Shown here: piece after piece, positions 1 through 64,000 of the stretch
How positions within the stretch are numbered: position 1 is the stretch's first letter
Layout: each line of letters opens with the position of its first letter
From: a bacterium
Lineage (GTDB): Bacteria > SZUA-182 > DTGQ01
NCBI GenBank assembly: GCA_040755755.1
Contig: JBFLZW010000083.1
Coordinates: 9,791 to 73,790 of the forward strand
Length of the DNA: 64,000 nt
Direction of reading: 5' to 3'
Program-made: the position numbers and the translations under genes
Notes under the pieces: model-generated
Told to the model about the DNA's origin: nothing
The model's database searches: none
Seen by the model: the letters and a program-made list of their open reading frames with translations, nothing else

Positions 1-459
1 GGCCTCAGCAGCCTCTATGGCGGTGGCCTCAGCAGCCTCTATGGCCGGGGTATCTATGGCGCTGGACTCTATGGTGGACTCTACGGCGGCATGATGGGAT
101 TGAGCAGCCTGTACGGCGGTCTGCTGGGCGGTGGGTTTTCTGGCACCAGCCTTTTGGGAAGCGGTCTTGGCGGGCTTCTGGGACTTAACAGCGGCAATGC
201 AGCCTTGCAGGATTACCTCCTCAAAGTGACCGGCCTTGATGGAGGCCTTGGAGGACTTGCAGGTTTACAGCAGACTTACCTGGATCTTATCAGCCAGATA
301 CCGACAACGACAACGACTGCGGTGGCCCCTGCAGTTACCCCGGTGACCCCTGCGGTCACTACTCCGGCACCTTTGGCGACGACCATACCGGCAACTACCG
401 TAGCACCGGCTACGACAACAGTCCCGGCAGCAGTTATCAGCGCGCTCGGGCTGTGGTAA
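1..459 (+). CDS. Low-complexity Gly/Leu/Ser/Tyr repeat protein, 5' truncated
   Basis: The reading frame is open from the first base of the window to a TAA at 457-459, so the start lies upstream. The visible N-terminal part is built of short repeats such as GLSSLYGG and GLYGG. A Leu/Gly-rich stretch follows, and then a Thr/Pro/Ala-rich segment (a run of Thr, then AVAP and TTVP repeats) to the end at GLW. No catalytic domain is visible. Gly/Tyr repeats and Pro/Thr linkers are common in secreted or surface structural proteins, but no signal peptide can be seen because the N-terminus is missing. A strong hairpin terminator lies 58 bases downstream, so this is the last gene of its transcript. The function is unknown. 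Confidence 0.6.
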   Translation, partial: GLSSLYGGGLSSLYGRGIYGAGLYGGLYGGMMGLSSLYGGLLGGGFSGTSLLGSGLGGLLGLNSGNAALQDYLLKVTGLDGGLGGLAGLQQTYLDLISQIPTTTTTAVAPAVTPVTPAVTTPAPLATTIPATTVAPATTTVPAAVISALGLW

Positions 460-517
460 TTTCAAGAGTGGTTATGACTGGATAAAGCTTGATTCTTATC
501 CAGTTCTCATTCATAAT

Positions 518-560
518 AAGCGGGAAATTGAGAATCTCAATTTCCCGCTTATTTTTTTTT
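518..560 (+). terminator. Rho-independent terminator
   Basis: A perfect inverted repeat has 16-base arms at 518-533 and 535-550 (core GCGGGAAATTGAGA), followed directly by attttttttt. It ends the transcript of the repeat protein just before the HD-domain gene at 572. Confidence 0.92.
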
Positions 561-571
561 AATAGTGCTTC

Positions 572-1372
572 ATGAATTGGGAAAAACGCATGCACAGGGA
601 AACAATGGCTCATTTCAGGGCCTGGTTTTTTCACTATGTAACCACCTTTTATTCTTCATCGGAGGAGCAGCAGCGGAATATTATCCTCAAGGAGCAGCAC
701 ACCCTGCGGGTGTGCCGGCAAATCCTGAGCCTGGGACAGGAGCTTGGCCTCAGCGGTCCGGATCTCTTCCTGGCCGAGACTGCGGCCTTGTTTCACGATC
801 TTGGCAGATTCCGGCAGTGGCAGCAGTATGGCACCTTCCGGGATGATCGGTCCGAAAATCACGCTGCCATTGCCTTAAGAGTACTGGATGAACACAAGGT
901 TCTGGCTGCGCTCATCCCGGAAGAACAGGAACTGATCCGGCAGGCAATCCGCTACCATAATGCCCTGCATGTTCCCGATCTTGAAGACCCCAAGGCCATG
1001 CAGCTCATCCGCATGCTGCGGGATGCGGATAAGCTCGACATCTTCCGGGTGTTTCTCGACCATTTTTATTCTCCTCCTGACCAGAAAAATTTCTCGGTAG
1101 AGTGGAACCTTCCGGAAACTCCCGGCTATTCCGGGGCAATAATGGCTGATCTGAGCAACCATCGGATATCTTCCCTGGCTCATGTCCGGAATCGAAACGA
1201 TTTCAAGCTGCTGCTTCTTGGCTGGATCTTCGATATCAATTTTCTCCCTGCGTTCCGGCAAATTCTCCACCGCAAATATGTGGAGCAGATTTGCAGGCTG
1301 CTGCCGCCGACTCCCGAAATTCTCAACCTCGAAACAGAGCTTTTGACCTATCTGCGGAGCAGGGAAGATTAA
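572..1372 (+). CDS. HD-domain metal-dependent phosphohydrolase
   Basis: The 266-residue protein carries the HD metal-binding pattern: His43, the His75-Asp76 pair in LFHDLGRF, His97, His129 in IRYHN and Asp153 in RDADKLDIF. HD proteins of this layout hydrolyse phosphate esters, often nucleotides or cyclic nucleotides, but the substrate cannot be read from the sequence. There is no second domain and no membrane segment. It starts 11 bases after the upstream terminator's T-run, so its promoter must overlap that hairpin or be read through. It converges on the S-adenosylmethionine synthetase gene, and the two stop codons overlap by four bases (1369-1372). The start ATG has no strong ribosome site in front. 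Family is confident, role is open. Confidence 0.85.
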   Translation: MNWEKRMHRETMAHFRAWFFHYVTTFYSSSEEQQRNIILKEQHTLRVCRQILSLGQELGLSGPDLFLAETAALFHDLGRFRQWQQYGTFRDDRSENHAAIALRVLDEHKVLAALIPEEQELIRQAIRYHNALHVPDLEDPKAMQLIRMLRDADKLDIFRVFLDHFYSPPDQKNFSVEWNLPETPGYSGAIMADLSNHRISSLAHVRNRNDFKLLLLGWIFDINFLPAFRQILHRKYVEQICRLLPPTPEILNLETELLTYLRSRED

Positions 1373-2601
1373 ACCACTAAAACCTCTCCCAGCATGAGTT
1401 TCCGGCAAAGGTCCGGAATTACCTCAAGATGATGCAGCACGCGGGAGGAAACGATATCCTGGTATCCGGCAGCGAGGCTTTTTCCTTTTCCGGGGATAAT
1501 CTCAACGGCAACCAGAGCGGGTTGGTTGACCGGATCACCGATCCGGCTGGTCAGCCAGACAAAAACTTCGCCTGCCCCTTCGAGATGGCGATAAAGATCA
1601 TCAGCCAGGATATACGCCAGGTAGTTATAAATTTTCCCTACATGGCTGAGGGGATTTTTCCCTGCCGATGCCTCGCTGCTCTGCGGCCGCATCAGGCTCA
1701 TCAGACCGTTCACCTGGTTGCCCCGTCCGACCTGTCCGCTGTCTCCCTGCTCGGCAGAGGTCCCGGTGACGGTGAGGTATATTCCATCTTCACCTTTTCC
1801 CCGCTGGTCCAGGGTATTGAGATGGATATCCAGGGAGGTGGTATCAAACCGGGACTTGACAAAATCATCCACTTCCCGGCTTACGGCTTCCTTGAGACTG
1901 AAGTAATCACTCTCACTGGCTATAAAGCGGTCCACCATAGCCAGGGCAATGGTCAGGTCCAGTGACCGCTCTCTTCGGACCGCCATGATTTTGCTATCCT
2001 CACCGGCAGCCGGAAATTTTTCCCGAAAACGGGCTGAATTGAGATACCGATCGAGTGCCAGGACCAGTTCTTCAACCGGGGTGTGAGGAGCAAACCCCAC
2101 GGTTGCCGAGGTATCGTTGGCTTTGGGCATCTTCCCCTCTTCGTAAGTGAAGATGCCCGTAAGTTCCCTCGATCCGGGATTGAGTCCGTTCTGGAAGGTC
2201 ATGTGCCGCTCCGGGTCCAGGTATCGGACATTGCGGCTGATCCAATTCCGGGCTGATCTAACGACCGTATCCCATATCGGCAGCTCTCGTCCCAGGTATT
2301 CAAACGTGGCCCGGTCTCCGATAATCATCCGCAGGGGAGTAAGGACCTTTCCTCCGCCAAAAGCTACCGCTGCCCTTCCGGCAGCCAGTAACCCCTTATC
2401 CAGGTTATAATGAAGGATATGGCCGGTATATTCCCGGTAAAGCAGGTTCAGGGCACGAGAAGCTTCTTCCATCAGAGCGTCACAGATAGAGTCAGGGTGC
2501 CCCTTGCCTTTCTTTTCGACAATCTCAAAAGGCTGATCCTTCACGGCCAAACGATCCCCCACCCGTATGGATAATGTCCCTCCCGGCTGGCTGCCAGGCA
2601 T
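1369..2601 (-). CDS. mat: S-adenosylmethionine synthetase, archaeal type
   Basis: The 410-residue protein makes S-adenosylmethionine from methionine and ATP. It belongs to the archaeal-type family (AdoMet_Synthase), not to bacterial MetK. This shows in EKKGKGHPDSICDALMEE near residue 30, in GTSAEQGDSGQVGRGNQVNG and in the SSEASAGKNPLSHVGKIYN stretch near residue 310. Length matches the family's usual 400 or so. It lies 3 bases after the BsuPI-domain gene on the same strand, which implies cotranscription. Its ATG has only a weak GGGAA-like site, so translation may be coupled to the upstream stop. The occurrence of this form in a bacterium suggests old lateral transfer. A canonical metK elsewhere in the genome cannot be excluded. 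Confidence 0.93.
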   Translation of the reverse strand: MPGSQPGGTLSIRVGDRLAVKDQPFEIVEKKGKGHPDSICDALMEEASRALNLLYREYTGHILHYNLDKGLLAAGRAAVAFGGGKVLTPLRMIIGDRATFEYLGRELPIWDTVVRSARNWISRNVRYLDPERHMTFQNGLNPGSRELTGIFTYEEGKMPKANDTSATVGFAPHTPVEELVLALDRYLNSARFREKFPAAGEDSKIMAVRRERSLDLTIALAMVDRFIASESDYFSLKEAVSREVDDFVKSRFDTTSLDIHLNTLDQRGKGEDGIYLTVTGTSAEQGDSGQVGRGNQVNGLMSLMRPQSSEASAGKNPLSHVGKIYNYLAYILADDLYRHLEGAGEVFVWLTSRIGDPVNQPALVAVEIIPGKGKSLAAGYQDIVSSRVLHHLEVIPDLCRKLMLGEVLVV

Positions 2602-2604
2602 ATC

Positions 2605-3096
2605 TTAATTTCCCACATACGAGGAGGGAGTAATCGCAACGGGTATGGAAGCATTCCTCTGATGCTGAATCCCATTGGCCGTCAATTGCCCGATAACCTG
2701 ATAGATGCCCGGACTGACCTGCTCCCCACTGTTATTGACCTGAGGCCATTCCTCCTGAAACTCCTCAACCTCACCAGGCTGCAATTCCATCGAAGTCAGT
2801 GCCTGAATATACAGGGCATGCCTGGACGATCTCCAGACCTCGATTCCAGACATGTCGACGACGGAGAAATCCACCTGCCTGCCGGAAGAAAAATTCAAGA
2901 CTACCGGCTCACTGCCGGTATTGATTACGGTAAAGGACACCAGAACACATTCCCCGGGTGCATACTGCACCTTGTCAGTCTGGATATCGACAGCAAGAGA
3001 TGCTCTCTGCCCGACAGAATCGTCCAAAGCTGCCCGACAGGGTGAAACAGTGAGAAAAACAATAAGGCATACTGCAAGATATAGATACTTCTTCAT
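2605..3096 (-). CDS. Secreted BsuPI-domain protein
   Basis: The chosen start (ATG at 3094-3096) has a very strong ribosome site, GGAGGGAGGGAAGG, immediately upstream and gives a clear signal peptide (MKKYLYLAVCLIVFLTVSPCRA, cut after CRA). An upstream in-frame ATG at 3135 would bury that signal and is rejected. The mature part of about 140 residues is a single beta-sandwich of the intracellular proteinase inhibitor (BsuPI) type. It shows the usual order: VQYAPGE, VINTGSEPVVLNFSSGR, LQPGEVEEF and VSPGIYQVIG. In most bacteria this domain's role is unknown; here the signal peptide places it in the periplasm or outside. It is the first gene of a two-gene unit with the SAM synthetase, an odd pairing without an obvious functional link. 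Confidence 0.82.
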   Translation of the reverse strand: MKKYLYLAVCLIVFLTVSPCRAALDDSVGQRASLAVDIQTDKVQYAPGECVLVSFTVINTGSEPVVLNFSSGRQVDFSVVDMSGIEVWRSSRHALYIQALTSMELQPGEVEEFQEEWPQVNNSGEQVSPGIYQVIGQLTANGIQHQRNASIPVAITPSSYVGN

Positions 3097-3824
3097 CTTC
3101 CTTCCCTCCCTCCAAAACCTGATGGCATGTCCCATTCGACATGCCCCGCCGTGTATAACCTGTCTCCAGGCTATTCTTTAAAACCTGATTTTCTATCGGC
3201 TGGAAAAAAGTATCGGCAGGAGTCTTGCTTGACTGTTATATGCGTTTTCAACTGATTAACGTATCGTCTCAAGGTTCTCTCTGAAATAGAGCCTCCCTCA
3301 AGCCCTTTAGCCTGTAATTTCCACAATCTATCACAGCCTTGCAAGCTTCGGAAAAATTCCTTATATCGAAAACCCAGGTGGACTTGTGCAGAACATACTC
3401 TGCGATACCGCTGCCTGCTGTGAATAAAATTTCATGTATTTTTTCATCTAAATGACTTATTTATTTAATATTTGTAAATAGGCTGAAAATAATTTCACAC
3501 ATCTGGTTTTATTTAATGCCTTCTCCTTACTATTTATCTCTTTTTTTCTCTTCTTACTCCATTTAAATTTATTTTTTAAGCTAAGGCCGTTTAATACAGA
3601 GTTAGTAAATGATAAAAATTGTTACCTGGCACTCGGTTTGCATAATATACATACTTTGTAAAAAGGATGTCATATTTCGATTATGGGCTCACCATGTTCT
3701 GAGTGAGAGATGCTCCCTGTGTCAACACCCGGTTGAAGGGGCACCCGCTGGTTGGGTGCTCCACTGATTATCTTGACGAAAACAGGCATATTAACAGCCA
3801 GACGGCTCTCAGAAAAAGAATGTT
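3097..3824. other. Gene-free divergent intergenic region with hairpins
   Basis: This 728-base, AT-rich gap separates the minus-strand BsuPI/MAT pair from the polysaccharide locus. It holds a hairpin with 8-base arms (3124-3145, GGCATGTC/GACATGCC) in the probable 5' leader of the BsuPI gene. It also holds a sigma-54 promoter (3626-3642) and a second hairpin, 3738-3762 (ggggcaccc / gggtgctcc), in the leader of the export gene. No T-run follows the second hairpin, so it is not a normal terminator. Enhancer sites for a sigma-54 activator would be expected between about 3400 and 3600, but I recognise no clear palindrome there. Confidence 0.6.
3626..3642 (+). promoter_or_regulatory. Sigma-54 promoter of the polysaccharide locus
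   Basis: The sequence cTGGCACtcggtTTGCA matches the sigma-54 (RpoN) consensus, with the GG and GC doublets exactly 12 bases apart. Transcription would start near 3653, giving a leader of about 170 bases before the export gene at 3825. Such promoters need an AAA+ activator; none is encoded in this window. Confidence 0.8.
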
Positions 3825-4745
3825 ATGGTATTTCTGAACAACCAGACAAAAGACGAAGGGCTGATATCAAGCACAAAAGAGCTTTCCGTACGGGGATGGA
3901 TACTCATTCTCTGCTTCCTGCTTCTCTTCCCCGATTATCTTTTCGCCCTTCAGGATTGTTATAAGGTAGGAACGGAAGATATCTTATCCATAACGGTCTG
4001 GAATGAGCCGGAACTGGATAAGACTGTTGTCGTTGCCCAGGATGGGACAATCAATTATCCCCTGGTGGGGAATGTGCCTGTGGCCGGTTGTACGGTCAGG
4101 CAGATCGATGAACGGATCACCCGGCTGCTGGCCGCAGATTACCTGGTAAATCCGGAGGTTGATGTCACGATTAAAGAATATCATAGTCAAAAGGTTCTGG
4201 TTCTGGGCGAGATATTGCATCCGGGCCTGTATGTTCTCAGCGGCCCGACCTCCCTTCTGGAAATCATCTCCAAGGCTGGCGGCGTGAGCGATAAAGTGGG
4301 CAGCAGGGTAAGTATCCTTCGATCCGGTCCATCCGGGAGAGGGGGTAAAGGAGAGGAAAAAGAGTCCGTTTCCCTCTCGATTGACCTTGAGGAACTGCTC
4401 AAAAAGGGAAACCTGGCCGGTAATATTGATCTCTATCCAGGGGATATTGTTTTTTTGGCAGGCAGGAAAGACAGTGATATCTCAGAACAGCAGGTATATA
4501 TTTCCGGGCGGGTGCAGAAACCGGGTGCCTATGAATACCAGAAAGGGCTCACGGCTCTCAATGCCTGTATCATGGCCGGAGGCTTCGAGAAGGACGCGGC
4601 CTCGAATCGGACTATTTTAACCCGGAATATTGCCGGTCAGCAACAGATAGTGAAGATTAATCTTGACCTGGTCAAGGACGGAAAGCGGCAGGATATCCAG
4701 TTGCAGCCCGGAGATCGCCTGTTCGTTCCCGAGAGCTTCTGGTAA
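3825..4745 (+). CDS. Outer-membrane polysaccharide export protein (OPX, Wza-like)
   Basis: The protein (306 residues) has a hydrophobic N-terminal segment at about residues 24-41. A Poly_export domain follows (YKVGTEDILSITVWNEPELDKTVVVAQDG to about residue 120), then two SLBB domains (KVLVLGEILHPGLY and QVYISGRVQKPGAY). OPX proteins form the outer part of the channel that carries capsule or exopolysaccharide across the envelope. No lipobox Cys in a clean position is seen, and the C-terminal amphipathic helix of E. coli Wza is absent, so this is a short OPX. The start is only moderately supported (AGAAAAAG upstream). It is the first gene behind the sigma-54 promoter and is followed by the Wzz and kinase genes, the normal order. 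Confidence 0.92.
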   Translation: MVFLNNQTKDEGLISSTKELSVRGWILILCFLLLFPDYLFALQDCYKVGTEDILSITVWNEPELDKTVVVAQDGTINYPLVGNVPVAGCTVRQIDERITRLLAADYLVNPEVDVTIKEYHSQKVLVLGEILHPGLYVLSGPTSLLEIISKAGGVSDKVGSRVSILRSGPSGRGGKGEEKESVSLSIDLEELLKKGNLAGNIDLYPGDIVFLAGRKDSDISEQQVYISGRVQKPGAYEYQKGLTALNACIMAGGFEKDAASNRTILTRNIAGQQQIVKINLDLVKDGKRQDIQLQPGDRLFVPESFW

Positions 4746-4767
4746 GTGGTCAGTGGCCAGTGGCCAG
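4745..4767. repeat. Heptamer tandem repeat (agtggYc x3)
   Basis: Three head-to-tail copies of a 7-base unit (agtggtc, agtggcc, agtggcc) lie just after the stop of the export gene. The gap to the next gene is otherwise short. Confidence 0.7.
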
Positions 4768-4820
4768 CAAAAAACTGATAATTGAAACTTTGAACTGATA
4801 ACTTCTTTACGGAACGGCTC

Positions 4821-6371
4821 ATGGACTCTCAGCACAAGGAAACTCATTTACTTGATTATCTTTACATTCTGCGCAAGTGGAAATGGCTCGTATTTGCCAG
4901 TCTGTTTATCACCGTCACTCTGGTCATTATCGGCAACTATACCCTCACTCCTATCTATGAGGCTCAATCACAACTGGTTATCGATAAAGACAGCAGCCGG
5001 TCGATTGTCAGTGGACAGGAGCTTGAATATCTGGATTACGAGAGTTTCCTGTCCGAGAGTCTGACCTTTAATACGCAGTTCAAAATGGTGGTCAGCTATC
5101 CCGTACTTGAGCGGGTAGTCAGGAACCTCCACCTCAAGGAGCGCTATCAGAATCAGAGGGCTCCGCAGGCCGGACCGGGTTCTTCTCTCAGGGAGAGCAT
5201 TCTCGATAACATCATCAGGCTCAGGGAAACGGTGAAAGGCTTCCTGCCCTCTTTGGGTAAGACTGTGGACAGCCGGACCGGGCAGCCGGATATCTCCCCT
5301 GAGCAGGAAGAAAAACTGGAAATGATTGCCCTGGTCAACAGCCTGAAGCGAAAAATCAGTGCAGAACAGGTTACCGAAACCCGTCTGGTCACTATCACCG
5401 TAAGTGACGAGGATCCTGTCTGGGCACAGAGGATTGCCAACGGTGTGGTAGATGCCTGCATCGAATATGATATTCACACCCGGTGCAGTGCTGCCCAGAA
5501 GTTTGTGGATTGGATTTTATCGCAAATCAATGACATGAAAAGGAAGCTCACTGAGTCTGAACAGGCTTTTTACCGCTTTAAAAGCGAAAACAAAATCTTC
5601 TCCCTGAGTGGCAAGCAGGGAATTGATACCCAGAAAATCGGTGAGCTGAGTGCTTCCTATATCAAGGTCCGGACTGAGCACATGGAACTGAAGGCACGGG
5701 TGGCTGAACTGGAAAAAATCATGGCCAGGCGAAACGAGAAAACACTCAGCCCCGGGCTTTTAGGTGATCCGGTCCTGGTAGACCTGAGCAAAGAGTTGAC
5801 CGATGCACAGATTCAGCTCTCTGACTTGAAAACCCGCTACAAGGACAAGCATCCAAAGATAGCCAATTTAGCCAGTCGGGTAGATATCCTGCAGGATGAG
5901 TTCAACAGTAAGCTGAATAAGGTATACAAAAATCTCCTGATTGAGGAAACGATCCTTCAGTCACGGGAGGAAGAGCTGCAGAAAGCCATCAAAAAGCACG
6001 AGGAGGACGCTCTTTTGACCAACCAGAATGAGCTTCGCTATGCAGTCCTGGAAAGAGAGCTTGAAACGAATAAGGGCCTTTATGAAATCATGCTGAATAA
6101 GCTCAAGGAAACCCAGATCAATGAAAGTGCGGGGAAGTCAAATGTCCGGCTCATCGAGCCTGCTGATTTGCCCCGGTCTCCCATCAAGCCGAAAAAAGTA
6201 CTGAATGTCATGCTGGCAGTAGTTGTCGGGCTTGTGTCCGGGATAGGTCTGGTATTTCTCATGGAATATATGGAAACCAACATTAAAACGGAAGATGACG
6301 TGGAGCTTTATCTTCATCTGCCGGTTTTGGGAATCATACCGGAAGTAGAAAGGATGGGAAGATCATCATGA
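4821..6371 (+). CDS. Polysaccharide chain-length determinant (Wzz/GumC family)
   Basis: This inner-membrane protein of 516 residues has the family layout. A Wzz domain with the first membrane segment (about residues 20-42) comes first. A long periplasmic coiled-coil region follows (about 190-410, rich in Glu/Lys/Leu). The conserved Pro-rich stretch PADLPRSPIKPKK then precedes the second membrane segment (about 462-485), and a short cytoplasmic tail ends the protein. It sets polymer length and links the polymerase to the export channel. Unlike E. coli Wzc it carries no kinase domain; the kinase is the next gene, and the two overlap by four bases (ATGA), the split arrangement seen in Gram-positives and many other bacteria. 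Confidence 0.92.
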   Translation: MDSQHKETHLLDYLYILRKWKWLVFASLFITVTLVIIGNYTLTPIYEAQSQLVIDKDSSRSIVSGQELEYLDYESFLSESLTFNTQFKMVVSYPVLERVVRNLHLKERYQNQRAPQAGPGSSLRESILDNIIRLRETVKGFLPSLGKTVDSRTGQPDISPEQEEKLEMIALVNSLKRKISAEQVTETRLVTITVSDEDPVWAQRIANGVVDACIEYDIHTRCSAAQKFVDWILSQINDMKRKLTESEQAFYRFKSENKIFSLSGKQGIDTQKIGELSASYIKVRTEHMELKARVAELEKIMARRNEKTLSPGLLGDPVLVDLSKELTDAQIQLSDLKTRYKDKHPKIANLASRVDILQDEFNSKLNKVYKNLLIEETILQSREEELQKAIKKHEEDALLTNQNELRYAVLERELETNKGLYEIMLNKLKETQINESAGKSNVRLIEPADLPRSPIKPKKVLNVMLAVVVGLVSGIGLVFLMEYMETNIKTEDDVELYLHLPVLGIIPEVERMGRSS

Positions 6372-7648
6372 GCGGGCCAAGGGGAAAAAACCATAAAGGG
6401 CGCACTCATTCAGACAGGAAATCGTATCCACTGGTTGTGGAAAAGGATTTATCCACCTCCTTTGCCGAGTCCTTCCGGACAGCCCATACGAACATTCACT
6501 ACTCCCTGAATGGAAAGATCGGGAAACTCCTTCTGGTCACCAGCAGCCTTCCTCAGGAGGGTAAAACAACTACCGCCGTAAACCTGGCACTGACCATAGC
6601 TGAGGGAGGTCAAAGGGTACTGCTTGTCGATACGGACCTGCGGATCCCTTCTATTTACAAAATCTTCGGACATGACCGCAATCGGGGGCTTACCAATATT
6701 CTGATGGATATGTACACTGCTGATCTGACGGGAGGAACCCTCTCTCAATACGGACCGGGAGACTTGCTTGCTATCCTGGGCATTCAGGGAAAGAACGGTT
6801 TGTTGAACATTTCAGAAAACGGGGATGTTTATCATCTTTCATTTCGGAATGGACATCTGGTCGATGTCCAATGGAAAAACCGACCGGTGGAAGAGCGGCT
6901 CGGATCAATATTAGTGGAAAGCGGCCGAATCACCCTTGATCAGCAGGCCCGTGCTCTGAAGAGACAGGCAAACACCCGCAAAAGGCTCGGCTCCATCCTG
7001 ATAAACATGAACCTGATTTCTCCCCAGGAGATCGAGGGACCGCTGAAACTCCACGTGTCTGAAACCCTGCAGCGACTCTACTCTCTGAAAGGCGGAACCT
7101 TTTATTTTCAGGATAGAAATTTATCGGAGGACTGTCAGGCAATCAGCCCGCAGGGGGCTGATCATTCCTGCTTCCTCGACAGTATACGGGGAATGACCGG
7201 CGAGAAGGAATATATTCCTTTCATTAACCAGAGGATATCTCTCTACATCCAGGACAGCCCGGTGGATAATCTGAAGGTTTTGAATTCAGGCCCGATTCCT
7301 TCAAATGCTACGGAGCTTCTCGGCTCGCGAAGGCTGGCCGAGCTAATCGCTATTCTCAAGGAGAAGTTTGATACTATCATCTTTGATTCACCTCCGCTGA
7401 ATTCAGTTAGTGATGCCTGCATCCTCTCGTCCAAAGTCGATGGTGTTATTCTGGTCGTGCGGGTGGGTCAGACGAATCGTCGGGGAGTGCAAAAGGCAAA
7501 GCAGCACCTGGAGAATGCGGGCGCAAAAATTTGCGGAGTAATACTTAACCGCCTGGATATTAAAAAGGGTGGTTATTACTATGATTACTATCGGTATCAT
7601 TATGGACATTACCAGCAGCCGGAGATCGGTTCATCCGGCCGCGATTAA
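6368..7648 (+). CDS. Bacterial tyrosine kinase (CpsD/CapB type) with inserted DUF4388-like domain
   Basis: This 426-residue cytoplasmic BY-kinase pairs with the Wzz protein. It has Walker A SLPQEGKTTTA (about 60-70), Walker A' VLLVDTDLR (84-92), Walker B FDTIIFDSPP (334-343), the GPIPSNATELL motif and a Tyr-rich tail (YYYDYYRYHYGHY, about 402-415) that is the expected autophosphorylation cluster. The odd part is about 130 residues inserted between Walker A' and Walker B, near 121-250. It starts LSQYGPGDLLAILGIQGKNG, continues HLSFRNGHLVD and contains two GSIL repeats, a pattern typical of DUF4388 (PATAN-like) domains and the MshEN/GspE N-terminal type. Normal CapB kinases are about 230 residues. 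The insert likely adds a ligand or protein docking function to polymer control. Start is by ATGA overlap. Confidence 0.9.
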   Translation: MSGPRGKNHKGRTHSDRKSYPLVVEKDLSTSFAESFRTAHTNIHYSLNGKIGKLLLVTSSLPQEGKTTTAVNLALTIAEGGQRVLLVDTDLRIPSIYKIFGHDRNRGLTNILMDMYTADLTGGTLSQYGPGDLLAILGIQGKNGLLNISENGDVYHLSFRNGHLVDVQWKNRPVEERLGSILVESGRITLDQQARALKRQANTRKRLGSILINMNLISPQEIEGPLKLHVSETLQRLYSLKGGTFYFQDRNLSEDCQAISPQGADHSCFLDSIRGMTGEKEYIPFINQRISLYIQDSPVDNLKVLNSGPIPSNATELLGSRRLAELIAILKEKFDTIIFDSPPLNSVSDACILSSKVDGVILVVRVGQTNRRGVQKAKQHLENAGAKICGVILNRLDIKKGGYYYDYYRYHYGHYQQPEIGSSGRD

Positions 7649-7822
7649 ATTTTTTGTCTGTTTTTGATTGTGTGAGCATAAGGGCCTGAAAAGGCATATT
7701 CCCCTGCGCTCAATAAATTGCTCGATAAAGTTGACAGCACCTAATTGCAGGAATTGTCGTGACCGTAAGTGGCCTTGGTTCCCGGCACTGAGAGGGCGAA
7801 GCTATACCTTGATTTAATATTC

Positions 7823-7852
7823 TTGGAAAATGTCCTTCAACTATGGTATGCT
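7823..7852 (+). promoter_or_regulatory. Candidate sigma-70 promoter
   Basis: TTGGAA and TATGCT lie 18 bases apart in the 256-base gap between the kinase and the epimerase gene. The match is moderate; the gene could also be read through from the sigma-54 promoter. Confidence 0.4.
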
Positions 7853-7904
7853 ATCCTTTTACATTTCAGGATTAACGCTCAACTGGAGAAAGGAGATATA
7901 CCAT

Positions 7905-8840
7905 ATGGCACTTTTTTTAGTCACCGGAGGTGGAGGATTTATCGGTTCGAATCTGGTCAAAGCCCTTCTCTCCCAGGGAGAGCGGGTGCGGGTACTGGAC
8001 AATTTTTCAACTGGCAAGAGGGAAAACCTCACCGGTGTTCTCGACCAGATCGAGCTGATCGAAGGGGATATCCGAAACCCTGAAGTGGTCAACCGCTCGG
8101 TTCAGGGGGTGGATTATATCCTCCACCAGGCAGCGTTGCCTTCTGTGCCCCGCTCGATTGCTGATCCGATCTCTTCCACGTCGGTCAATATTGATGGAAC
8201 CGTAAATCTTTTAGTAGCGGCAAAAGAATGCAGGGTGCAAAAGTTTGTCATGGCTTCTTCCTCTTCAGTTTACGGAGATAATCCAACGCTTCCCAAGCAC
8301 GAAGGTCTGCCTCCGAACCCCCTGTCTCCCTACGCTCTAACCAAGCTTGCTGATGAGCAGTATTGTCAGATATTTTCCCGTCTCTACGGTCTCAAGACCG
8401 TAGTTTTGCGCTACTTTAATGTCTTTGGTCCAGGCCAGGACCCTAATTCCCAGTATGCGGCGGTGATCCCGAAGTTTATCATTTCTCTCCTCCGGGGGCT
8501 TCCTCCAACGGTCTTTGGGGATGGGGAGCAGTCGCGCGATTTTACCTTTATTGAAAATGTCGTTCAGGCCAACATCCTCGCAGCCAGAAGCGAGGTATGT
8601 GATGGGATGCCGATTAATATCGCCTGCGGTCAGCGGATTTCACTCAATGAATTACTGAGAGAGCTGGAAACCATCCTGGTGAAAAAAGTTACCCCTCTCT
8701 ATCAGCCCCCCCGTCCGGGCGATGTCAGGCATTCCCTGGCAGATGTCGAGCGGGCCAGGACCTATCTGGGCTTTAACCCTCTCGTGAATATCCGGGAAGG
8801 GCTCAGAAAAACTGTTGATTGGTTCTCCCGGTCCTGGTAA
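7905..8840 (+). CDS. NAD-dependent sugar epimerase (UDP-glucose/UDP-GlcNAc 4-epimerase family)
   Basis: The extended short-chain dehydrogenase has GGGGFIGSN at the N-terminus for NAD, SSSSVYG, the catalytic SPYALTK Tyr-x3-Lys, RYFNVFGPGQDPNSQYAAVIP and DGEQSRDFTFIENV. This combination is typical of 4-epimerases acting on UDP-hexoses, and the longer N-acetyl sugar forms (WbpP-like) share it. It would supply UDP-Gal, UDP-GalNAc or a uronic acid for the polymer. The start at 7905 is chosen because a near-ideal ribosome site (AAAGGAGATATACC) lies in front and the NAD motif begins at residue 7; an upstream in-frame start at 7830 adds unrelated residues. The ribosome site resembles the phage T7 gene 10 leader by chance. 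Confidence 0.88.
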   Translation: MALFLVTGGGGFIGSNLVKALLSQGERVRVLDNFSTGKRENLTGVLDQIELIEGDIRNPEVVNRSVQGVDYILHQAALPSVPRSIADPISSTSVNIDGTVNLLVAAKECRVQKFVMASSSSVYGDNPTLPKHEGLPPNPLSPYALTKLADEQYCQIFSRLYGLKTVVLRYFNVFGPGQDPNSQYAAVIPKFIISLLRGLPPTVFGDGEQSRDFTFIENVVQANILAARSEVCDGMPINIACGQRISLNELLRELETILVKKVTPLYQPPRPGDVRHSLADVERARTYLGFNPLVNIREGLRKTVDWFSRSW

Positions 8841-8887
8841 GGATATTCAGGACCAGGAAGCAGCAGGAAATTATTCAGGCAGCCACC

Positions 8888-10195
8888 ATGAAGATAATTT
8901 TGATTTTTCCTTCTCGAAGCCGCAAAAATACCTATTCAAGCAGCAATCCAGGGCTTCGGGAATTTTTCGATACGAATCAATATCTTCCGATGTTTTTCCT
9001 TCCAAGTCTTTCTCTGCTTACGATCGCTGCCTGTACTCCACCGGAAATTGAGATCAGGCTGATTGATGAGCGGATTACGCCAATTGATTTTGATGAGCAG
9101 GCCGACCTTGTCGGCATCAGCATCATGACCGAGCAGGCACTGCGGGGGTACGAGATTGCCAGGGAGTTTAAACGGCGGGGCGTTATGACCGTCATGGGCG
9201 GCATCCACGCGAGCGTTCTTCCTGAAGAGGCAGCATCTCATTGCGATTGCGTTGTTATTGGCGAAGGAGAAACTCTCTGGCCGAAGCTTTTGGATGATTT
9301 CCGGAAAGGCTCGTTCAAGCGGTTCTATAGCAATGAGGAACAGGTTGATATTCTCAAGTCCCCCATTCCGCGGTATGACCTTTTATCATCGGGGACATAC
9401 AATGTTATCCCGACTCAGACAACACGGGGCTGTCCCCTTGACTGCTCTTTTTGTACAGCAACCAAGGTCTATGGCCCTCGGTTTCGATGCAAAACTGTCA
9501 AGCAGGTCATCGCTGAAGTTGAGGCCATTCAGCAAATATCGAAAAGCCAGCGTATCGTCTTTAACGATGACAATATGTTTGTTGACCGTAAAAAATCCTA
9601 TCAACTCCTTTCAGCGCTTATTCCGCTGAAAATAAAATACTTCACCGAGTCGGATGTCTCGATAGCCGAAGATGAGAAATTACTTGATCTGATGCAAAGA
9701 AGCGGCTGTGTCACCGTTTTTATCGGCTTTGAGAGTTTAGTGCCTGAAAACTTGACTTCGCTTCACCACAGCCAGTGGAAATTCAAGCGCCTGGCAAGAT
9801 ATTCCGAAGCATGCCGGAAGATCCAAAGCCGCGGAATCCAGGTACTTGGGGCTTTCATTGTCGGATTTGATCACGATGATAAAAATGTTTTTCAGCAGCT
9901 TATCGATTTTACCCTCGAAAATAAAATCCTTGGCCAGTTCCATTTTTTGACTCCTTTTCCGGGAACCCGGCTGAGGGCTTCCCTCATAAATGAAAAAAGA
10001 CTCAAGCCCGATCATAGCCAATGGGATACGTATAGCTGTTTCGATGTTGTCTTTGATCCACTGAAGATGTCGAGGGCGGATCTTGAAGCCGGCCTGCTCC
10101 GTGTCTATCAGGCAGTATATGGAAGAGAAGCTCATCTGGAAAGATCTCGCTCTATGATCGATATTTTCAAGCGCCTTAAAGCGTCACCGCAGTAA
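8888..10195 (+). CDS. B12-binding-domain radical SAM protein
   Basis: The 435-residue protein joins an N-terminal cobalamin-binding fold (about residues 40-130, with DLVGISIMTEQALRGYEIA and VMGGIHASVLPEEA) to a radical SAM core with the iron-sulfur motif Cys182-x3-Cys186-x2-Cys189 (RGCPLDCSFC). A DUF4070-like C-terminal part follows. The cobalamin base-on His is not obvious. Members methylate unactivated carbon or remodel lipids and sugars; the substrate is unknown here. The start ATG at 8888 is preferred because the conserved fold begins there. An earlier in-frame start at 8819 would overlap the epimerase. It lies inside the polysaccharide locus, 47 bases after the epimerase, so a role in making an unusual sugar or acyl group is likely but unproved. 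Confidence 0.85.
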   Translation: MKIILIFPSRSRKNTYSSSNPGLREFFDTNQYLPMFFLPSLSLLTIAACTPPEIEIRLIDERITPIDFDEQADLVGISIMTEQALRGYEIAREFKRRGVMTVMGGIHASVLPEEAASHCDCVVIGEGETLWPKLLDDFRKGSFKRFYSNEEQVDILKSPIPRYDLLSSGTYNVIPTQTTRGCPLDCSFCTATKVYGPRFRCKTVKQVIAEVEAIQQISKSQRIVFNDDNMFVDRKKSYQLLSALIPLKIKYFTESDVSIAEDEKLLDLMQRSGCVTVFIGFESLVPENLTSLHHSQWKFKRLARYSEACRKIQSRGIQVLGAFIVGFDHDDKNVFQQLIDFTLENKILGQFHFLTPFPGTRLRASLINEKRLKPDHSQWDTYSCFDVVFDPLKMSRADLEAGLLRVYQAVYGREAHLERSRSMIDIFKRLKASPQ

Positions 10196-10256
10196 AAAAC
10201 CATCCACCATCCAGAATCAAAAATGTCCCTTGTCATTTCACCCAGTGAGTTAATTG

Positions 10257-10285
10257 TTTACAGAAATGAAAAAAATATATATTAT
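10257..10285 (+). promoter_or_regulatory. Candidate sigma-70 promoter of the acyl module
   Basis: TTTACA, 17 bases, then TATTAT, in an AT-rich 144-base gap. Transcription would start near 10292, about 48 bases before the acyl carrier protein gene. Confidence 0.65.
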
Positions 10286-10339
10286 ATTCTTAACTTAAAA
10301 ATACAATATTAATCGTCAGACATTATAAGGATATTACTT

Positions 10340-10603
10340 ATGGACGAAATAGAAAATCGAATTAAAAATTTTATTTTTGAAAACTTTCTCATTGGTCAAA
10401 AAAATCGGGAATTGCAGAACGATATTTCTTTCCTTGATGAAGGGATTATCGATTCCACCGGTATGCTGGAGTTGGTTGCCTTTATTGAGGACACCTATGG
10501 TCTTGTAGTTGAAGATGAAGAGCTTATCCCCGACAATCTGGACTCTGTCAACAGGATCATAGCCTATCTGGAGAGAAAGGGATGTCTGGCATCGAAAAAA
10601 TAG
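10340..10603 (+). CDS. Acyl carrier protein
   Basis: The acidic 87-residue protein has the four-helix carrier pattern. Ser39 in GIIDSTGMLELV is the expected 4'-phosphopantetheine attachment site, at the start of helix II (the classic motif is DSL; here DST). VVEDEELIPDNLDSVNRI matches helix III and the following loop. It is followed 12 bases later by an adenylating ligase, which fits a pair in which the ligase loads an acyl or aminoacyl group on the carrier. It is not the fatty-acid ACP, which normally sits with fab genes; it resembles the dedicated carriers found in polysaccharide and secondary-metabolite loci. Confidence 0.88.
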   Translation: MDEIENRIKNFIFENFLIGQKNRELQNDISFLDEGIIDSTGMLELVAFIEDTYGLVVEDEELIPDNLDSVNRIIAYLERKGCLASKK

Positions 10604-10615
10604 GGGTTAAGAAAA

Positions 10616-12184
10616 ATGCTGCTGCACAATTTTCTCACCGAGAGTGCTCAAAAATACCCTGATAAGGTCGCTGTCATTTTCAGAGGGCACCGGATTACTT
10701 ACGGGGAGTTAGACAGGCAGGCCAACAGGCTGGCCTGGGTTCTGATTGCCCTTGGCGTTGAAAGAGGCGATCGGGTGGCCGTATTTCTTGACAATTCCCT
10801 GGAATCGGTGGTCGCCCTGTTCGGGATATTAAAGACCGGGGCTGCTTTTGTCATGGTGAGCGCTGCCGCAAAAGCCGGAAAAGTAGAGCTTATCCTGAAT
10901 CACTGTGGAGCCAGAGTCTTAATAAGCCATAGCGGCAAGCATGATGTTTTGGACAGTCTCGCGGTGCCAGGTCTGCTCAAAATCATTATCGGAGAAAGCG
11001 CGACCCGGCAGAATCCACAGGATATTTCATGGGCGGAGGTTATGGCCGCCTCGGCTGATCATTGCCCGACGAGACAAAATATCGATCTTGATCTGGCTGC
11101 TCTGATCTATACCTCAGGCTCTACCGGTGATCCCAAAGGGGTTACGCTGACTCACCTCAACATGGTTTCTGCTGCCACATCTATTATCAGCTATTTGAAA
11201 AATACGCCTGATGACATTATTATGAATGTCCTGCCGTTATCCTTTGATTACGGCCTGTATCAGGTACTTATGGCGATCAAGTTCGGGGGTACGGTTATCC
11301 TGGAAAAATCCTTCCTTTACCCTTATGCAGTGATCGATAAGATGATCCGGGAGAAAGTAACCGGTTTTCCCCTGGTTCCGACCATAGCTGCCATGATCCT
11401 CCAGCTTGAGAGTCTGAAGAATTATGAATTCAATTCCCTGAGATATATCACCAATACCGGGGCAGCGCTTTCTGAAAACCATATCAGGAAGCTTCGGAGT
11501 ATCTTCCCGCAGGCTGCCATCTATTCCATGTACGGACTGACCGAGTGTAAGCGGGTTTCCTATCTTCCTCCGGAAGAACTGGACCGAAGGCCGCATTCCG
11601 TGGGAAAACCGATGCCGAATGTGGAAACCTTTATCGTTGATGAGCAGGGGAGGAAGGTTGGACCGGGTGTGGTTGGTGAACTGGTGGTCAGAGGGTCCAA
11701 CGTCATGCGGGGCTACTGGTGCGACCCGGAAGAAACGGCCAGAGTCCTGAAGGCTGGCCGGTATCCTGGCGAGACGGTTCTGTATACCGGCGATTTTTTC
11801 AGAATGGATGAGGAAGGATACCTGTTCTTTGTAGGCAGAAAAGACGATCTCATCAAGACACGGGGTGAGAGGGTAGCCCCGCGGGAGGTAGAAAATGTCC
11901 TCCACCAGATAGAGGGTGTCGTGGAGGCAGCAGTTATCGGGGTCCCTGATGAGCTTTTGGGCCAGGCTGTCAAGGCATTCATTCTATCTCGGGAAGGTAA
12001 GATTCTTGAGGAGAAAGAGATTATTGCCCATTGTGCGGCAAGGCTGGAATTTTTCATGGTACCGAAGTACATAGAATTTCTGGAAGAATTTCCCAGAACC
12101 AGTACAGGAAAAATTGACCGCAAAGCACTGGCAATGGGAGAGAGGAGGCATAATGAGCAGTTCCCTGATAGAGAAAGGCTGTGA
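10616..12184 (+). CDS. AMP-forming acyl/aminoacyl ligase (adenylation enzyme)
   Basis: This 522-residue member of the ANL superfamily has the P-loop LIYTSGSTGDPKGVTLTH (about 163-180), SMYGLTECKR, TGDFFRMDEEGYLFFVGRKDD and the C-terminal STGKIDRKAL with the catalytic Lys near residue 502. It activates a carboxylate with ATP and passes it to a thiol, most likely the phosphopantetheine of the carrier encoded just upstream. The overall type (class I AMP ligase with YGLTECKR) is common for carriers in polysaccharide and siderophore loci. Which acid it uses cannot be read. Its stop overlaps the start of the next gene by 32 bases, indicating one operon. Confidence 0.9.
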   Translation: MLLHNFLTESAQKYPDKVAVIFRGHRITYGELDRQANRLAWVLIALGVERGDRVAVFLDNSLESVVALFGILKTGAAFVMVSAAAKAGKVELILNHCGARVLISHSGKHDVLDSLAVPGLLKIIIGESATRQNPQDISWAEVMAASADHCPTRQNIDLDLAALIYTSGSTGDPKGVTLTHLNMVSAATSIISYLKNTPDDIIMNVLPLSFDYGLYQVLMAIKFGGTVILEKSFLYPYAVIDKMIREKVTGFPLVPTIAAMILQLESLKNYEFNSLRYITNTGAALSENHIRKLRSIFPQAAIYSMYGLTECKRVSYLPPEELDRRPHSVGKPMPNVETFIVDEQGRKVGPGVVGELVVRGSNVMRGYWCDPEETARVLKAGRYPGETVLYTGDFFRMDEEGYLFFVGRKDDLIKTRGERVAPREVENVLHQIEGVVEAAVIGVPDELLGQAVKAFILSREGKILEEKEIIAHCAARLEFFMVPKYIEFLEEFPRTSTGKIDRKALAMGERRHNEQFPDRERL

Positions 12185-13184
12185 GCATTTAGGAGATAAG
12201 GGGGTTTTTAGCCGGCAGGTATTAAAGATTGACCCGCAGGTTGAGTGCGGCCGCATCTGTGCCTTTATTCAGGACCAGGTCGTAACCAGGTTTAAACGCC
12301 AGGGTGCGGTCATTGGCCTGTCAGGCGGCATAGATTCAGCGGTGATATCGGAACTTTTGGTCCGCTCCCTTGGTCCCGGACGGGTGCTGGGGCTCATTCT
12401 TCCGGAAAGGGAATCCAATCCGATCAGCGAGACCTATGCCAGAAAACAGGCGGCAAAATTAGGCATCAGGGTTGAAAAAATAGATATAACCAGGCAACTT
12501 GAGGCTTTCGGGGCTTATGAGCGGAGAAATGCCGTTATCAGTTCGATCTTTCCGGAATTCGATGACTCGTACGTTTTCAACATTTCTCTTCCCCAGAACA
12601 TCCTTCAGAAAGACAGACTGAGTTACCATTCCATAACTATTGTGGATAAAAATCAAAACCATAAAACTGCCCGGCTGCTGCCCAAAGACTGGCTGGCCAT
12701 TGCTGCCTGCCAGAATATCAAGCAGCGGGTCAGGATGATTAATCTCTACTTGTGGGCTGAGCAAAATAATTACCTGGTCTGCGGAACCACCAACAAATCT
12801 GAAGCAGACCAGGGCTTTTTCGTCAAGTTTGGCGATGGCGGAGTGGATATCGAGCCTATAGCTTATCTCTATAAAACGCAGATTTTTCAATTAGCCAGAT
12901 ACCTGGGGGTCATCGAGGAAATCATTAATCGGACGCCAAGTCCGGATACCTATAGTTTGCCGGTGAGTGATCAGGAATTTTACTTTTGCCTTCCTTATGA
13001 ACTCTTGGACCTGCTCCTCTACGCTCAGGAACATGAGGTCCCAATCGCCATGATTTCTGAGGTTCTGTCTCTTTCCGAAGAGCAGATTGCCCGGATATTC
13101 AAGGATATTCAGGCCAAGGCCAGAGCCACCTGGCACCTGCGGGCACTTCCGCCATCGCTTGACCATAATCTGGTCAGGCAGTGA
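12153..13184 (+). CDS. NAD-synthase-like ATP-dependent amidase/ligase
   Basis: The protein has the NH3-dependent NAD synthase fold: PP-loop GLSGGIDSAV near residues 55-64, RVRMINLYLWAEQNNYLVCGTTNKSE, and GDGGVDIEPIAYLYKTQIFQLARYL. It lacks a glutaminase domain and is 343 residues, longer than typical NadE (about 270), with extra segments at the N-terminus and in the region after residue 110. Start: ATG at 12153 after GAGGAGG; an earlier in-frame ATG at 12114 is less likely. Placed between an adenylating ligase and a WbpG-like enzyme inside a sugar locus, it more likely amidates a sugar or acyl carboxylate than makes housekeeping NAD. Homologues of this kind are found in surface-polysaccharide loci. 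The true substrate is unknown. Confidence 0.8.
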   Translation: MSSSLIEKGCEHLGDKGVFSRQVLKIDPQVECGRICAFIQDQVVTRFKRQGAVIGLSGGIDSAVISELLVRSLGPGRVLGLILPERESNPISETYARKQAAKLGIRVEKIDITRQLEAFGAYERRNAVISSIFPEFDDSYVFNISLPQNILQKDRLSYHSITIVDKNQNHKTARLLPKDWLAIAACQNIKQRVRMINLYLWAEQNNYLVCGTTNKSEADQGFFVKFGDGGVDIEPIAYLYKTQIFQLARYLGVIEEIINRTPSPDTYSLPVSDQEFYFCLPYELLDLLLYAQEHEVPIAMISEVLSLSEEQIARIFKDIQAKARATWHLRALPPSLDHNLVRQ

Positions 13185-13210
13185 ATCAGGCCGGAAACGG
13201 ATTATCACCC

Positions 13211-14206
13211 ATGAATTACTGCATCAGGTGTGTTCTTCCTTCTACCTTCCCCGGTGTTATCTTCGATAAGCAGGGTATTTGTCAGCATTGTCTGAGATAC
13301 CGACCGCTCCAGCTCAGGCAGCAGATGGAGAAATACCGCTTAAAATTCGCCGCTCTGATCAGAGAATATCAGGGCCGGAGCGACTATGACATCCTTGTGA
13401 GCTACAGCGGCGGCAAGGACAGCAGCTTTACCCTTGATCTTTTTAAGAATACTTTCGGTCTGAGGGTCCTGGCCTTCACTTTTGACAATGGCTTTATATC
13501 AAAAGCCGCCCTGGAAAATATCGGCAGGGTAGTGGAAAGCCTTGGTATTGACCATATCCTGGTTAAGCCAAGATTTGATCTGCTCACCAAGATCTTCGCC
13601 GCCGCAGCCAGAGAGGAGTTGTATGCCAGGAAGACCCTGGAGAGGGCAAGTCCCATTTGTACTGCCTGCATCAGCTTTGTCAAGTTTATCGGCTTGCGGC
13701 TGGCCGTTGAGAAGGAAATCCCTTTTCAGGGGTTTGGCTGGTCGCCTGGCCAGGCTCCTATTCAATCCTCGGTGATGAAAGTTAACGCCGGTTTGGTGAG
13801 CATGACCCAGAAAGCTCTCCGAAGTCCATTAGGCACGATAGTCAGCCAGGAAGAGCTTGAGCCATACTTTCTGACCGAGAAACACTTCATCCGGGAAGCA
13901 CATTTCCCCTGGAACATCCATCCCCTGGCCTTTCTGGAATACAGCGAGGAGAAGATTTTCCACCGGATAGAGGCTCTCGGCTGGCGAAAACCCGACGATA
14001 CGGGAGCGCACTCCACCAATTGCCTGTTAAATTCCCTGGCTATCGAGAATCATAAGGAAAAGTATCACTTCCATCCCTATGCCTGGGAAACAGCCGGTCT
14101 TGTCCGATCGGGCGGAATGTCGCGGGCAGAGGGCCTTGCCAGGATTACCCGTCCGGAGCCGTCATCAATGGTTGAATTTGCCAAAAACCGTCTGCATCTG
14201 GCCTGA
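13211..14206 (+). CDS. N-acetyl-sugar amidotransferase-like PP-loop enzyme (WbpG/PseA family)
   Basis: The 331-residue protein starts with the family's zinc-type Cys pairs, Cys4-x2-Cys7 (YCIRCVLPSTFPGV) and Cys24-x2-Cys27, followed by the PP-loop SYSGGKDSSF (about 64-73). Family members activate an N-acetyl sugar with ATP and install an amidino group, working with HisH/HisF-like ammonia suppliers in Pseudomonas and Campylobacter. No HisH/HisF partner is visible here. The start chosen is ATG 13211 because the Cys motif then lies at the N-terminus as in relatives. A GTG at 13181 overlapping the previous stop (GTGA) is the alternative, and translational coupling is possible from it. It forms a tight unit with the NAD-synthase-like gene. 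Confidence 0.83.
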   Translation: MNYCIRCVLPSTFPGVIFDKQGICQHCLRYRPLQLRQQMEKYRLKFAALIREYQGRSDYDILVSYSGGKDSSFTLDLFKNTFGLRVLAFTFDNGFISKAALENIGRVVESLGIDHILVKPRFDLLTKIFAAAAREELYARKTLERASPICTACISFVKFIGLRLAVEKEIPFQGFGWSPGQAPIQSSVMKVNAGLVSMTQKALRSPLGTIVSQEELEPYFLTEKHFIREAHFPWNIHPLAFLEYSEEKIFHRIEALGWRKPDDTGAHSTNCLLNSLAIENHKEKYHFHPYAWETAGLVRSGGMSRAEGLARITRPEPSSMVEFAKNRLHLA

Positions 14207-14227
14207 AAACAGCCACGGGAGTATATC

Positions 14228-15061
14228 ATGAGTAGCCTGAAAAGTACCGAGTTACTTGCCTTTCTTGTATGTCCCCTGTGCAAAAGAGATTTAGCTGAAT
14301 TCGGCAGTAAATTGAAGTGTACGTATTGTGCCAGGGAATATGGAATTAGAAACGGTATACCCTTGCTGTATCCTGATACGATAGATTTTGAACACTTACG
14401 AGAAGAAGAAAACCTGGCAAAGATGATGAAAAATCTATCGTTCAGTAAAAAAGATCAGACCAGTTTGATACAGTGGGAAAAATCTAAACAGGAATTTTGG
14501 GATATGGTGCAAGGTAATATAGGACAGCCTCCCAAAGCTTTTATTAATATCGGATGTGGTTATGATAACTCTTTTAGTATTTTAGAAAAAAATGGATATA
14601 TGTTCATTAACTTCGATATCGTTTACGATATGCTCTATGACCTCCAAACTCAACATGGGTCAAAATTCTGTGTTGCCGGAGATATTAATTACCTGCCCTT
14701 TCGGAAACATTCCTTTGATTATGTTGTTTCCATCGATGTCATACACCATGAATATGATAAAGCAGAGGCTTTACTCAGGTCCTTTCATGAGCTACTAAAA
14801 CCCGGCGGCATTCTATTCCTGGAAGATCCAAATGCCTGGGGTATGTTTCAATTTATAAAATCAGCATTTCTTCCCAGACCCCTATACAGGTCTTTGCGAT
14901 CTTGGTACCACAAATTAAAAAATCCTCATAAAAAACCGGCAGATTATGAATATGCCTTAAGCATATGGGCTGCCAGGAGGATGTTGAAAGATTTAAGCTT
15001 CACAAATATAACAGCTTATTCAAACAATGCCTATCCCGAATGGCTCTTACATAAGAATTAG
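14228..15061 (+). CDS. SAM-dependent methyltransferase with Trm112-like zinc domain
   Basis: The protein (277 residues) opens with a small zinc-ribbon (Cys15-x2-Cys18 and Cys31-x2-Cys34, continuing REYGIRNGIPLLYPD) as in Trm112-like domains. A class I methyltransferase domain follows with the SAM loop AFINIGCGYD (about 104-113), a downstream VSIDVIHHEYD and LKPGGILFLEDP. Such proteins methylate sugars or lipid-linked intermediates in polysaccharide loci. The DNA is visibly richer in A and T than the upstream genes, suggesting separate acquisition. A CACGGGAG ribosome site precedes the ATG. It closes the acyl module, and a repeat element and gap follow it. Confidence 0.85.
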   Translation: MSSLKSTELLAFLVCPLCKRDLAEFGSKLKCTYCAREYGIRNGIPLLYPDTIDFEHLREEENLAKMMKNLSFSKKDQTSLIQWEKSKQEFWDMVQGNIGQPPKAFINIGCGYDNSFSILEKNGYMFINFDIVYDMLYDLQTQHGSKFCVAGDINYLPFRKHSFDYVVSIDVIHHEYDKAEALLRSFHELLKPGGILFLEDPNAWGMFQFIKSAFLPRPLYRSLRSWYHKLKNPHKKPADYEYALSIWAARRMLKDLSFTNITAYSNNAYPEWLLHKN

Positions 15062-15067
15062 TAATTT

Positions 15068-15244
15068 TCCCGCAGAGACGCTGAGACGCAGAGGATATCA
15101 TTGAAAAGTAAAAGTAAAATAAGTTCCTCCTTGTGCTTTTTTACTTTTTGCTTGCTTCCATGCCGTTGACACATCGGGATATCCCGACTTTCATCAGGCC
15201 CTTGCCGGATTGGTTGCTCTCTGCGCCTCTGCGTCTCTGCGGGA
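15068..15244. repeat. MITE-like element with terminal inverted repeats
   Basis: About 26-base imperfect inverted arms lie at 15068-15094 (tcccgcagagacgctgagac...) and 15217-15244 (...cgtctctgcggga). Inside, aaaagtaaaagtaaa faces ttttttacttttt. No transposase frame is present. It belongs to the same short-repeat family as those at 37113, 47495, 53090 and 62735. Confidence 0.7.
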
Positions 15245-15481
15245 GATCGTTTTCCCCTGTGCGCTTTGTGTTCTCTCTATATTATAAGCTTAGCTTATGT
15301 AAGTGCCATTCTGCCTATCCCTGCATAGGACCTTTCGGCTTACGGGTGTATAAAATGGCTGACAGAATTGAATGGATAAAAAAATACCACAACTACCATT
15401 ACATGCTCAGTGCAGTGAAAGAAACGGAGTAATTGATCAACCTGTCCATGAACCTGGAAAGGAGAAGAAGGAGATATATTC
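15245..15481 (+). other. Non-coding gap before the deacetylase
   Basis: This 237-base stretch has no convincing gene. A 25-codon frame at 15355-15432 (MADRIEWIKKYHNYHYML...) has no ribosome site and no known motif, so it is not called. Strong Shine-Dalgarno sites (AAGGAGAAGAAGGAG) at the end belong to the deacetylase gene. Confidence 0.5.
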
Positions 15482-16690
15482 ATGCCGCGATCTTTGTTAC
15501 CGCAGGATTACACTGTCAATGGTGGAGTTCTGTTCGAAGATTTTGAAAATTTCGGTGAATGGACCCCAATAGGATCAGGGGGAACCCTCGAGGCAAACCT
15601 GAATCAGCATCGAACCGGCACCCAGTCACTGAAATTGAACGTAACGACAACTGGATCATGGATCATGGCTCGAAAGATTTTTCCCTCAGCAACGGATTTC
15701 CGAAGCGCAAGCAGCAGGATGCATTTCTGGTTTTACTGTCATACCGATCCATCAGTAACCCTGCAGGAAGTCCTGGTTCAGTTTACCTCTACATCTGACC
15801 TCAGCAAAAGTTTCAACTTATCGCTCTGCTCATCAGATTTACATACCGGCTGGAACCACCTTGTTGTCCCACGGGATAGATGGCTTAACGTCAATAATGA
15901 ATCCTGGGCTGCGATCATCAGGATGTATTTCAAACTGGTTGCCAAATCCGGTCAGACAGTCAGCATTTCCGTTGATGAGCTCCGCCATTCTACCGAGCAG
16001 TTACCCCGCTGTGTTATCAGTTTCGATGATGGACACCTCTCAGCCTATACCGAAGGGTACAGCTATATGAATTCAAGAGGAGTGCGGGGAACGATGTATA
16101 TCATACCCGCGATGGTTGGCAGTGAAAATTATATGACCCTCGAGCACCTTGATATCATGAATGCGGCAGGATGGGCTTTAGCTAATCATTCCTATAATCA
16201 CCCTGGAGCTCCTCTCTATCTGACTGGATTATCTCAATCGCAAATAGAGAATGAAATTCAGCAGTGCACTGCCTGGCTTATCAACCACGGGTATTTGCGG
16301 GCAGCTTATCATGTAGCCTATCCCGGAGGAGCATGGAACAGTGATGTTTTTGCTGCTCTCAATGCTACAGGGATGCTGACGGGAAGAACAACATGGGCCA
16401 TACTTCAATATATTCCGGTGGATGATTTTAAACTTTTAAAGAGTAAGTCTCTTGACATCGGGACAACCCTGGCAGCAGCCAAGGATTGGCTCGATAAAGC
16501 GATTACTCAGCAATCGACCGTATTTTTCCATGGTCACGTTCTCACTTCAACGGCTGGACTCAATGCCTGGGCAATTGCTGATTTTCAGGCATTAATTGAT
16601 TATATTGTAGCCCGCAATATATCCTGCCTCACGATTGATGAATGGTATGAGGGACTGACCAATCCACGGTATAGATCATCCGCGCTCTAA
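15482..16690 (+). CDS. Polysaccharide deacetylase (NodB homology) with N-terminal carbohydrate-binding-like domain
   Basis: The 402-residue protein has an N-terminal beta-rich part of about 170 residues (EDFENFGEWTPIGSGGTLEAN, then SISVDELRH), resembling carbohydrate-binding sandwiches. A NodB-type CE4 deacetylase domain follows. Metal and catalytic residues are visible as SFDDGHLSAY (Asp182, Asp183) and ANHSYNH (His236, His240); AYHVAYPGGAW and FFHGH match later motifs. CE4 enzymes remove acetyl groups from amino sugars in extracellular polymers. No signal peptide or membrane segment is present, which is unusual for such an enzyme. It has an excellent ribosome site (AAGGAG) and is in the polymer locus, so acting on the polymer before or during export is the likely role. 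Confidence 0.87.
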   Translation: MPRSLLPQDYTVNGGVLFEDFENFGEWTPIGSGGTLEANLNQHRTGTQSLKLNVTTTGSWIMARKIFPSATDFRSASSRMHFWFYCHTDPSVTLQEVLVQFTSTSDLSKSFNLSLCSSDLHTGWNHLVVPRDRWLNVNNESWAAIIRMYFKLVAKSGQTVSISVDELRHSTEQLPRCVISFDDGHLSAYTEGYSYMNSRGVRGTMYIIPAMVGSENYMTLEHLDIMNAAGWALANHSYNHPGAPLYLTGLSQSQIENEIQQCTAWLINHGYLRAAYHVAYPGGAWNSDVFAALNATGMLTGRTTWAILQYIPVDDFKLLKSKSLDIGTTLAAAKDWLDKAITQQSTVFFHGHVLTSTAGLNAWAIADFQALIDYIVARNISCLTIDEWYEGLTNPRYRSSAL

Positions 16691-16696
16691 TCCAGA

Positions 16697-16762
<66 letters not shown>

Positions 16763-16795
16763 ATAAAAGTATAATACTCACCCGTCGTTAGCATA

Positions 16796-18262
16796 ATGTC
16801 TCTCAGACAATCTGCCATCCTTGGCGTCAAGTGGGAAAGTTTTTCTAAAGCCACGGTTATTGGCATTGAATTCCTTCGGCTGGCTGTTCTTACCCGCATG
16901 TTGAGCCCGGCAGACTTTGGCCTGAAGACCATGATCATGGTTGCCATCGGGTTTGCTCAATCCTTCGAAGACTTGGGTATCAGTAACGCTGTTATCTACC
17001 GCCAGGATGTAACCCATCATCATCTCTCCAGCATTTACTGGCTCAACCTGATAGCCGGAATAGCTCTGTTTATCTTTGTCTGGGCGGCCACGCCACTGCT
17101 GGTCCTGCTGTTCAACGAACCGCGGCTGGCGGTTTTATTACCGTGGGAGGCGCTGGTCTTTATCATTACTCCTCTTGGACGGCAATTCCAGACCTTGATG
17201 CAAAAAGAGTTGCAATTCGATCGCCTGGCCAAGGTCGAACTGGCCTCAGCTATCGTGAGTGCTGTGGTGGCAATTTTCTTAGCCAGATTCGGTTGCGGGG
17301 TATTTTCGCTCATCTGGGGGGAAATATCCCTGGCTGCTTCAAAGGCAGTGCTGTCAGCCTGGCTCTCCTGGAATATCTGGCGGCCAGAGCTTCACTTTCA
17401 GAGGAGTGATTTACAGGGCTATCTCAGCTTTGGCATCTACCAGATGGGAGAGCGGGGCATGGATTACCTTTCGGTTAATGCGGATTATCTGGTGGTCGGA
17501 CGATTCCTGGGGTCTAAGATCCTGGGAACCTACATGCTGGCTTACCGGCTGGTGGCTCTGCCTATTGCCAAAATCAACCCGATTGTAACCAGCGTGGCTT
17601 TCCCGGTCTTTGCCAGGAAGCAGTCGGATAATGCCACCCTGCGCCGTGGATACCTTGAAATGATCAAGTTACTTGCTCTTACTGTCTTCCCGATTCTCAT
17701 CGGCCTCGGGATAGCAGCACCGCTTGTTGTACCGTTGTTTTTCGGTGCGGGCTGGGCAGCGGCAATCCCTCTTGTTCAGATCATGGTTCTCCTCGGAATT
17801 TTGAAGACCATGATGAATCCGTCAATATCAATACTCTGGGCCAAGGGACGAACGGATATCGGATTTCTGTGGTACGCCTCCGTGGCTCTTATCAACGTCA
17901 TGGTATTTTGGTCTGTTGTTCAATACCAGGGGGCTTATGGGGTGGCCTGGAGTCAGGTCATCCTTTATATCGCCTACTTCATATTTTTCGGATCAGTTGT
18001 TTTACGATTCGTCATCGGGCTTACCTGGTCAGAGTATCTCCTGGCCATAGCCTGGCCAGCAATAATGAGCATGATTATGGGAGGAATTGTTCTCGCCGCT
18101 TATGTCTTCCTGGCCAGACTGCCTATTGACAAGCCTTGCTTTTTGCTTGGCCTTACCATAACAGGAGCGATCGCCTACGGGCCGGCAGTAATCATGCTGG
18201 AACGTAAATTTTTACTCGAGATATGGAGTCTTATAATCAAAAAGAAACAGGTTACTGCTTGA
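16796..18262 (+). CDS. Lipid-linked oligosaccharide flippase (Wzx/MOP family)
   Basis: The 488-residue protein has about 12-14 predicted hydrophobic segments, the family's topology. The N-terminal SLRQSAILGVKWESFSKA and the following LTRMLSPADFGLKTMIMVAIGF are typical of polysaccharide_synt/MATE-like flippases. It moves undecaprenyl-linked repeat units to the outer face of the inner membrane. The ribosome site is weak. The next gene's reading frame begins inside its end; 18292 is the supported start of that gene, 29 bases after this stop. With the polymerase (19578) and the Wzz/kinase pair it defines a Wzx/Wzy-dependent pathway. Confidence 0.92.
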   Translation: MSLRQSAILGVKWESFSKATVIGIEFLRLAVLTRMLSPADFGLKTMIMVAIGFAQSFEDLGISNAVIYRQDVTHHHLSSIYWLNLIAGIALFIFVWAATPLLVLLFNEPRLAVLLPWEALVFIITPLGRQFQTLMQKELQFDRLAKVELASAIVSAVVAIFLARFGCGVFSLIWGEISLAASKAVLSAWLSWNIWRPELHFQRSDLQGYLSFGIYQMGERGMDYLSVNADYLVVGRFLGSKILGTYMLAYRLVALPIAKINPIVTSVAFPVFARKQSDNATLRRGYLEMIKLLALTVFPILIGLGIAAPLVVPLFFGAGWAAAIPLVQIMVLLGILKTMMNPSISILWAKGRTDIGFLWYASVALINVMVFWSVVQYQGAYGVAWSQVILYIAYFIFFGSVVLRFVIGLTWSEYLLAIAWPAIMSMIMGGIVLAAYVFLARLPIDKPCFLLGLTITGAIAYGPAVIMLERKFLLEIWSLIIKKKQVTA

Positions 18263-18291
18263 CGGGTTATGAATCAAGGGAGTACGACACT

Positions 18292-19545
18292 ATGAACATC
18301 CTGATCATTGAGGCTTATACCGATGCTAACGTTGGATCTTCGGCCCTGGTAGAAAATTCCATCAGGATCTGTCAGATGAGGTTTCCCGGCAGCAAGATTC
18401 AGGTTATGGCCCATCATCCCCAATCCCTGGAGAATATGCATGGCTGTAAGGCTGTTCAAGATGTCTATGATTACCCCTTGCTTCAACCCAGAGGGAAGCA
18501 GGTAATCTGGCTTATCAGGCAGTTAATCTGTATGGCTTTGGCCTGGAAGATGGCAAAAAAACGGGAATGTACATTGAGGGTTCCCGGTAAAATTCCCCAG
18601 TGGAACCTGGAAAGCTTTTTCTGGGCTGACCTGATTATCAGTATTGGTGCTGAAAGATTAAATGACAAGTTTTATAAGGGCATTCCCTTTTCCGTGTTTA
18701 CCTATCTGCTGTGCAAGCGCATGGGTAAAAGGGTGGTGCTGTTCCCTCAGACCATCGGGCCATTTTTTTTCATCTGGTCCAGGATAATCATAATCAAGGC
18801 TCTTCGGGCGGTGGACCAGATTTATGTGCGCGATGAAGAGTCCTATCGAATTGTGACCGGACAGCTCGGTATTGACTCAGCTAAAGTGATCCGTTCACCG
18901 GATATGGCGATACTCCAGACACCGATTCAACCGGCCAGGGCAAGAAAATTAATAAGCCTGAAGTCTGAGGAGAAAGTGGTAGGCATCTCGGCCCTTCGCT
19001 GGAACTATTTCAAAAACAAGGCAGAAACTCCTTATGCCAGTTATCAATCGTATCGGCGGGAAATGGCTCACCTCGCGGATGAGCTGATTGACAGATACCG
19101 GATCAGGATCATATTTTTCCCCACCAACTTTCAAGTTCACGGCTGCCGGGAGGATGACGTCAAGACTGCCGAAGAGATCTATCATCTGATGCTCCATAAA
19201 GAAAGGGCCATGATTATCCGCAGGCTTCCCTCACCGGCCGAACTCCAGGGAATGCTGGGATGCTGTGAAATAAATATTACCACCCGGATGCATGCCTGCA
19301 TTCTTTCCACCTGTGCCTATGTACCGACTATTTCCGTAAATTACCTCTTTAAGATCAAAGAGTATATGGAATCGCTGGGCTTGGGTGCTTTCTCCATCGA
19401 TATTGAGGACTTTCACGCAGAGGCAGTGCTCCCTCTGTTTGATCGGTTATGGGGAGAGAGGGAGTCCTGGCGGCGGCACCTTACGGCTGCTGTAGCCCAT
19501 AAGCGCAGCCTGCTGATGCAGGCGATGGAAGCTCTCGAAGCCTGA
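18292..19545 (+). CDS. Polysaccharide pyruvyl transferase family protein
   Basis: The 417-residue protein has the PS_pyruv_trans pattern: TDANVGSSALVENSI near the N-terminus, ISIGAERLNDKFYKG, LFPQTIGPFF, YVRDEESYRIV and TTRMHACILS near the C-terminus. These enzymes add a ketal-linked pyruvate to a sugar, giving the polymer negative charges. The start ATG at 18292 has AAGGGAG upstream. An in-frame ATG at 18223 lies inside the flippase gene. The gene is in the centre of the polymer locus, next to polymerase and flippase, supporting decoration of the repeat unit. The donor would be phosphoenolpyruvate. Confidence 0.85.
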   Translation: MNILIIEAYTDANVGSSALVENSIRICQMRFPGSKIQVMAHHPQSLENMHGCKAVQDVYDYPLLQPRGKQVIWLIRQLICMALAWKMAKKRECTLRVPGKIPQWNLESFFWADLIISIGAERLNDKFYKGIPFSVFTYLLCKRMGKRVVLFPQTIGPFFFIWSRIIIIKALRAVDQIYVRDEESYRIVTGQLGIDSAKVIRSPDMAILQTPIQPARARKLISLKSEEKVVGISALRWNYFKNKAETPYASYQSYRREMAHLADELIDRYRIRIIFFPTNFQVHGCREDDVKTAEEIYHLMLHKERAMIIRRLPSPAELQGMLGCCEINITTRMHACILSTCAYVPTISVNYLFKIKEYMESLGLGAFSIDIEDFHAEAVLPLFDRLWGERESWRRHLTAAVAHKRSLLMQAMEALEA

Positions 19546-19577
19546 GACAACTTCACAGGATGCGGAAAGCTTGAGTC

Positions 19578-20963
19578 GTGTCAATCAATATAGTTAGCCT
19601 TACTTTCCTCCTGAACGCTCTCCTGATCGGCTTTATTGGACTCATTCTCCTGGTAAAATACTGGGAATGGCTTCCGGTAATCCTCTTACCCCTCATATGG
19701 TATCTGCCGGGTTTGACCACTCCGGGGGGACTGCTGGAACGCGTTCGAATTGTCCGATGGTTCATTGTCCTGGTTATTCCTTTCCTGGTATTGATCCAGG
19801 CAGGTAAAAATATCGTGTCAAGGAAGCCCCTGAGGGTGCCGGTAATTAAAGAGCCCTTGCTTGCACTGATAGTACTCGCAGTATTGTCTGCATTGATAAA
19901 CGCCAGCGGCTTTCTGAATCTGATGGCATATTTTACGACGTGCCTGCCATATCCTCTGCTCTTCATCATCTTAGTGAATATGAGTCTATCAGATACTATT
20001 GTTATCTGGTTTACGGGAATCTTTCTTTTCCTTGCATTTATCCAGGTCCCCGAAATTATTTCACGATATCTGATTTTTGGTATTATTGGGGACAGGATTT
20101 CTCTGACCCTTGGCATCTATGGCCATTATAATATAGGTATCTTTTCCATTTATGCAGTGGCATTGATCGTTGCCCACGCTCTTACTACCAGAATCAGAGT
20201 CTTCCATCTCATCGCCTGCATGCTCCTCCTGATTTGTTCCCTTATCGGTGAAATCAAGGCAATGGTTATCATGGTGCCGGTAATAATCACTGCCGTAGTC
20301 CTGGCACATTTGTACAAGCAGTCTTCCCAGGGCAGTGACATCGGTGGACATGTGAGTAAATTGCTGATTGGTATTCTTGTCATCCTTCTTATACTTCCTG
20401 TCTACCAGAACTGGGGAAAGGTTCAAAAAGGCAATCAGGATACCTTAACGGTCTTCTATCACCATGCATTACAACTTACTTCAGGAAATCAGTCATTAAC
20501 AAGAAAAGATATCTACAAAGTTAACAGAATCGGCATCCTGGTGCAGGTTTGGGATGTGGTAAAGCATAGGTTGCTGAATTTAATGTTCGGATTCGGACCC
20601 GGCAGCAGCCTGGGAGGGCAGTTTTTCAACTCCCCGGGCAGGTTTCTTTCTCTCCTGAAGCTGCCGAAATGGATGGTGCTGCCTCAAATTCCTTCAACCG
20701 TGGGGGATATCGGTATCATCGGTCTATTGATTCACTTGTGGATTTTTGTCCGCCTTTTTCAATCCCTGCTCGCAGCTCATCTGAAAGCCGAGAGCGTGCT
20801 CCATAAGACACTGTTTGCCGCTTTATTTGGAATCTGGGTATTTTATGCAGTACTCGGGCCTCTCTATAATATCGTGTGGAGGAGTGATATCGCCTCATAT
20901 ATTTTCTATTTTTACATGGCTGTCGCCTGCACCCGAGCAAGCCAAAATACTCCCCTGCCATGA
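19578..20963 (+). CDS. Polysaccharide polymerase-like membrane protein (Wzy/O-antigen ligase fold)
   Basis: This is an integral membrane protein of 461 residues with about 10-12 hydrophobic segments and a large hydrophilic loop (about residues 290-370, SSQGSD to LLKLPKWMV). The fold is that of Wzy/O-antigen ligase proteins, which are poorly conserved in sequence. It starts with GTG. Residue-level catalytic signatures are not clear, so the call rests on topology and position between the pyruvyl transferase and glycosyltransferase genes. It would join repeat units at the periplasmic face. Its stop overlaps the next gene by four bases. Confidence 0.75.
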   Translation: MSINIVSLTFLLNALLIGFIGLILLVKYWEWLPVILLPLIWYLPGLTTPGGLLERVRIVRWFIVLVIPFLVLIQAGKNIVSRKPLRVPVIKEPLLALIVLAVLSALINASGFLNLMAYFTTCLPYPLLFIILVNMSLSDTIVIWFTGIFLFLAFIQVPEIISRYLIFGIIGDRISLTLGIYGHYNIGIFSIYAVALIVAHALTTRIRVFHLIACMLLLICSLIGEIKAMVIMVPVIITAVVLAHLYKQSSQGSDIGGHVSKLLIGILVILLILPVYQNWGKVQKGNQDTLTVFYHHALQLTSGNQSLTRKDIYKVNRIGILVQVWDVVKHRLLNLMFGFGPGSSLGGQFFNSPGRFLSLLKLPKWMVLPQIPSTVGDIGIIGLLIHLWIFVRLFQSLLAAHLKAESVLHKTLFAALFGIWVFYAVLGPLYNIVWRSDIASYIFYFYMAVACTRASQNTPLP

Positions 20964-22207
20964 AGATACTTTTTGCCAATACAAGGCACTTTTCGGGTGG
21001 AGGGGACAGCACTTACACCTTCAATCTGGCACAGTTATTAAGGGAGAGAGGGCATGAGGTGGCTTTCTTCGCCATGCAGGACCCCAGGAATGTTGCGGAT
21101 ATCAATAGTGACCTTTTTGTCAGTTACATCGACTTCAAGGAGCTTAACCGGAAAAAGAATCTGTACAATGGCCTCAGAACATTAGGCCGTGTCATTTACT
21201 CCCGTGAGGCACGAAAGAATTTCAGCCGAATTCTTGATCGCGTCCAGCCAGACGTGGTGCATGTACAAAATATCCATGCCCATATTACTCCATCGATTAT
21301 TTTTGAAGCCGGACAGCGGAAAATACCGGTGGTTTGGACCCTGCATGACTACAAAATGATTTGTCCAAATACCCATTTTCGGATAGATGCTACCAATGAG
21401 ATATGTGAAGCCTGCGGGAAGAGTGCATTTTTTCATGCTGTGGTGAAAAGGTGTAAAAAGAGATCTTTTTTGGCCAGCAGCATGGCGGCCATTGAGGCTT
21501 ATATTCATCGGCTCATGAGAGTGCAAGCGAAAGTGGATTACTTTCTCTCACCGAGTGCCTTTCTCCGAAATAAACTCATCGATCGGGGGATATCTCAGAG
21601 GAAAGTGAAGCATCTTCCCCTGTTCATACCGGATACGTCCTTTCATCATAATAAGGAAAAGGATGAAGGATACATCCTTTTCCTCGGAAGGCTCACTCCG
21701 CTCAAGGGGATATATCCTCTCCTGGCGGCATGCCAAAAAGCTCCGCAAGCGCATCTTGTTATAGCAGGCATGGTTGAGGAACCACTCGCGAGCCAGTTGC
21801 CGAAGCTGCTCTCCCCGAACGCTGAATACGTGGGTATGAAACAGGGAGAAGATCTGCATCGCCTGCTTGCCGGAGCACGGGCCGTAATTCTTCCTTCCCT
21901 GTGGTACGAGAACCAGCCGTTCAGTATTACCGAAGCCTTCGCAGCCGGGAAACCGGTCATTGCCTCGGACCTGGGAGGAATGACCGAACTGGTTAACAAC
22001 AGCCAGGGCGGTATCCTGGTTTCTCCAGGTGATGTAGATGATTTGGCAGAAGCCATGCGATGGATCACTGCACATCCGAAAGAGGCACGTCAGATGGGGA
22101 AGAAGGCTCAGGAATATGCCTGTAATACTCATTCTTCAGACATACATTATCGGAAATTACTGCAAATCTATCAACAGACCATAGAAGAAAAGTATTCCAC
22201 TGCTTAA
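20960..22207 (+). CDS. Glycosyltransferase family 4
   Basis: The 415-residue protein has two Rossmann halves of the GT-B fold. The N-terminal half has TRHFSGGGDSTYTFNLA and VHVQNIHAHITPSI. The C-terminal half has ILFLGRLTPLKGIYPLL and SLWYENQPFSITEAFAAGKPVIASDLGGMTEL, the EX7E donor site. CEACGKSAFFHAVVKRC looks like a small metal-binding insert often seen in this subfamily. It transfers an activated sugar to the growing undecaprenyl-linked unit. Start is the ATGA overlap with the polymerase. Donor and acceptor are not readable from the sequence. Confidence 0.92.
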   Translation: MKILFANTRHFSGGGDSTYTFNLAQLLRERGHEVAFFAMQDPRNVADINSDLFVSYIDFKELNRKKNLYNGLRTLGRVIYSREARKNFSRILDRVQPDVVHVQNIHAHITPSIIFEAGQRKIPVVWTLHDYKMICPNTHFRIDATNEICEACGKSAFFHAVVKRCKKRSFLASSMAAIEAYIHRLMRVQAKVDYFLSPSAFLRNKLIDRGISQRKVKHLPLFIPDTSFHHNKEKDEGYILFLGRLTPLKGIYPLLAACQKAPQAHLVIAGMVEEPLASQLPKLLSPNAEYVGMKQGEDLHRLLAGARAVILPSLWYENQPFSITEAFAAGKPVIASDLGGMTELVNNSQGGILVSPGDVDDLAEAMRWITAHPKEARQMGKKAQEYACNTHSSDIHYRKLLQIYQQTIEEKYSTA

Positions 22208-22255
22208 GGATTACTCATTGTTGGTAATGAGTTATTGAGAGATAGGAGGGAGTTC

Positions 22256-22828
22256 ATGTCTTCAGTAAGTTCACAGATAATTGGAATTAATGCAGGAGCA
22301 TCAGAGGACATTGGTGCAAAAGCCGATGCCGCGGTAATTGACCCGACCGCAGCAGCAAGTATTATAGCGGCTCTCAAGGGATTGCTCAAACAGTTGCAGG
22401 GAACCGGCTCAGGCTATGCGCCGGTATCTTTATCTACCCAGCTTTCATCGGAATATGACACCATCGATGTTAGTCGTATGAGTAAAGGTGGAGTAGTTGT
22501 CGCTCATAATAGTATTACAGCTACAGCCACGAGCAGCGAGATTGATTGCCGCAGATTCAATACGGTCTCGGTGGAATGCTCGATAACTAACGTTTCTTCC
22601 GGCAACTGGCTTGTCGAAATCCTGGGTGATGCCATGTCTGGCGGGACCTTCGGGCTCTGTTATGCTCCCAGGGATGATGGCACATTTACTCAGATGAAAA
22701 CTCCTGTGCTCACTGCGAATGGCAATTATACATACTATTTTCGTGGCATCCCTAATTATATAAAGATCAAGGCTACCAGAACCACTGATGGGACTCTCAC
22801 CTGCAAGGTGACTCTCATGAATCTGTAA
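22256..22828 (+). CDS. Phage structural-like beta protein of unknown function
   Basis: The protein (190 residues) begins with a short Ala/Gly-rich helix segment, SEDIGAKADAAVIDPTAAAS, continuing IIAALKGLLKQLQGTG, and then a beta-rich region of about 130 residues. The N-terminal pattern is reminiscent of small proteins found in phage structural modules, but I cannot name a family. No signal peptide or metal site is seen. Start ATG 22256 has GGAGGGAG upstream; an earlier TTG frame start is less likely. It sits alone between a glycosyltransferase and a radical SAM gene in the polymer locus. Presence in a carbohydrate cluster suggests either a hitchhiker or a surface-associated protein. Confidence 0.6.
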   Translation: MSSVSSQIIGINAGASEDIGAKADAAVIDPTAAASIIAALKGLLKQLQGTGSGYAPVSLSTQLSSEYDTIDVSRMSKGGVVVAHNSITATATSSEIDCRRFNTVSVECSITNVSSGNWLVEILGDAMSGGTFGLCYAPRDDGTFTQMKTPVLTANGNYTYYFRGIPNYIKIKATRTTDGTLTCKVTLMNL

Positions 22829-22866
22829 TCTTACCATGCACTCATAAGAAGAGGTGATGAAAGGAA

Positions 22867-23862
22867 ATGGAATGCGCCGTTATCACGACCTACCGGTGTA
22901 ATGCCCGCTGCCAGATGTGTGACACCTGGCAAAACCCCACTTCGAGGAGCGAAGAGTTTGACCCGGCTATTTTGGAAAAGATCCCTCGCGGGATGGTCCG
23001 CCTCAATATTACCGGTGGGGAGCCGATGCTGAGAGATGATATTCTGGACATTGCACGCATTCTCGATAAAAAGACAGGTCGATTGGAGATCAGCACCAAT
23101 GGCTATTTCACAGACCGTATCGTAAAAGTATGTGAGCAGTTCCCCAATATCACCATTCGGGTAAGCGTAGAGGGTTTGCCAAAATTGAACGATGAGCTGC
23201 GGGGAATCAAGAATGGTTTTGATCATGCCTTACGAACCATCCTGCGTTTAAAAGCCCTGGGGATACGGGACATCGGCTTTGGGGTGGTGATATCTGACCG
23301 CAATTGCTCCGACCTTCTGGAGCTGTATAACCTTTGCTCCAGTATGGGAATAGAGTTTGGTAATGCAACGATGCACAACTCCTTCTACTTTCACAAGTTT
23401 GATAATAAAATTCAGGATGTTGACACCGTAGTGGCCCAGATGCATCACTTCATCCGTGCGCTTCTCTTAAGTCGCAGGAGCAGCCTGCGCATGCGGATAA
23501 AGGACTGGGCACGTGCCTATCTGAATCTCGGGACATTGAGGTATATTGAAGGCAAAGCCAGGACCCTGTCGTGCGGAGCAGCTACGGATACTTTTTTCAT
23601 AGACCCCTGGGGTATGATTATCGCCTGCAATGGTTCGGCTGAGCCGTGGATCATGGGTGATTTGAAAAAGCAATCATTCGACGAGATATGGCACAGCCCG
23701 CAGGCGGAAGAGGTACGACGGAGGGTACAGGAGTGCCAGCGCAACTGCTGGATGACAGGCACGGCAGTGCCAGCCATGCGAAGGAATATCTGGGTGCCGC
23801 TTGTGTGGATGCTTCAGAGCAAGGCGCGCCTTGCCCTGGGTAAAGAGGTGATATTTCAATGA
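22867..23862 (+). CDS. Radical SAM/SPASM-like protein
   Basis: The 331-residue protein opens with the radical SAM site Cys11-x3-Cys15-x2-Cys18 (YRCNARCQMC). ITGGEPMLRDD and STNGYFTDRIV follow, and a C-terminal SPASM-like region (SCGAATDTFFIDPWGMIIAC and CQRNCW) binds extra clusters. SPASM enzymes modify peptides or other small substrates; here no peptide gene is adjacent, and sugar-related chemistry is possible. The N-terminus is very short before the cluster motif. AAGAGGTGATGAAAGGAAATGG provides a ribosome site. Four-base overlap with the next glycosyltransferase shows operon membership. Substrate unknown. Confidence 0.85.
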   Translation: MECAVITTYRCNARCQMCDTWQNPTSRSEEFDPAILEKIPRGMVRLNITGGEPMLRDDILDIARILDKKTGRLEISTNGYFTDRIVKVCEQFPNITIRVSVEGLPKLNDELRGIKNGFDHALRTILRLKALGIRDIGFGVVISDRNCSDLLELYNLCSSMGIEFGNATMHNSFYFHKFDNKIQDVDTVVAQMHHFIRALLLSRRSSLRMRIKDWARAYLNLGTLRYIEGKARTLSCGAATDTFFIDPWGMIIACNGSAEPWIMGDLKKQSFDEIWHSPQAEEVRRRVQECQRNCWMTGTAVPAMRRNIWVPLVWMLQSKARLALGKEVIFQ

Positions 23863-24989
23863 TCAAAATCGCTTTCATGGGGATCAAGGGTTTACCCTCC
23901 CGCGGTGGAGCGGAGCGGGTAGTCGAGCCCATCGTTCATGAGCTTGCAGGCAGGCAGAAGCTGACCGTCTACTGCAATATCCGGTATACTCCCCAGGGCA
24001 CAAATATAGATGGAGTGAGGTTGATCCGTATTCCGACCCTGCCGGGAAAATACCTTCAGCCGGTGTCTTTTTTCATCCTTTCCGCCCTCCATGCCGTATT
24101 CAAGGGAGATTATGACCTGATTCATCTGCACAACGTTGAGGCCTGCTTCATTTTGCCATTACTGCGGATCAGATACCGGGTGATAGCCACTTCCCATGGC
24201 AGCCCCATTCGGGCTGCCAGGAGCAAATGGGGCCCTTTGGCCCGCACTCTGATGGGATTAACGGAGTATCCATATCTCCTCCTGCCCAATTGTGCTACCA
24301 GTGTCTCTCAGAGTGATGCCGAGTATTTTAAGCAACTCTACCGGCGAGAGGTATTCTATCTGCCGAACGGAATACAGCAACACCCGGTAAATCCGGAGAT
24401 AGCCCGGCAAACCCTGGATGAGATGGGCTTAAGAGCCGGAGAATATATTCTCTTTGCTGCGGGCCGCATCGATCCTACCAAGGGGTGTCATCTGGTTCTC
24501 GATGCCTTTTACCAACTCAATCTGAATATAAGACTCGTTATTGTGGGTGATTTATCCCAGGTACCGCACTACAGCCAAAACCTTCAGCAGAAGGCCGATG
24601 GCCGAACAGTGTTTATCCCGCACATCGCCGAAAAGGAAAAGCTGTTTGGCATTGTCCGGCACTGCCGCCTGTTTGTCTTCCCCTCGCTTGTCGAGGCCAT
24701 GTCAATGATGTTGTTGGAAGTGGCAGCTCTGGGAGTTCCCTTGATCTGTAGTGATATTCCTGAAAATAAAGATGTTCTCGATAAACATGCCCTCTATTTT
24801 CGATCCGGGAACACTCAGGATCTTGCCCAAAAGATGCGGTGGGCACTGGAGCATCCGGATGCCATGCTGAGCTTGGCTGCCAGAGCTCAAACGAGGGTCA
24901 AGAGCGTATATTCCCGGGAAAGAATGGTCGAGGAGTATGAATCATTGTACCTGAAAATTGCCAACTTGAATCCTTTGGAGATGGAATGA
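23859..24989 (+). CDS. Glycosyltransferase family 4
   Basis: A GT-B glycosyltransferase of 376 residues, it has GIKGLPSRGGAERVVEPIV at the N-terminus (nucleotide-sugar side loop), IATSHGSPIRA, and ILFAAGRIDPTKGCHLVLDAF. The SLVEAMSMMLLEVAALGVPLI acceptor/donor loop carries the EX7E pair. It is the second glycosyltransferase of the locus. With the initiating transferase (26004) the two suggest a short repeat unit of about three sugars, unless more transferases lie elsewhere. It starts by ATGA overlap with the radical SAM gene and overlaps the acyltransferase in the same way. Confidence 0.92.
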   Translation: MIKIAFMGIKGLPSRGGAERVVEPIVHELAGRQKLTVYCNIRYTPQGTNIDGVRLIRIPTLPGKYLQPVSFFILSALHAVFKGDYDLIHLHNVEACFILPLLRIRYRVIATSHGSPIRAARSKWGPLARTLMGLTEYPYLLLPNCATSVSQSDAEYFKQLYRREVFYLPNGIQQHPVNPEIARQTLDEMGLRAGEYILFAAGRIDPTKGCHLVLDAFYQLNLNIRLVIVGDLSQVPHYSQNLQQKADGRTVFIPHIAEKEKLFGIVRHCRLFVFPSLVEAMSMMLLEVAALGVPLICSDIPENKDVLDKHALYFRSGNTQDLAQKMRWALEHPDAMLSLAARAQTRVKSVYSRERMVEEYESLYLKIANLNPLEME

Positions 24990-25945
24990 ACGATACCGCT
25001 TTTTTAAAATTCATCGCCATAGCCCTCATATTAAATTCACATTGCGACCCCTTTTATCCAATCAAAGCGTTTGCAACCGGGGGCACGATAGGGCTCTCTC
25101 TCTTTTTTGGGCTCAGTTCATTTGGGCTATTATTGAGTGAACGGAAAAAACCAAGAGGTTTTCATGAATGGTATGGGAGAAGGATAAAAAGAATATACCC
25201 TTCTGTCTGGGTATTACTCATAATAGTATATTTACCAATTAAGGTCCTGACAGGCGGCTTGCGTGGAGCGGACACATTCAGTGTGTTTGGAATGTTTTTT
25301 TATCCTCCTTTTTGGTTTCTGCAATCTCTCATGATTTTTTATTTCCTGGGATTTTTTATAATTAAAAATTACCACAGAAAAAAGCTTCATTATTTTACCT
25401 TTGCATCAATGGCGCTCTATTTAATCGGCTACTTGTATTACCTTAATTTATCAGAATATTCAATTGAGAGTTTACCATTCAGGGCTATTTTCTATTTTTT
25501 AATTTTCTTATTCGGGATTTTCCTCGGAACAAAGAGCAATAAAATAATATTTTCAGGACCTTCTGATTTTCTGGCCTTGGTTTTTTTTATTTCACTCACG
25601 TATGTGCATAAATATCTCATGACAAAAAATAGTTTCATGTCACTGCAAATTATTCAACATCTCCTCATGTTTCCATCTTTATATTATTTTCTAAAATTAG
25701 CCAGATCGGACTTTGTTAATAACAGAATTATGCAGTTGCCGCCCATTTCAAATATCATTACCTATATCAGCAGCTTGACCCTTGAATTATTTATGGTCAA
25801 TGTGACCATTAGCCCTGTAATTTGTACACTGAACCTGCCCTTTCCCATGAATGTAATTATATTCATGGTTCTTACCTTCGTAATGGCTGCTTTACTCCAT
25901 TACGTATCCGCCTGTCTCTCTGAGTCTATCGTAAAATTCTCCTGA
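24986..25945 (+). CDS. Membrane acyltransferase (acyltransferase 3 family)
   Basis: The 319-residue protein has about ten hydrophobic segments and the family's N-terminal catalytic pattern FIAIALILNSHC, with His at the end, followed by GLSLFFGLSSFGLLLSE and RRIKRIYPS. Members move acetyl or other acyl groups onto sugars at the membrane. The coding DNA is strikingly AT-rich compared with its neighbours, with many A/T third positions, suggesting recent import of this gene into the locus. It is a candidate acceptor-side partner of the ACP/ligase module, but that is an inference. It starts inside the stop of the glycosyltransferase (ATGA). Confidence 0.85.
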   Translation: MNDTAFLKFIAIALILNSHCDPFYPIKAFATGGTIGLSLFFGLSSFGLLLSERKKPRGFHEWYGRRIKRIYPSVWVLLIIVYLPIKVLTGGLRGADTFSVFGMFFYPPFWFLQSLMIFYFLGFFIIKNYHRKKLHYFTFASMALYLIGYLYYLNLSEYSIESLPFRAIFYFLIFLFGIFLGTKSNKIIFSGPSDFLALVFFISLTYVHKYLMTKNSFMSLQIIQHLLMFPSLYYFLKLARSDFVNNRIMQLPPISNIITYISSLTLELFMVNVTISPVICTLNLPFPMNVIIFMVLTFVMAALLHYVSACLSESIVKFS

Positions 25946-26003
25946 GATACCACCACAAAGATTGAAGTTTAAATTTAGATATATCATCGGTAAGAGAGGT
26001 ATT

Positions 26004-27560
26004 ATGATACTTTCCAAACATAAAATAAGCATGGCAGCTTTCGATATCATTCTCATCTTTGCAGGCTTCCATAGTGCTTTCTGGTTTGTCTTTGCTTCCG
26101 GCATCTGCGGCAGGCCACATTCATTTCCCCGGTATTATGCGCCCTCCCTGGTATTGATCAGCGCGATCTTTCTTACAATATTCCAACTGGAGGGCTTATA
26201 TAAATATCAGGCCATTACGAATCCCATTCACCAGCTCCAATCGCTTTTAAAATGCTATCTCAAATGCCTGGCCGCCGTTATCCTGATCATCTTTTTCTTC
26301 AAAACCGGATACATCGCCGATAGTCGGCTGACGATTGGCCTGGGGTTTCTGATAAGCTTCCTTTTCATGGTTTTGGCTCGAGCCATAATTATACCGAAGC
26401 TTTTTTACTATCTGGTTACAACAGGCAGGATAAGAAAACGGGTACTCATTCTGGGAGCCGGGCAGCAGGGAAGCAGGGTCTGCACCTTCCTTGAGCATAA
26501 TCCGAAAAATTATTTTCAGGTTGTTGGATTTGCTGACGATCATAAAAGAGCTGGCAGCCGGGTTTGCGGCAAGGAAGTTTTCGGTAACAGCTATGAGCTG
26601 GAAAACATCATTTCCAGCCGGAAGATCGAAGAAATCATCCTTGCCATCAATAACATCAGTAGGGGAGCATTGCTGGACCTGATCGATCGGTGCAAGAGAG
26701 CAGGACTGGTAATTCATGTAGTTTCAGACCTGTTCTCCAGGGTGACCGAGAAAATAGAGGCCGAGGAATTTGGCGGCCTCATGACATTCCGGATCGTTCC
26801 CCGCCAGACAGGTATTATTCACCGGCTAGCCAAACGGGCGGTTGACTTGATAGCATCCGCTGTTCTTTGCACCCTTCTTTCTCCCCTGTTTCTGATCATT
26901 GCCTTATTCATTAAATGGGATTCAGAGGGCCCGGTTTTCTATACAAGCAGGGTAGTCGGAAGGGGAGGAAAAACTTTTGTCTCCTATAAGTTCCGCAGCA
27001 TGCTCAATCACCATGCGGATAACCGGGATGAGCAGCAAAAATATGAAGCAGGGAAAAATCGCCACCTCCAGTTCATGGAGAGTTTCATCCAGGGGAGGAC
27101 CAATGGAGAATTTTTTGTCAAGGATGAATCCCGGATCACGAAGGTGGGCCGTTTTCTGCGAAAGCATTCACTGGATGAGCTGCCACAGCTTATCAACGTT
27201 TTTCGGGGAGAAATGAGCCTGGTGGGTCCCCGTTTTTGTTCAGTTGAAGAATATCAGTTTTATAAGCCGTGGCATAAGCGGCGGTTTCAGGTAAAACCCG
27301 GGATAACCGGACTGTGGCAGGTAAGGGGGCGAAGTGAAGTCAGTTATGACGACATGGTCATCCTGGATCTTTATTATATCCAGAATTGCTCATTTCTGTT
27401 CGACCTTGAGATTTTATTGAGAACCGTATCAGTGGTTTTTACAGGGAAAGGAAGCAGGGTATCAGGAGGAAATTCAAAAAATACAAAAATGAATGAAAGG
27501 GAGTTGACAACAGATGAAAGTACCTTTTGTGGATCTGCAGATTCAGTATCAAACCATTAA
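26004..27560 (+). CDS. Polyprenyl-phosphate sugar-1-phosphate transferase (WcaJ/WbaP-like)
   Basis: This 518-residue membrane enzyme starts the repeat unit by moving a hexose-1-phosphate from UDP-sugar to undecaprenyl phosphate. It has an N-terminal bundle of four or five membrane helices, a Rossmann-like CoA-binding-type domain (LILGAGQQGSRV, about residue 150) and the C-terminal catalytic domain. That domain shows GPVFYTSRVVGRGGKTF, KFRSM, KHSLDELPQLINVFRGEMS, LVGPR and PGITGLWQVRGRSE. ATG 26004 with AGAGAGG is preferred over a TTG at 25962. Its C-terminus runs 47 bases into the next gene. Family is confident; the sugar is not determined. Confidence 0.92.
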   Translation: MILSKHKISMAAFDIILIFAGFHSAFWFVFASGICGRPHSFPRYYAPSLVLISAIFLTIFQLEGLYKYQAITNPIHQLQSLLKCYLKCLAAVILIIFFFKTGYIADSRLTIGLGFLISFLFMVLARAIIIPKLFYYLVTTGRIRKRVLILGAGQQGSRVCTFLEHNPKNYFQVVGFADDHKRAGSRVCGKEVFGNSYELENIISSRKIEEIILAINNISRGALLDLIDRCKRAGLVIHVVSDLFSRVTEKIEAEEFGGLMTFRIVPRQTGIIHRLAKRAVDLIASAVLCTLLSPLFLIIALFIKWDSEGPVFYTSRVVGRGGKTFVSYKFRSMLNHHADNRDEQQKYEAGKNRHLQFMESFIQGRTNGEFFVKDESRITKVGRFLRKHSLDELPQLINVFRGEMSLVGPRFCSVEEYQFYKPWHKRRFQVKPGITGLWQVRGRSEVSYDDMVILDLYYIQNCSFLFDLEILLRTVSVVFTGKGSRVSGGNSKNTKMNERELTTDESTFCGSADSVSNH

Positions 27561-28644
27561 GCCTGAAATTGATGCCGCTGTTCAGGATGTTCTGGACAGT
27601 GCTGCCTTTATCATGGGCCCGAAGGTAGCGGAGTTCGAACAGGGTTTTGCCCGGCTTCACTCGGCAGCATATTGTATTGGAACCAGCTCAGGGACAGACT
27701 CTCTGCACCTTGCTCTTTGGGCGGCAGGCATCCAGTCAGGAGATGCCGTGATTATTCCGGTAAACACCTTTATTGCCACGGCAGAGGCGGTGAGCCTGTG
27801 CGGTGCGGAGCCGGTTTTTATCGACTGTGATGAATACTATAACCTTGATGTCTCAAAGCTGAAGCAGAAGCTGTCGGCGCTGAGAGCAAAGGAGTGGGCC
27901 AGGCTCAAGGGGATCATTCCGGTACATCTTTATGGCCAGCCGGCAGACATGGATGAAATTGCAGCCCTGGCCAGGGAGTATGACCTTGTGATGATCGAAG
28001 ATTGCGCTCAGGCGCATTGTGCCCAATGGAACGGCAGGCCGGTTGGGACATTCGGCCTGGTTGGCTGTTTTTCCTTCTACCCCGGCAAGAACCTGGGAGC
28101 CTATGGTGAAGCAGGGGCGGTGATAACCAATGATCGCAGCCTCTATGAGGCCATGATGCTGATCCATGATCACGGCGCCAGGATCAGGTATCATCACCAT
28201 GTGATCGGACATAACTACCGGATGGAGGGCATTCAGGGAGCAGTCCTTTCCGTCAAGCTGAACTATATCAATTCCTGGACCGAAAAGCGGCGGGAAAACG
28301 CGAACCTTTACGGTGAGTTGCTGAAAGACGTGGTGGAGGTTGCCATTCCAAAGATCAAGCCGGGCCGAACACATTCATTTCATCTTTATGTCGTCAGGGT
28401 AAAAGAGCGGGACGCTCTGATGAAATATTTAACTGATCACGGGATCAGTACTGGCCTGCATTACCCTGTTCCTCTTCACCTTCAAAAGGCCTATGCACAT
28501 CTTGGATACCGGAGGGGCGATTTCCCGATGGCGGAAAAGATGGCCGGTGAGATTCTATCGCTGCCCATGTATCCGGAATTGACGAAGGAGCAGATTAATT
28601 ATGTGGTGAACCAAATCAAGAACTTTTTCGGGAAGAGGCGGTGA
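27514..28644 (+). CDS. PLP-dependent sugar aminotransferase (DegT/DnrJ/EryC1, WbpE-like)
   Basis: The 376-residue protein has SSGTDSLHLALWA, IPVNTFIATAEAVSLCGAEP, IEDCAQAHCA and the PLP Lys in YPGKNLGAYGEAGAV. These enzymes convert a keto-sugar nucleotide to an amino sugar. It is followed 11 bases later by a Gfo/Idh dehydrogenase and then by a WbpD-like N-acetyltransferase. The set matches the WbpB/WbpE/WbpD steps that make 3-acetamido sugars from UDP-GlcNAc-derived uronic acid. ATG lies inside the previous gene, with GGGAG nearby. Confidence 0.9.
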   Translation: MKVPFVDLQIQYQTIKPEIDAAVQDVLDSAAFIMGPKVAEFEQGFARLHSAAYCIGTSSGTDSLHLALWAAGIQSGDAVIIPVNTFIATAEAVSLCGAEPVFIDCDEYYNLDVSKLKQKLSALRAKEWARLKGIIPVHLYGQPADMDEIAALAREYDLVMIEDCAQAHCAQWNGRPVGTFGLVGCFSFYPGKNLGAYGEAGAVITNDRSLYEAMMLIHDHGARIRYHHHVIGHNYRMEGIQGAVLSVKLNYINSWTEKRRENANLYGELLKDVVEVAIPKIKPGRTHSFHLYVVRVKERDALMKYLTDHGISTGLHYPVPLHLQKAYAHLGYRRGDFPMAEKMAGEILSLPMYPELTKEQINYVVNQIKNFFGKRR

Positions 28645-28654
28645 AGACAAACTT

Positions 28655-29617
28655 ATGTGCAAAGTAGCCGTGTTAGGCCTGGGGTGGTGGGGATCCAAGC
28701 TGTTGCGGAATGTACTCCATCATCCCGCAGTTGAAAGCGTGACAGGGGTTGACCCCTCTGCAGTTCGCCGTCAAGAAATTGCTGCAAATCTGAACGCTCC
28801 CGTGTTGGCTGATCCTGAAGAGATATTCCGGGATCCTTCAATCAGGGCCATAGTAATTGCCACTCCACCGAAAACCCATTTTGAGCTGGCCAAAAGTGCC
28901 CTGGCAGCCGGCAAAGATGTGCTGATAACCAAGCCTCCGACCAAAACCCTTGCGGAGCTTGAATACCTTACAGCTCTGGCCGGGCAAAACAGGTGCATCT
29001 TTATGATGGATTCCACCTTTGTCTACAGTGAGCCGGTCTGGAAAATCAGAGAGCTGCTCGAAAGTAATCTTTTTCCGGATATCGTATTCATTCAATCCCT
29101 GCGCTACGGAAATGACCTTCGTCTGCACCATGTAAGCCGTCTGCAGGAAACCATGCTGGATAATGGAATCAGTGTGGTCGAGGACCTTGTGTTCCATGAT
29201 CTGGCTATTCTCAATTACCTGCTGCCAGGCACGAGGTTTCAGCCAAAAGCCGGTCACAAGGTCAATCTGCTCTCGAATACCCTCTGTGATACGGCCTTTA
29301 TCCGGCTGGATACTGACAAATTCCCTGTTCATATCGGATTGAGCTGGACCTTGCCGGAGCGGCGGCGCGAACTGTTGATCTGTGATCGAAAGAAGCAATT
29401 GATATTTGATGATCTTGCAGCAGGTAGCAAGCTCAGGCTGTTCTGGATCGAAGAAAAGCGGGAAGATCTCATCGGGCATGGACATGAAGAGCCCCTTTTC
29501 CGGGTAATTGACCACTTCCTGCACTGCATCCAAACCAGAGGGACCCCGTTTACCGATGGAGTATATATGCTGAAAGTGATGCGCATCTTTCAATCGGTGC
29601 TGGAGCTGTTCCCATGA
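28655..29617 (+). CDS. Gfo/Idh/MocA family sugar dehydrogenase
   Basis: This NAD(P)-binding oxidoreductase (320 residues) has AVLGLGWWGSKLLRN at the start and the pattern VIATPPKTHFELAKSALAAGKDV. The usual EKP site reads TKPP here (LITKPPTKT), a variation of the normally conserved Glu. It sits directly between the aminotransferase and the acetyltransferase. Making the 3-keto sugar substrate of the aminotransferase is the most natural role, as WbpB does. It overlaps the next gene by four bases. Confidence 0.85.
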   Translation: MCKVAVLGLGWWGSKLLRNVLHHPAVESVTGVDPSAVRRQEIAANLNAPVLADPEEIFRDPSIRAIVIATPPKTHFELAKSALAAGKDVLITKPPTKTLAELEYLTALAGQNRCIFMMDSTFVYSEPVWKIRELLESNLFPDIVFIQSLRYGNDLRLHHVSRLQETMLDNGISVVEDLVFHDLAILNYLLPGTRFQPKAGHKVNLLSNTLCDTAFIRLDTDKFPVHIGLSWTLPERRRELLICDRKKQLIFDDLAAGSKLRLFWIEEKREDLIGHGHEEPLFRVIDHFLHCIQTRGTPFTDGVYMLKVMRIFQSVLELFP

Positions 29618-30204
29618 GCAGCAAACGAGAAGTGAATCCGCCTCCCTTCATTCACCAATTAGCCATAGTTGAAACCAAAAAGATTGGCTGCGGTACCCGT
29701 ATCTGGGCATGGACCCACATTCAAGAGGATGTTGTGGTGGGAGAGTATTGTAATGTCGGAGAGCACTGTTTTTTGGAAAACGGCGTTTCGATAGGCAATC
29801 GGGTTGTGGTTAAGAATGGCATTTCCCTCTGGCAGGGAATCACCGTTGCGGACCAGGCTTTCATAGGGCCTCATGTTGTTTTTACCAATGAGCGGTTTCC
29901 ACGCTCCGGCTTTCCCAAGCCGTATGAGGCCATTACCATTGAGCGGGGAGCAAGTATTGGCGCCGGTTCAGTTATTGTTCCCGGCATCCGGATAGGCTGT
30001 TATGCAACTATCGGTGCTGGTTCGGTAGTTACCCGCACGGTGGCCGACCATGCCCTGGTATTTGGAAATCCTGCCAGGCGACAGGGCTGGATGTGTATAT
30101 GCGGTTTAAAGCTGAAAGTCAGTGATCCAATGGCCCCGACAACCTGTGAGTGCGGAAGGAAGTATGAAATATATCAAGAAACCTGCCGGCTGCTGGCTGG
30201 CTGA
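29614..30204 (+). CDS. Hexapeptide N-acetyltransferase (WbpD-like)
   Basis: The 196-residue protein is built of left-handed beta-helix hexapeptide repeats (IGNRVVVKNGISLWQG, ASIGAGSVIVPGIRIG, ATIGAGSVVTRTVADHALVFGNPA). VFTNERFPRSGFPKP is typical of the WbpD subfamily. A C-terminal Cys cluster (MCICGLKL and TTCECGRKY) forms a possible zinc ribbon. It would acetylate the 3-amino sugar made by the preceding two enzymes, using acetyl-CoA. It starts by ATGA overlap. Confidence 0.88.
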   Translation: MSSKREVNPPPFIHQLAIVETKKIGCGTRIWAWTHIQEDVVVGEYCNVGEHCFLENGVSIGNRVVVKNGISLWQGITVADQAFIGPHVVFTNERFPRSGFPKPYEAITIERGASIGAGSVIVPGIRIGCYATIGAGSVVTRTVADHALVFGNPARRQGWMCICGLKLKVSDPMAPTTCECGRKYEIYQETCRLLAG

Positions 30205-30236
30205 AATATAAACCTAAGTGTAAGGAGATTGGAGAG

Positions 30237-31307
30237 ATGATAATTACCAGAACCCCATTCAGGATAACCCTGGGAGGAGGAGGAACGGATTTGCCTTCGT
30301 ATTATACCCGATACGGAGGGTTTGTCTTTAGTGCTGCCATCAACAAGTATATGTTTATTAATTTAAACCGGCCGGTAGTAGATGATCTGGTCAGGGTAAA
30401 GTACGCCAAATCGGAAATTGTCAAGCACAGGGATGATCTCCAGCACGAGATTGCCAGGGCTGCCCTGAGCATGCTGGGCATTGAAAAGGCCATTGAAGTC
30501 ATTTCATCAGCCGACATTCCTGATGGGACAGGGCTGGGATCATCGAGCTGTTACACCGTTGGCCTGCTGAACGCTATTCATGCATTAAAGCGTGATTATA
30601 TCAGTCTTCCTGATCTGGCCGAGGAAGCCTGCTACCTCGAGATTGAGCAGTTAAAGAAACCTATCGGAAAGCAGGATCAATATATTGCCACCTTCGGGGG
30701 ATTGACTGCCTTTGAGATTGCCAGGGATGGGAGAGTTACCGTGATGCGGGTTGATGTTCCTCCCAGCGTAGTGGACGACCTCAGGCGAAATATGTTGATG
30801 TTCTACACCGGCGTATCGCGGCAGAGTATGGATATCCTGAGTGAGCAGAATAAAGGGGCGCAAAACAGCAAAAAGACGGTACTGGACAGTCTTCACTATA
30901 TCAAAGAAAGCGGATACCAGATCAAGGAGCTGATTGAAAAGGGGAACTTGACCGATTTTGGCCTGATGCTGGACAAGCACTGGGAACATAAGAAGAAAAT
31001 GTCTTCCAAAATATCCAGCCTGGAATTTGACCGGATTTATCAGGTAGCCAAAGACTATGGGGCTCTTGGTGGAAAAATAACCGGTGCCGGAGGGGGAGGC
31101 TTTTTCCTGTTTTACATTGAGAAAGGCCATGACCAGTTACGAACGGCGATGCATATGATGGGGCTTCGGGAAATGCGGTTTAACTTTGAGTTTGAAGGAT
31201 CAAAGATTCTCGTAAACCTGGTGAACAGTGAAAATGAATATCAGGGGCGTCACTTGTGGAGCATACCCCAGATTCAGAAGAGAATGTCGGTAATCCATGC
31301 AATTTAA
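30237..31307 (+). CDS. hddA: GHMP-family heptose-7-phosphate kinase (HddA-like)
   Basis: The 356-residue GHMP kinase has RTPFRITLGGGGTDLPSYY at the N-terminus, the P-loop-like PDGTGLGSSSCYTVGLLN and the C-terminal GGKITGAGGGGFFLFY. The sequence is typical of D-glycero-alpha-D-manno-heptose-7-phosphate kinase, which phosphorylates C1 of the heptose-7-phosphate. Genes for the isomerase, phosphatase and guanylyltransferase of the same pathway lie at 33-36 kb, completing the GDP-heptose route. AAGGAGATTGGAGAG precedes the ATG. Confidence 0.88.
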   Translation: MIITRTPFRITLGGGGTDLPSYYTRYGGFVFSAAINKYMFINLNRPVVDDLVRVKYAKSEIVKHRDDLQHEIARAALSMLGIEKAIEVISSADIPDGTGLGSSSCYTVGLLNAIHALKRDYISLPDLAEEACYLEIEQLKKPIGKQDQYIATFGGLTAFEIARDGRVTVMRVDVPPSVVDDLRRNMLMFYTGVSRQSMDILSEQNKGAQNSKKTVLDSLHYIKESGYQIKELIEKGNLTDFGLMLDKHWEHKKKMSSKISSLEFDRIYQVAKDYGALGGKITGAGGGGFFLFYIEKGHDQLRTAMHMMGLREMRFNFEFEGSKILVNLVNSENEYQGRHLWSIPQIQKRMSVIHAI

Positions 31308-31321
31308 GTTAAGGTAAGGCC

Positions 31322-32149
31322 ATGAAACTCAAAGGGAAAATAGCCATTATCACTGGTGGGAGCCGCGGGATAGGAAAGGCTATCGCCAGGGCATTTCTGG
31401 CAGAGGGAGCTTTGGTAACTATTACCGGCCGGAATCAGGATGAATTAGCCAGGGCTGGTGAAGAGCTGTCAAGGGTTGGAGCTATCCGCAGCTTCCGCGC
31501 TGACATCAGGGAGGAGCAGGAAATACGGCAACTTGTTGCCGAGGTCCTGAACACCTTCGGCACGATCGATGTGCTGGTAAACAATGCGGGCATTCAGGGC
31601 CCTATCGGGAAATTCTGGGAAGTTGATTGTGAGGATTGGGCTGATAACATCAAAGTTAACCTTCTGGGGACTGTGCGATGCACCAGGAGTGTAGTGCCAA
31701 TCATGATAGCCAAAAAAGCAGGCAAGATCATCAACCTGTCAGGTGGCGGCGCTGCTGCCTCAAGGCCCTGTTTTTCAGCCTATGGGGCAGGAAAAGCGGC
31801 TCTTGTCCGGTTCACCGAAATTCTGGCCGAGGAGGTCAGAGAGTATCACATCGACGTCAACGCTCTGGCCCCCGGGGCAGTGAATACAAGGATGCTGCAC
31901 GAGATACTGGAGGCAGAAGCAAAGGCTGGTGAGAAAGAACTGAGGGACGCCAGAGAGAGGAGCGAAAAAGGGGGGACATCTCCTGAGCTGGCAGCGGCTT
32001 TGGCGGTTTTTTTAGCTTCATCTGCGTCTGATGGCCTGAGTGGACGTCTCATCAGCGCGGTTTGGGACAACTGGCAGCAGTTTAGCCCGGACCGGATTGC
32101 ATCGATAATGTCGGGCAACTTATATACGCTGAGAAGGGTGAGTCAATGA
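31322..32149 (+). CDS. Short-chain dehydrogenase/reductase
   Basis: The 275-residue enzyme has the NAD(P) motif GGSRGIGKA, NNAGI, INLSGGG and the catalytic pair SAYGAGKAAL. It may act on a nucleotide-sugar intermediate in the heptose branch, or elsewhere. It follows the heptose kinase by 14 bases with AAGGTAAGG, and is followed by a Gfo/Idh gene. Substrate cannot be read. Confidence 0.88.
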   Translation: MKLKGKIAIITGGSRGIGKAIARAFLAEGALVTITGRNQDELARAGEELSRVGAIRSFRADIREEQEIRQLVAEVLNTFGTIDVLVNNAGIQGPIGKFWEVDCEDWADNIKVNLLGTVRCTRSVVPIMIAKKAGKIINLSGGGAAASRPCFSAYGAGKAALVRFTEILAEEVREYHIDVNALAPGAVNTRMLHEILEAEAKAGEKELRDARERSEKGGTSPELAAALAVFLASSASDGLSGRLISAVWDNWQQFSPDRIASIMSGNLYTLRRVSQ

Positions 32150-32192
32150 TCAATAACCACCGTGATGGAATACCGAGTCGGAGGAAATCACC

Positions 32193-33194
32193 ATGAAGGT
32201 GGCCATTATAGGAGCAGGCTTAATAGGGAATAAGAGAGCTATGGCTATCGGGAAATCACCAGGGTGCAGGCTGGCGGCTGTTTGTGATGTTAATCCTGAG
32301 CGGGCAGGGAAACTGGCGCAAATGTATGGCGCGGATACCTACCAGAACTGGGAGGAGATGGGGCAGCGGGATGATATAGAGACGGTAGTCATTGCTACTG
32401 TCAATAAGTTTCTGGCTCCCATTGCCGTATTTTTCCTGGAGAGAGGAAAGCATGTCCTGTGTGAAAAGCCCCTGGGGAGGAATGCCCGGGAAGCTGGCTT
32501 AATGGTAGAGGCTGCCAGAAAGAGCGGGGTGAAGCTGAAGACCGGCTTCAATCACCGTCATCATCCGGGAATAGCCAGGGCACGGCAGCTTGTTGACGAG
32601 GGGCGGATTGGTGAAATCAGCTTCCTGCGGTGCAGGTACGGGCACGGAGGAAGGCCGGGGTATGATCGCGAATGGCGGGCGGATAAGAATTTGTGCGGTG
32701 GCGGTGAATTGCTGGATCAGGGGGTACATGTAGTCGATCTTTTCCGGTGGTTTGCCGGGGATTTTCATGAGGTTTTTGGCTATCTTCCCACCTTGTTCTG
32801 GAACATGCAGGTTGAGGATAATGCCTTTGCCCTGTTTAAGACAAAGACCGGACAGATTGCTTCTCTCCATACCAGTTGGACTCAATGGAAAAACATTTTC
32901 TCCTTTGAGGTATTTGGCCGTGACGGCTATGTGATTGTAGAGGGTTTGGGCGGAAGCTATGGTCCGGAAAGGCTGAAAGCAGGAAGACGAAGATCTGAGG
33001 GCGGAGCCCCGGAAGAGGAGACCATTGATTTTCCCGCCGAGGATATTTCCTGGGAAGAGGAGTGGAAGGAACTGGTACAGGCCATCAGGGAAAACCGTGA
33101 ACCATTAGGGAGCGGGCAGGATGGATACGAGGCCAACCGAATGCTGGAAGCGGTGTATGATTCAGCCCGGCTTGGCAGACCGGTTGAGCTCTAG
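32193..33194 (+). CDS. Gfo/Idh/MocA family oxidoreductase
   Basis: This NAD(P)-binding oxidoreductase of 333 residues has AIIGAGLIGNKRAMAIG at the start, the EKP motif in VLCEKPLGRN, and GGGELLDQGVHVVDLFRW. It is distinct from the earlier Gfo/Idh gene and likely acts on another sugar of the same locus. GGAGGAAATCACC precedes the ATG. Whether it works with the SDR gene in front is an inference from adjacency. Confidence 0.85.
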   Translation: MKVAIIGAGLIGNKRAMAIGKSPGCRLAAVCDVNPERAGKLAQMYGADTYQNWEEMGQRDDIETVVIATVNKFLAPIAVFFLERGKHVLCEKPLGRNAREAGLMVEAARKSGVKLKTGFNHRHHPGIARARQLVDEGRIGEISFLRCRYGHGGRPGYDREWRADKNLCGGGELLDQGVHVVDLFRWFAGDFHEVFGYLPTLFWNMQVEDNAFALFKTKTGQIASLHTSWTQWKNIFSFEVFGRDGYVIVEGLGGSYGPERLKAGRRRSEGGAPEEETIDFPAEDISWEEEWKELVQAIRENREPLGSGQDGYEANRMLEAVYDSARLGRPVEL

Positions 33195-33257
33195 GCCATT
33201 GCCCCCCTATAAGATAGAGTGAAGTTATAAGACAATCATCACAAGGAATCAAGCATC

Positions 33258-34199
33258 ATGAATAAAAAAATTGTCTTAGTTACCGGCTGTGCAGGCTTTA
33301 TTGGCAGCAACCTCAGTAAATGCCTCTGTGACGAAGGGTATAAGGTAGTGGGCATTGATAATCTCTCTCACGGCACTATTGAGAATGTCGATCACCGGGT
33401 TATCTTTCATAAGAAAGATATTCGGGATCAGGAGATTTATTCATTATTTGAAGGAGTGGATACCGTATTTCACCTGGCTGCCAAAAACTGCCTGATTGAC
33501 TGCCTGCGCAATCCCCTTGAGACGAGCGGAATTAATGTGTATGGAACAGTAAATGTTCTTGAAGGAGCCAGGAGAGCCAGGGTGAGAAAGTTTATCTACG
33601 CGGATACCTCGGCTGAATATGAGGGAGTACCTGATTTCCCCTCCACGGTAGAGAGGGTATGTCCTATCGGCACTTACGCAGTGAGCAAGAGGGGAGCCGC
33701 TCTTTTTTGCGAGAGTTACCGCAACCTCCATAGAATGAATATTACTACCTTGCGATATTTTAATGTTTACGGTCCTGCGCAGGATTGGCGGCGCGTAGTG
33801 CCTCCGGTAATGAGCTCTTTCATTATTAAAATGCTCAAGGGGGAAAGGCCGGTAATTTACGGAAATGGAGAAAAAAGGAGGGATTTTATCTACGTGGACG
33901 ATGTCAACCAATTTCACCTTTTAGCTATGAATGATGAGAAATTACATGGCAAAACGTTCAATGTGGGCAGTGGCACGAACTATTCAATCAATGAAATTTT
34001 TTCTGCCATTGAAGGAATCCTGCAAACCGGTCTGACTCCAATCTATAAAGAGGATTTGCCGGGAGAGGCGCAAATCACTCTGGCGGATATCTCCCGGGAG
34101 AAGGAAATCGGCTGGGAGCCGCGAATAAGTCTGCAGGAAGGATTGAAAAGATCGATTGAGTATATCCAAAGAAGGGTACTTCAGGTGGATCTGTCATGA
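33258..34199 (+). CDS. NAD-dependent nucleotide-sugar epimerase/dehydratase
   Basis: The 313-residue extended SDR has GCAGFIGSNL, ADTSAEYEG in place of the usual SS-VYG, the catalytic GTYAVSK, and the later FNVYGPAQDWRRVVPP and NGEKRRDFIYVDDV. It could be an epimerase or dehydratase on GDP-heptose, or a UDP-sugar epimerase. Its ATGA overlap with the heptose guanylyltransferase gene favours the former. AAGGAATC precedes the ATG. Confidence 0.85.
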   Translation: MNKKIVLVTGCAGFIGSNLSKCLCDEGYKVVGIDNLSHGTIENVDHRVIFHKKDIRDQEIYSLFEGVDTVFHLAAKNCLIDCLRNPLETSGINVYGTVNVLEGARRARVRKFIYADTSAEYEGVPDFPSTVERVCPIGTYAVSKRGAALFCESYRNLHRMNITTLRYFNVYGPAQDWRRVVPPVMSSFIIKMLKGERPVIYGNGEKRRDFIYVDDVNQFHLLAMNDEKLHGKTFNVGSGTNYSINEIFSAIEGILQTGLTPIYKEDLPGEAQITLADISREKEIGWEPRISLQEGLKRSIEYIQRRVLQVDLS

Positions 34200-34915
34200 A
34201 AGGAATTGTTCTTTCTGCCGGTAAAGGAACACGGCTTGGCCAGTATACGCGAAATATCCCCAAGGTGATGCTGGAAATCGGGGGAAAGCCGGTACTGGAA
34301 CACGGAATCCTGCTTCTGAAAAAGCATGGGATTGAGGAAATTTTCCTTAACCTCCACTACTGCCCGCAGGTGATTCAGGACTACTTTGGAGATGGCCGAA
34401 AGTGGGGAGTACATATCCGGTATCATTTTGAAGAGGGTCTTTTGGGAACAGCCGGAGCAGTAAAGGCTTTCGAAGAGCAGATAGGGTGGGGGGAAGAAGT
34501 TCTTGTCCTCTATGGAGATAACCTGACCAATTGCAACCTGACCGCTCTGAGGCGTTTTCACCGGGAAAAAAGAGGAATGCTGACCCTGTCCTTTATCGAG
34601 AGTGAGGATGTGCACAAAAGCGGGATTATCGCATTTAATGATAACCATCGGATAGTGAGAATGCTCGAAAAGCCAAAACCGGATGAGGTTTTCAGCCACT
34701 TCGTGAACGCGGGCGTGCTCGTGATGGAGCCTGCGGTGTTCGGCTTGATCCCGCAGGGTATATTTTATGACTTCGGCTATCATCTCCTTCCCAGGATGAT
34801 TTCGGAGGGAATGGAGGTTTATGCTTACCCGATGGATGGATTTTTAATCTCTATAGATACACCGGAATATTATCACCAGGCTCAGGAGATTTTTCGGTTG
34901 GAAGCTGAAGAATAA
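34196..34915 (+). CDS. hddC: Sugar-1-phosphate nucleotidyltransferase (HddC-like)
   Basis: The 239-residue enzyme carries the pyrophosphorylase signature LSAGKGTRLGQYTRNIPKVM at the N-terminus, followed by LLGTAGAVK and LYGDNLTNCNL. Similar to mannose-1-phosphate guanylyltransferases and HddC, it would make GDP-heptose from heptose-1-phosphate. It sits between the epimerase and the phosphatase, overlapping the former (ATGA). The nucleotide (GTP versus others) is not fixed by sequence alone. Confidence 0.82.
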   Translation: MKGIVLSAGKGTRLGQYTRNIPKVMLEIGGKPVLEHGILLLKKHGIEEIFLNLHYCPQVIQDYFGDGRKWGVHIRYHFEEGLLGTAGAVKAFEEQIGWGEEVLVLYGDNLTNCNLTALRRFHREKRGMLTLSFIESEDVHKSGIIAFNDNHRIVRMLEKPKPDEVFSHFVNAGVLVMEPAVFGLIPQGIFYDFGYHLLPRMISEGMEVYAYPMDGFLISIDTPEYYHQAQEIFRLEAEE

Positions 34916-34957
34916 GTGTTAACGTCGTCAGCACGGGCGCAAGAGGGGAAAATTACC

Positions 34958-35722
34958 ATGAAAGGAATGAAAAGAGCAGTATTTCTCGACCGGGATGGGG
35001 TAATTAACGACATTATCTATCACCACGATATCGGGGTAATCGATAGTCCCTTTACCCCTGAACAGTTTCACCTGATCGATGGAGCGGCGCAGGCCATAAA
35101 GGAGATCAAGGGGAACGGTTTACTGGCTGTTGTAGTCAGCAATCAGCCTGGTATAGCCAAGGGGCATTTTAATGAACATGTCTTAGATCTGATTACGGAG
35201 AAAATGATAGCTGATCTGGCTCTTGAAGGGGCAAGCCTGGATGATATTTATCTGTGCCTTCATCATCCTCAGGGAAGCGGGAACGGGAGCGGAGATCGCC
35301 GGTATGTGATGGACTGCACCTGCCGAAAACCAAAACCAGGCCTACTGATCGAGGCAGCCAACAAGCACCGGATAAACCTTGAGGCCTCATATATGATTGG
35401 TGACAGCGTGACGGATATTCAGGCTGGAGCCGCTGTAGGATGCACTACTTTCTTGATTGGCCGGCCTAAATGTGATTTGTGCCGGGTTATAGAGAAAAGT
35501 GGAGTGAAACCGGACTTTATTGTGCCCAGTCTCCTGGAGGCGGTAAAGGTCATCAGGTACCGGGAAAATCTGAGAATCAGCTATCAGGAGATATCTGACG
35601 GGATATCTCTGAAGAATGAAGTATTTATCGATGAAAATCTCTATATTCACGAAGACCGATCGGACAAGAGGAGTTATGTAATCGGAGGGTTTCCCGGCAA
35701 GGAACAGGCAGGGAGAAAATAA
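34958..35722 (+). CDS. gmhB: HAD-family heptose-1,7-bisphosphate phosphatase (GmhB-like), C-terminally extended
   Basis: The protein has the HAD motif I FLDRDGVIN, motif II VVSNQPGIAKG, the metal-binding Cys/His loop (CLHHPQGSG...CTCRKPKPGLL) and MIGDSVTDIQAGAAVG, as in GmhB. Length is 254 residues from the ATG at 34958 (AGAGGGGAAAATTACC upstream), about 60 more than the usual 190. The extra C-terminal part (about 190-254) is polar and of unknown role. It removes the C7 phosphate from heptose-1,7-bisphosphate. A GTG at 34916, with 14 extra residues, is the alternative start. Confidence 0.87.
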   Translation: MKGMKRAVFLDRDGVINDIIYHHDIGVIDSPFTPEQFHLIDGAAQAIKEIKGNGLLAVVVSNQPGIAKGHFNEHVLDLITEKMIADLALEGASLDDIYLCLHHPQGSGNGSGDRRYVMDCTCRKPKPGLLIEAANKHRINLEASYMIGDSVTDIQAGAAVGCTTFLIGRPKCDLCRVIEKSGVKPDFIVPSLLEAVKVIRYRENLRISYQEISDGISLKNEVFIDENLYIHEDRSDKRSYVIGGFPGKEQAGRK

Positions 35723-35756
35723 ACGAGAAATGAAGGTAAGGAGAATGAATGGCATC

Positions 35757-36353
35757 ATGGATTATACAACTGATTATTTTTTAGAGATGCAGAAAATTAT
35801 CGGGCTTTTACAAATTTCGGAAATAGAAAAAATGATCGACCTTCTGGCTGATATGAGAGCAAAGCAGGGAAGACTTTTTTTCCTTGGTATCGGAGGAGGA
35901 GCGGGAAATGCATCCCATGCAGTGAACGACTTTCGCAAGATTGCCGGTTTTGAAGCCTACAGCCCTACGGATAATGCCTCTGAGCTGACTGCCCGCATTA
36001 ATGATGATGGATGGGAGACGGTATTTGTCAGTTGGTTGAAGGGAAGCAGAATTAAGGCTGGGGACGGATTATTTATCTTTTCTGTCGGCGGTGGAAACCT
36101 GGAGAAGAAGATCAGCGCCAACCTTGTATACGCGGTCCAGTATGCTCATGAGGTTGGAGCCAAGGTTCTTGGCATAGTAGGCCGTGACGGTGGGTACACG
36201 GCACAGGCAGCGGACGCCTGTGTGGTTATTCCAACCGTTAACCCTGAAACAGTTACTCCCCATACGGAATCATTTCAGGGGATAATCTGGCATTTAATCG
36301 TTTCCCATCCTAAAATGAAAGTCTCGGAAATGAAATGGGAATCGGTCAAATAG
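35757..36353 (+). CDS. gmhA: SIS-domain phosphoheptose isomerase (GmhA-like)
   Basis: The 198-residue protein has an SIS fold with FLGIGGGAGNASHAVNDFRKIAGFEA and FSVGGGNLEKKISANL, and a His-containing PHTESFQGIIWHLIV at the C-terminus, all as in GmhA. It converts sedoheptulose-7-phosphate to D-glycero-D-manno-heptose-7-phosphate, the entry step of the heptose branch. The start is uncertain: ATG at 35757, 35745 and 35730 are all in frame, with AAGGAG at 35738-35743 fitting 35757 best. Confidence 0.85.
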   Translation: MDYTTDYFLEMQKIIGLLQISEIEKMIDLLADMRAKQGRLFFLGIGGGAGNASHAVNDFRKIAGFEAYSPTDNASELTARINDDGWETVFVSWLKGSRIKAGDGLFIFSVGGGNLEKKISANLVYAVQYAHEVGAKVLGIVGRDGGYTAQAADACVVIPTVNPETVTPHTESFQGIIWHLIVSHPKMKVSEMKWESVK

Positions 36354-36426
36354 AGATATATTCATGGAGTAATACATTCAAATCAAGGAACACGAGAATG
36401 ACAAGGTTATCAAAGAGAGGTCAGGA

Positions 36427-37098
36427 ATGAAAATTTTTATTGATTCAGCAAACCTGAAAGATATTGAAGAAGCACTCAGAAGAGGATTTCCCAGCGGAAT
36501 CACTACCAATCCCTCGATCCTGGCGAAAGAGCAAAAATGTGATTTCAAGGTGCATATCCATAAGATTATCCAATTGGTAAAGGAGTATGGCTATCACAAT
36601 ATTCCTCTGAGTGTGGAGGTTTTCTCCACCGAAGCAGCCGAGATGGTCAGGCAGGCCGAGGATTTTGTGGAGGAGTTTCACTACGAGAATCTCAATATTA
36701 AGATCCCTATTGGCTGGGATGAATTATCCGTGATCAAGCGACTGAAAGACAAAGGTATCAAGGTAAACTGCACCTGCTGCATGTCGTATAATCAGGCTGT
36801 CATGGCGGCTGATGCAGGCTCGGATTTTGTAAGCCTCTTCAGCGGCAGGATCAGGGATATCGGTCATGATTCCTCGGCGGTCATACGTGCCGTGAAGAGG
36901 ACCCTCATAGAATGGGGATGTCCGTCAAAGATCATCGTCGGCAGTATCCGTCACATTGCGGATATTAATGAAGCCATGCAGGCTGGAGCAGATATTGTTA
37001 CCGTCCCGCCCAAGTTTTTCATCCAGATGTGTTCCCATCCCAAGACTACCGAAGCTGTTAACCAGTTTATGAGCGACTTCAAGGAGTGGCTGAAGTAA
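36427..37098 (+). CDS. Transaldolase / fructose-6-phosphate aldolase-like enzyme
   Basis: The 223-residue protein matches the short (FSA/TalC) transaldolase type. It has KIFIDSANLKDIEEALRRGF, ITTNPSILAKE, NIKIPIGWDEL with the Schiff-base Lys, and SLFSGRIRDIG. Placed immediately after the heptose isomerase, it may supply sedoheptulose-7-phosphate or another ketose phosphate to the heptose pathway. The exact activity of short transaldolases cannot be told from sequence. AGAGAGGTCAGGA precedes the ATG. It is the last gene of the polysaccharide locus. Confidence 0.88.
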   Translation: MKIFIDSANLKDIEEALRRGFPSGITTNPSILAKEQKCDFKVHIHKIIQLVKEYGYHNIPLSVEVFSTEAAEMVRQAEDFVEEFHYENLNIKIPIGWDELSVIKRLKDKGIKVNCTCCMSYNQAVMAADAGSDFVSLFSGRIRDIGHDSSAVIRAVKRTLIEWGCPSKIIVGSIRHIADINEAMQAGADIVTVPPKFFIQMCSHPKTTEAVNQFMSDFKEWLK

Positions 37099-37112
37099 TA
37101 CCTTTATCAGGT

Positions 37113-37171
37113 AGGCACAAAGGAGCAGAGGCACAGAGAAAAATGAAAAACAACTTTGTGCCTCTGTGCCT
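37113..37171. repeat. Short dispersed inverted repeat
   Basis: Two nested stems: aggcacaaag (37113-37122) with ctttgtgcct (37154-37163), and aggcacagag (37129-37138) with ctctgtgcct (37162-37171). The second halves share two bases, so the two folds are alternatives. It is a member of the ctctgtgcctctgtg repeat family of this window and separates the polysaccharide locus from the peptide locus. Confidence 0.7.
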
Positions 37172-37212
37172 GCTGTATGCGGGACATACACACCAGGAAA
37201 CCGCAGAGAGAA

Positions 37213-38424
37213 ATGGCTAAAGAGGAAAAATTCTTTTTAGCTTGCTTACGCTTTTTTCTTCAGAAGACAGGTTCACCAGATGAAATCCGAAGCTCCATGG
37301 GAAAAAATATGGATTGGAACCTCATCCTCTCCTGGGCACAGTCGCATGGGGTTCATCCTTTACTTTATCACGTCCTGAAAGGAGTGAACTGGACAGGAAT
37401 ACCGGGGCAGGTCAGGGAGAGACTGGAGAGTAACTTTCGGGCAAACATGGCCAGAAACCTCATTCTTTCGGCAGAAACAGATAAGGTGCTGATGGCCCTG
37501 GAAAAACGGGGGATAATCAGTGTCCCCCTGAAAGGGATTTTTTTGTCAGAGGAAGTCTACCCGGATATATCATTGAGAGTGGTAACTGACATTGATCTGC
37601 TGGTTCGGGAAGAAGACCTGGCCGGGGCTGAAGAAGCACTGGTAGAGCTGGGATATTGCCACGATCATTCTATCAGGCAGGTCCTTATTCCGAACAACTG
37701 CTACACCCTGCATATGGAGAAAGGAGGGCGAACAGGCCACAACCTCTGTGTTGAGCTGCACTGGGGGCTGGCCAACAGACGGGATTATGTCCTGCCTATG
37801 GAAAGCTGGTGGGAGACAGTCTTTCAGAATACCCGGAATAGATACTATCTGAATGGGATAAGCTGCTTCCGGATGGAACCGGAAATACTGCTGCTCTATT
37901 TGACCATTAACGCTCATATGTCTCGATATGCTTTCCTCAAACAACTTGTCGATATCGCTCAGGTTATCAGCCATTATAAGCACGACATGGATTGGGATAA
38001 AGTGATAGGCATGGCCTGTGAGCTTGGCCTTCTCGACAATCTGGTTTTTGCCCTGGGTCTGGTCTGTCGAATGTTTGACCTGCAAGTATTGCACGTGGCA
38101 GACGAATTATCCAATCGGTTGGCCTCAGGGAAGCAAAGGATATTTCAGGCGCTTTTTCGGGAGCAGAGACTTGTTCATGGCAAGATGGGTCAGGACCTTC
38201 GCCAATTCATCTTATTGTTTTTGCTCGATGAGAAGGTGGTTATCAGGTCAATTTGGAAGGTGATATTTTCCTCTCGGCAGGCTATTGCGTACCGTTATGG
38301 GTTATCTCCTCAATCTTATAGTACCTCTGTATATCTCATTCTCAATCCCTTGCTTTCCCTGTATCGATTACTTCGAGGGTTTATTGTCGATTCCTGGGCG
38401 GGTAAGGGAATTGGAAGGAGTTAA
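37213..38424 (+). CDS. Nucleotidyltransferase of the NTP_transf_5 (PF14907) family
   Basis: The protein (403 residues from the ATG at 37213) has the family's core: VPLKGIFLSEEVYPDIS, then LRVVTDIDLLVREEDL (metal-binding Asp pair), LGYCHDHS, and VELHWGLANRRDYV. The remainder is mainly alpha-helical. In lasso-peptide clusters such nucleotidyltransferases occur with HPr-kinase-like kinases and act on a phosphorylated peptide C-terminus (pseudomycoidin is the case I know). Here it is the first gene of the putative peptide locus, separated from the chaperone gene by an AT-rich gap with a promoter, so it may be transcribed separately. The frame opens further upstream inside the repeat; 37213 is the supported start. 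Confidence 0.8.
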   Translation: MAKEEKFFLACLRFFLQKTGSPDEIRSSMGKNMDWNLILSWAQSHGVHPLLYHVLKGVNWTGIPGQVRERLESNFRANMARNLILSAETDKVLMALEKRGIISVPLKGIFLSEEVYPDISLRVVTDIDLLVREEDLAGAEEALVELGYCHDHSIRQVLIPNNCYTLHMEKGGRTGHNLCVELHWGLANRRDYVLPMESWWETVFQNTRNRYYLNGISCFRMEPEILLLYLTINAHMSRYAFLKQLVDIAQVISHYKHDMDWDKVIGMACELGLLDNLVFALGLVCRMFDLQVLHVADELSNRLASGKQRIFQALFREQRLVHGKMGQDLRQFILLFLLDEKVVIRSIWKVIFSSRQAIAYRYGLSPQSYSTSVYLILNPLLSLYRLLRGFIVDSWAGKGIGRS

Positions 38425-38519
38425 AATTTATAAATAAAATTTAATATTTAAAATATATTCTTTAAATAATAGATAAAAATAATAGATATAATTTTTTTGA
38501 TCATGATTAATGTTTTATA

Positions 38520-38548
38520 TTGAAATTTGATTAAATATTAACTATAAT
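38520..38548 (+). promoter_or_regulatory. Sigma-70 promoter of the peptide-modification genes
   Basis: TTGAAA, exactly 17 bases, then a perfect TATAAT, in a strongly AT-rich gap of 157 bases. Transcription would start near 38555, 27 bases before the PqqD gene. An AGGAG ribosome site follows. Confidence 0.8.
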
Positions 38549-38581
38549 GAATATGAACAATGAATATCAGGAGATTATTTT

Positions 38582-38875
38582 ATGCTTATGAAGTATATCG
38601 CAAAGAATGAAAATACAGCTTCGCGAATAATCGATGGGCAGGCAGTGATCATGACTCTGGGAGACAACACCTTGCATACCTTGAATGGTGTGGGATCAAG
38701 AATATGGGAGTTGTGCACCGGTCAAAAAACCATTGGAGAAATTATCGGCGTGATCCAGTCTGAATATTCAGCCAGCCCTGAAAGTATCAGGTCGGATTGT
38801 GAGATTTTTATTCAGGAGCTTTGTACGAAAGGAATATTGATCGTGCAGGATGAAAAAGCGTCAGAGAAGAATTAG
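38582..38875 (+). CDS. PqqD-family peptide chaperone (RiPP recognition element)
   Basis: The protein (97 residues) has the PqqD winged-helix pattern: IIDGQAVIMTLGDNTLHTLNGVGSRIWEL, then IGEIIGVIQSEY and DCEIFIQELCTKGILI. Such proteins bind a leader peptide and deliver it to a radical SAM or other modifying enzyme. It is followed by the radical SAM gene 12 bases later. AGGAG precedes the ATG. The protein is standalone, as in PQQ and several RiPP systems. Confidence 0.88.
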   Translation: MLMKYIAKNENTASRIIDGQAVIMTLGDNTLHTLNGVGSRIWELCTGQKTIGEIIGVIQSEYSASPESIRSDCEIFIQELCTKGILIVQDEKASEKN

Positions 38876-38887
38876 GTACCAATTATA

Positions 38888-39955
38888 ATGGACATTATAT
38901 CCTATACCCTGGAGAAAAAAATTCCCATTGCTGTCCAAATGAACTTAACCAGGAAATGCAATCTCCACTGCATCCACTGCTGCGTAGGGAAGAGGAGGAA
39001 GACACACAGGGACCAAAACGACAGGGCTGGCTCGGAGTTGAGCCTGCTGCATATTCAGCGGGTTTTCAAGCAATTGGTTCAGGCCGGGTGCCTTCTTCTC
39101 ACGCTGTCGGGGGGTGAGATCTTACTTCGGGAGGATCTGATTGATATTATAAGCTGTGCCCGGAGTATGGGCTTTGCGGTTAAGGTTTTTACCAATGGAA
39201 CCCTGATAGGCAGGAAGAATGCCGAAGCGTTCCAGAGGATGCACCTCCAGGAAGTTCATATAAGTCTGTATGCTGCTGATGCTCATATCCATGACATGAT
39301 CAGCGGTGTTTCCGGCTCCTGGACGAAAACCATGAAAGGAATCCGTCTTCTGAGAGAAGAGGGTATATCGGTGAAGGTAAAATGTCCTATCATGAGGCAA
39401 AACCTCTCCGAATATCGGAGAGTGCATGACCTGGCAGTGAGTCTCGGAGCAGATTATGCCTTTGACCCTGTCATCACAGCCCGGGATGACGGTAACTGCG
39501 ACACACTCAAGTACCGCATTGGCCAGGAGGACTTACGAAGAGTTTTGGCTGATCCGATATTTCAGGGTGAACGGAAAAAGGAGAATGGAACACGAGAGAG
39601 CTTTGCCTGTTCGGCAAGTATGATGAGTGAAGAAGTGCCCTGCAGTGCGGGGCACTATGTCTGCTTCATCTCTCCTGAAGGTGATGTTACTCCTTGTGTT
39701 CAGTTGCCCATTTTCTGCGGCAATGTGCGGGATCATGACTTTAACTGGATATGGCATCATTCACCGCAGATGCTCAGGATACGTAAACTGCGGATGAAAG
39801 ATATTCGTATCTGTAATGACTGCAGTTACCTGCCCTGGTGTGCCAGGTGTCCTGGCTTAGCCTATCTTGAGGATGGAGACCTTCTTGGGCCTTCCAGTGC
39901 CGCTTGCTGGATGGTGAAAGCGAGAGAAGAGGAGAAGCGTTGTAATCAGCTATGA
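38888..39955 (+). CDS. Radical SAM/SPASM peptide-modifying enzyme
   Basis: The 355-residue protein has the radical SAM site Cys24-x3-Cys28-x2-Cys31 (RKCNLHCIHC), LTLSGGEILLREDL and FTNGTLIGRKNA. A Cys-rich C-terminal SPASM region (about 235-345) contains VPCSAG, VTPCVQL, ICNDCSYLPWCARCPG and AACW. Its neighbours, the leader-binding chaperone upstream and a 54-residue peptide gene 74 bases downstream, make it a RiPP maturase. SPASM enzymes of this kind form carbon or sulfur cross-links, epimerise or otherwise alter peptide residues. Which of these occurs cannot be read from sequence. No strong ribosome site; coupling to the chaperone gene is likely. Confidence 0.88.
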   Translation: MDIISYTLEKKIPIAVQMNLTRKCNLHCIHCCVGKRRKTHRDQNDRAGSELSLLHIQRVFKQLVQAGCLLLTLSGGEILLREDLIDIISCARSMGFAVKVFTNGTLIGRKNAEAFQRMHLQEVHISLYAADAHIHDMISGVSGSWTKTMKGIRLLREEGISVKVKCPIMRQNLSEYRRVHDLAVSLGADYAFDPVITARDDGNCDTLKYRIGQEDLRRVLADPIFQGERKKENGTRESFACSASMMSEEVPCSAGHYVCFISPEGDVTPCVQLPIFCGNVRDHDFNWIWHHSPQMLRIRKLRMKDIRICNDCSYLPWCARCPGLAYLEDGDLLGPSSAACWMVKAREEEKRCNQL

Positions 39956-40029
39956 TTAAAATCCAGGCATTACCATATCAAGCCATCGTTGTAAGCTAGG
40001 TTATTATCAATGTATAAGGAGGTAGGATT

Positions 40030-40194
40030 ATGGAACAAAAGAAAACGCTGTCTGAAAAAACAGAAGTCAAAAAGGCTTATGAACAACCCCGGATAGTTTC
40101 CGAGGAAGTATTTGAGACCCTGGCTCTTGCCTGCTGCAAGAGCAATGCCTGTTTGCGATACGGTCTTCCCAGGGGACTGCACGGCGTAAGTTGA
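40030..40194 (+). CDS. Candidate RiPP precursor peptide, 54 residues
   Basis: This gene was found by reading the gap after the radical SAM gene. It has a perfect ribosome site (AAGGAGG at 40017-40023, 6 bases before ATG) and encodes 54 residues. The N-terminal part is charged and leader-like (MEQKKTLSEKTEVKKAYEQP). It continues RIVSEEVFETLALA and then a core with Cys35, Cys36 and Cys41 (CCKSNACLRYGLPRG) and a C-terminal Ser54 after LHGV. The position right after a PqqD/radical SAM pair is the normal place for a precursor. The cleavage site is not known; after Ala34 or nearby is a guess from the ALA-CC boundary. The terminal Ser could be phosphorylated by the kinase at 42542, as in the lasso peptide paeninodin. 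Confidence 0.75.
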   Translation: MEQKKTLSEKTEVKKAYEQPRIVSEEVFETLALACCKSNACLRYGLPRGLHGVS

Positions 40195-40310
40195 TTGACT
40201 AAGGTCGGCCTTTTCAGCCTCGATACCATTTTTCTCAGAGTGAAAATGCCGATATATCCCCCCGGCTTTTCCTGAAACCTGCCTTTGAACCATAATGAGG
40301 AAGAAGAAAA

Positions 40311-42401
40311 ATGAAATGTATGCCTTTTAAAATCCTGACAGCAATGTTGTGTGGATTATTTTTTCGTATATGCCTGTCTGTAGGGTATATGCCCAATGCC
40401 TATGCCCAGGATATTGCAGCAGAGGGTATTGCTTCAAGTCCTCCTCAGGAGAAGACTTCTTCGGGAGTCTCGGTAATAGAAAATATCGAGTACGACCCGG
40501 TAACTCAGATCTATACTTACACCTATACATTGAGAAACCTTGGTAAAAACCTGGTCTGGTGGTGGGGGATATGGTATGAGGAAGATCCTCAGGCCATCCT
40601 TGATGACTCTCAGGCAGATGAGCAGGGCTTCACACCTGCTGATGTGACTGACTGCTCGCCCGGATGGAAGAACACTGCCCCTCAAAACCGTATGGGGTAT
40701 TATTTATATAATGGCCCCAACGGAGAAATGGGCTTTTATTCCACCTATGCCAGCGACTTCCGGTCCGGTAACAGCCCCATTGTCCCTGCCGGGAACGATC
40801 TCCCGCTCATCGGAGGACAATGGGGATGGAATGGGCAAGGGGCTAATATTCTCACTGCCTATGGTATCCAGAAAGGACAAACAGGCTATTATGTAATTCG
40901 ATCCACAAAATACTTCCTGGATAATAAAATGTTTTTCTATAATACGAAAGATTATTGGAATTCATATTACGATAGCCAAACCGGACAACTCATTATCAGA
41001 GGATTTGAATTTGTTTCTACTACTCAGCGCTCTTACAGCATATCGACATCGTCCGGAGAACCTCTGCCGGCCAGCCCAGACGATCCGGTCCTCCCTGAGA
41101 TCGACGGGGGTGATGGCTGGCAGGGAGATGATTCAACCAGACAGGTAATATCCTCTCCTCCAGCAGCCGTCCTGGCCACACCTGTTCTTTCCCCCTCATC
41201 CGTCACGTTTACAGGTTCAATGTCCGTATCAATCACCTGTGCCACGCAAGGTGCTATCATCCGCTACACTAAAGACGGCAGTGAGCCGACAGTAGATTCC
41301 CCTGCCTATACTGCTCCCCTGACACTGACAAAAACAACTACTCTTAAGGCAAAGGCTTTCAAGAGCGGCTATACTGCAAGCGACACCGCAAGCGAAACCT
41401 ACACTAAGTTGGAAAAGGCAGCTATTCCTTCCATTTCGCCAGTATCGCGAACCTTTAGTGATTCAATTACCGTATCACTGACCTGTACGACTCAAGGGGC
41501 TGCTATCCGCTATACGATTGATGGCAGTGAACCGACTGAAACCTCTTCAGCCTATTCAACTCCCTTGATCCTGACCAGCACCACAACCATTAAAGCGAAA
41601 GCCTTCAAGAGCGGTTTCAACCCAAGTGATACCGTAAGCGGAACCTATACGAAACTCATAAAACAAGTAGCTACCCCCGGCTTCTCTCTCCCATCTGGCA
41701 TCTTTCATGGTTCAGTATCTGTGTCGATCACCTGTGCTACCCAAGGGGCTATTGTCCGCTATACAACTGATGGCAGTGAGCCGATTGAGAATTCGCCAAT
41801 CTATACCGCTCCTCTGACCCTGACCAGTACCACCACTATTAAAGCTAAGGCATTCAAGGATGGTTATACTCCGAGTGCTGCCGCCAGAAGTACCTATACG
41901 GAGGAAGTTGAAACAGTGGCCAAACCTGCGTTCTCTCCCCTGCCTCGTACTTTTACCGATTCAGTAGCCGTGTCGATCACCTGCGCCACTCAAGGGGCTA
42001 CTATCCGCTATACGATTGATGGCAGTGAACCGACCGAGAATTCGCCAATTTATGCCGCTCCTCTGACTCTGACCAACACCGCCACTATCAAAGCTCAAGC
42101 TTTCAAGAGTGGCGATGTTCCGAGTGATGCCGTGAGCGGAACCTACACCAAGTTGGCAGCGCCAAAACAGCCTGCGACTAAATTTTCGGATTACTCCAGC
42201 AGTACTACTACTACTATCACCTTGTGGAACCAACCGTGGTCATATTCATATAGCAGCATCGCTATGGACTATCAGCCCTGGTCTTCAACATCCTCAAGCT
42301 GGAGTTATCAGCCCTGGTCTTCCACTTCAAGTTGGGATTATCAATCATGGTCATTTACCACTTCAAGCTGGAATTACCAGCCATGGTCTTCTAATTTTTA
42401 A
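40311..42401 (+). CDS. Secreted repeat protein with four chitobiase-C-terminal-type modules and a Trp/Ser-rich tail
   Basis: The 696-residue protein has a signal peptide (hydrophobic core near residues 7-24, cut after AYA). A domain of about 210 residues follows (GVSVIENIEYDP to GFEFVSTTQRSYS). Four close repeats of about 80 residues come next (roughly 287-366, 370-447, 452-531, 537-615). Each carries the pattern ATQGA-IRYT-DGSEPT-SP-YTAPLTLT-TTTIKAKAFKSG, typical of CHB_HEX_C/FN3-like modules. The C-terminal 65 residues are a tandem of YQPWSSTSSSW-like units with Trp every 6-8 residues. No anchor or sorting signal is seen. It follows the precursor gene by 116 bases, with GAGGAAG. Role is unknown; it could be a surface or cell-wall binding protein, or a second target of the peptide-modifying enzymes (a speculative idea). 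Confidence 0.85.
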   Translation: MKCMPFKILTAMLCGLFFRICLSVGYMPNAYAQDIAAEGIASSPPQEKTSSGVSVIENIEYDPVTQIYTYTYTLRNLGKNLVWWWGIWYEEDPQAILDDSQADEQGFTPADVTDCSPGWKNTAPQNRMGYYLYNGPNGEMGFYSTYASDFRSGNSPIVPAGNDLPLIGGQWGWNGQGANILTAYGIQKGQTGYYVIRSTKYFLDNKMFFYNTKDYWNSYYDSQTGQLIIRGFEFVSTTQRSYSISTSSGEPLPASPDDPVLPEIDGGDGWQGDDSTRQVISSPPAAVLATPVLSPSSVTFTGSMSVSITCATQGAIIRYTKDGSEPTVDSPAYTAPLTLTKTTTLKAKAFKSGYTASDTASETYTKLEKAAIPSISPVSRTFSDSITVSLTCTTQGAAIRYTIDGSEPTETSSAYSTPLILTSTTTIKAKAFKSGFNPSDTVSGTYTKLIKQVATPGFSLPSGIFHGSVSVSITCATQGAIVRYTTDGSEPIENSPIYTAPLTLTSTTTIKAKAFKDGYTPSAAARSTYTEEVETVAKPAFSPLPRTFTDSVAVSITCATQGATIRYTIDGSEPTENSPIYAAPLTLTNTATIKAQAFKSGDVPSDAVSGTYTKLAAPKQPATKFSDYSSSTTTTITLWNQPWSYSYSSIAMDYQPWSSTSSSWSYQPWSSTSSWDYQSWSFTTSSWNYQPWSSNF

Positions 42402-42438
42402 ATTTTGCTGAGTATACCTTTCATTTTATTTCACCCTG

Positions 42439-42478
42439 ATAGGCCCCTGATCCCCATTCATGGGGATCAGGGGCCTAT
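42439..42478 (+). terminator. Long perfect hairpin, likely terminator
   Basis: 18-base perfect arms (42439-42456 and 42461-42478) around a ttca loop. Only a short T-tract follows (ttgtgt), so termination efficiency is uncertain. It separates the repeat protein from the kinase gene. Confidence 0.75.
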
Positions 42479-42541
42479 TTGTGTCTATTCTTAAATACTA
42501 TTCAACTCAACATACATTCTAACCCGGCAGGGAAGCAAAAA

Positions 42542-43387
42542 ATGCGTAACTTCAAATTGGAAATCGGGGGTATACCACTAATAATTAAGTCCTGTGAACC
42601 GTGGTTTATTCAGATGATAGCTGAAAAATATCGAGACTTTGCTTTATTGTGCGGTTTGAAAGAAGAAGGTATTTTTCAAACATCCCGTTCAAGTTCTCAT
42701 CCTCCCGTTCATCTGCAGATTGACATTCGGCAGAAAGAATCGGAGAAATGGAATGATATGCTCGACGAAACACTTTGGGTGGATGTTTCATATCATAATA
42801 AGAAGTTTATCATTCGGAGACCTGATCTTGAGGGGGACATCGATTTTGATAACCGGATTGCCCGCGTTACCAACAGGGCAGCGGTTTACAGTTTTGATTC
42901 CTTTTTGCGAATTCTCTATTCCCTGTTCCTTGTTCAAGAGGGAGGGTTCCTCCTTCATGCTGCCTCAGTTGTAAGAGATGGTCAGGGGTATCTGTTCATG
43001 GGAAAATCCGGAGCAGGAAAGTCCACTATTGCCATCCATTCTTCTAAATACACAGTCTTAAGTGACGAGATTTCCCTGGTTAAAAAGGCAGGTGCCGATT
43101 ATCTGGTCTACAGCACTCCTTTTTGGGGGGAGCAGGAAATTAAGGGCAGGAATTATTTCTCTCCTCTTGCTGGGATTTATCGATTAAAGCAGAGCTCTCA
43201 GTTGCTGACGAGAAAATTGTCCGAAAGGGAGGCATTGTGCAGATTGATGGAAAATATCTTATATTTTAGCCGGGAACCTTTTCTGACCAGACAATTATTT
43301 CAAAACTGTACTGATCTAATCCAGCAAGTAGCAATTTATGAATTGGAATTCCAAAAGGATAGTTCATTTTGGAATATGATCGGTTAG
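42542..43387 (+). CDS. HPr-kinase-like P-loop kinase
   Basis: The protein (281 residues) has the P-loop GKSGAGKSTIAI at about 154-165, preceded by FLLHAASVVRDGQGYLFM, and the TVLSDEISLV Walker B-like site at about 171-180, as in HPr kinase/phosphorylase C-terminal domains. It lacks the HPr-type N-terminal domain. Kinases of this form occur in RiPP clusters; in the lasso peptide paeninodin one phosphorylates the precursor's C-terminal Ser. Here a precursor ending in Ser is encoded in the same locus. ATG 42542 has AGGGAAG upstream; a TTG frame start at 42479 is less likely. A hairpin lies just upstream, so it may have its own promoter. Confidence 0.83.
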   Translation: MRNFKLEIGGIPLIIKSCEPWFIQMIAEKYRDFALLCGLKEEGIFQTSRSSSHPPVHLQIDIRQKESEKWNDMLDETLWVDVSYHNKKFIIRRPDLEGDIDFDNRIARVTNRAAVYSFDSFLRILYSLFLVQEGGFLLHAASVVRDGQGYLFMGKSGAGKSTIAIHSSKYTVLSDEISLVKKAGADYLVYSTPFWGEQEIKGRNYFSPLAGIYRLKQSSQLLTRKLSEREALCRLMENILYFSREPFLTRQLFQNCTDLIQQVAIYELEFQKDSSFWNMIG

Positions 43388-43433
43388 ACAATGAAGAGGG
43401 TAGGAGGGGGTAGGAGGGTAGCTTGCGCTTTTA

Positions 43434-44039
43434 TCAGTTTCCTTTGAGGTTAAAAAAGGAGCACAGAAAATGAAAAGCATACCAAAATCCTTTCCGGAAT
43501 GCTCTATAAGAAAAATCCTGCCATTGACTTTTCCCGCCTTTTTGATTTTCTCTGCCCTTTTCTAATAAGGCATAAATCCTTCCAGCCATTTTATAAAATT
43601 TCAACAGCTTCTGATTTCGCTTCTGCCATAGGACAGGTTGTAATCTGGGGGAAAGCTCCGAATGACCTTCAATATTCATCACAATGGCCGCGATCTCATC
43701 AGGATAGCATACTTTTGGAAAATAATCATTATCTCCCTTTTCCCAGAATAAAAGCCGGTTTTTAAGGCAAAATCTGCCTACAATTCTGTGGATTATTAAG
43801 GTGCCCGCTGCTGTGGAACTACTTCCTACGTCATTTTCCTGCTGAAATGTCAGGCCATTTTGGCAAAAATGGTGAGTGCTTGGGGGCTTTCTTTTTCTTA
43901 AAATAACTATCCTGCCTACCTGGAGATCAGATTCAGGGCTAAAATCTGTCCAGACTTTAGCCGATAGGGTTTTGCCATCAGGAAATAGCCCTTTCATGCT
44001 ATCTCCTTTGATCTTAACTTGCCAGATATCAGTTGTCAT
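43434..44039 (-). CDS. S26 (Sec11-type) signal-peptidase-like serine protease
   Basis: The 201-residue protein has GDSMKGLFPDG (Ser14), IIHRIVG (His84) and KGDNDYF (Asp103). This is the Ser-His-Asp triad of archaeal/eukaryotic Sec11-type signal peptidases rather than the Ser-Lys pair of bacterial LepB. About 30 residues are inserted between the Ser and His motifs. No membrane helix is visible at the N-terminus; a hydrophobic stretch is at the C-terminus (FWYAFHFLCSFF). Small S26-like proteases are found in clusters with HPr-kinase-like kinases, PqqD proteins and nucleotidyltransferases, where leader cleavage is a natural role. It converges on the kinase gene (46-base gap) and lies downstream of the rRNA operon terminator. 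Confidence 0.75.
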   Translation of the reverse strand: MTTDIWQVKIKGDSMKGLFPDGKTLSAKVWTDFSPESDLQVGRIVILRKRKPPSTHHFCQNGLTFQQENDVGSSSTAAGTLIIHRIVGRFCLKNRLLFWEKGDNDYFPKVCYPDEIAAIVMNIEGHSELSPRLQPVLWQKRNQKLLKFYKMAGRIYALLEKGRENQKGGKSQWQDFSYRAFRKGFWYAFHFLCSFFNLKGN

Positions 44040-44092
44040 TTCAAGGATAGTGGATGGTTATGGGTGGGTGATGCATTTTGTGCATCAATACA

Positions 44093-44129
44093 AAAACAGC
44101 CCGCAAATAGTATATCTGCGGGCTGTTTT
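44093..44129 (-). terminator. Terminator of the promoter-distal rRNA operon
   Basis: Inverted repeat aaaacagcccgc / gcgggctgtttt (12-base arms). On the minus strand it ends in GTTTTTG, a proper T-run, right after the 5S gene. Confidence 0.88.
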
Positions 44130-44139
44130 CAGATATTAG

Positions 44140-44256
<117 letters not shown>

Positions 44257-44355
44257 AAATGTAAGTCAAGTTTTTGATCTTTGCTTTTGGGGTAAATGGA
44301 GATTGAAGGAGGGCATCTTGCGCATTTACAAAGAATGCAGGGAAAGAAAAGAGTA

Positions 44356-47364
<3,009 letters not shown>

Positions 47365-47494
47365 ATACATTTTCCCTTGTATGTCAAAGAATCCTTCGTC
47401 TAATTTACCCTAGCAAAGATTCAATTTTCAAAGATCTAAAAAGAAACCACACAGACCCAAACTCACCAAAGATATTCTCTCTCTCTCTTCTTTT

Positions 47495-47520
47495 CTCTGT
47501 GTCTCTGTGCCTCTGTGGTT
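47495..47520. repeat. ctctgtgcctctgtg-family repeat inside the rRNA spacer
   Basis: ctctgtgtctctgtgcctctgtggtt lies between tRNA-Ala and 23S, matching the dispersed repeat family at 37113 and 62735. It follows a ctctctct tract. Confidence 0.75.
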
Positions 47521-47603
47521 GCCTTTCTTTTTTTCACATATTACCCCTTCATGGGTATCTTTCAAAAACCTTTTTTCTTTTCTCTTTCCTGCTTTCTCTT
47601 CTA

Positions 47604-47679
47604 TGGTGGAGATGAGCGGGTTCGAACCGCTGACCTCCTGCTTGCAAGGCAGGCGCTCTCCCAACTGAGCTACACCCCC
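47604..47679 (-). tRNA. tRNA-Ala (anticodon TGC)
   Basis: Minus-strand cloverleaf: GGGGGTG acceptor, CTTGCAAG anticodon arm with TGC, TTCGAA T-loop. CCA is encoded at the 3' end. Standard position in a 16S-23S spacer. Confidence 0.95.
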
Positions 47680-47692
47680 TTTTTCTCTGTTA

Positions 47693-47766
<74 letters not shown>

Positions 47767-47823
47767 AACAAAAAGGGAGGGTATCGCTATTTCGCTTATC
47801 GTCAATCTCAATGGATTCTTTCA

Positions 47824-49395
<1,572 letters not shown>

Positions 49396-49442
49396 TTTTA
49401 TCCCTATCCTAAATTCCTGTCCGCAAAATAGCGATACCCATC

Positions 49443-49454
49443 TTTTCAAAGAAC
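49443..49454 (-). promoter_or_regulatory. boxA-like antitermination site in the 16S leader
   Basis: GTTCTTTGAAAA on the minus strand, 48 bases upstream of 16S. A related GATCTTTGAAAA is in the 16S-23S spacer at 47425-47436. Both resemble rRNA boxA; the call is by pattern. Confidence 0.55.
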
Positions 49455-49590
49455 TATATACTGCCTTCTTTCTCTTTCTTCCCGTGGATCTTTCTCAACC
49501 GCGTTTTTTATTCTATCAACCTTTCCTCCCCCTGTCAAGCTCTTTGTTCGCTTTTTTCTCAACCCAGCATCCTGCTCAACAGGAAATCCC

Positions 49591-49619
49591 ATACTATCAT
49601 CACCTCTCACCCTTGTCAA
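49591..49619 (-). promoter_or_regulatory. rRNA promoter, promoter-distal operon
   Basis: On the minus strand: TTGACA, 17 bases, TAGTAT. The flanking spacer differs from the second promoter, but the two hexamers are the same and the preceding ATA is shared. It lies in the unique 177-base spacer between operons. Confidence 0.88.
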
Positions 49620-49684
49620 TATTTTTGTTTATTTTTTTATGATGAACATCCGGTAGAGGAGGGGAGAAGAACCGAGCTGAGAAA

Positions 49685-49717
49685 GCAAAGCCCGCAACAC
49701 TGAGTTACGGGCTTTGC
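49685..49717 (-). terminator. Hairpin after the promoter-proximal rRNA operon
   Basis: gcaaagcccg / cgggctttgc, on the minus strand just after the 5S gene. The T-run is short (CTTTC), so read-through into the second operon is possible. Confidence 0.75.
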
Positions 49718-49734
49718 AGAGAAAATTAAATTAG

Positions 49735-49851
<117 letters not shown>

Positions 49852-49950
49852 AAATGTAAGTCAAGTTTTTGATCTTTGCTTTTGGGGTAAATGGAGATTG
49901 AAGGAGGGCATCTTGCGCATTTACAAAGAATGCAGGGAAAGAAAAGAGTA

Positions 49951-52959
<3,009 letters not shown>

Positions 52960-53089
52960 ATACATTTTCCCTTGTATGTCAAAGAATCCTTCGTCTAATT
53001 TACCCTAGCAAAGATTCAATTTTCAAAGATCTAAAAAGAAACCACACAGACCCAAACTCACCAAAGATATTCTCTCTCTCTCTTCTTTT

Positions 53090-53115
53090 CTCTGTGTCTC
53101 TGTGCCTCTGTGGTT
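53090..53115. repeat. ctctgtgcctctgtg-family repeat, second rRNA spacer
   Basis: Copy of the repeat at 47495-47520 in the second operon. Confidence 0.75.
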
Positions 53116-53198
53116 GCCTTTCTTTTTTTCACATATTACCCCTTCATGGGTATCTTTCAAAAACCTTTTTTCTTTTCTCTTTCCTGCTTTCTCTTCTA

Positions 53199-53274
53199 TG
53201 GTGGAGATGAGCGGGTTCGAACCGCTGACCTCCTGCTTGCAAGGCAGGCGCTCTCCCAACTGAGCTACACCCCC
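53199..53274 (-). tRNA. tRNA-Ala (anticodon TGC), second copy
   Basis: Identical to 47604-47679, CCA encoded. Confidence 0.95.
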
Positions 53275-53287
53275 TTTTTCTCTGTTA

Positions 53288-53361
<74 letters not shown>

Positions 53362-53418
53362 AACAAAAAGGGAGGGTATCGCTATTTCGCTTATCGTCAA
53401 TCTCAATGGATTCTTTCA

Positions 53419-54990
<1,572 letters not shown>

Positions 54991-55037
54991 TTTTATCCCT
55001 ATCCTAAATTCCTGTCCGCAAAATAGCGATACCCATC

Positions 55038-55049
55038 TTTTCAAAGAAC
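55038..55049 (-). promoter_or_regulatory. boxA-like site in the second 16S leader
   Basis: Same GTTCTTTGAAAA as at 49443, with the spacer version at 53020-53031. Confidence 0.55.
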
Positions 55050-55193
55050 TATATACTGCCTTCTTTCTCTTTCTTCCCGTGGATCTTTCTCAACCGCGTT
55101 TTTTATTCTATCAACCTTTCCTCCCCCTGTCAAGCTCTTTGTTCGCTCTCCCTTTATCCTTTATCCGCCATCATTTTCTCACCGGGGACTACT

Positions 55194-55222
55194 ATACTAC
55201 CATGACTCCTTATTTGTGTCAA
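55194..55222 (-). promoter_or_regulatory. rRNA promoter, promoter-proximal operon
   Basis: On the minus strand: TTGACA, 17 bases, TAGTAT, followed by AGTAGTCCCC. It lies just outside the repeated unit (which ends at 55147). Confidence 0.9.
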
Positions 55223-55465
55223 TATCTTCTTTCAGCTTTATGATGATAATACCAAATGAGATGAACTGAAGACCACCGGAAAATGAATGCAATACGTCCC
55301 TATTTTATATGAAAATAATTATGAAATTCAACCAAGAAACCACTTTTTTAGATCGCGGCAGGTAAATTTTTTATTCAGTAATTAAATTTTTGTAGTGCGT
55401 AAAATATGATAATGTGATATTATTAGTAAGACATCCTTAAATCTGTAGCAAAAATGGAGGGAACT
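55223..55465. other. AT-rich gap upstream of the ribbon-helix-helix gene
   Basis: This stretch holds the region upstream of the rRNA promoter and the leader of the small gene at 55466. No further gene is visible. A TATGATAAT stretch near 55407 may be a -10 region, but a convincing -35 at the right distance was not found. Confidence 0.45.
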
Positions 55466-55675
55466 ATGCAAAAAAAGAGACTCAATTTCACTATCCCAAA
55501 AGATAGTTACGAGGCACTGAAAGAATTAAGCACTAAAAGCGGATTGACAGTCAGCGAGATCATGAGAGAGGCTATTCGGATCTATAAATGGGCAAAATTA
55601 GAATCAGGGAAAGGAAACGTCATTGTCTCAAAAACCGATGACGGCAAAGGTGTTGAGACAAGGGTTATTCTCTAG
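55466..55675 (+). CDS. Small ribbon-helix-helix (CopG-like) protein
   Basis: The protein (69 residues) has an N-terminal beta strand, KKRLNFTIPKDSYEAL, and a helix-turn-helix region KELSTKSGLTVSEIMREAIRIYKW, as in CopG/Arc repressors. GGAGGGAACT precedes the ATG at 55466. No partner toxin gene is adjacent on the same strand, and the gene converges on SMC. It is probably a small DNA-binding regulator or an orphan antitoxin. Confidence 0.78.
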   Translation: MQKKRLNFTIPKDSYEALKELSTKSGLTVSEIMREAIRIYKWAKLESGKGNVIVSKTDDGKGVETRVIL

Positions 55676-55693
55676 TCACCAGCAGGTGCCGGA

Positions 55694-58600
55694 TCAATCT
55701 CCTCCCGATGGAGAATGAGGTAATTCCAGACTGACTACCTTGGAAAGACCCGGCTGTTCGATCGTCACCCCATAAATCGCATCAGCAGTTTGCATCGTTT
55801 TCTTGCTGTGAGTGATAATGAGAAACTGTGTTCGCTGCTTGAATTCGTTGATAATAGTAAGAAATCGATCGATATTGGCATCATCCAGCGGAGCATCGAT
55901 CTCATCCAGTAAGCAGAATGGACTCGGCTTCAGCAGATAAATGGCTAAAATCAGGGCAATCGCCGTCATGGCTTTTTCGCCGCCGGAAAGAAGAGATAAA
56001 TATTGCGGTTTTTTCCCCGGTGGCTGAGCCACTACTTCGACACCTGTTTCAAGCAGATCATTGGGTTCCTCAAGTAAAAGCTCCGCATGTCCGCCTTCAA
56101 ACAACCGTTTGAAGGCGGCTTGAAAATTAAAGTTTATGCTGTCAAATGCCTGCTGAAAGCGCGCACAGGAATCCTGATTGATCCGGCTGATCAGGGAATT
56201 GAGCGATTCGAGAGAGCTGCGCATGTCGGTTTCCTGCTGGTGGAGAAATTCATAGCGCTGAAGGAGCTGATTGTATTCCTCAATTGCCATAAGGTTGACT
56301 GCTCCCAGGGATGAGATCGCGCTCCTGATAGTCTGGAGCTGTTCCTGAAGCTCCCGGATTTCTCCTTCACCGAGAAGCGGAGAATCATCAGGAGGAATCA
56401 TCTGGTCCTCAGGTAAATGGCTGTCTCCAAGGAGGTGACTCATGCGGATCTGTATCTCTGTCAGGTGAAGCTCAACCTTTTTGGTTTCCATGAGAACCTG
56501 ATTTTTCGCCTGAAGGGCTTTCTTCAGTTTTTTTTCCAAATGCCTGACTATCTCGACCCGTTCATTACGGTCAGCTTCAAGCCTCGTGAAATCGAGGCTG
56601 GCAGCCTCTCTGTCTTGTATAAGCTGGGGGAGACGTCCGTTCAGCTCATGAAGGGTCTGATCGCTTTTTTGCCAATTGAGATCAATTTTTTCCAGCCTGC
56701 TCTGAAGATTAGCTATCCTCCTGGTATTCTGAAGCTGTAATTCCTGCTGGTGCCGCACGTTTGTCTGCAGCGCCTTGTGATGCTCCCGGAAGGAAGTAAG
56801 GGCGATTTTGCAGTCAGTCATTTGCTCCTGCAAGCTTTTCTCCTGCTGGCGCAAGGTATCAAGCTCATGAGCAAAGGTTCTGATTTCCTGCTCAGCCTGG
56901 ATTTTTTCTTCCCTGACCTTACCGAGCCGCGCTTCCTGGTTCTTCAGATCCGCAGCCAGTTCTTCCTCATCAGCCAGAGCCCGCTCTTTTTTGTACTTGA
57001 CTTCCTTGAGCCGCTGCCGATCCTGCTCAAGCTCCGCCTCAAGGTGAGAGAGGTCTTTTTGCAGCCCATTCAGGGCGATTTCAAGCTTATGCTGCCGCTG
57101 ATTCAGTTCCTCCTTCTCCTGCCGCAGCTCTTCAATCTCTTTGGCTGTCTTGTTTCGGGCAGCTTCCTCCTGTTCGATATTCGATTGGAGGAGTGGAACC
57201 GAGACCTGCAACTCTTCCATCTGTCGTTTTCTGGCCAGAAGGCTTGGCGAGGTCTTCTGGGACTCTCCACCGGAAATTATTCCGCAGGAAGATAAAATTT
57301 CGCCGCTTCGGGTCACGATCCGATACTGTCCGCTCAGTTTCGGAAATATCTGTCTGGCCACCGAGATATCATCAACCAGAATCGTATGGCCAAAAAAATA
57401 CGCCATAACTCTCTCATACCGCTTCTCATACCGGATCAGCCTGATTGCCAGGCCGATGATTCCCGGTATATCCAAAGATTCAAGAGCATGCTCCTCCAGA
57501 CCAGGCGCAGTATCAGGGCAGGGAATGCCCTCAACAGCCATGAATGTTCCCCGCCCGGCCTTGTGCTCCTTGAGATACTGGAGAAGGATAAGCCCGTCTT
57601 CGAGGGTATTGACGAGCATGCACTGAAGATCATGCTCCAGGACGGTCTCAATGGCCTTCTCATAGGCCGGGGGCACGGTAATGAGCTCGGCAACCACTCC
57701 CACAAGTCCCGCTGTCTCCCGCTGATTTTTCTTTCTGGCCAAAAGCAGGTGTCTGACACTGTCCTGATATCCCTCTTTGCGCTCAAAGATATCTTCCAGC
57801 GAAAGGAGAAGCGATCGCTCGGCCTGAAATTTCTTGTCAAGGCTACGGATCCGAAGCTCTGCCTCCTTCAGGTCCTCAAGTCTTTGCTTCATCCGCCCGG
57901 AAAGCTCACTCTCCTGCTGCCGCATCTCCCCATGCAGACGCTTGTGCTGTTCAACCTGCTGGTGAAGGTTTTTCCTCCGCTCATCTTTGCGTTGAAGGTC
58001 ATCCTCCAGTCGGCACAGGGTCCTCTGGAACCCTTCCTGCCTTCCCTGGATTTCTTTCTGTTTTCCTTTCAGGTTCCCGCACAGGTTCTCAAGCCGTGCC
58101 TCCTGATTCGTCAACCCCAGGACATCCTTGCGCCTGGTCTCGTAGGCATGATTTTTTTTCTGAATGCTCTGGCCAAGGAGCTGGCACTCGTTTTCCAGGC
58201 TTTTCAATCCTTCGCTTTTGTCTGCAAGGGACTGTTCTTTTTCCCGCAGGTCAGCTTCAAGAGTATGTATGGCAGCTTCGATTTTCGATTGGGATTTATG
58301 CAACTCTTCCAGCTCCAGATTGATAGCAATCCGCTCCTCCTCAAGCCGCTTCAACTCTTTTTCACTCGATTGCTGCTGCTGGGTGAGGGTATTTATCTGG
58401 CTTTCGAGCGCATAAACCGCTTTTTGCCGGATAGAAATCCGCTCTTCACATTCCAGAAGGGCTGTTTTGGACTTTTCAATTTCAGTCTCAGCCTGGGCAA
58501 GATCAGAGTTCACGGCCATTTCCCTGTCCTTCCACTGCTGAAGCTCTGCATCGAGTCCCTTTTTTTCCCGAAGAAGGCCGAGATACTGTCCCAGGGCGAT

Positions 58601-59281
58601 TTTGTGAGCCAGCTCATCCTCCTGCCTGCGGTACTCCCGGTAGACCATAGCCAGCTCAGCCTGTTTGGACAGGGTATCTTTTTGCTTTTCCACCTCATGC
58701 AGGATATCCTTTATCCGCTCCAGGTTCTGTTCCGTGGCCTCCATCTTTTTCAGGGCCTCTTCCCGTTTCGACTTGTACTTGAGGATCCCGGCTGCGGATT
58801 CAATCAGCGAGCGGCGCTCTTTGGGCTTGGCCATGATAATAAAGTCAATTTTTCCCTGCTCGACAATGGAATAGGCACCCCTGCCCAGACCGGTGTCAAG
58901 AAACATATCAACGATGTCCTTTAACCGGCACTGACTTTTGTTGATAAAGTATTCGTTTTCGCCCGACCGGAAGATCCTGCGGGTTATGACCACTTCCGGG
59001 AAGGCGACAGGGAGGGAGCCAAGGTTGGTCAGTTTCAGGGAGACTTCCGCCATTCCCTTCGGCGGACGGCAGGTACTGCCATTGAAGATGACATCCTCCA
59101 TCTGGCCTCCCCGGAGGGATTTGGCACTTTGCTCACCCAGGACCCAACGGATGGCGTCAGTGATATTGCTTTTTCCGCATCCATTGGGTCCCACAATGGC
59201 AGTGATTCCTGGTTTAAAAACCAGTTCCACTTTATCAGCGAAGGATTTAAACCCTTGGATTTTAAGTGATTCTAAACGCAC
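55694..59281 (-). CDS. smc: Chromosome segregation ATPase SMC
   Basis: The protein (1195 residues, the normal SMC length) has Walker A GPNGCGKSN (31-39), two long coiled-coil arms, a hinge around residues 510-680 (containing GLVGVVAELITVP and GEILSSCGIISGGE), and the C-terminal signature LSGGEKAMTAIALILA with Walker B FCLLDEIDAPLDDANI. It forms the condensin ATPase with ScpA/ScpB, whose genes are not in this window. It starts with GTG at 59281, and no clear ribosome site is present. The gene follows the aminotransferase by 21 bases on the same strand. Confidence 0.96.
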   Translation of the reverse strand: MRLESLKIQGFKSFADKVELVFKPGITAIVGPNGCGKSNITDAIRWVLGEQSAKSLRGGQMEDVIFNGSTCRPPKGMAEVSLKLTNLGSLPVAFPEVVITRRIFRSGENEYFINKSQCRLKDIVDMFLDTGLGRGAYSIVEQGKIDFIIMAKPKERRSLIESAAGILKYKSKREEALKKMEATEQNLERIKDILHEVEKQKDTLSKQAELAMVYREYRRQEDELAHKIALGQYLGLLREKKGLDAELQQWKDREMAVNSDLAQAETEIEKSKTALLECEERISIRQKAVYALESQINTLTQQQQSSEKELKRLEEERIAINLELEELHKSQSKIEAAIHTLEADLREKEQSLADKSEGLKSLENECQLLGQSIQKKNHAYETRRKDVLGLTNQEARLENLCGNLKGKQKEIQGRQEGFQRTLCRLEDDLQRKDERRKNLHQQVEQHKRLHGEMRQQESELSGRMKQRLEDLKEAELRIRSLDKKFQAERSLLLSLEDIFERKEGYQDSVRHLLLARKKNQRETAGLVGVVAELITVPPAYEKAIETVLEHDLQCMLVNTLEDGLILLQYLKEHKAGRGTFMAVEGIPCPDTAPGLEEHALESLDIPGIIGLAIRLIRYEKRYERVMAYFFGHTILVDDISVARQIFPKLSGQYRIVTRSGEILSSCGIISGGESQKTSPSLLARKRQMEELQVSVPLLQSNIEQEEAARNKTAKEIEELRQEKEELNQRQHKLEIALNGLQKDLSHLEAELEQDRQRLKEVKYKKERALADEEELAADLKNQEARLGKVREEKIQAEQEIRTFAHELDTLRQQEKSLQEQMTDCKIALTSFREHHKALQTNVRHQQELQLQNTRRIANLQSRLEKIDLNWQKSDQTLHELNGRLPQLIQDREAASLDFTRLEADRNERVEIVRHLEKKLKKALQAKNQVLMETKKVELHLTEIQIRMSHLLGDSHLPEDQMIPPDDSPLLGEGEIRELQEQLQTIRSAISSLGAVNLMAIEEYNQLLQRYEFLHQQETDMRSSLESLNSLISRINQDSCARFQQAFDSINFNFQAAFKRLFEGGHAELLLEEPNDLLETGVEVVAQPPGKKPQYLSLLSGGEKAMTAIALILAIYLLKPSPFCLLDEIDAPLDDANIDRFLTIINEFKQRTQFLIITHSKKTMQTADAIYGVTIEQPGLSKVVSLELPHSPSGGD

Positions 59282-59302
59282 GGACAGACTTTACAGCCAG
59301 GT

Positions 59303-60493
59303 TTATAATTGAGCCAGGGCATCTTCGATTCTATCCAGGCCAATCCGGATACTCTCCATACTACAGGCATAGGAGAGCCGGACATGGTGATCGGAACCGA
59401 AGGCAGAGCCAGGGACAACCGCAACGTGAGCTTTTTCCAGAAGGTAATTGGACAGGTCGAGGGAGGAATTGATAACGATATTTTCGTTCCTTTTTCCCAG
59501 GCACGAGGAAATATTGGGAAAGGCATAAAACGCTCCTCCGGGGTTCAGGCAGGAAACACCTGGTATCCTGTTCAACCGGCTGACCATGTAGTCTTTTCTT
59601 TTGGCAAATTCCATAACCATATCATGAACGAATTTCTGGTCTCCATTCAGGGCCTCAACTGCCGCTTTCTGGGAGATCGAAGTAGGGTTTGAGGTAGTCT
59701 GGCTCTGGATTTTGGACATTGCCTTGACCAGATCCTTTGGTCCGGCAGCATAGCCGATTCTCCAGCCGGTCATGGAATATGGCTTGGACACGGCATTGAC
59801 CACTACGGTCAGGGCTTTGATTTCCTCTCCCAGTGAGGCAATACTGATACACGGAGTATTGTCATAGGTAATCTGCTCATAGCATTCATCGGAAATAATG
59901 ACGATTCCCCGCCTGACGGCAAGGTCAGCCACTTTTTCCAGAATTTCCCGCGAATAAATGACCCCGGTAGGGTTAGAGGGACTATTAACGATAATGGCTT
60001 TGGTCTTTGGGGTGATCAGGCTGGCGAGAAGATCGGGGTTCATCTGAAACCCTTCAGACTCTCTGGTTTCCATAATCACCGGCTTTGCGCCAACCAGCTT
60101 GATTTGCTCAGGGTAGGAAACCCAATAGGGGGATGGCACGATGACTTCGTCCTGCGGATCGAGAAGACTCAGGCAGATGTTGAACAGAGAGTGCTTTGCT
60201 CCGCAGGAAATAATGATCTCATCCGGCTCGTAGGTCAGGCCGTTGTCCCGGGATAATTTTTTGACTACGGCAACTTTCAACTCATCGATTCCTGATTCTG
60301 CCGTATACTTGGTAAATCCCTGGTTGATAGCTGCCCTGGCTGCCTGTTTAACATTTTCCGGAGTATCAAAGTCAGGCTCGCCAGCACCAAAACCGATTAC
60401 GTCGATCCCTTCAGCACGCATCTTTTTTGCCTTAGCGGTAATGGCTAAGGTTGGGGAAGGGCTGATCTCTTTAACCCTTGATGCCAAGTTCAT
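59303..60493 (-). CDS. aspC: Aspartate aminotransferase (class I, subgroup I-gamma)
   Basis: The 396-residue protein has FGAGEPDFDTP, SPSNPTGVIYS, the PLP Lys237 in NAVSKPYSMTGWRIGY and a C-terminal LSYACSMESIRIGLDRIE. It converts aspartate and 2-oxoglutarate to oxaloacetate and glutamate. Close relatives may accept aromatic amino acids or prephenate. GAGGTAA lies before the ATG. It is the first of a two-gene unit with SMC, a known but functionally odd pairing in some bacteria. Confidence 0.92.
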   Translation of the reverse strand: MNLASRVKEISPSPTLAITAKAKKMRAEGIDVIGFGAGEPDFDTPENVKQAARAAINQGFTKYTAESGIDELKVAVVKKLSRDNGLTYEPDEIIISCGAKHSLFNICLSLLDPQDEVIVPSPYWVSYPEQIKLVGAKPVIMETRESEGFQMNPDLLASLITPKTKAIIVNSPSNPTGVIYSREILEKVADLAVRRGIVIISDECYEQITYDNTPCISIASLGEEIKALTVVVNAVSKPYSMTGWRIGYAAGPKDLVKAMSKIQSQTTSNPTSISQKAAVEALNGDQKFVHDMVMEFAKRKDYMVSRLNRIPGVSCLNPGGAFYAFPNISSCLGKRNENIVINSSLDLSNYLLEKAHVAVVPGSAFGSDHHVRLSYACSMESIRIGLDRIEDALAQL

Positions 60494-60535
60494 GATCTTA
60501 TTACCTCACTTATTGCCTTAATGTCCTCTGGTAGG

Positions 60536-61432
60536 TTAACTAATCTTACAAAGTTGTTGGAAAAGGGGTATAATCTCTCTTTCATACCAGACCTGAATAT
60601 TTTCTCCCCCCCTGTATTTTCCTATCATTAGCTGTGTTGAACATAAAATGAAGCTAAGTGCAGAAGTCGTGATCTCTTTAATCTCGTTTGGATCTCTTAG
60701 CATTTTAACTTTTCCACTTTTTTGAACAAAAGAAATTAAATCTTGAGCATGTGTGAACTTAGACCAATGACGATAAAGAAGATCATACTCGGCTCCTCGC
60801 TTAATACAAATTGCCAATGTCCTTAAATCATTAGGACCACCAAACAATTGATACCAATGAGGCATATTCTTGAATTTTTGATATTCAGCCTCAATCGGTT
60901 GAATATGTGGTTTTGATAACATTTCCTCTAATGCTGATTTCCGTGCTCGTACGTCATCTATAGAGGGTAATTCCATGTTTTTTGCAATAATATCAACATC
61001 AAAATTCTTTTTAAATTCCATGCCTTTAGGTGTTGAAGGATCAAGACGATCATAGAAGTTCAAACGCTCGTGGATATGTCCAAGTAGCCATGATAAGGAA
61101 CGCTGAACATACTCCCTATCATCTTCAAAGATATACTCCAAATATAATAGTGCCTCAAAAGAACTTCTCAGGAGGGGTATAGCAGGGGCGGTACAGCTTT
61201 CGGTTATAAGCACTTCAATCCCATCTGTTTGCTCAATAATGTGATGATATAGCGTAAATGGAGCTAGGTCCTCATCGATACCTCCATTAGAGGATTGGTC
61301 ACATCTAACGAGAACATTCGTTGCATGATTGACCAACTCTTTCAGCAAAGGAGAAGCGATATCGATAATTTCGCGCCCCAATGCCTTTGATAAGTCTCGA
61401 TCGAGAAAAGCCCTGAATGGTTCGGTAGACAT
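60536..61432 (-). CDS. DUF5677-like hypothetical protein
   Basis: The protein (298 residues from ATG 61432) is mainly alpha-helical, with LLRSSFEALLYLEYIFED near residue 90 and YDLLYRHWSKFTHAQDL near 220. These features match the DUF5677 family, whose function is unknown. It has no signal peptide. The start is ATG 61432 with GGAGAG in front; an ATG at 61444 is less likely. It stands alone, with 143 bases of non-coding sequence upstream before coaD. The local composition is more AT-rich than the neighbouring housekeeping genes. Confidence 0.65.
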   Translation of the reverse strand: MSTEPFRAFLDRDLSKALGREIIDIASPLLKELVNHATNVLVRCDQSSNGGIDEDLAPFTLYHHIIEQTDGIEVLITESCTAPAIPLLRSSFEALLYLEYIFEDDREYVQRSLSWLLGHIHERLNFYDRLDPSTPKGMEFKKNFDVDIIAKNMELPSIDDVRARKSALEEMLSKPHIQPIEAEYQKFKNMPHWYQLFGGPNDLRTLAICIKRGAEYDLLYRHWSKFTHAQDLISFVQKSGKVKMLRDPNEIKEITTSALSFILCSTQLMIGKYRGGENIQVWYEREIIPLFQQLCKIS

Positions 61433-61576
61433 ATTTCTCTCCATGATGATTAAAGTAAATCCCTTGGTTTTTATACATTAATCACCATCGTTAGCCACTC
61501 TCCGGTCTCATTATCGAGTAAACCGCCCTATTGAAACCTTAAAAGTGTCGAAGGTCTAAAATAAATCTATATATTC

Positions 61577-62059
61577 CTATATCTTCCTGAACTTTTCTTC
61601 CAGTTTCGTTTTTACGTAAGGCTCCACCATGTCATCGATGCATCCTCCGAGCAGGGCGAGCTCACGGACCAGGCTGGAGCTTAGGTAAATGTAGTTGGCC
61701 TTTGGCGTTAAGAAGACAGTCTCGAATTCGTTGCCCAGCTTTCGATTCACCAGCGCCATCTGGAGCTCGGACTCAAAGTCGGAGATAGCGCGCAGCCCGC
61801 GGATAATGGCCTGAGCCTTGAGCTTGCGGGCAAAATCAACCAGAAGCCCCTGGAAAGAGGTCACTTGTACGCGGGATACCCCATGCAGACATTGCTCAGC
61901 CATGTCTTTGCGCTCTTCCAGCGAGAAGGCCGGTTTCTTGGGCGAATCGGCAGCTATGGCAACGATGACCTCATCGAAAAGCTTCAGCCCTCGATGGACC
62001 AGGTCAAGGTGGCCTTTGGTAACCGGATCGAATGTACCTGGATAGATTGCTCTTCGCAT
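61577..62059 (-). CDS. coaD: Phosphopantetheine adenylyltransferase
   Basis: The enzyme (160 residues) has YPGTFDPVTKGHLDL (the T/HxGH nucleotidyl site), RGLRAISDFESELQMAL and YIYLSSSLVREL. It makes dephospho-CoA from phosphopantetheine, the fourth step of CoA synthesis. The start ATG at 62059 overlaps the rsmD stop (TGATG) and is preceded by GAAGGAAT; an upstream in-frame start at 62086 is less likely. This gene pair, rsmD-coaD, is common in bacteria. Confidence 0.96.
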   Translation of the reverse strand: MRRAIYPGTFDPVTKGHLDLVHRGLKLFDEVIVAIAADSPKKPAFSLEERKDMAEQCLHGVSRVQVTSFQGLLVDFARKLKAQAIIRGLRAISDFESELQMALVNRKLGNEFETVFLTPKANYIYLSSSLVRELALLGGCIDDMVEPYVKTKLEEKFRKI

Positions 62060-62670
62060 CAGGATTCCTTCTCTCTCTCTGGACATGGCTCATTCTCCTG
62101 CAAGGTTCTCTCTTTTTGAATCTCTTCTTTCCGGTAAAAAGAAAGGTGTGTATCGCCAAATTCTGAAACCCGCTGCTTGATCAGATTCCCGACCCGTTCC
62201 GGCATGCAATCTTTTGCGCTGTGTTCGGCAATGACGATATGCTCCTCATCGAATAGATCGGTTGCATCCAGGGCTTCCAGTGCTTTCAGAGCAAGGTCGG
62301 AACTGTAGGGAGGATCGATGAAGATAATGCCGAATTTTCTTCGCCGGTTCTGCAGGGCAGCAATAGCCCGCAGAACATCACAGTTGATGATCTCGAAGTT
62401 GGTAAAACCGCACAGATGGATATTGCTTCGGACCAATTCCGCATAAGAGGCTTTCTTTTCCACAAAGGTAGCATGTTTTGCTCCCCGGCTCAAGGCCTCG
62501 ATGCCGATGTTCCCTGTTCCGGCAAAAAGGTCCAGAAAGCGCGCATCCTGGACCTGTGGCCCCAGAATATCAAACAGAGCCTCTTTGACCCTGTCCGAAG
62601 TTGGCCGAAGGGCATACCTGATCGAGGATTTCAATTTTCTTCCTTTGGCAGAACCGGCAATTACCCGCAT
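62059..62670 (-). CDS. rsmD: 16S rRNA guanine-N2 methyltransferase RsmD
   Basis: The protein (203 residues from the start at 62670) has MRVIAGSAKGRKLK, the SAM loop FLDLFAGTGNIGIEALSRGA and IIFIDPPYSS, the typical rRNA m2G966 methyltransferase motifs. It methylates 16S rRNA in small-subunit assembly. A GTG at 62691 is the alternative start, adding seven residues; the family's usual start favours 62670. A C-terminal tail of about 30 residues is highly charged. A dispersed repeat lies 64 bases upstream. Confidence 0.94.
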   Translation of the reverse strand: MRVIAGSAKGRKLKSSIRYALRPTSDRVKEALFDILGPQVQDARFLDLFAGTGNIGIEALSRGAKHATFVEKKASYAELVRSNIHLCGFTNFEIINCDVLRAIAALQNRRRKFGIIFIDPPYSSDLALKALEALDATDLFDEEHIVIAEHSAKDCMPERVGNLIKQRVSEFGDTHLSFYRKEEIQKERTLQENEPCPEREKES

Positions 62671-62734
62671 TGGTTTTGTTTTTCTCCACAAAGATTAACC
62701 AAAGAGGTCTTTGCTCTCCATTTTCTCTGAGTTT

Positions 62735-62767
62735 GCCTTTGTGCCTCTGTGTCTCTGTGGTGTCTTT
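62735..62767. repeat. ctctgtgcctctgtg-family dispersed repeat
   Basis: gcctttgtgcctctgtgtctctgtggtgtctttt lies in the gap between rsmD and ppdK and matches the repeat family at 37113 and 47495. Confidence 0.75.
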
Positions 62768-62804
62768 TGTTTTTTATTTTTATAATGGCAACCACTGACA
62801 ATAA

Positions 62805-62839
62805 TCAGCCCGGAGCAAACTCCGTTTGCTCCGGGCTGA
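62805..62839 (-). terminator. Hairpin after ppdK
   Basis: Perfect 16-base arms (62805-62820 and 62824-62839) around a three-base loop. T-rich sequence on the minus strand is short. It likely ends the ppdK transcript. Confidence 0.8.
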
Positions 62840-62871
62840 GGGTTTACCTTGGTTTATCGATATGGTATCGA

Positions 62872-64000
62872 TTATTCACCCATGGTAGTTTCTTTGCTGC
62901 CGCTCCTCTCTTCCTTGATTTTAGCATGAGCTGCAGCCAGCCGGGCGATAGGCACCCGGTAGGGAGAACAACTGACGTAGTTTAAGCCCGCCCGATGGCA
63001 GAACTCCACCGATGCAGGATCACCGCCGTGCTCGCCGCAAATACCTACCTTCAGATCGGGGCGGGTGGCGCGACCTCTTTCCACGCTCATTTTAATCAAC
63101 TGGCCAACGCCAACCTGATCCAGGGTGATGAATGGATCGTCGGGCAAAATCTTTTTCTCCACATATCCCGGCAGGAAAACACCGGCATCGTCACGGCTGA
63201 ATCCGAAGGTCATTTGAGTCAGGTCATTGGTTCCGAAGGAGAAAAATTCCGCCTCCTTGGCTATTTCATCGGACATGAGAGCTGCCCGCGGGATTTCGAT
63301 CATGGTTCCGATCGAGTATTTCAGGGTAACTCCATACCGGCGCATAACTTCTTCAGCTACCCGGACAGCGGATTTTTTGGTATAAGTCAGCTCATTGACA
63401 TCGCCGACCAGGGGTATCATGACTTCCGGTACGATGGAGTAGCCTTCTTTGGCCAGCTCGCAGGCAGCCTCGAAGATAGCCTGGACCTGCATCTCATAGA
63501 TTTCCGGATAGGTAATACCCAGACGGCATCCACGATGGCCAAGCATGGGGTTGAATTCATGGAGGGATTCCACTTTGGACAGAATGCTTTCCTTGGCCCT
63601 GATCTTGCCGAGCATGTCATTAATTTCCTGCAGAGTGCTCAGGGAGGTTAACTGCATTTTCAGGTCGGCAATCTCCTGAATCAATTCTTCCCTCTTGGGT
63701 AAAAATTCATGCAATGGCGGATCAAGAAGCCGGATAGTGACCGGAAGGTCCTTCATGGCCTTGAATATGCCTTTAAAATCTCCCCGCTGCACGGGCAGGA
63801 GCTGATCGAGAGCTTTCAGGCGCGCATCCCTGGTATCGGCCATAATCATCTCCTGGACAATGGGAAGGCGCTCCTCGCCGAAGAACATGTGCTCAGTCCG
63901 GGTCAGTCCGATGCCCTGGGCACCAAAATCTCTGGCAACTTTGGCATCTTCAGGCGTATCAGCGTTGGTCCGGACCTTCAGGGTCCTGATCTCGTCAGCC
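62872..64000 (-). CDS. ppdK: Pyruvate, phosphate dikinase, C-terminal part (5' truncated)
   Basis: The frame runs off the window end. The visible part, about 376 residues, is the C-terminal PEP/pyruvate-binding TIM barrel. It has [51 protein letters not shown] and the catalytic Cys in CGEHGGDP. The enzyme interconverts pyruvate, ATP and phosphate with PEP, AMP and pyrophosphate. The N-terminal nucleotide-binding and swivelling His domains lie outside the window. A hairpin terminator lies downstream. Confidence 0.95.

Follow-up and report, generated by a model that had tools for sequence, protein, structure and literature searches.

The window, a stretch of 64,000 nts, contains at positions 37,213 to 44,039 a seven-gene cassette that probably makes a RiPP resembling LPP and paeninodin with an added radical SAM step, a reading which we hold at a probability of about 0.7. 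The case is built from sequence comparison: the gene set, its synteny, conservation of the precursor, invariant residues of catalytic type, a C-terminal Ser rule and, in myxobacteria, linkage to a partner protein.

Gene content and setting of the cassette

The original prediction named seven genes, all of which were confirmed in place. Its gene positions held; its layout was corrected on two points, the kinase gene lying beyond the hairpin and the S26 gene on the opposite strand. The features are as follows.

3825..37098, + strand: exopolysaccharide cluster (Pfam on ten genes)
30237..37098, + strand: genes of sugar-nucleotide type adjoining the cassette (Pfam/NCBIfam on five of them)
37213..38424, + strand: NTP_transf_5 nucleotidyltransferase (PF14907, 3.5e-51)
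38520..38548, + strand: promoter-like site TTGAAA-17-TATAAT before the PqqD gene (consensus match, 11/12)
38582..38875, + strand: discrete RRE of the PqqD family (PF05402, 1.9e-16)
38888..39955, + strand: radical SAM/SPASM maturase (Pfam Radical_SAM 3.5e-21, SPASM 8.8e-10)
40030..40194, + strand: precursor peptide of 54 aa (family conservation, AGGAGG site, codon comparison)
40311..42401, + strand: secreted protein with CHB_HEX_C_1/Fn3_assoc repeats and a C-terminal YQPWSS repeat (Pfam)
42438..42479, + strand: terminator-like hairpin after the repeat protein (19 pairs, 11 G-C)
42542..43387, + strand: HPrK-like kinase (NCBIfam ScmC 2.7e-12, below cut-off; fold match)
43434..44039, − strand: S26 signal-peptidase-like protease (NCBIfam signal peptidase I 3.5e-4, below cut-off)

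Over the whole region, neither promoter-like sites (18 against 12.7 ± 4.7 in shuffles) nor terminator-like hairpins (6 against 6.4) were in clear excess. The cassette abuts the exopolysaccharide cluster, which precedes it and whose matches in the ten genes scanned include Poly_export, GNVR, a flippase, a sugar transferase, a GHMP kinase, an NTP_transferase and a polysaccharide deacetylase (Pfam). The part nearest the cassette, 30237..37098, includes GHMP kinase, NTP_transferase, GmhB-like phosphatase, SIS isomerase and transaldolase-like genes and is a possible source of activated sugar; heptose assignments of these genes are tentative, since the scores lie below NCBIfam cut-offs.

The precursor peptide and its relatives

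The leader of the 54-aa peptide carries YEQPRIVSEEVFET and the core ends with CCKSNACLRYGLPRGLHGVS. The gene is preceded by an AGGAGG site and was found in all 4 genomes of its own family, the window's genome included, in 6 copies. C35, C36, C41 and S54 are invariant across these copies, which keep a leader of the form Y..P.[IV]....VFET, with Leu as the third residue beyond FET in 6/6 peptides, and the core pattern CCK..C..Y..P.G.H.VS-COOH. Codon comparison with the relative G003b favours coding, with 16 synonymous changes (one of them in the stop) against 6 non-synonymous and 18 of the 29 base changes at third positions; that with G001 is neutral (7 synonymous, 8 non-synonymous; 6, 7 and 7 changes by position). 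NCBIfam gave no match for the window peptide or for eight relatives. Judged by these comparisons, the gene is real, and the predicted conservation of a precursor in synteny was borne out. LALAC was considered as a lipoprotein signal and dismissed, since it has Ala at position -3 and reading the sequence showed no signal peptide.

Of 377 genomes from the myxobacterial phylum to which G060 belongs, 24 carry the same leader type, as do 14 of 386 genomes in a wider sample (4 of the own family and 10 further); among 54 candidate stretches of viral contigs, none encoded a relative. Cores differ between relatives, and every one of the 51 holds at least two Cys. The last residue is Ser in 43 of the 51 peptides; among control genes predicted in these regions, 21 of 407 end in Ser (13/242 in the myxobacterial loci alone). 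The gene calls for this control came from a longest-ORF finder reseeded with the enzyme matches, because the plain finder called antisense genes in the GC-rich loci L045, L046 and L063; the unseeded version gave 24/388 ending in Ser. The remaining eight peptides end in Thr (4), Gly (3) or Leu (1), which counts against the main reading. The expectation of three Cys and a C-terminal Ser stood within the own family; as a wider rule, cores contain two or more Cys and usually end in Ser. Further precursors might be searched for by Y..P, a first Cys placed 18 residues beyond the Tyr and a last Ser.

As predicted for a RiPP-type cassette, other genomes also combine precursors of this kind with genes for PqqD, radical SAM, S26, the kinase and the NTP transferase; of 47 regions examined, 11 hold all five enzymes. 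Near the peptide in 25 myxobacterial loci we found HPrK in 24, radical SAM in 22, S26 in 18, PqqD in 17 and NTP5 in 4; the nucleotidyltransferase proposed as a partner does recur, but in few of these loci. Several observations count against the main reading: three loci (L054, L057 and L062) have the kinase and lack radical SAM, the peptide was found without kinase in 11 of 16 regions of the other groups (paralogues and short contigs included), and in G003 two of the three peptide copies lie on stretches where neither kinase nor PqqD nor S26 was found.

These counts bear on another explanation, in which the kinase, NTP transferase and S26 protein serve the polysaccharide or the secreted protein, and PqqD, radical SAM and peptide belong to a separate RiPP or cofactor system. 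It fits with exopolysaccharide-type genes adjoining the cassette in the window and also in some relatives, and with two G003 loci (L009 and L011) where NTP5 stands beside the peptide with no kinase near. We nevertheless regard it as very unlikely: a kinase accompanies the peptide in nearly all the myxobacterial loci, even those without radical SAM, and the last-Ser rule also argues against separation. So do single open frames matched by both S26 and HPrK profiles (L114) or fusing NTP5 to S26 (L095 and L100). Moreover, the top kinase-profile match falls in the cassette in 7/7 genomes, all chosen as peptide carriers, two of which have one further weak match.

Proposed leader recognition and the radical SAM enzyme

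We propose, from sequence, that the PqqD-type RRE binds the YxxP leader. The best of its three matches among solved sequences was 9x8z (E 8.9e-9), named as LppB in the LPP paper (PMC13381572). Counterparts of N33 and D70 of LppB are kept as N35 and D72 in the window RRE, assuming a chain-numbering offset of 18. Against the main reading, the best NCBIfam match of the PqqD protein was a lasso chaperone model, below cut-off.

In the radical SAM enzyme C24, C28 and C31, together with Cys 252, 270, 309, 312, 318, 321 and 340, are invariant in 8 homologues, and its best solved sequences are PqqE and SkfB. The cassette resembles PQQ in pairing a radical SAM/SPASM enzyme (PqqE) with a PqqD-type partner; sactipeptides have Cys-containing cores. 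The criterion for a sactipeptide or ranthipeptide is a thioether from Cys to a core residue; two or more Cys are present in all 51 cores. Relative to the PQQ and sactipeptide maturases, the cassette adds a kinase and an S26 protein.

The kinase and the nucleotidyltransferase

The kinase is barely detected by Pfam (Hpr_kinase_C, E 0.064) and matches NCBIfam HprK-related kinases A and B at 7.3e-9 and 6.9e-7, both below cut-offs. It has a Walker A motif, GKSGAGKST, at 154, and H139, D175 and E176 are invariant in 6 sequences. A fold search with its AlphaFold2 model (mean pLDDT 76) returned PEPCK and HPr kinase structures with modest TM-scores. From sequence features, its proposed target is the C-terminal Ser of the precursor.

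In NTP_transf_5, K107, G108, R122, D126 and D128 are invariant in 5 sequences. Its model (mean pLDDT 68) weakly resembles small nucleotidyltransferases, with one match at E <= 0.001 and FKRP among the weaker ones. Its proposed substrate is the phosphorylated peptide, to which it would attach a nucleotidyl or a sugar(-phosphate) group.

The comparison with lasso peptides in the original prediction proved a good lead. According to the published account, paeninodin is phosphorylated on its C-terminal Ser by HPrK homologues, and in pseudomycoidin an NTP transferase puts hexoses on that phosphate (PMC8498205). As described, these systems share with the window a PqqD-type B1, an HPrK-like kinase, a C-terminal Ser and an NTP transferase. 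They differ in their macrolactam cyclase and B2 peptidase, neither of which had a match when the 10 genes between 34916 and 44039 were scanned with Pfam; the cassette has radical SAM and S26 instead.

The S26 protease and proposed leader cleavage

No Pfam match was obtained for the S26 gene at E 0.1. Its Ser/His/Asp triad is kept as S14, H84 and D103 in alignment with 7 cassette homologues. The locus had been said to be without the usual leader protease, a view we do not retain: by analogy with LPP, as described (PMC13381572), the S26 protein is itself most likely the leader protease. In that published system an S26-type protease cleaves after FET, helped by the RRE (PMC13381572).

Here too the leader is most likely cut after FET. 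By judgement we clearly prefer this site to ALA|C, because the signal-peptidase rule for ALA|CC fails in relatives with ALD|C, ALN|C and AVV|C. A cut in that style agrees with the own-family sequences and with ALS|C relatives, which counts against the FET site; the presence of FET in 24 of 51 leaders likewise counts against the main reading.

Comparison with LPP and SynChlorMet

LPP (linear polyphosphorylated peptides; lpp, Paenibacillus alginolyticus; Popov et al. 2026, PMC13381572) were compared with the window through their published description, and by sequence match for LppB. That description gives a set of S26-type leader peptidase, RRE, HPrK-like kinase and NTP transferase, states it to be restricted to Bacillota, and places phosphorylation on core Ser3 rather than the last Ser, which counts against the main reading.

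A rival reading is a plain LPP system outside Bacillota, with radical SAM incidental and a phosphorylated linear peptide as sole product. As far as described, LPP and window share an S26/SpI-like peptidase with the Ser-His-Asp triad (as aligned in 8 cassette proteins), a discrete RRE reading YxxP with LppB as best solved relative, the HPrK-like kinase and NTP transferase, a YxxP...FET leader and a polysaccharide setting. However, the main text of the LPP paper contains no occurrence of 'radical' or 'SPASM', whereas the window has a radical SAM/SPASM gene, radical SAM lies near most myxobacterial peptides and each of the 51 cores has two or more Cys. Compared with the published leader YxxPxVLxHQxIxFETxxS, that of the window is two residues shorter and without HQ, and the phosphorylated Ser at core position 3 is replaced by Leu, a Ser being found at the end instead. 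The LPP core set as described also holds an MsbA-like exporter; none was seen by Pfam among the 10 genes from 34916 to 44039, which counts against the main reading as well, yet an ABC exporter lies near the cassette in single loci, L056 and L117. We consider a plain LPP system unlikely.

A second catalogued relative is the uncharacterised SynChlorMet (SCM) cassette of NCBIfam (TIGR04248-TIGR04251), which has a PqqD homologue, radical SAM/SPASM and the HPrK-related protein ScmC. That the window cassette is simply a member of SCM is suggested by ScmC being the best kinase match, by matches of PqqD and radical SAM to ScmD, ScmE and ScmF, and by the SCM locus L112, which also holds S26, NTP5 and a candidate YxxP peptide. 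Membership appears improbable, since the window scores far under the cut-offs (in bits: kinase 46.6/125, PqqD 28.6/100, ScmE 107.8/400, ScmF 93.9/400), ScmC passes in 4 of 372 genomes, the window's not among them, and L112 has two radical SAM genes and a candidate peptide ending in GG. SynChlorMet looks like a sister, for which the window precursor offers a candidate precursor type; a literature search on the name found no publication.

With LPP as the closest published system and SynChlorMet as apparent sister, the window cassette would thus be a radical-SAM-bearing LPP relative with a paeninodin-like C-terminal Ser. The locus had been called undescribed. This stands for the combination of radical SAM with this kinase, NTP transferase and S26, on which no publication was found within the literature searched; LPP, published in 2026, already covers the set minus radical SAM, according to its description, and a related set is catalogued as SynChlorMet. 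The cassette would bring together two RiPP chemistries that none of the publications found combines, a radical SAM core change and C-terminal Ser tailoring by kinase and NTP transferase, and would place a predicted S26-type leader protease outside Bacillota.

Proposed pathway

Each chemical step in this pathway is a prediction, as are the order of steps, the site of cleavage, the export of the product and its function. The PqqD protein would grip the leader through Y..P.I and present the precursor to the radical SAM/SPASM enzyme, which would modify the Cys-bearing core, most likely by a Cys thioether cross-link or by alteration of a residue beside Cys. The HPrK-like kinase would then phosphorylate the C-terminal Ser, and NTP_transf_5 would join a nucleotidyl or sugar group to the phosphate, for which the adjoining exopolysaccharide genes might supply a sugar nucleotide. 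Finally, the S26 protease would remove the leader with a cut that most likely follows FET. The product probably acts at the cell surface with the polysaccharide, the secreted repeat protein or both. A more far-reaching extension, which we consider unlikely, is a widespread RiPP class in which a radical-SAM peptide with a C-terminal phospho-Ser handle is joined by the NTP transferase, via the phosphate, to a sugar of the nearby surface polysaccharide or to a dedicated surface lipoprotein encoded alongside, becoming a covalent part of the cell surface.

Secreted proteins near the peptide

The secreted repeat protein is a possible surface partner of the peptide. A homologue adjoins the peptide in G001; none was found in the G002 and G003 stretches. 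In myxobacteria a large secreted protein lies directly upstream of the peptide in 19 of 25 loci, a grouping made with a 780-aa length limit set after the data were seen, and the window repeat protein falls outside this group. Such a link between the product and a large, conserved secreted protein would make the role of LPP-like peptides directly testable in myxobacteria. Within the window gene for the repeat protein, a 36-bp tandem repeat occupies positions 42270-42391.

Organization of the locus

All seven genes of the original prediction, a RiPP locus combining radical SAM chemistry with C-terminal phosphorylation, were found (37213-44039), and their domain assignments stand against Pfam and NCBIfam: an NTP_transf_5 protein (NTP5), a PqqD protein (RRE), a radical SAM/SPASM enzyme, a 54-aa precursor peptide, a secreted repeat protein, an HPrK-like kinase (HPrK) and, on the minus strand, an S26 protease. 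In this 5.26 Mb draft genome (88 contigs), an exopolysaccharide cluster lies upstream of the cassette (ten genes scanned) and two rRNA operons downstream. The latter are arranged in tandem on the minus strand (44140-54989), each with 16S, two tRNAs, 23S and 5S, identical Rfam scores and a spacing of 5595 bases. Inside the exopolysaccharide cluster (22235-23862), a second radical SAM/SPASM gene comes after that of a 197-aa protein with no Pfam hit, and the two possibly form another peptide-maturase pair.

Promoter and terminator scans of the cassette gave:

38520-38548, promoter-like site (promoter scan)
42438-42479, hairpin (terminator scan)

With these elements, the PqqD, radical SAM, peptide and repeat protein genes would form one transcription unit; overall, the scan showed no clear excess over shuffled sequence.

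The precursor peptide and its wider family

The peptide was found in 4 of 60 genomes searched (the window genome included), namely the four genomes of its own family. Judged from its sequence, the 54-aa frame is a gene. Positions C35, C36, C41, Y44, P47, G49, H51, V53 and S54 are invariant in an alignment of six copies. Codon comparison with G003b counted 16 synonymous (the stop codon being one) and 6 non-synonymous changes, which favours coding, and with genome G001 7 and 8 respectively, which is neutral. Of the three copies in genome G003, one (L012) sits in a full cassette and two lie beside other NTP_transf_5 genes, on stretches where no kinase was found.

Seven loci came from a scan of genome contigs. 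Two are myxobacterial (L018, Kofleriaceae; L019, Myxococcales); their peptides share the window leader and a Ser end but have a different core. A profile built from 8 peptides matched at least 24 of 377 genomes in the phylum of a Kofleriaceae genome (G060) and at least 14 of 386 in a domain-wide sample, 4 of them own family; both are lower bounds, since at most 17 initial candidates were scored per genome. Weaker matches were mostly restricted to the leader, and the profile therefore had no bearing on how these peptides end.

The resulting 51 peptides (24 from the G060 phylum, L019, 20 from the 386-genome sample and 6 own-family) include considerable kinship (6 own-family, 7 from G490, 5 from G535 and G673) and two, L084 and L085, whose underlying matches carry an in-frame stop. 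The predicted precursor with three Cys and a last Ser is conserved within the family but not across this set, where the minimum is two Cys per peptide and the last residue is Ser in 43, Thr in 4, Gly in 3 and Leu in 1. As a control, Ser was last in 21/407 predicted genes from the same regions. By subset, 19/25 myxobacterial peptides and, counting the first listed match per genome, 9/10 from the ten other genomes were Ser-ended. The first Cys lies 18 residues past the leader Tyr in at least 43/51. In G490 (L092, L093, L094), seven related peptides, three of them clustered on one contig, have cores resembling CEDY..Y..YEGC....GRGK; enzyme profiles found no maturation genes on the three contigs fetched.

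Enzymes encoded beside the peptides

Profiles built from the window's enzymes were run on 25 myxobacterial loci (24 from the G060 phylum plus L019; mostly with 10 kb on either flank, less where a contig ended) and on the surroundings of 18 of 20 peptides from ten other genomes, taken as 16 regions.

Enzymes found near the peptides (number of regions)
HPrK: 24/25 myxobacterial; 5/16 other
Radical SAM: 22/25; 8/16
S26: 18/25; 4/16
PqqD: 17/25; 5/16
NTP5: 4/25; 4/16
All five: 4/25; 4/16 (two from one genus); 3/6 own-family

In the own-family region L009, the radical SAM counted is more distant, about 5 kb off. The sole myxobacterial locus lacking HPrK, L049, lies on a contig that stops just past its radical SAM gene; in 11/16 other regions the profile search did not find the kinase. 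Seven genomes selected for carrying a peptide were also searched with the kinase profile: the cassette gene ranked first in each, and two had one extra weak match. Peptide copies at L009 (10243-13175) and L087 (9786-18135) lie without this type of radical SAM cassette, within about 4 kb of a C25 (gingipain-type) propeptide protein and, at L087, a peptidase.

S26 and NTP5 share a single open frame in L095 (4252-5895) and L100, as do S26 and HPrK profile matches in L114 (2903-4525), a locus of the SynChlorMet (SCM) type in which Pfam had no match on that frame. These shared frames argue that S26, NTP5 and HPrK would act in one pathway. HPrK and S26 profiles again fell on one open frame in L115 (8264-9859).

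Among solved relatives, LppB matched the window RRE best, and two of its residues, described as important for leader binding in the accessible text of PMC13381572, are apparently kept (numbering offset inferred). Three cluster Cys and seven further Cys of the radical SAM enzyme are kept in 8 homologues. The kinase retains its P-loop, H139, D175 and E176, and NTP5 its nucleotidyltransferase-type residues, which we take to be catalytic. At modest TM-scores, the predicted kinase model resembles PEPCK and HPr kinases; that of NTP5, of low confidence (mean pLDDT 68), weakly matches small nucleotidyltransferases.

A large protein next to the peptide

In 19/25 myxobacterial loci the gene directly upstream of the peptide, on the same strand, encodes 783 to 2599 aa (contig ends shorten some) and stops 19 to 166 bases short of where the peptide match begins; gene ends are approximate, from our own gene finder. 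Of the other genes (at least 100 aa) in these regions, 3/287 reach 780 aa. In single-linkage clustering (BLAST E < 1e-10, alignment >200 aa), 18 of the 19 fall together into one group, to which shared repeats may contribute, and 11/19 match a permissive lipobox motif close to the start. The two group members scanned, L047 and L054, carry FG-GAP and fn3-like or Ig-like domains; L052, outside the group, carries EGF domains. In the window the secreted repeat protein is directly downstream of the peptide, and G001 shares this protein; none was found beside the peptide in G002 or G003, and by BLAST linkage the window protein falls outside the myxobacterial group. A 36-bp tandem repeat (42270-42391) encoding W/Y/S-rich YQPWSS units ends this protein.

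Relation to LPP, paeninodin and SCM

In the accessible text of PMC13381572, linear polyphosphorylated peptides (LPP) come from polysaccharide loci of Bacillota, with an S26-like, RRE-dependent leader peptidase cleaving after FET, an HPrK-like kinase phosphorylating core Ser3, an NTP transferase with no activity detected and an MsbA-like exporter. The cassette shares these enzymes, with the radical SAM enzyme in addition, but lacks the LPP precursor motif as described there, and no exporter was found among the ten genes scanned from 34916 to 44039. Its last Ser is shared with paeninodin, where a C-terminal Ser is the kinase target; in pseudomycoidin, the NTP transferase attaches one or two hexoses (PMC8498205, accessible text). 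No description of radical SAM with LPP-type enzymes was found among the matches listed in open PMC full text, nor in the accessible text of PMC4289311, PMC9062424, PMC13381572 and PMC8498205.

Window proteins score below the SCM model cut-offs. Because of these cut-offs and the missing LPP motif and exporter, we do not count the cassette as a member of either. Since S26, NTP5 and a YxxP peptide are likewise encoded at SCM locus L112 (G574), comparison of gene content suggests that SCM, LPP and the window cassette may be sister branches. ABC transporter genes adjoin the cassette in L056 (16881-18689) and SCM-type L117 (72-1937), as in LPP. The candidate L112 precursor (10162-10326), chosen by eye among five candidates listed, is 55 aa long, has YEKP in its leader, contains two Cys and ends in GG; its gene is flanked by the radical SAM genes on one side and the ScmC kinase on the other.

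Follow-up and report, generated by a model that had tools for sequence, protein, structure and literature searches.

A predicted radical-SAM RiPP precursor with a conserved C-terminal serine, encoded beside enzymes known from phosphorylated lasso peptides

A short gene at positions 40030–40194 (+) of the window, that is, the whole stretch of 64,000 nucleotides analysed here, almost certainly encodes a RiPP precursor of 54 aa, to judge from the ORF call, the alignment of homologues, a leader profile and codon analysis. The translation, MEQKKTLSEKTEVKKAYEQPRIVSEEVFETLALACCKSNACLRYGLPRGLHGVS, consists of a leader of about residues 1–34 and a core of about residues 35–54 (CCKSNACLRYGLPRGLHGVS). 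We consider it rather probable that the product is a radical-SAM RiPP carrying a phosphate, perhaps capped by a sugar, on its C-terminal Ser, and that its leader is removed before Cys35 by an S26-type peptidase. In the simplest reading, this is a radical-SAM RiPP built on the RRE-kinase-nucleotidyltransferase set of the phosphorylated lasso peptides, with the radical SAM (rSAM) enzyme and the S26 peptidase replacing the cyclase and the B2 protease.

The first-pass annotation of this DNA had described a 54-codon frame 74 bases downstream of a radical SAM gene, with Cys35, Cys36, Cys41 and a terminal Ser54; the frame, the gap (the rSAM ORF ends at 39955) and all four residues were found as described. 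The Shine-Dalgarno sequence AAGGAGG is also present, at 40016–40022 (+), with a spacer to the ATG of 7 nt instead of the 6 that had been given. An ORF of 165 nt is longer than the usual length cut-offs of gene callers, and the remark that it is too short for them was probably overstated. In library searches the peptide matched no Pfam or NCBIfam model, and no relatives were found in the plasmid collection or in the viral collection. A lipobox reading of the LALAC motif was rejected, as the leader is charged and a signal peptide is absent. The gene has the features of a precursor of the PqqD/radical SAM type: a small conserved ORF, adjoining RRE and rSAM genes, a constant leader and a variable core.

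Five homologues, found in three related genomes of the same genus and family, share the leader, the CC-x4-C arrangement and the final Ser. The identity to the window peptide is 72% in G001, 76% over 45 residues in G002 and 63–72% for the three copies of G003. Constant throughout this alignment are K14, K15, Y17, P20, S24-L33, C35, C36, K37 and C41 and, in the C-terminal part, Y44, P47, G49, H51, V53 and S54. A GGAGG-type ribosome site precedes five of the six copies, the sixth (L026) having the weaker AGGAGA. The frame had been expected to show purifying selection, and the differences do pile up at third codon positions: by codon position 1/2/3 they number 55/18/163 in the leader and 49/41/141 in the core. 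Among pairs with computable dS, the dN/dS ratio is about 0.03–0.07 for the more divergent copies, and it reaches 0.39 for the window compared with its nearest relative; all other pairs are saturated. Given homologues of 63–76% identity with the same final Ser, the ribosome sites and the third-position bias, the conservation of the frame, as read from these alignments, is far beyond chance.

A scan of named genomes added two loci from Myxococcota, whose peptides have the leader YERPAVISEEVFET[LM]ALSC followed by a short core with DRS at its end. A leader-only profile, covering a 24-residue leader region (Y-x-x-P...FE..AL.C) and not containing the C-terminus, was then run on a domain-wide genome sample, the regions were fetched, and lineages were counted by family-level codes; a phylum-wise enlargement of the sample met mostly small phyla. 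The profile yielded 45 precursors, spread over at least 13 lineages of family level. The last residue is Ser in 42, Thr in two and Asp in one, against a background at the same loci of 7.4% for long ORFs and 10% for short frames. The binomial probability of this terminal Ser is ~1e-11 by lineage; the value for all copies, ~1e-38, is too small, as the copies are related. Since the C-terminus lies outside the search profile, the enrichment is not circular. By contrast, 15 different residues occur at the penultimate position, and Ser54 is the most telling residue of the precursor. The cores, of 12–61 residues counted from the first core Cys, are mostly unalignable between lineages, and every one of the 45 precursors has at least two Cys. 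The EVFETLALAC boundary, which the first-pass annotation had likened to small precursor-like peptides near PqqD genes, is kept in the homologues and also in PqqD/rSAM-linked peptides of unrelated lineages, while the exact Cys spacing holds in the close family only; more distant peptides keep the first Cys, following AL., together with one or more further Cys. Many low-scoring peptide matches, and also the matches in G096, G173 and G384, were taken as chance. Several of the precursors stand alone, a long way from the enzyme genes, which we count against the model. In G112 (L121–L127) at least ten related precursors, of the form C[ED]DYxYYxKxYEGC...LGRGK...C..S, occur mostly without maturation genes in the fetched stretch. 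The precursors form a scattered family among the peptide natural products of bacteria, apparently without a name so far, and we found no description of a cluster of this kind in the open-licence literature.

Most complete clusters have six genes in common: the precursor, a PqqD-like protein, an rSAM/SPASM enzyme, an HPr-kinase-like protein, a PF14907 nucleotidyltransferase and an S26-type peptidase. In the window, the PqqD-like RRE protein is encoded at 38582–38875 (+) (PF05402, 60.5 bits against a cut-off of 23.4); its best NCBIfam match is the lasso PqqD model NF033536, below the cut-off (36.4 against 80). It is predicted to bind the YxxP part of the leader, here YEQP, and would hand the precursor to the rSAM/SPASM maturase encoded at 38888–39955 (+) (PF04055, PF13186), whose scores lie under all the cut-offs of the curated NCBIfam types compared. 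This enzyme would introduce a cross-link, or some other modification centred on carbon, into the core with its Cys residues. The conserved Cys may form thioethers, to an alpha carbon as in sactipeptides or to a beta/gamma carbon as in ranthipeptides; C-C bonds or bonds of another kind may be made instead. The order and content of the cluster are retained in G001, and G003 retains PqqD, rSAM, precursor, kinase, peptidase and nucleotidyltransferase; two further G003 precursors adjoin PF14907 genes, without PqqD.

Inside the window cluster, and in the same place in G001, lies a gene for a secreted protein with four chitobiase-C/Fn3-associated repeats (40311–42401, +). Large secreted-type proteins also adjoin the clusters of L042, L043, L104, L106, L133, L025 and L030, and the kinds observed include chitobiase-C/Fn3-associated repeats, FG-GAP, DUF7948 with SBBP propeller, subtilase and peptidase C25. 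The window genome has further PqqD-rSAM-HprK clusters at G000:C34 (L029) and G000:C4 (L030), one of them with a gene for a peptidase C25 and one for a nucleotidyltransferase similar to the window's. Beside the cluster are two rRNA operons in direct repeat, at 44135–49552 and 49730–55147 (-), identical over ~5.4 kb; the repeat is either a genuine tandem duplication or an artefact of assembly.

The HPr-kinase-like protein (42479–43387, +), of the HprK/PEPCK fold, is predicted to be a peptide Ser kinase and would phosphorylate the C-terminal Ser54. It retains the His-Lys-Asp-Asp catalytic motif of the lasso kinases (PMC9266682, PMC10368454) as His160, the Walker A Lys181, Asp196 and Glu197, the second Asp being Glu here and Asp in several others. 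A PDB sequence search gave mostly PEPCK and generic P-loop matches, and for this reason a fold search was used; with the structure model (pLDDT 72), it matched PEPCK and HPrK/P. Of the 372 genomes sampled, 55 match the kinase profile, and these include every one of the 16 in which a convincing precursor was found; when the eight genomes supplying rows of the kinase profile are left out, the figure is 8/8 (p ~4e-8). Starting from the kinase loci, eight candidate YxxP peptides missed by the leader profile were chosen by eye among small ORFs with a YxxP motif, and six of them end in Ser.

The PF14907 nucleotidyltransferase (37216–38424, +) belongs to the same family as that of the kinase-bearing lasso clusters and may add a sugar or a nucleotide to the Ser54 phosphate. 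In a Deinococcus protein, PF14907 is fused to a lasso B2 domain. Directly upstream of the PF14907 gene, at 29614–37098, are nucleotide-sugar genes (GHMP kinase, NTP transferase, HAD phosphatase, SIS isomerase, transaldolase), possibly a heptose pathway and the source of the sugar. The S26/S24-type peptidase (43434–44039, -) has the motifs GDSM..., HRI and KGDND, and the Sec11/SipW-type Ser, His and Asp motifs are present in it and across the clusters; its match to TIGR02228 is weak (3.5e-4, below the cut-off) and its predicted structure has a pLDDT of only 40. Nearly every cluster that does not run into a contig end encodes an S26 protein (G.SM...G, HR, KGD); this protein is fused to the kinase in L116 and L146 and to the nucleotidyltransferase in L117 and L118, and no S26 gene was found near the precursors of L129 and L119. 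As Ala stands at position -3 to the first core Cys in 41 of the 45 precursors and no other protease is present, this protein is likely the leader peptidase, cutting at A-x-[AS]|C and, in the window peptide, most simply at Ala-Leu-Ala|Cys35. Most precursors also have a small residue at -1, which together with the Ala at -3 fits the needs of AxA-type cleavage; others do not, a point against the model.

Among known systems, the nearest are the phosphorylated lasso peptides (paeninodin PadeK, ThcoK, SyanK; pseudomycoidin PsmK/PsmN), with the same YxxP leader, discrete PqqD-type RRE, HPrK-like kinase, precursor with C-terminal Ser and nucleotidyltransferase (PF14907 in the lasso clusters examined). 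The pseudomycoidin pathway uses its kinase to phosphorylate the precursor at the C-terminal Ser, and a homologue of the nucleotidyltransferase to attach a hexose (PMC8498205, PMC9266682). A Paenibacillus lasso cluster (L168) has a PF14907 gene, a precursor ending in Ser, a kinase, a PqqD above the lasso cut-off and, judged from sequence, an asparagine-synthetase-like gene; its kinase, nucleotidyltransferase and PqqD match those of the window type. These likenesses could mean that the window peptide is itself a lasso precursor, with cyclase and B2 protease located elsewhere or replaced. We hold this extremely unlikely, and lasso membership was rejected: the B2 protease (PF13471) and the lasso cyclase (PF00733) are absent among the genes tested at 29.6–44.0 kb, and radical SAM/SPASM and S26 peptidase genes are found instead, the rSAM gene adjoining in most lineages. 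Moreover, the cores contain Cys and lack the lasso acceptor residue: taking Cys35 as residue 1, core positions 7–9 are C, L and R, with no Asp or Glu, and, with the same cleavage site, leader position -2 is Leu where Thr is expected. PqqD beside a PqqE-like rSAM enzyme, and no dedicated ABC transporter beside the window cluster among the genes tested (29.6–44.0 kb), would suit a peptide that gives rise to a redox cofactor or to a group bound to protein, as with PQQ or mycofactocin, rather than to an exported natural product. This reading is very unlikely, since the cores (12–61 residues) vary too much from lineage to lineage to serve a single cofactor; the scores of the PqqE and mycofactocin models fall far short of the cut-off, and membership of these two systems was rejected.

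A stronger competitor, although we regard it as rather unlikely, accepts the radical-SAM RiPP precursor and assigns the terminal Ser to recognition by a protease or exporter or to an ester or lactone, the kinase-like protein acting elsewhere or as a scaffold. Related clusters of the SynChlorMet kinase type have YxxP peptides without a C-terminal Ser, so the kinase alone does not imply that residue; on a tree of the kinases, the Ser label shows no more grouping than after shuffling, and clusters with and without Ser are not separated; the precursor of L129 ends in Asp beside a kinase gene. All three are counted against the kinase model, and BsfK, a lasso kinase of the same superfamily, acts on Ser3 and not on the C-terminus (PMC10368454). 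On the other hand, Thr is nearly the sole substitute for Ser (2/45), as for a kinase acceptor, the His-Lys-Asp motif is intact, and the lasso clusters offer a close functional precedent, which argue for phosphorylation of the terminal Ser.

The SynChlorMet cassette (ScmC-ScmF, TIGR04248–04251) has the same PqqD, SPASM rSAM and HprK-like ScmC, often with S26 and PF14907 genes nearby; its ScmC loci differ from the window family in having Gly/Cys-repeat peptides without C-terminal Ser. Membership was rejected on the scores of the ScmC-ScmF models against their cut-offs (46.3/125, 28.6/100, 107.8/400 and 93.9/400). Small ORFs with Gly/Cys-repeat cores and no C-terminal Ser were observed at ScmC or ScmC-like loci in L169 (2446–2613, -), L171 (2468–2785, -), L175 (653–883, +) and L176 (1142–1486, +), most with a YxxP-like leader; they are candidates for the SynChlorMet precursors. 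No such precursor is known to have been identified in the NCBIfam text. GeoRSP membership was likewise rejected (rSAM 102/400, PqqD 32.3/100). GeoRSP, PqqD/PqqE, mycofactocin and WgkB/WgkC combine an RRE with a SPASM maturase as here, but no equivalog cut-off is reached in the window, and we know of no kinase or C-terminal Ser in their definitions.

The RRE-Finder study classed as false positives ~300 RREs of the lasso type that adjoin rSAM genes, while granting that discrete RREs without lasso machinery could come from uncharacterized RiPP classes; its passages on this set, which probably includes systems like that of the window, describe no precursor, kinase or C-terminal Ser (PMC7470986).

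The family probably joins radical-SAM chemistry to tailoring enzymes of the kind found in lasso-peptide pathways. A wider proposal, possible but held only tentatively, is a widespread unnamed RiPP class of rSAM-modified Cys peptides of unrelated sequence, with a phosphorylated and often sugar-capped C-terminal Ser and S26-type leader removal. In this class rSAM and S26 would stand in for lasso cyclase and B2, with RRE, kinase and nucleotidyltransferase as the common core, and the peptides might be exported to the large secreted proteins beside several clusters, or be displayed on them. Precursors and a specific chemistry are in this way proposed for a gene set of many bacterial lineages, unnamed in current family libraries. 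They may also account for some of the RREs of lasso type that earlier mining had set aside next to rSAM genes. If the proposal is true, phosphorylation of a C-terminal Ser would be a modular tailoring step common to lasso and radical-SAM peptides, and one enzyme set would act on Cys-rich cores of very different length, which would be useful for peptide engineering.
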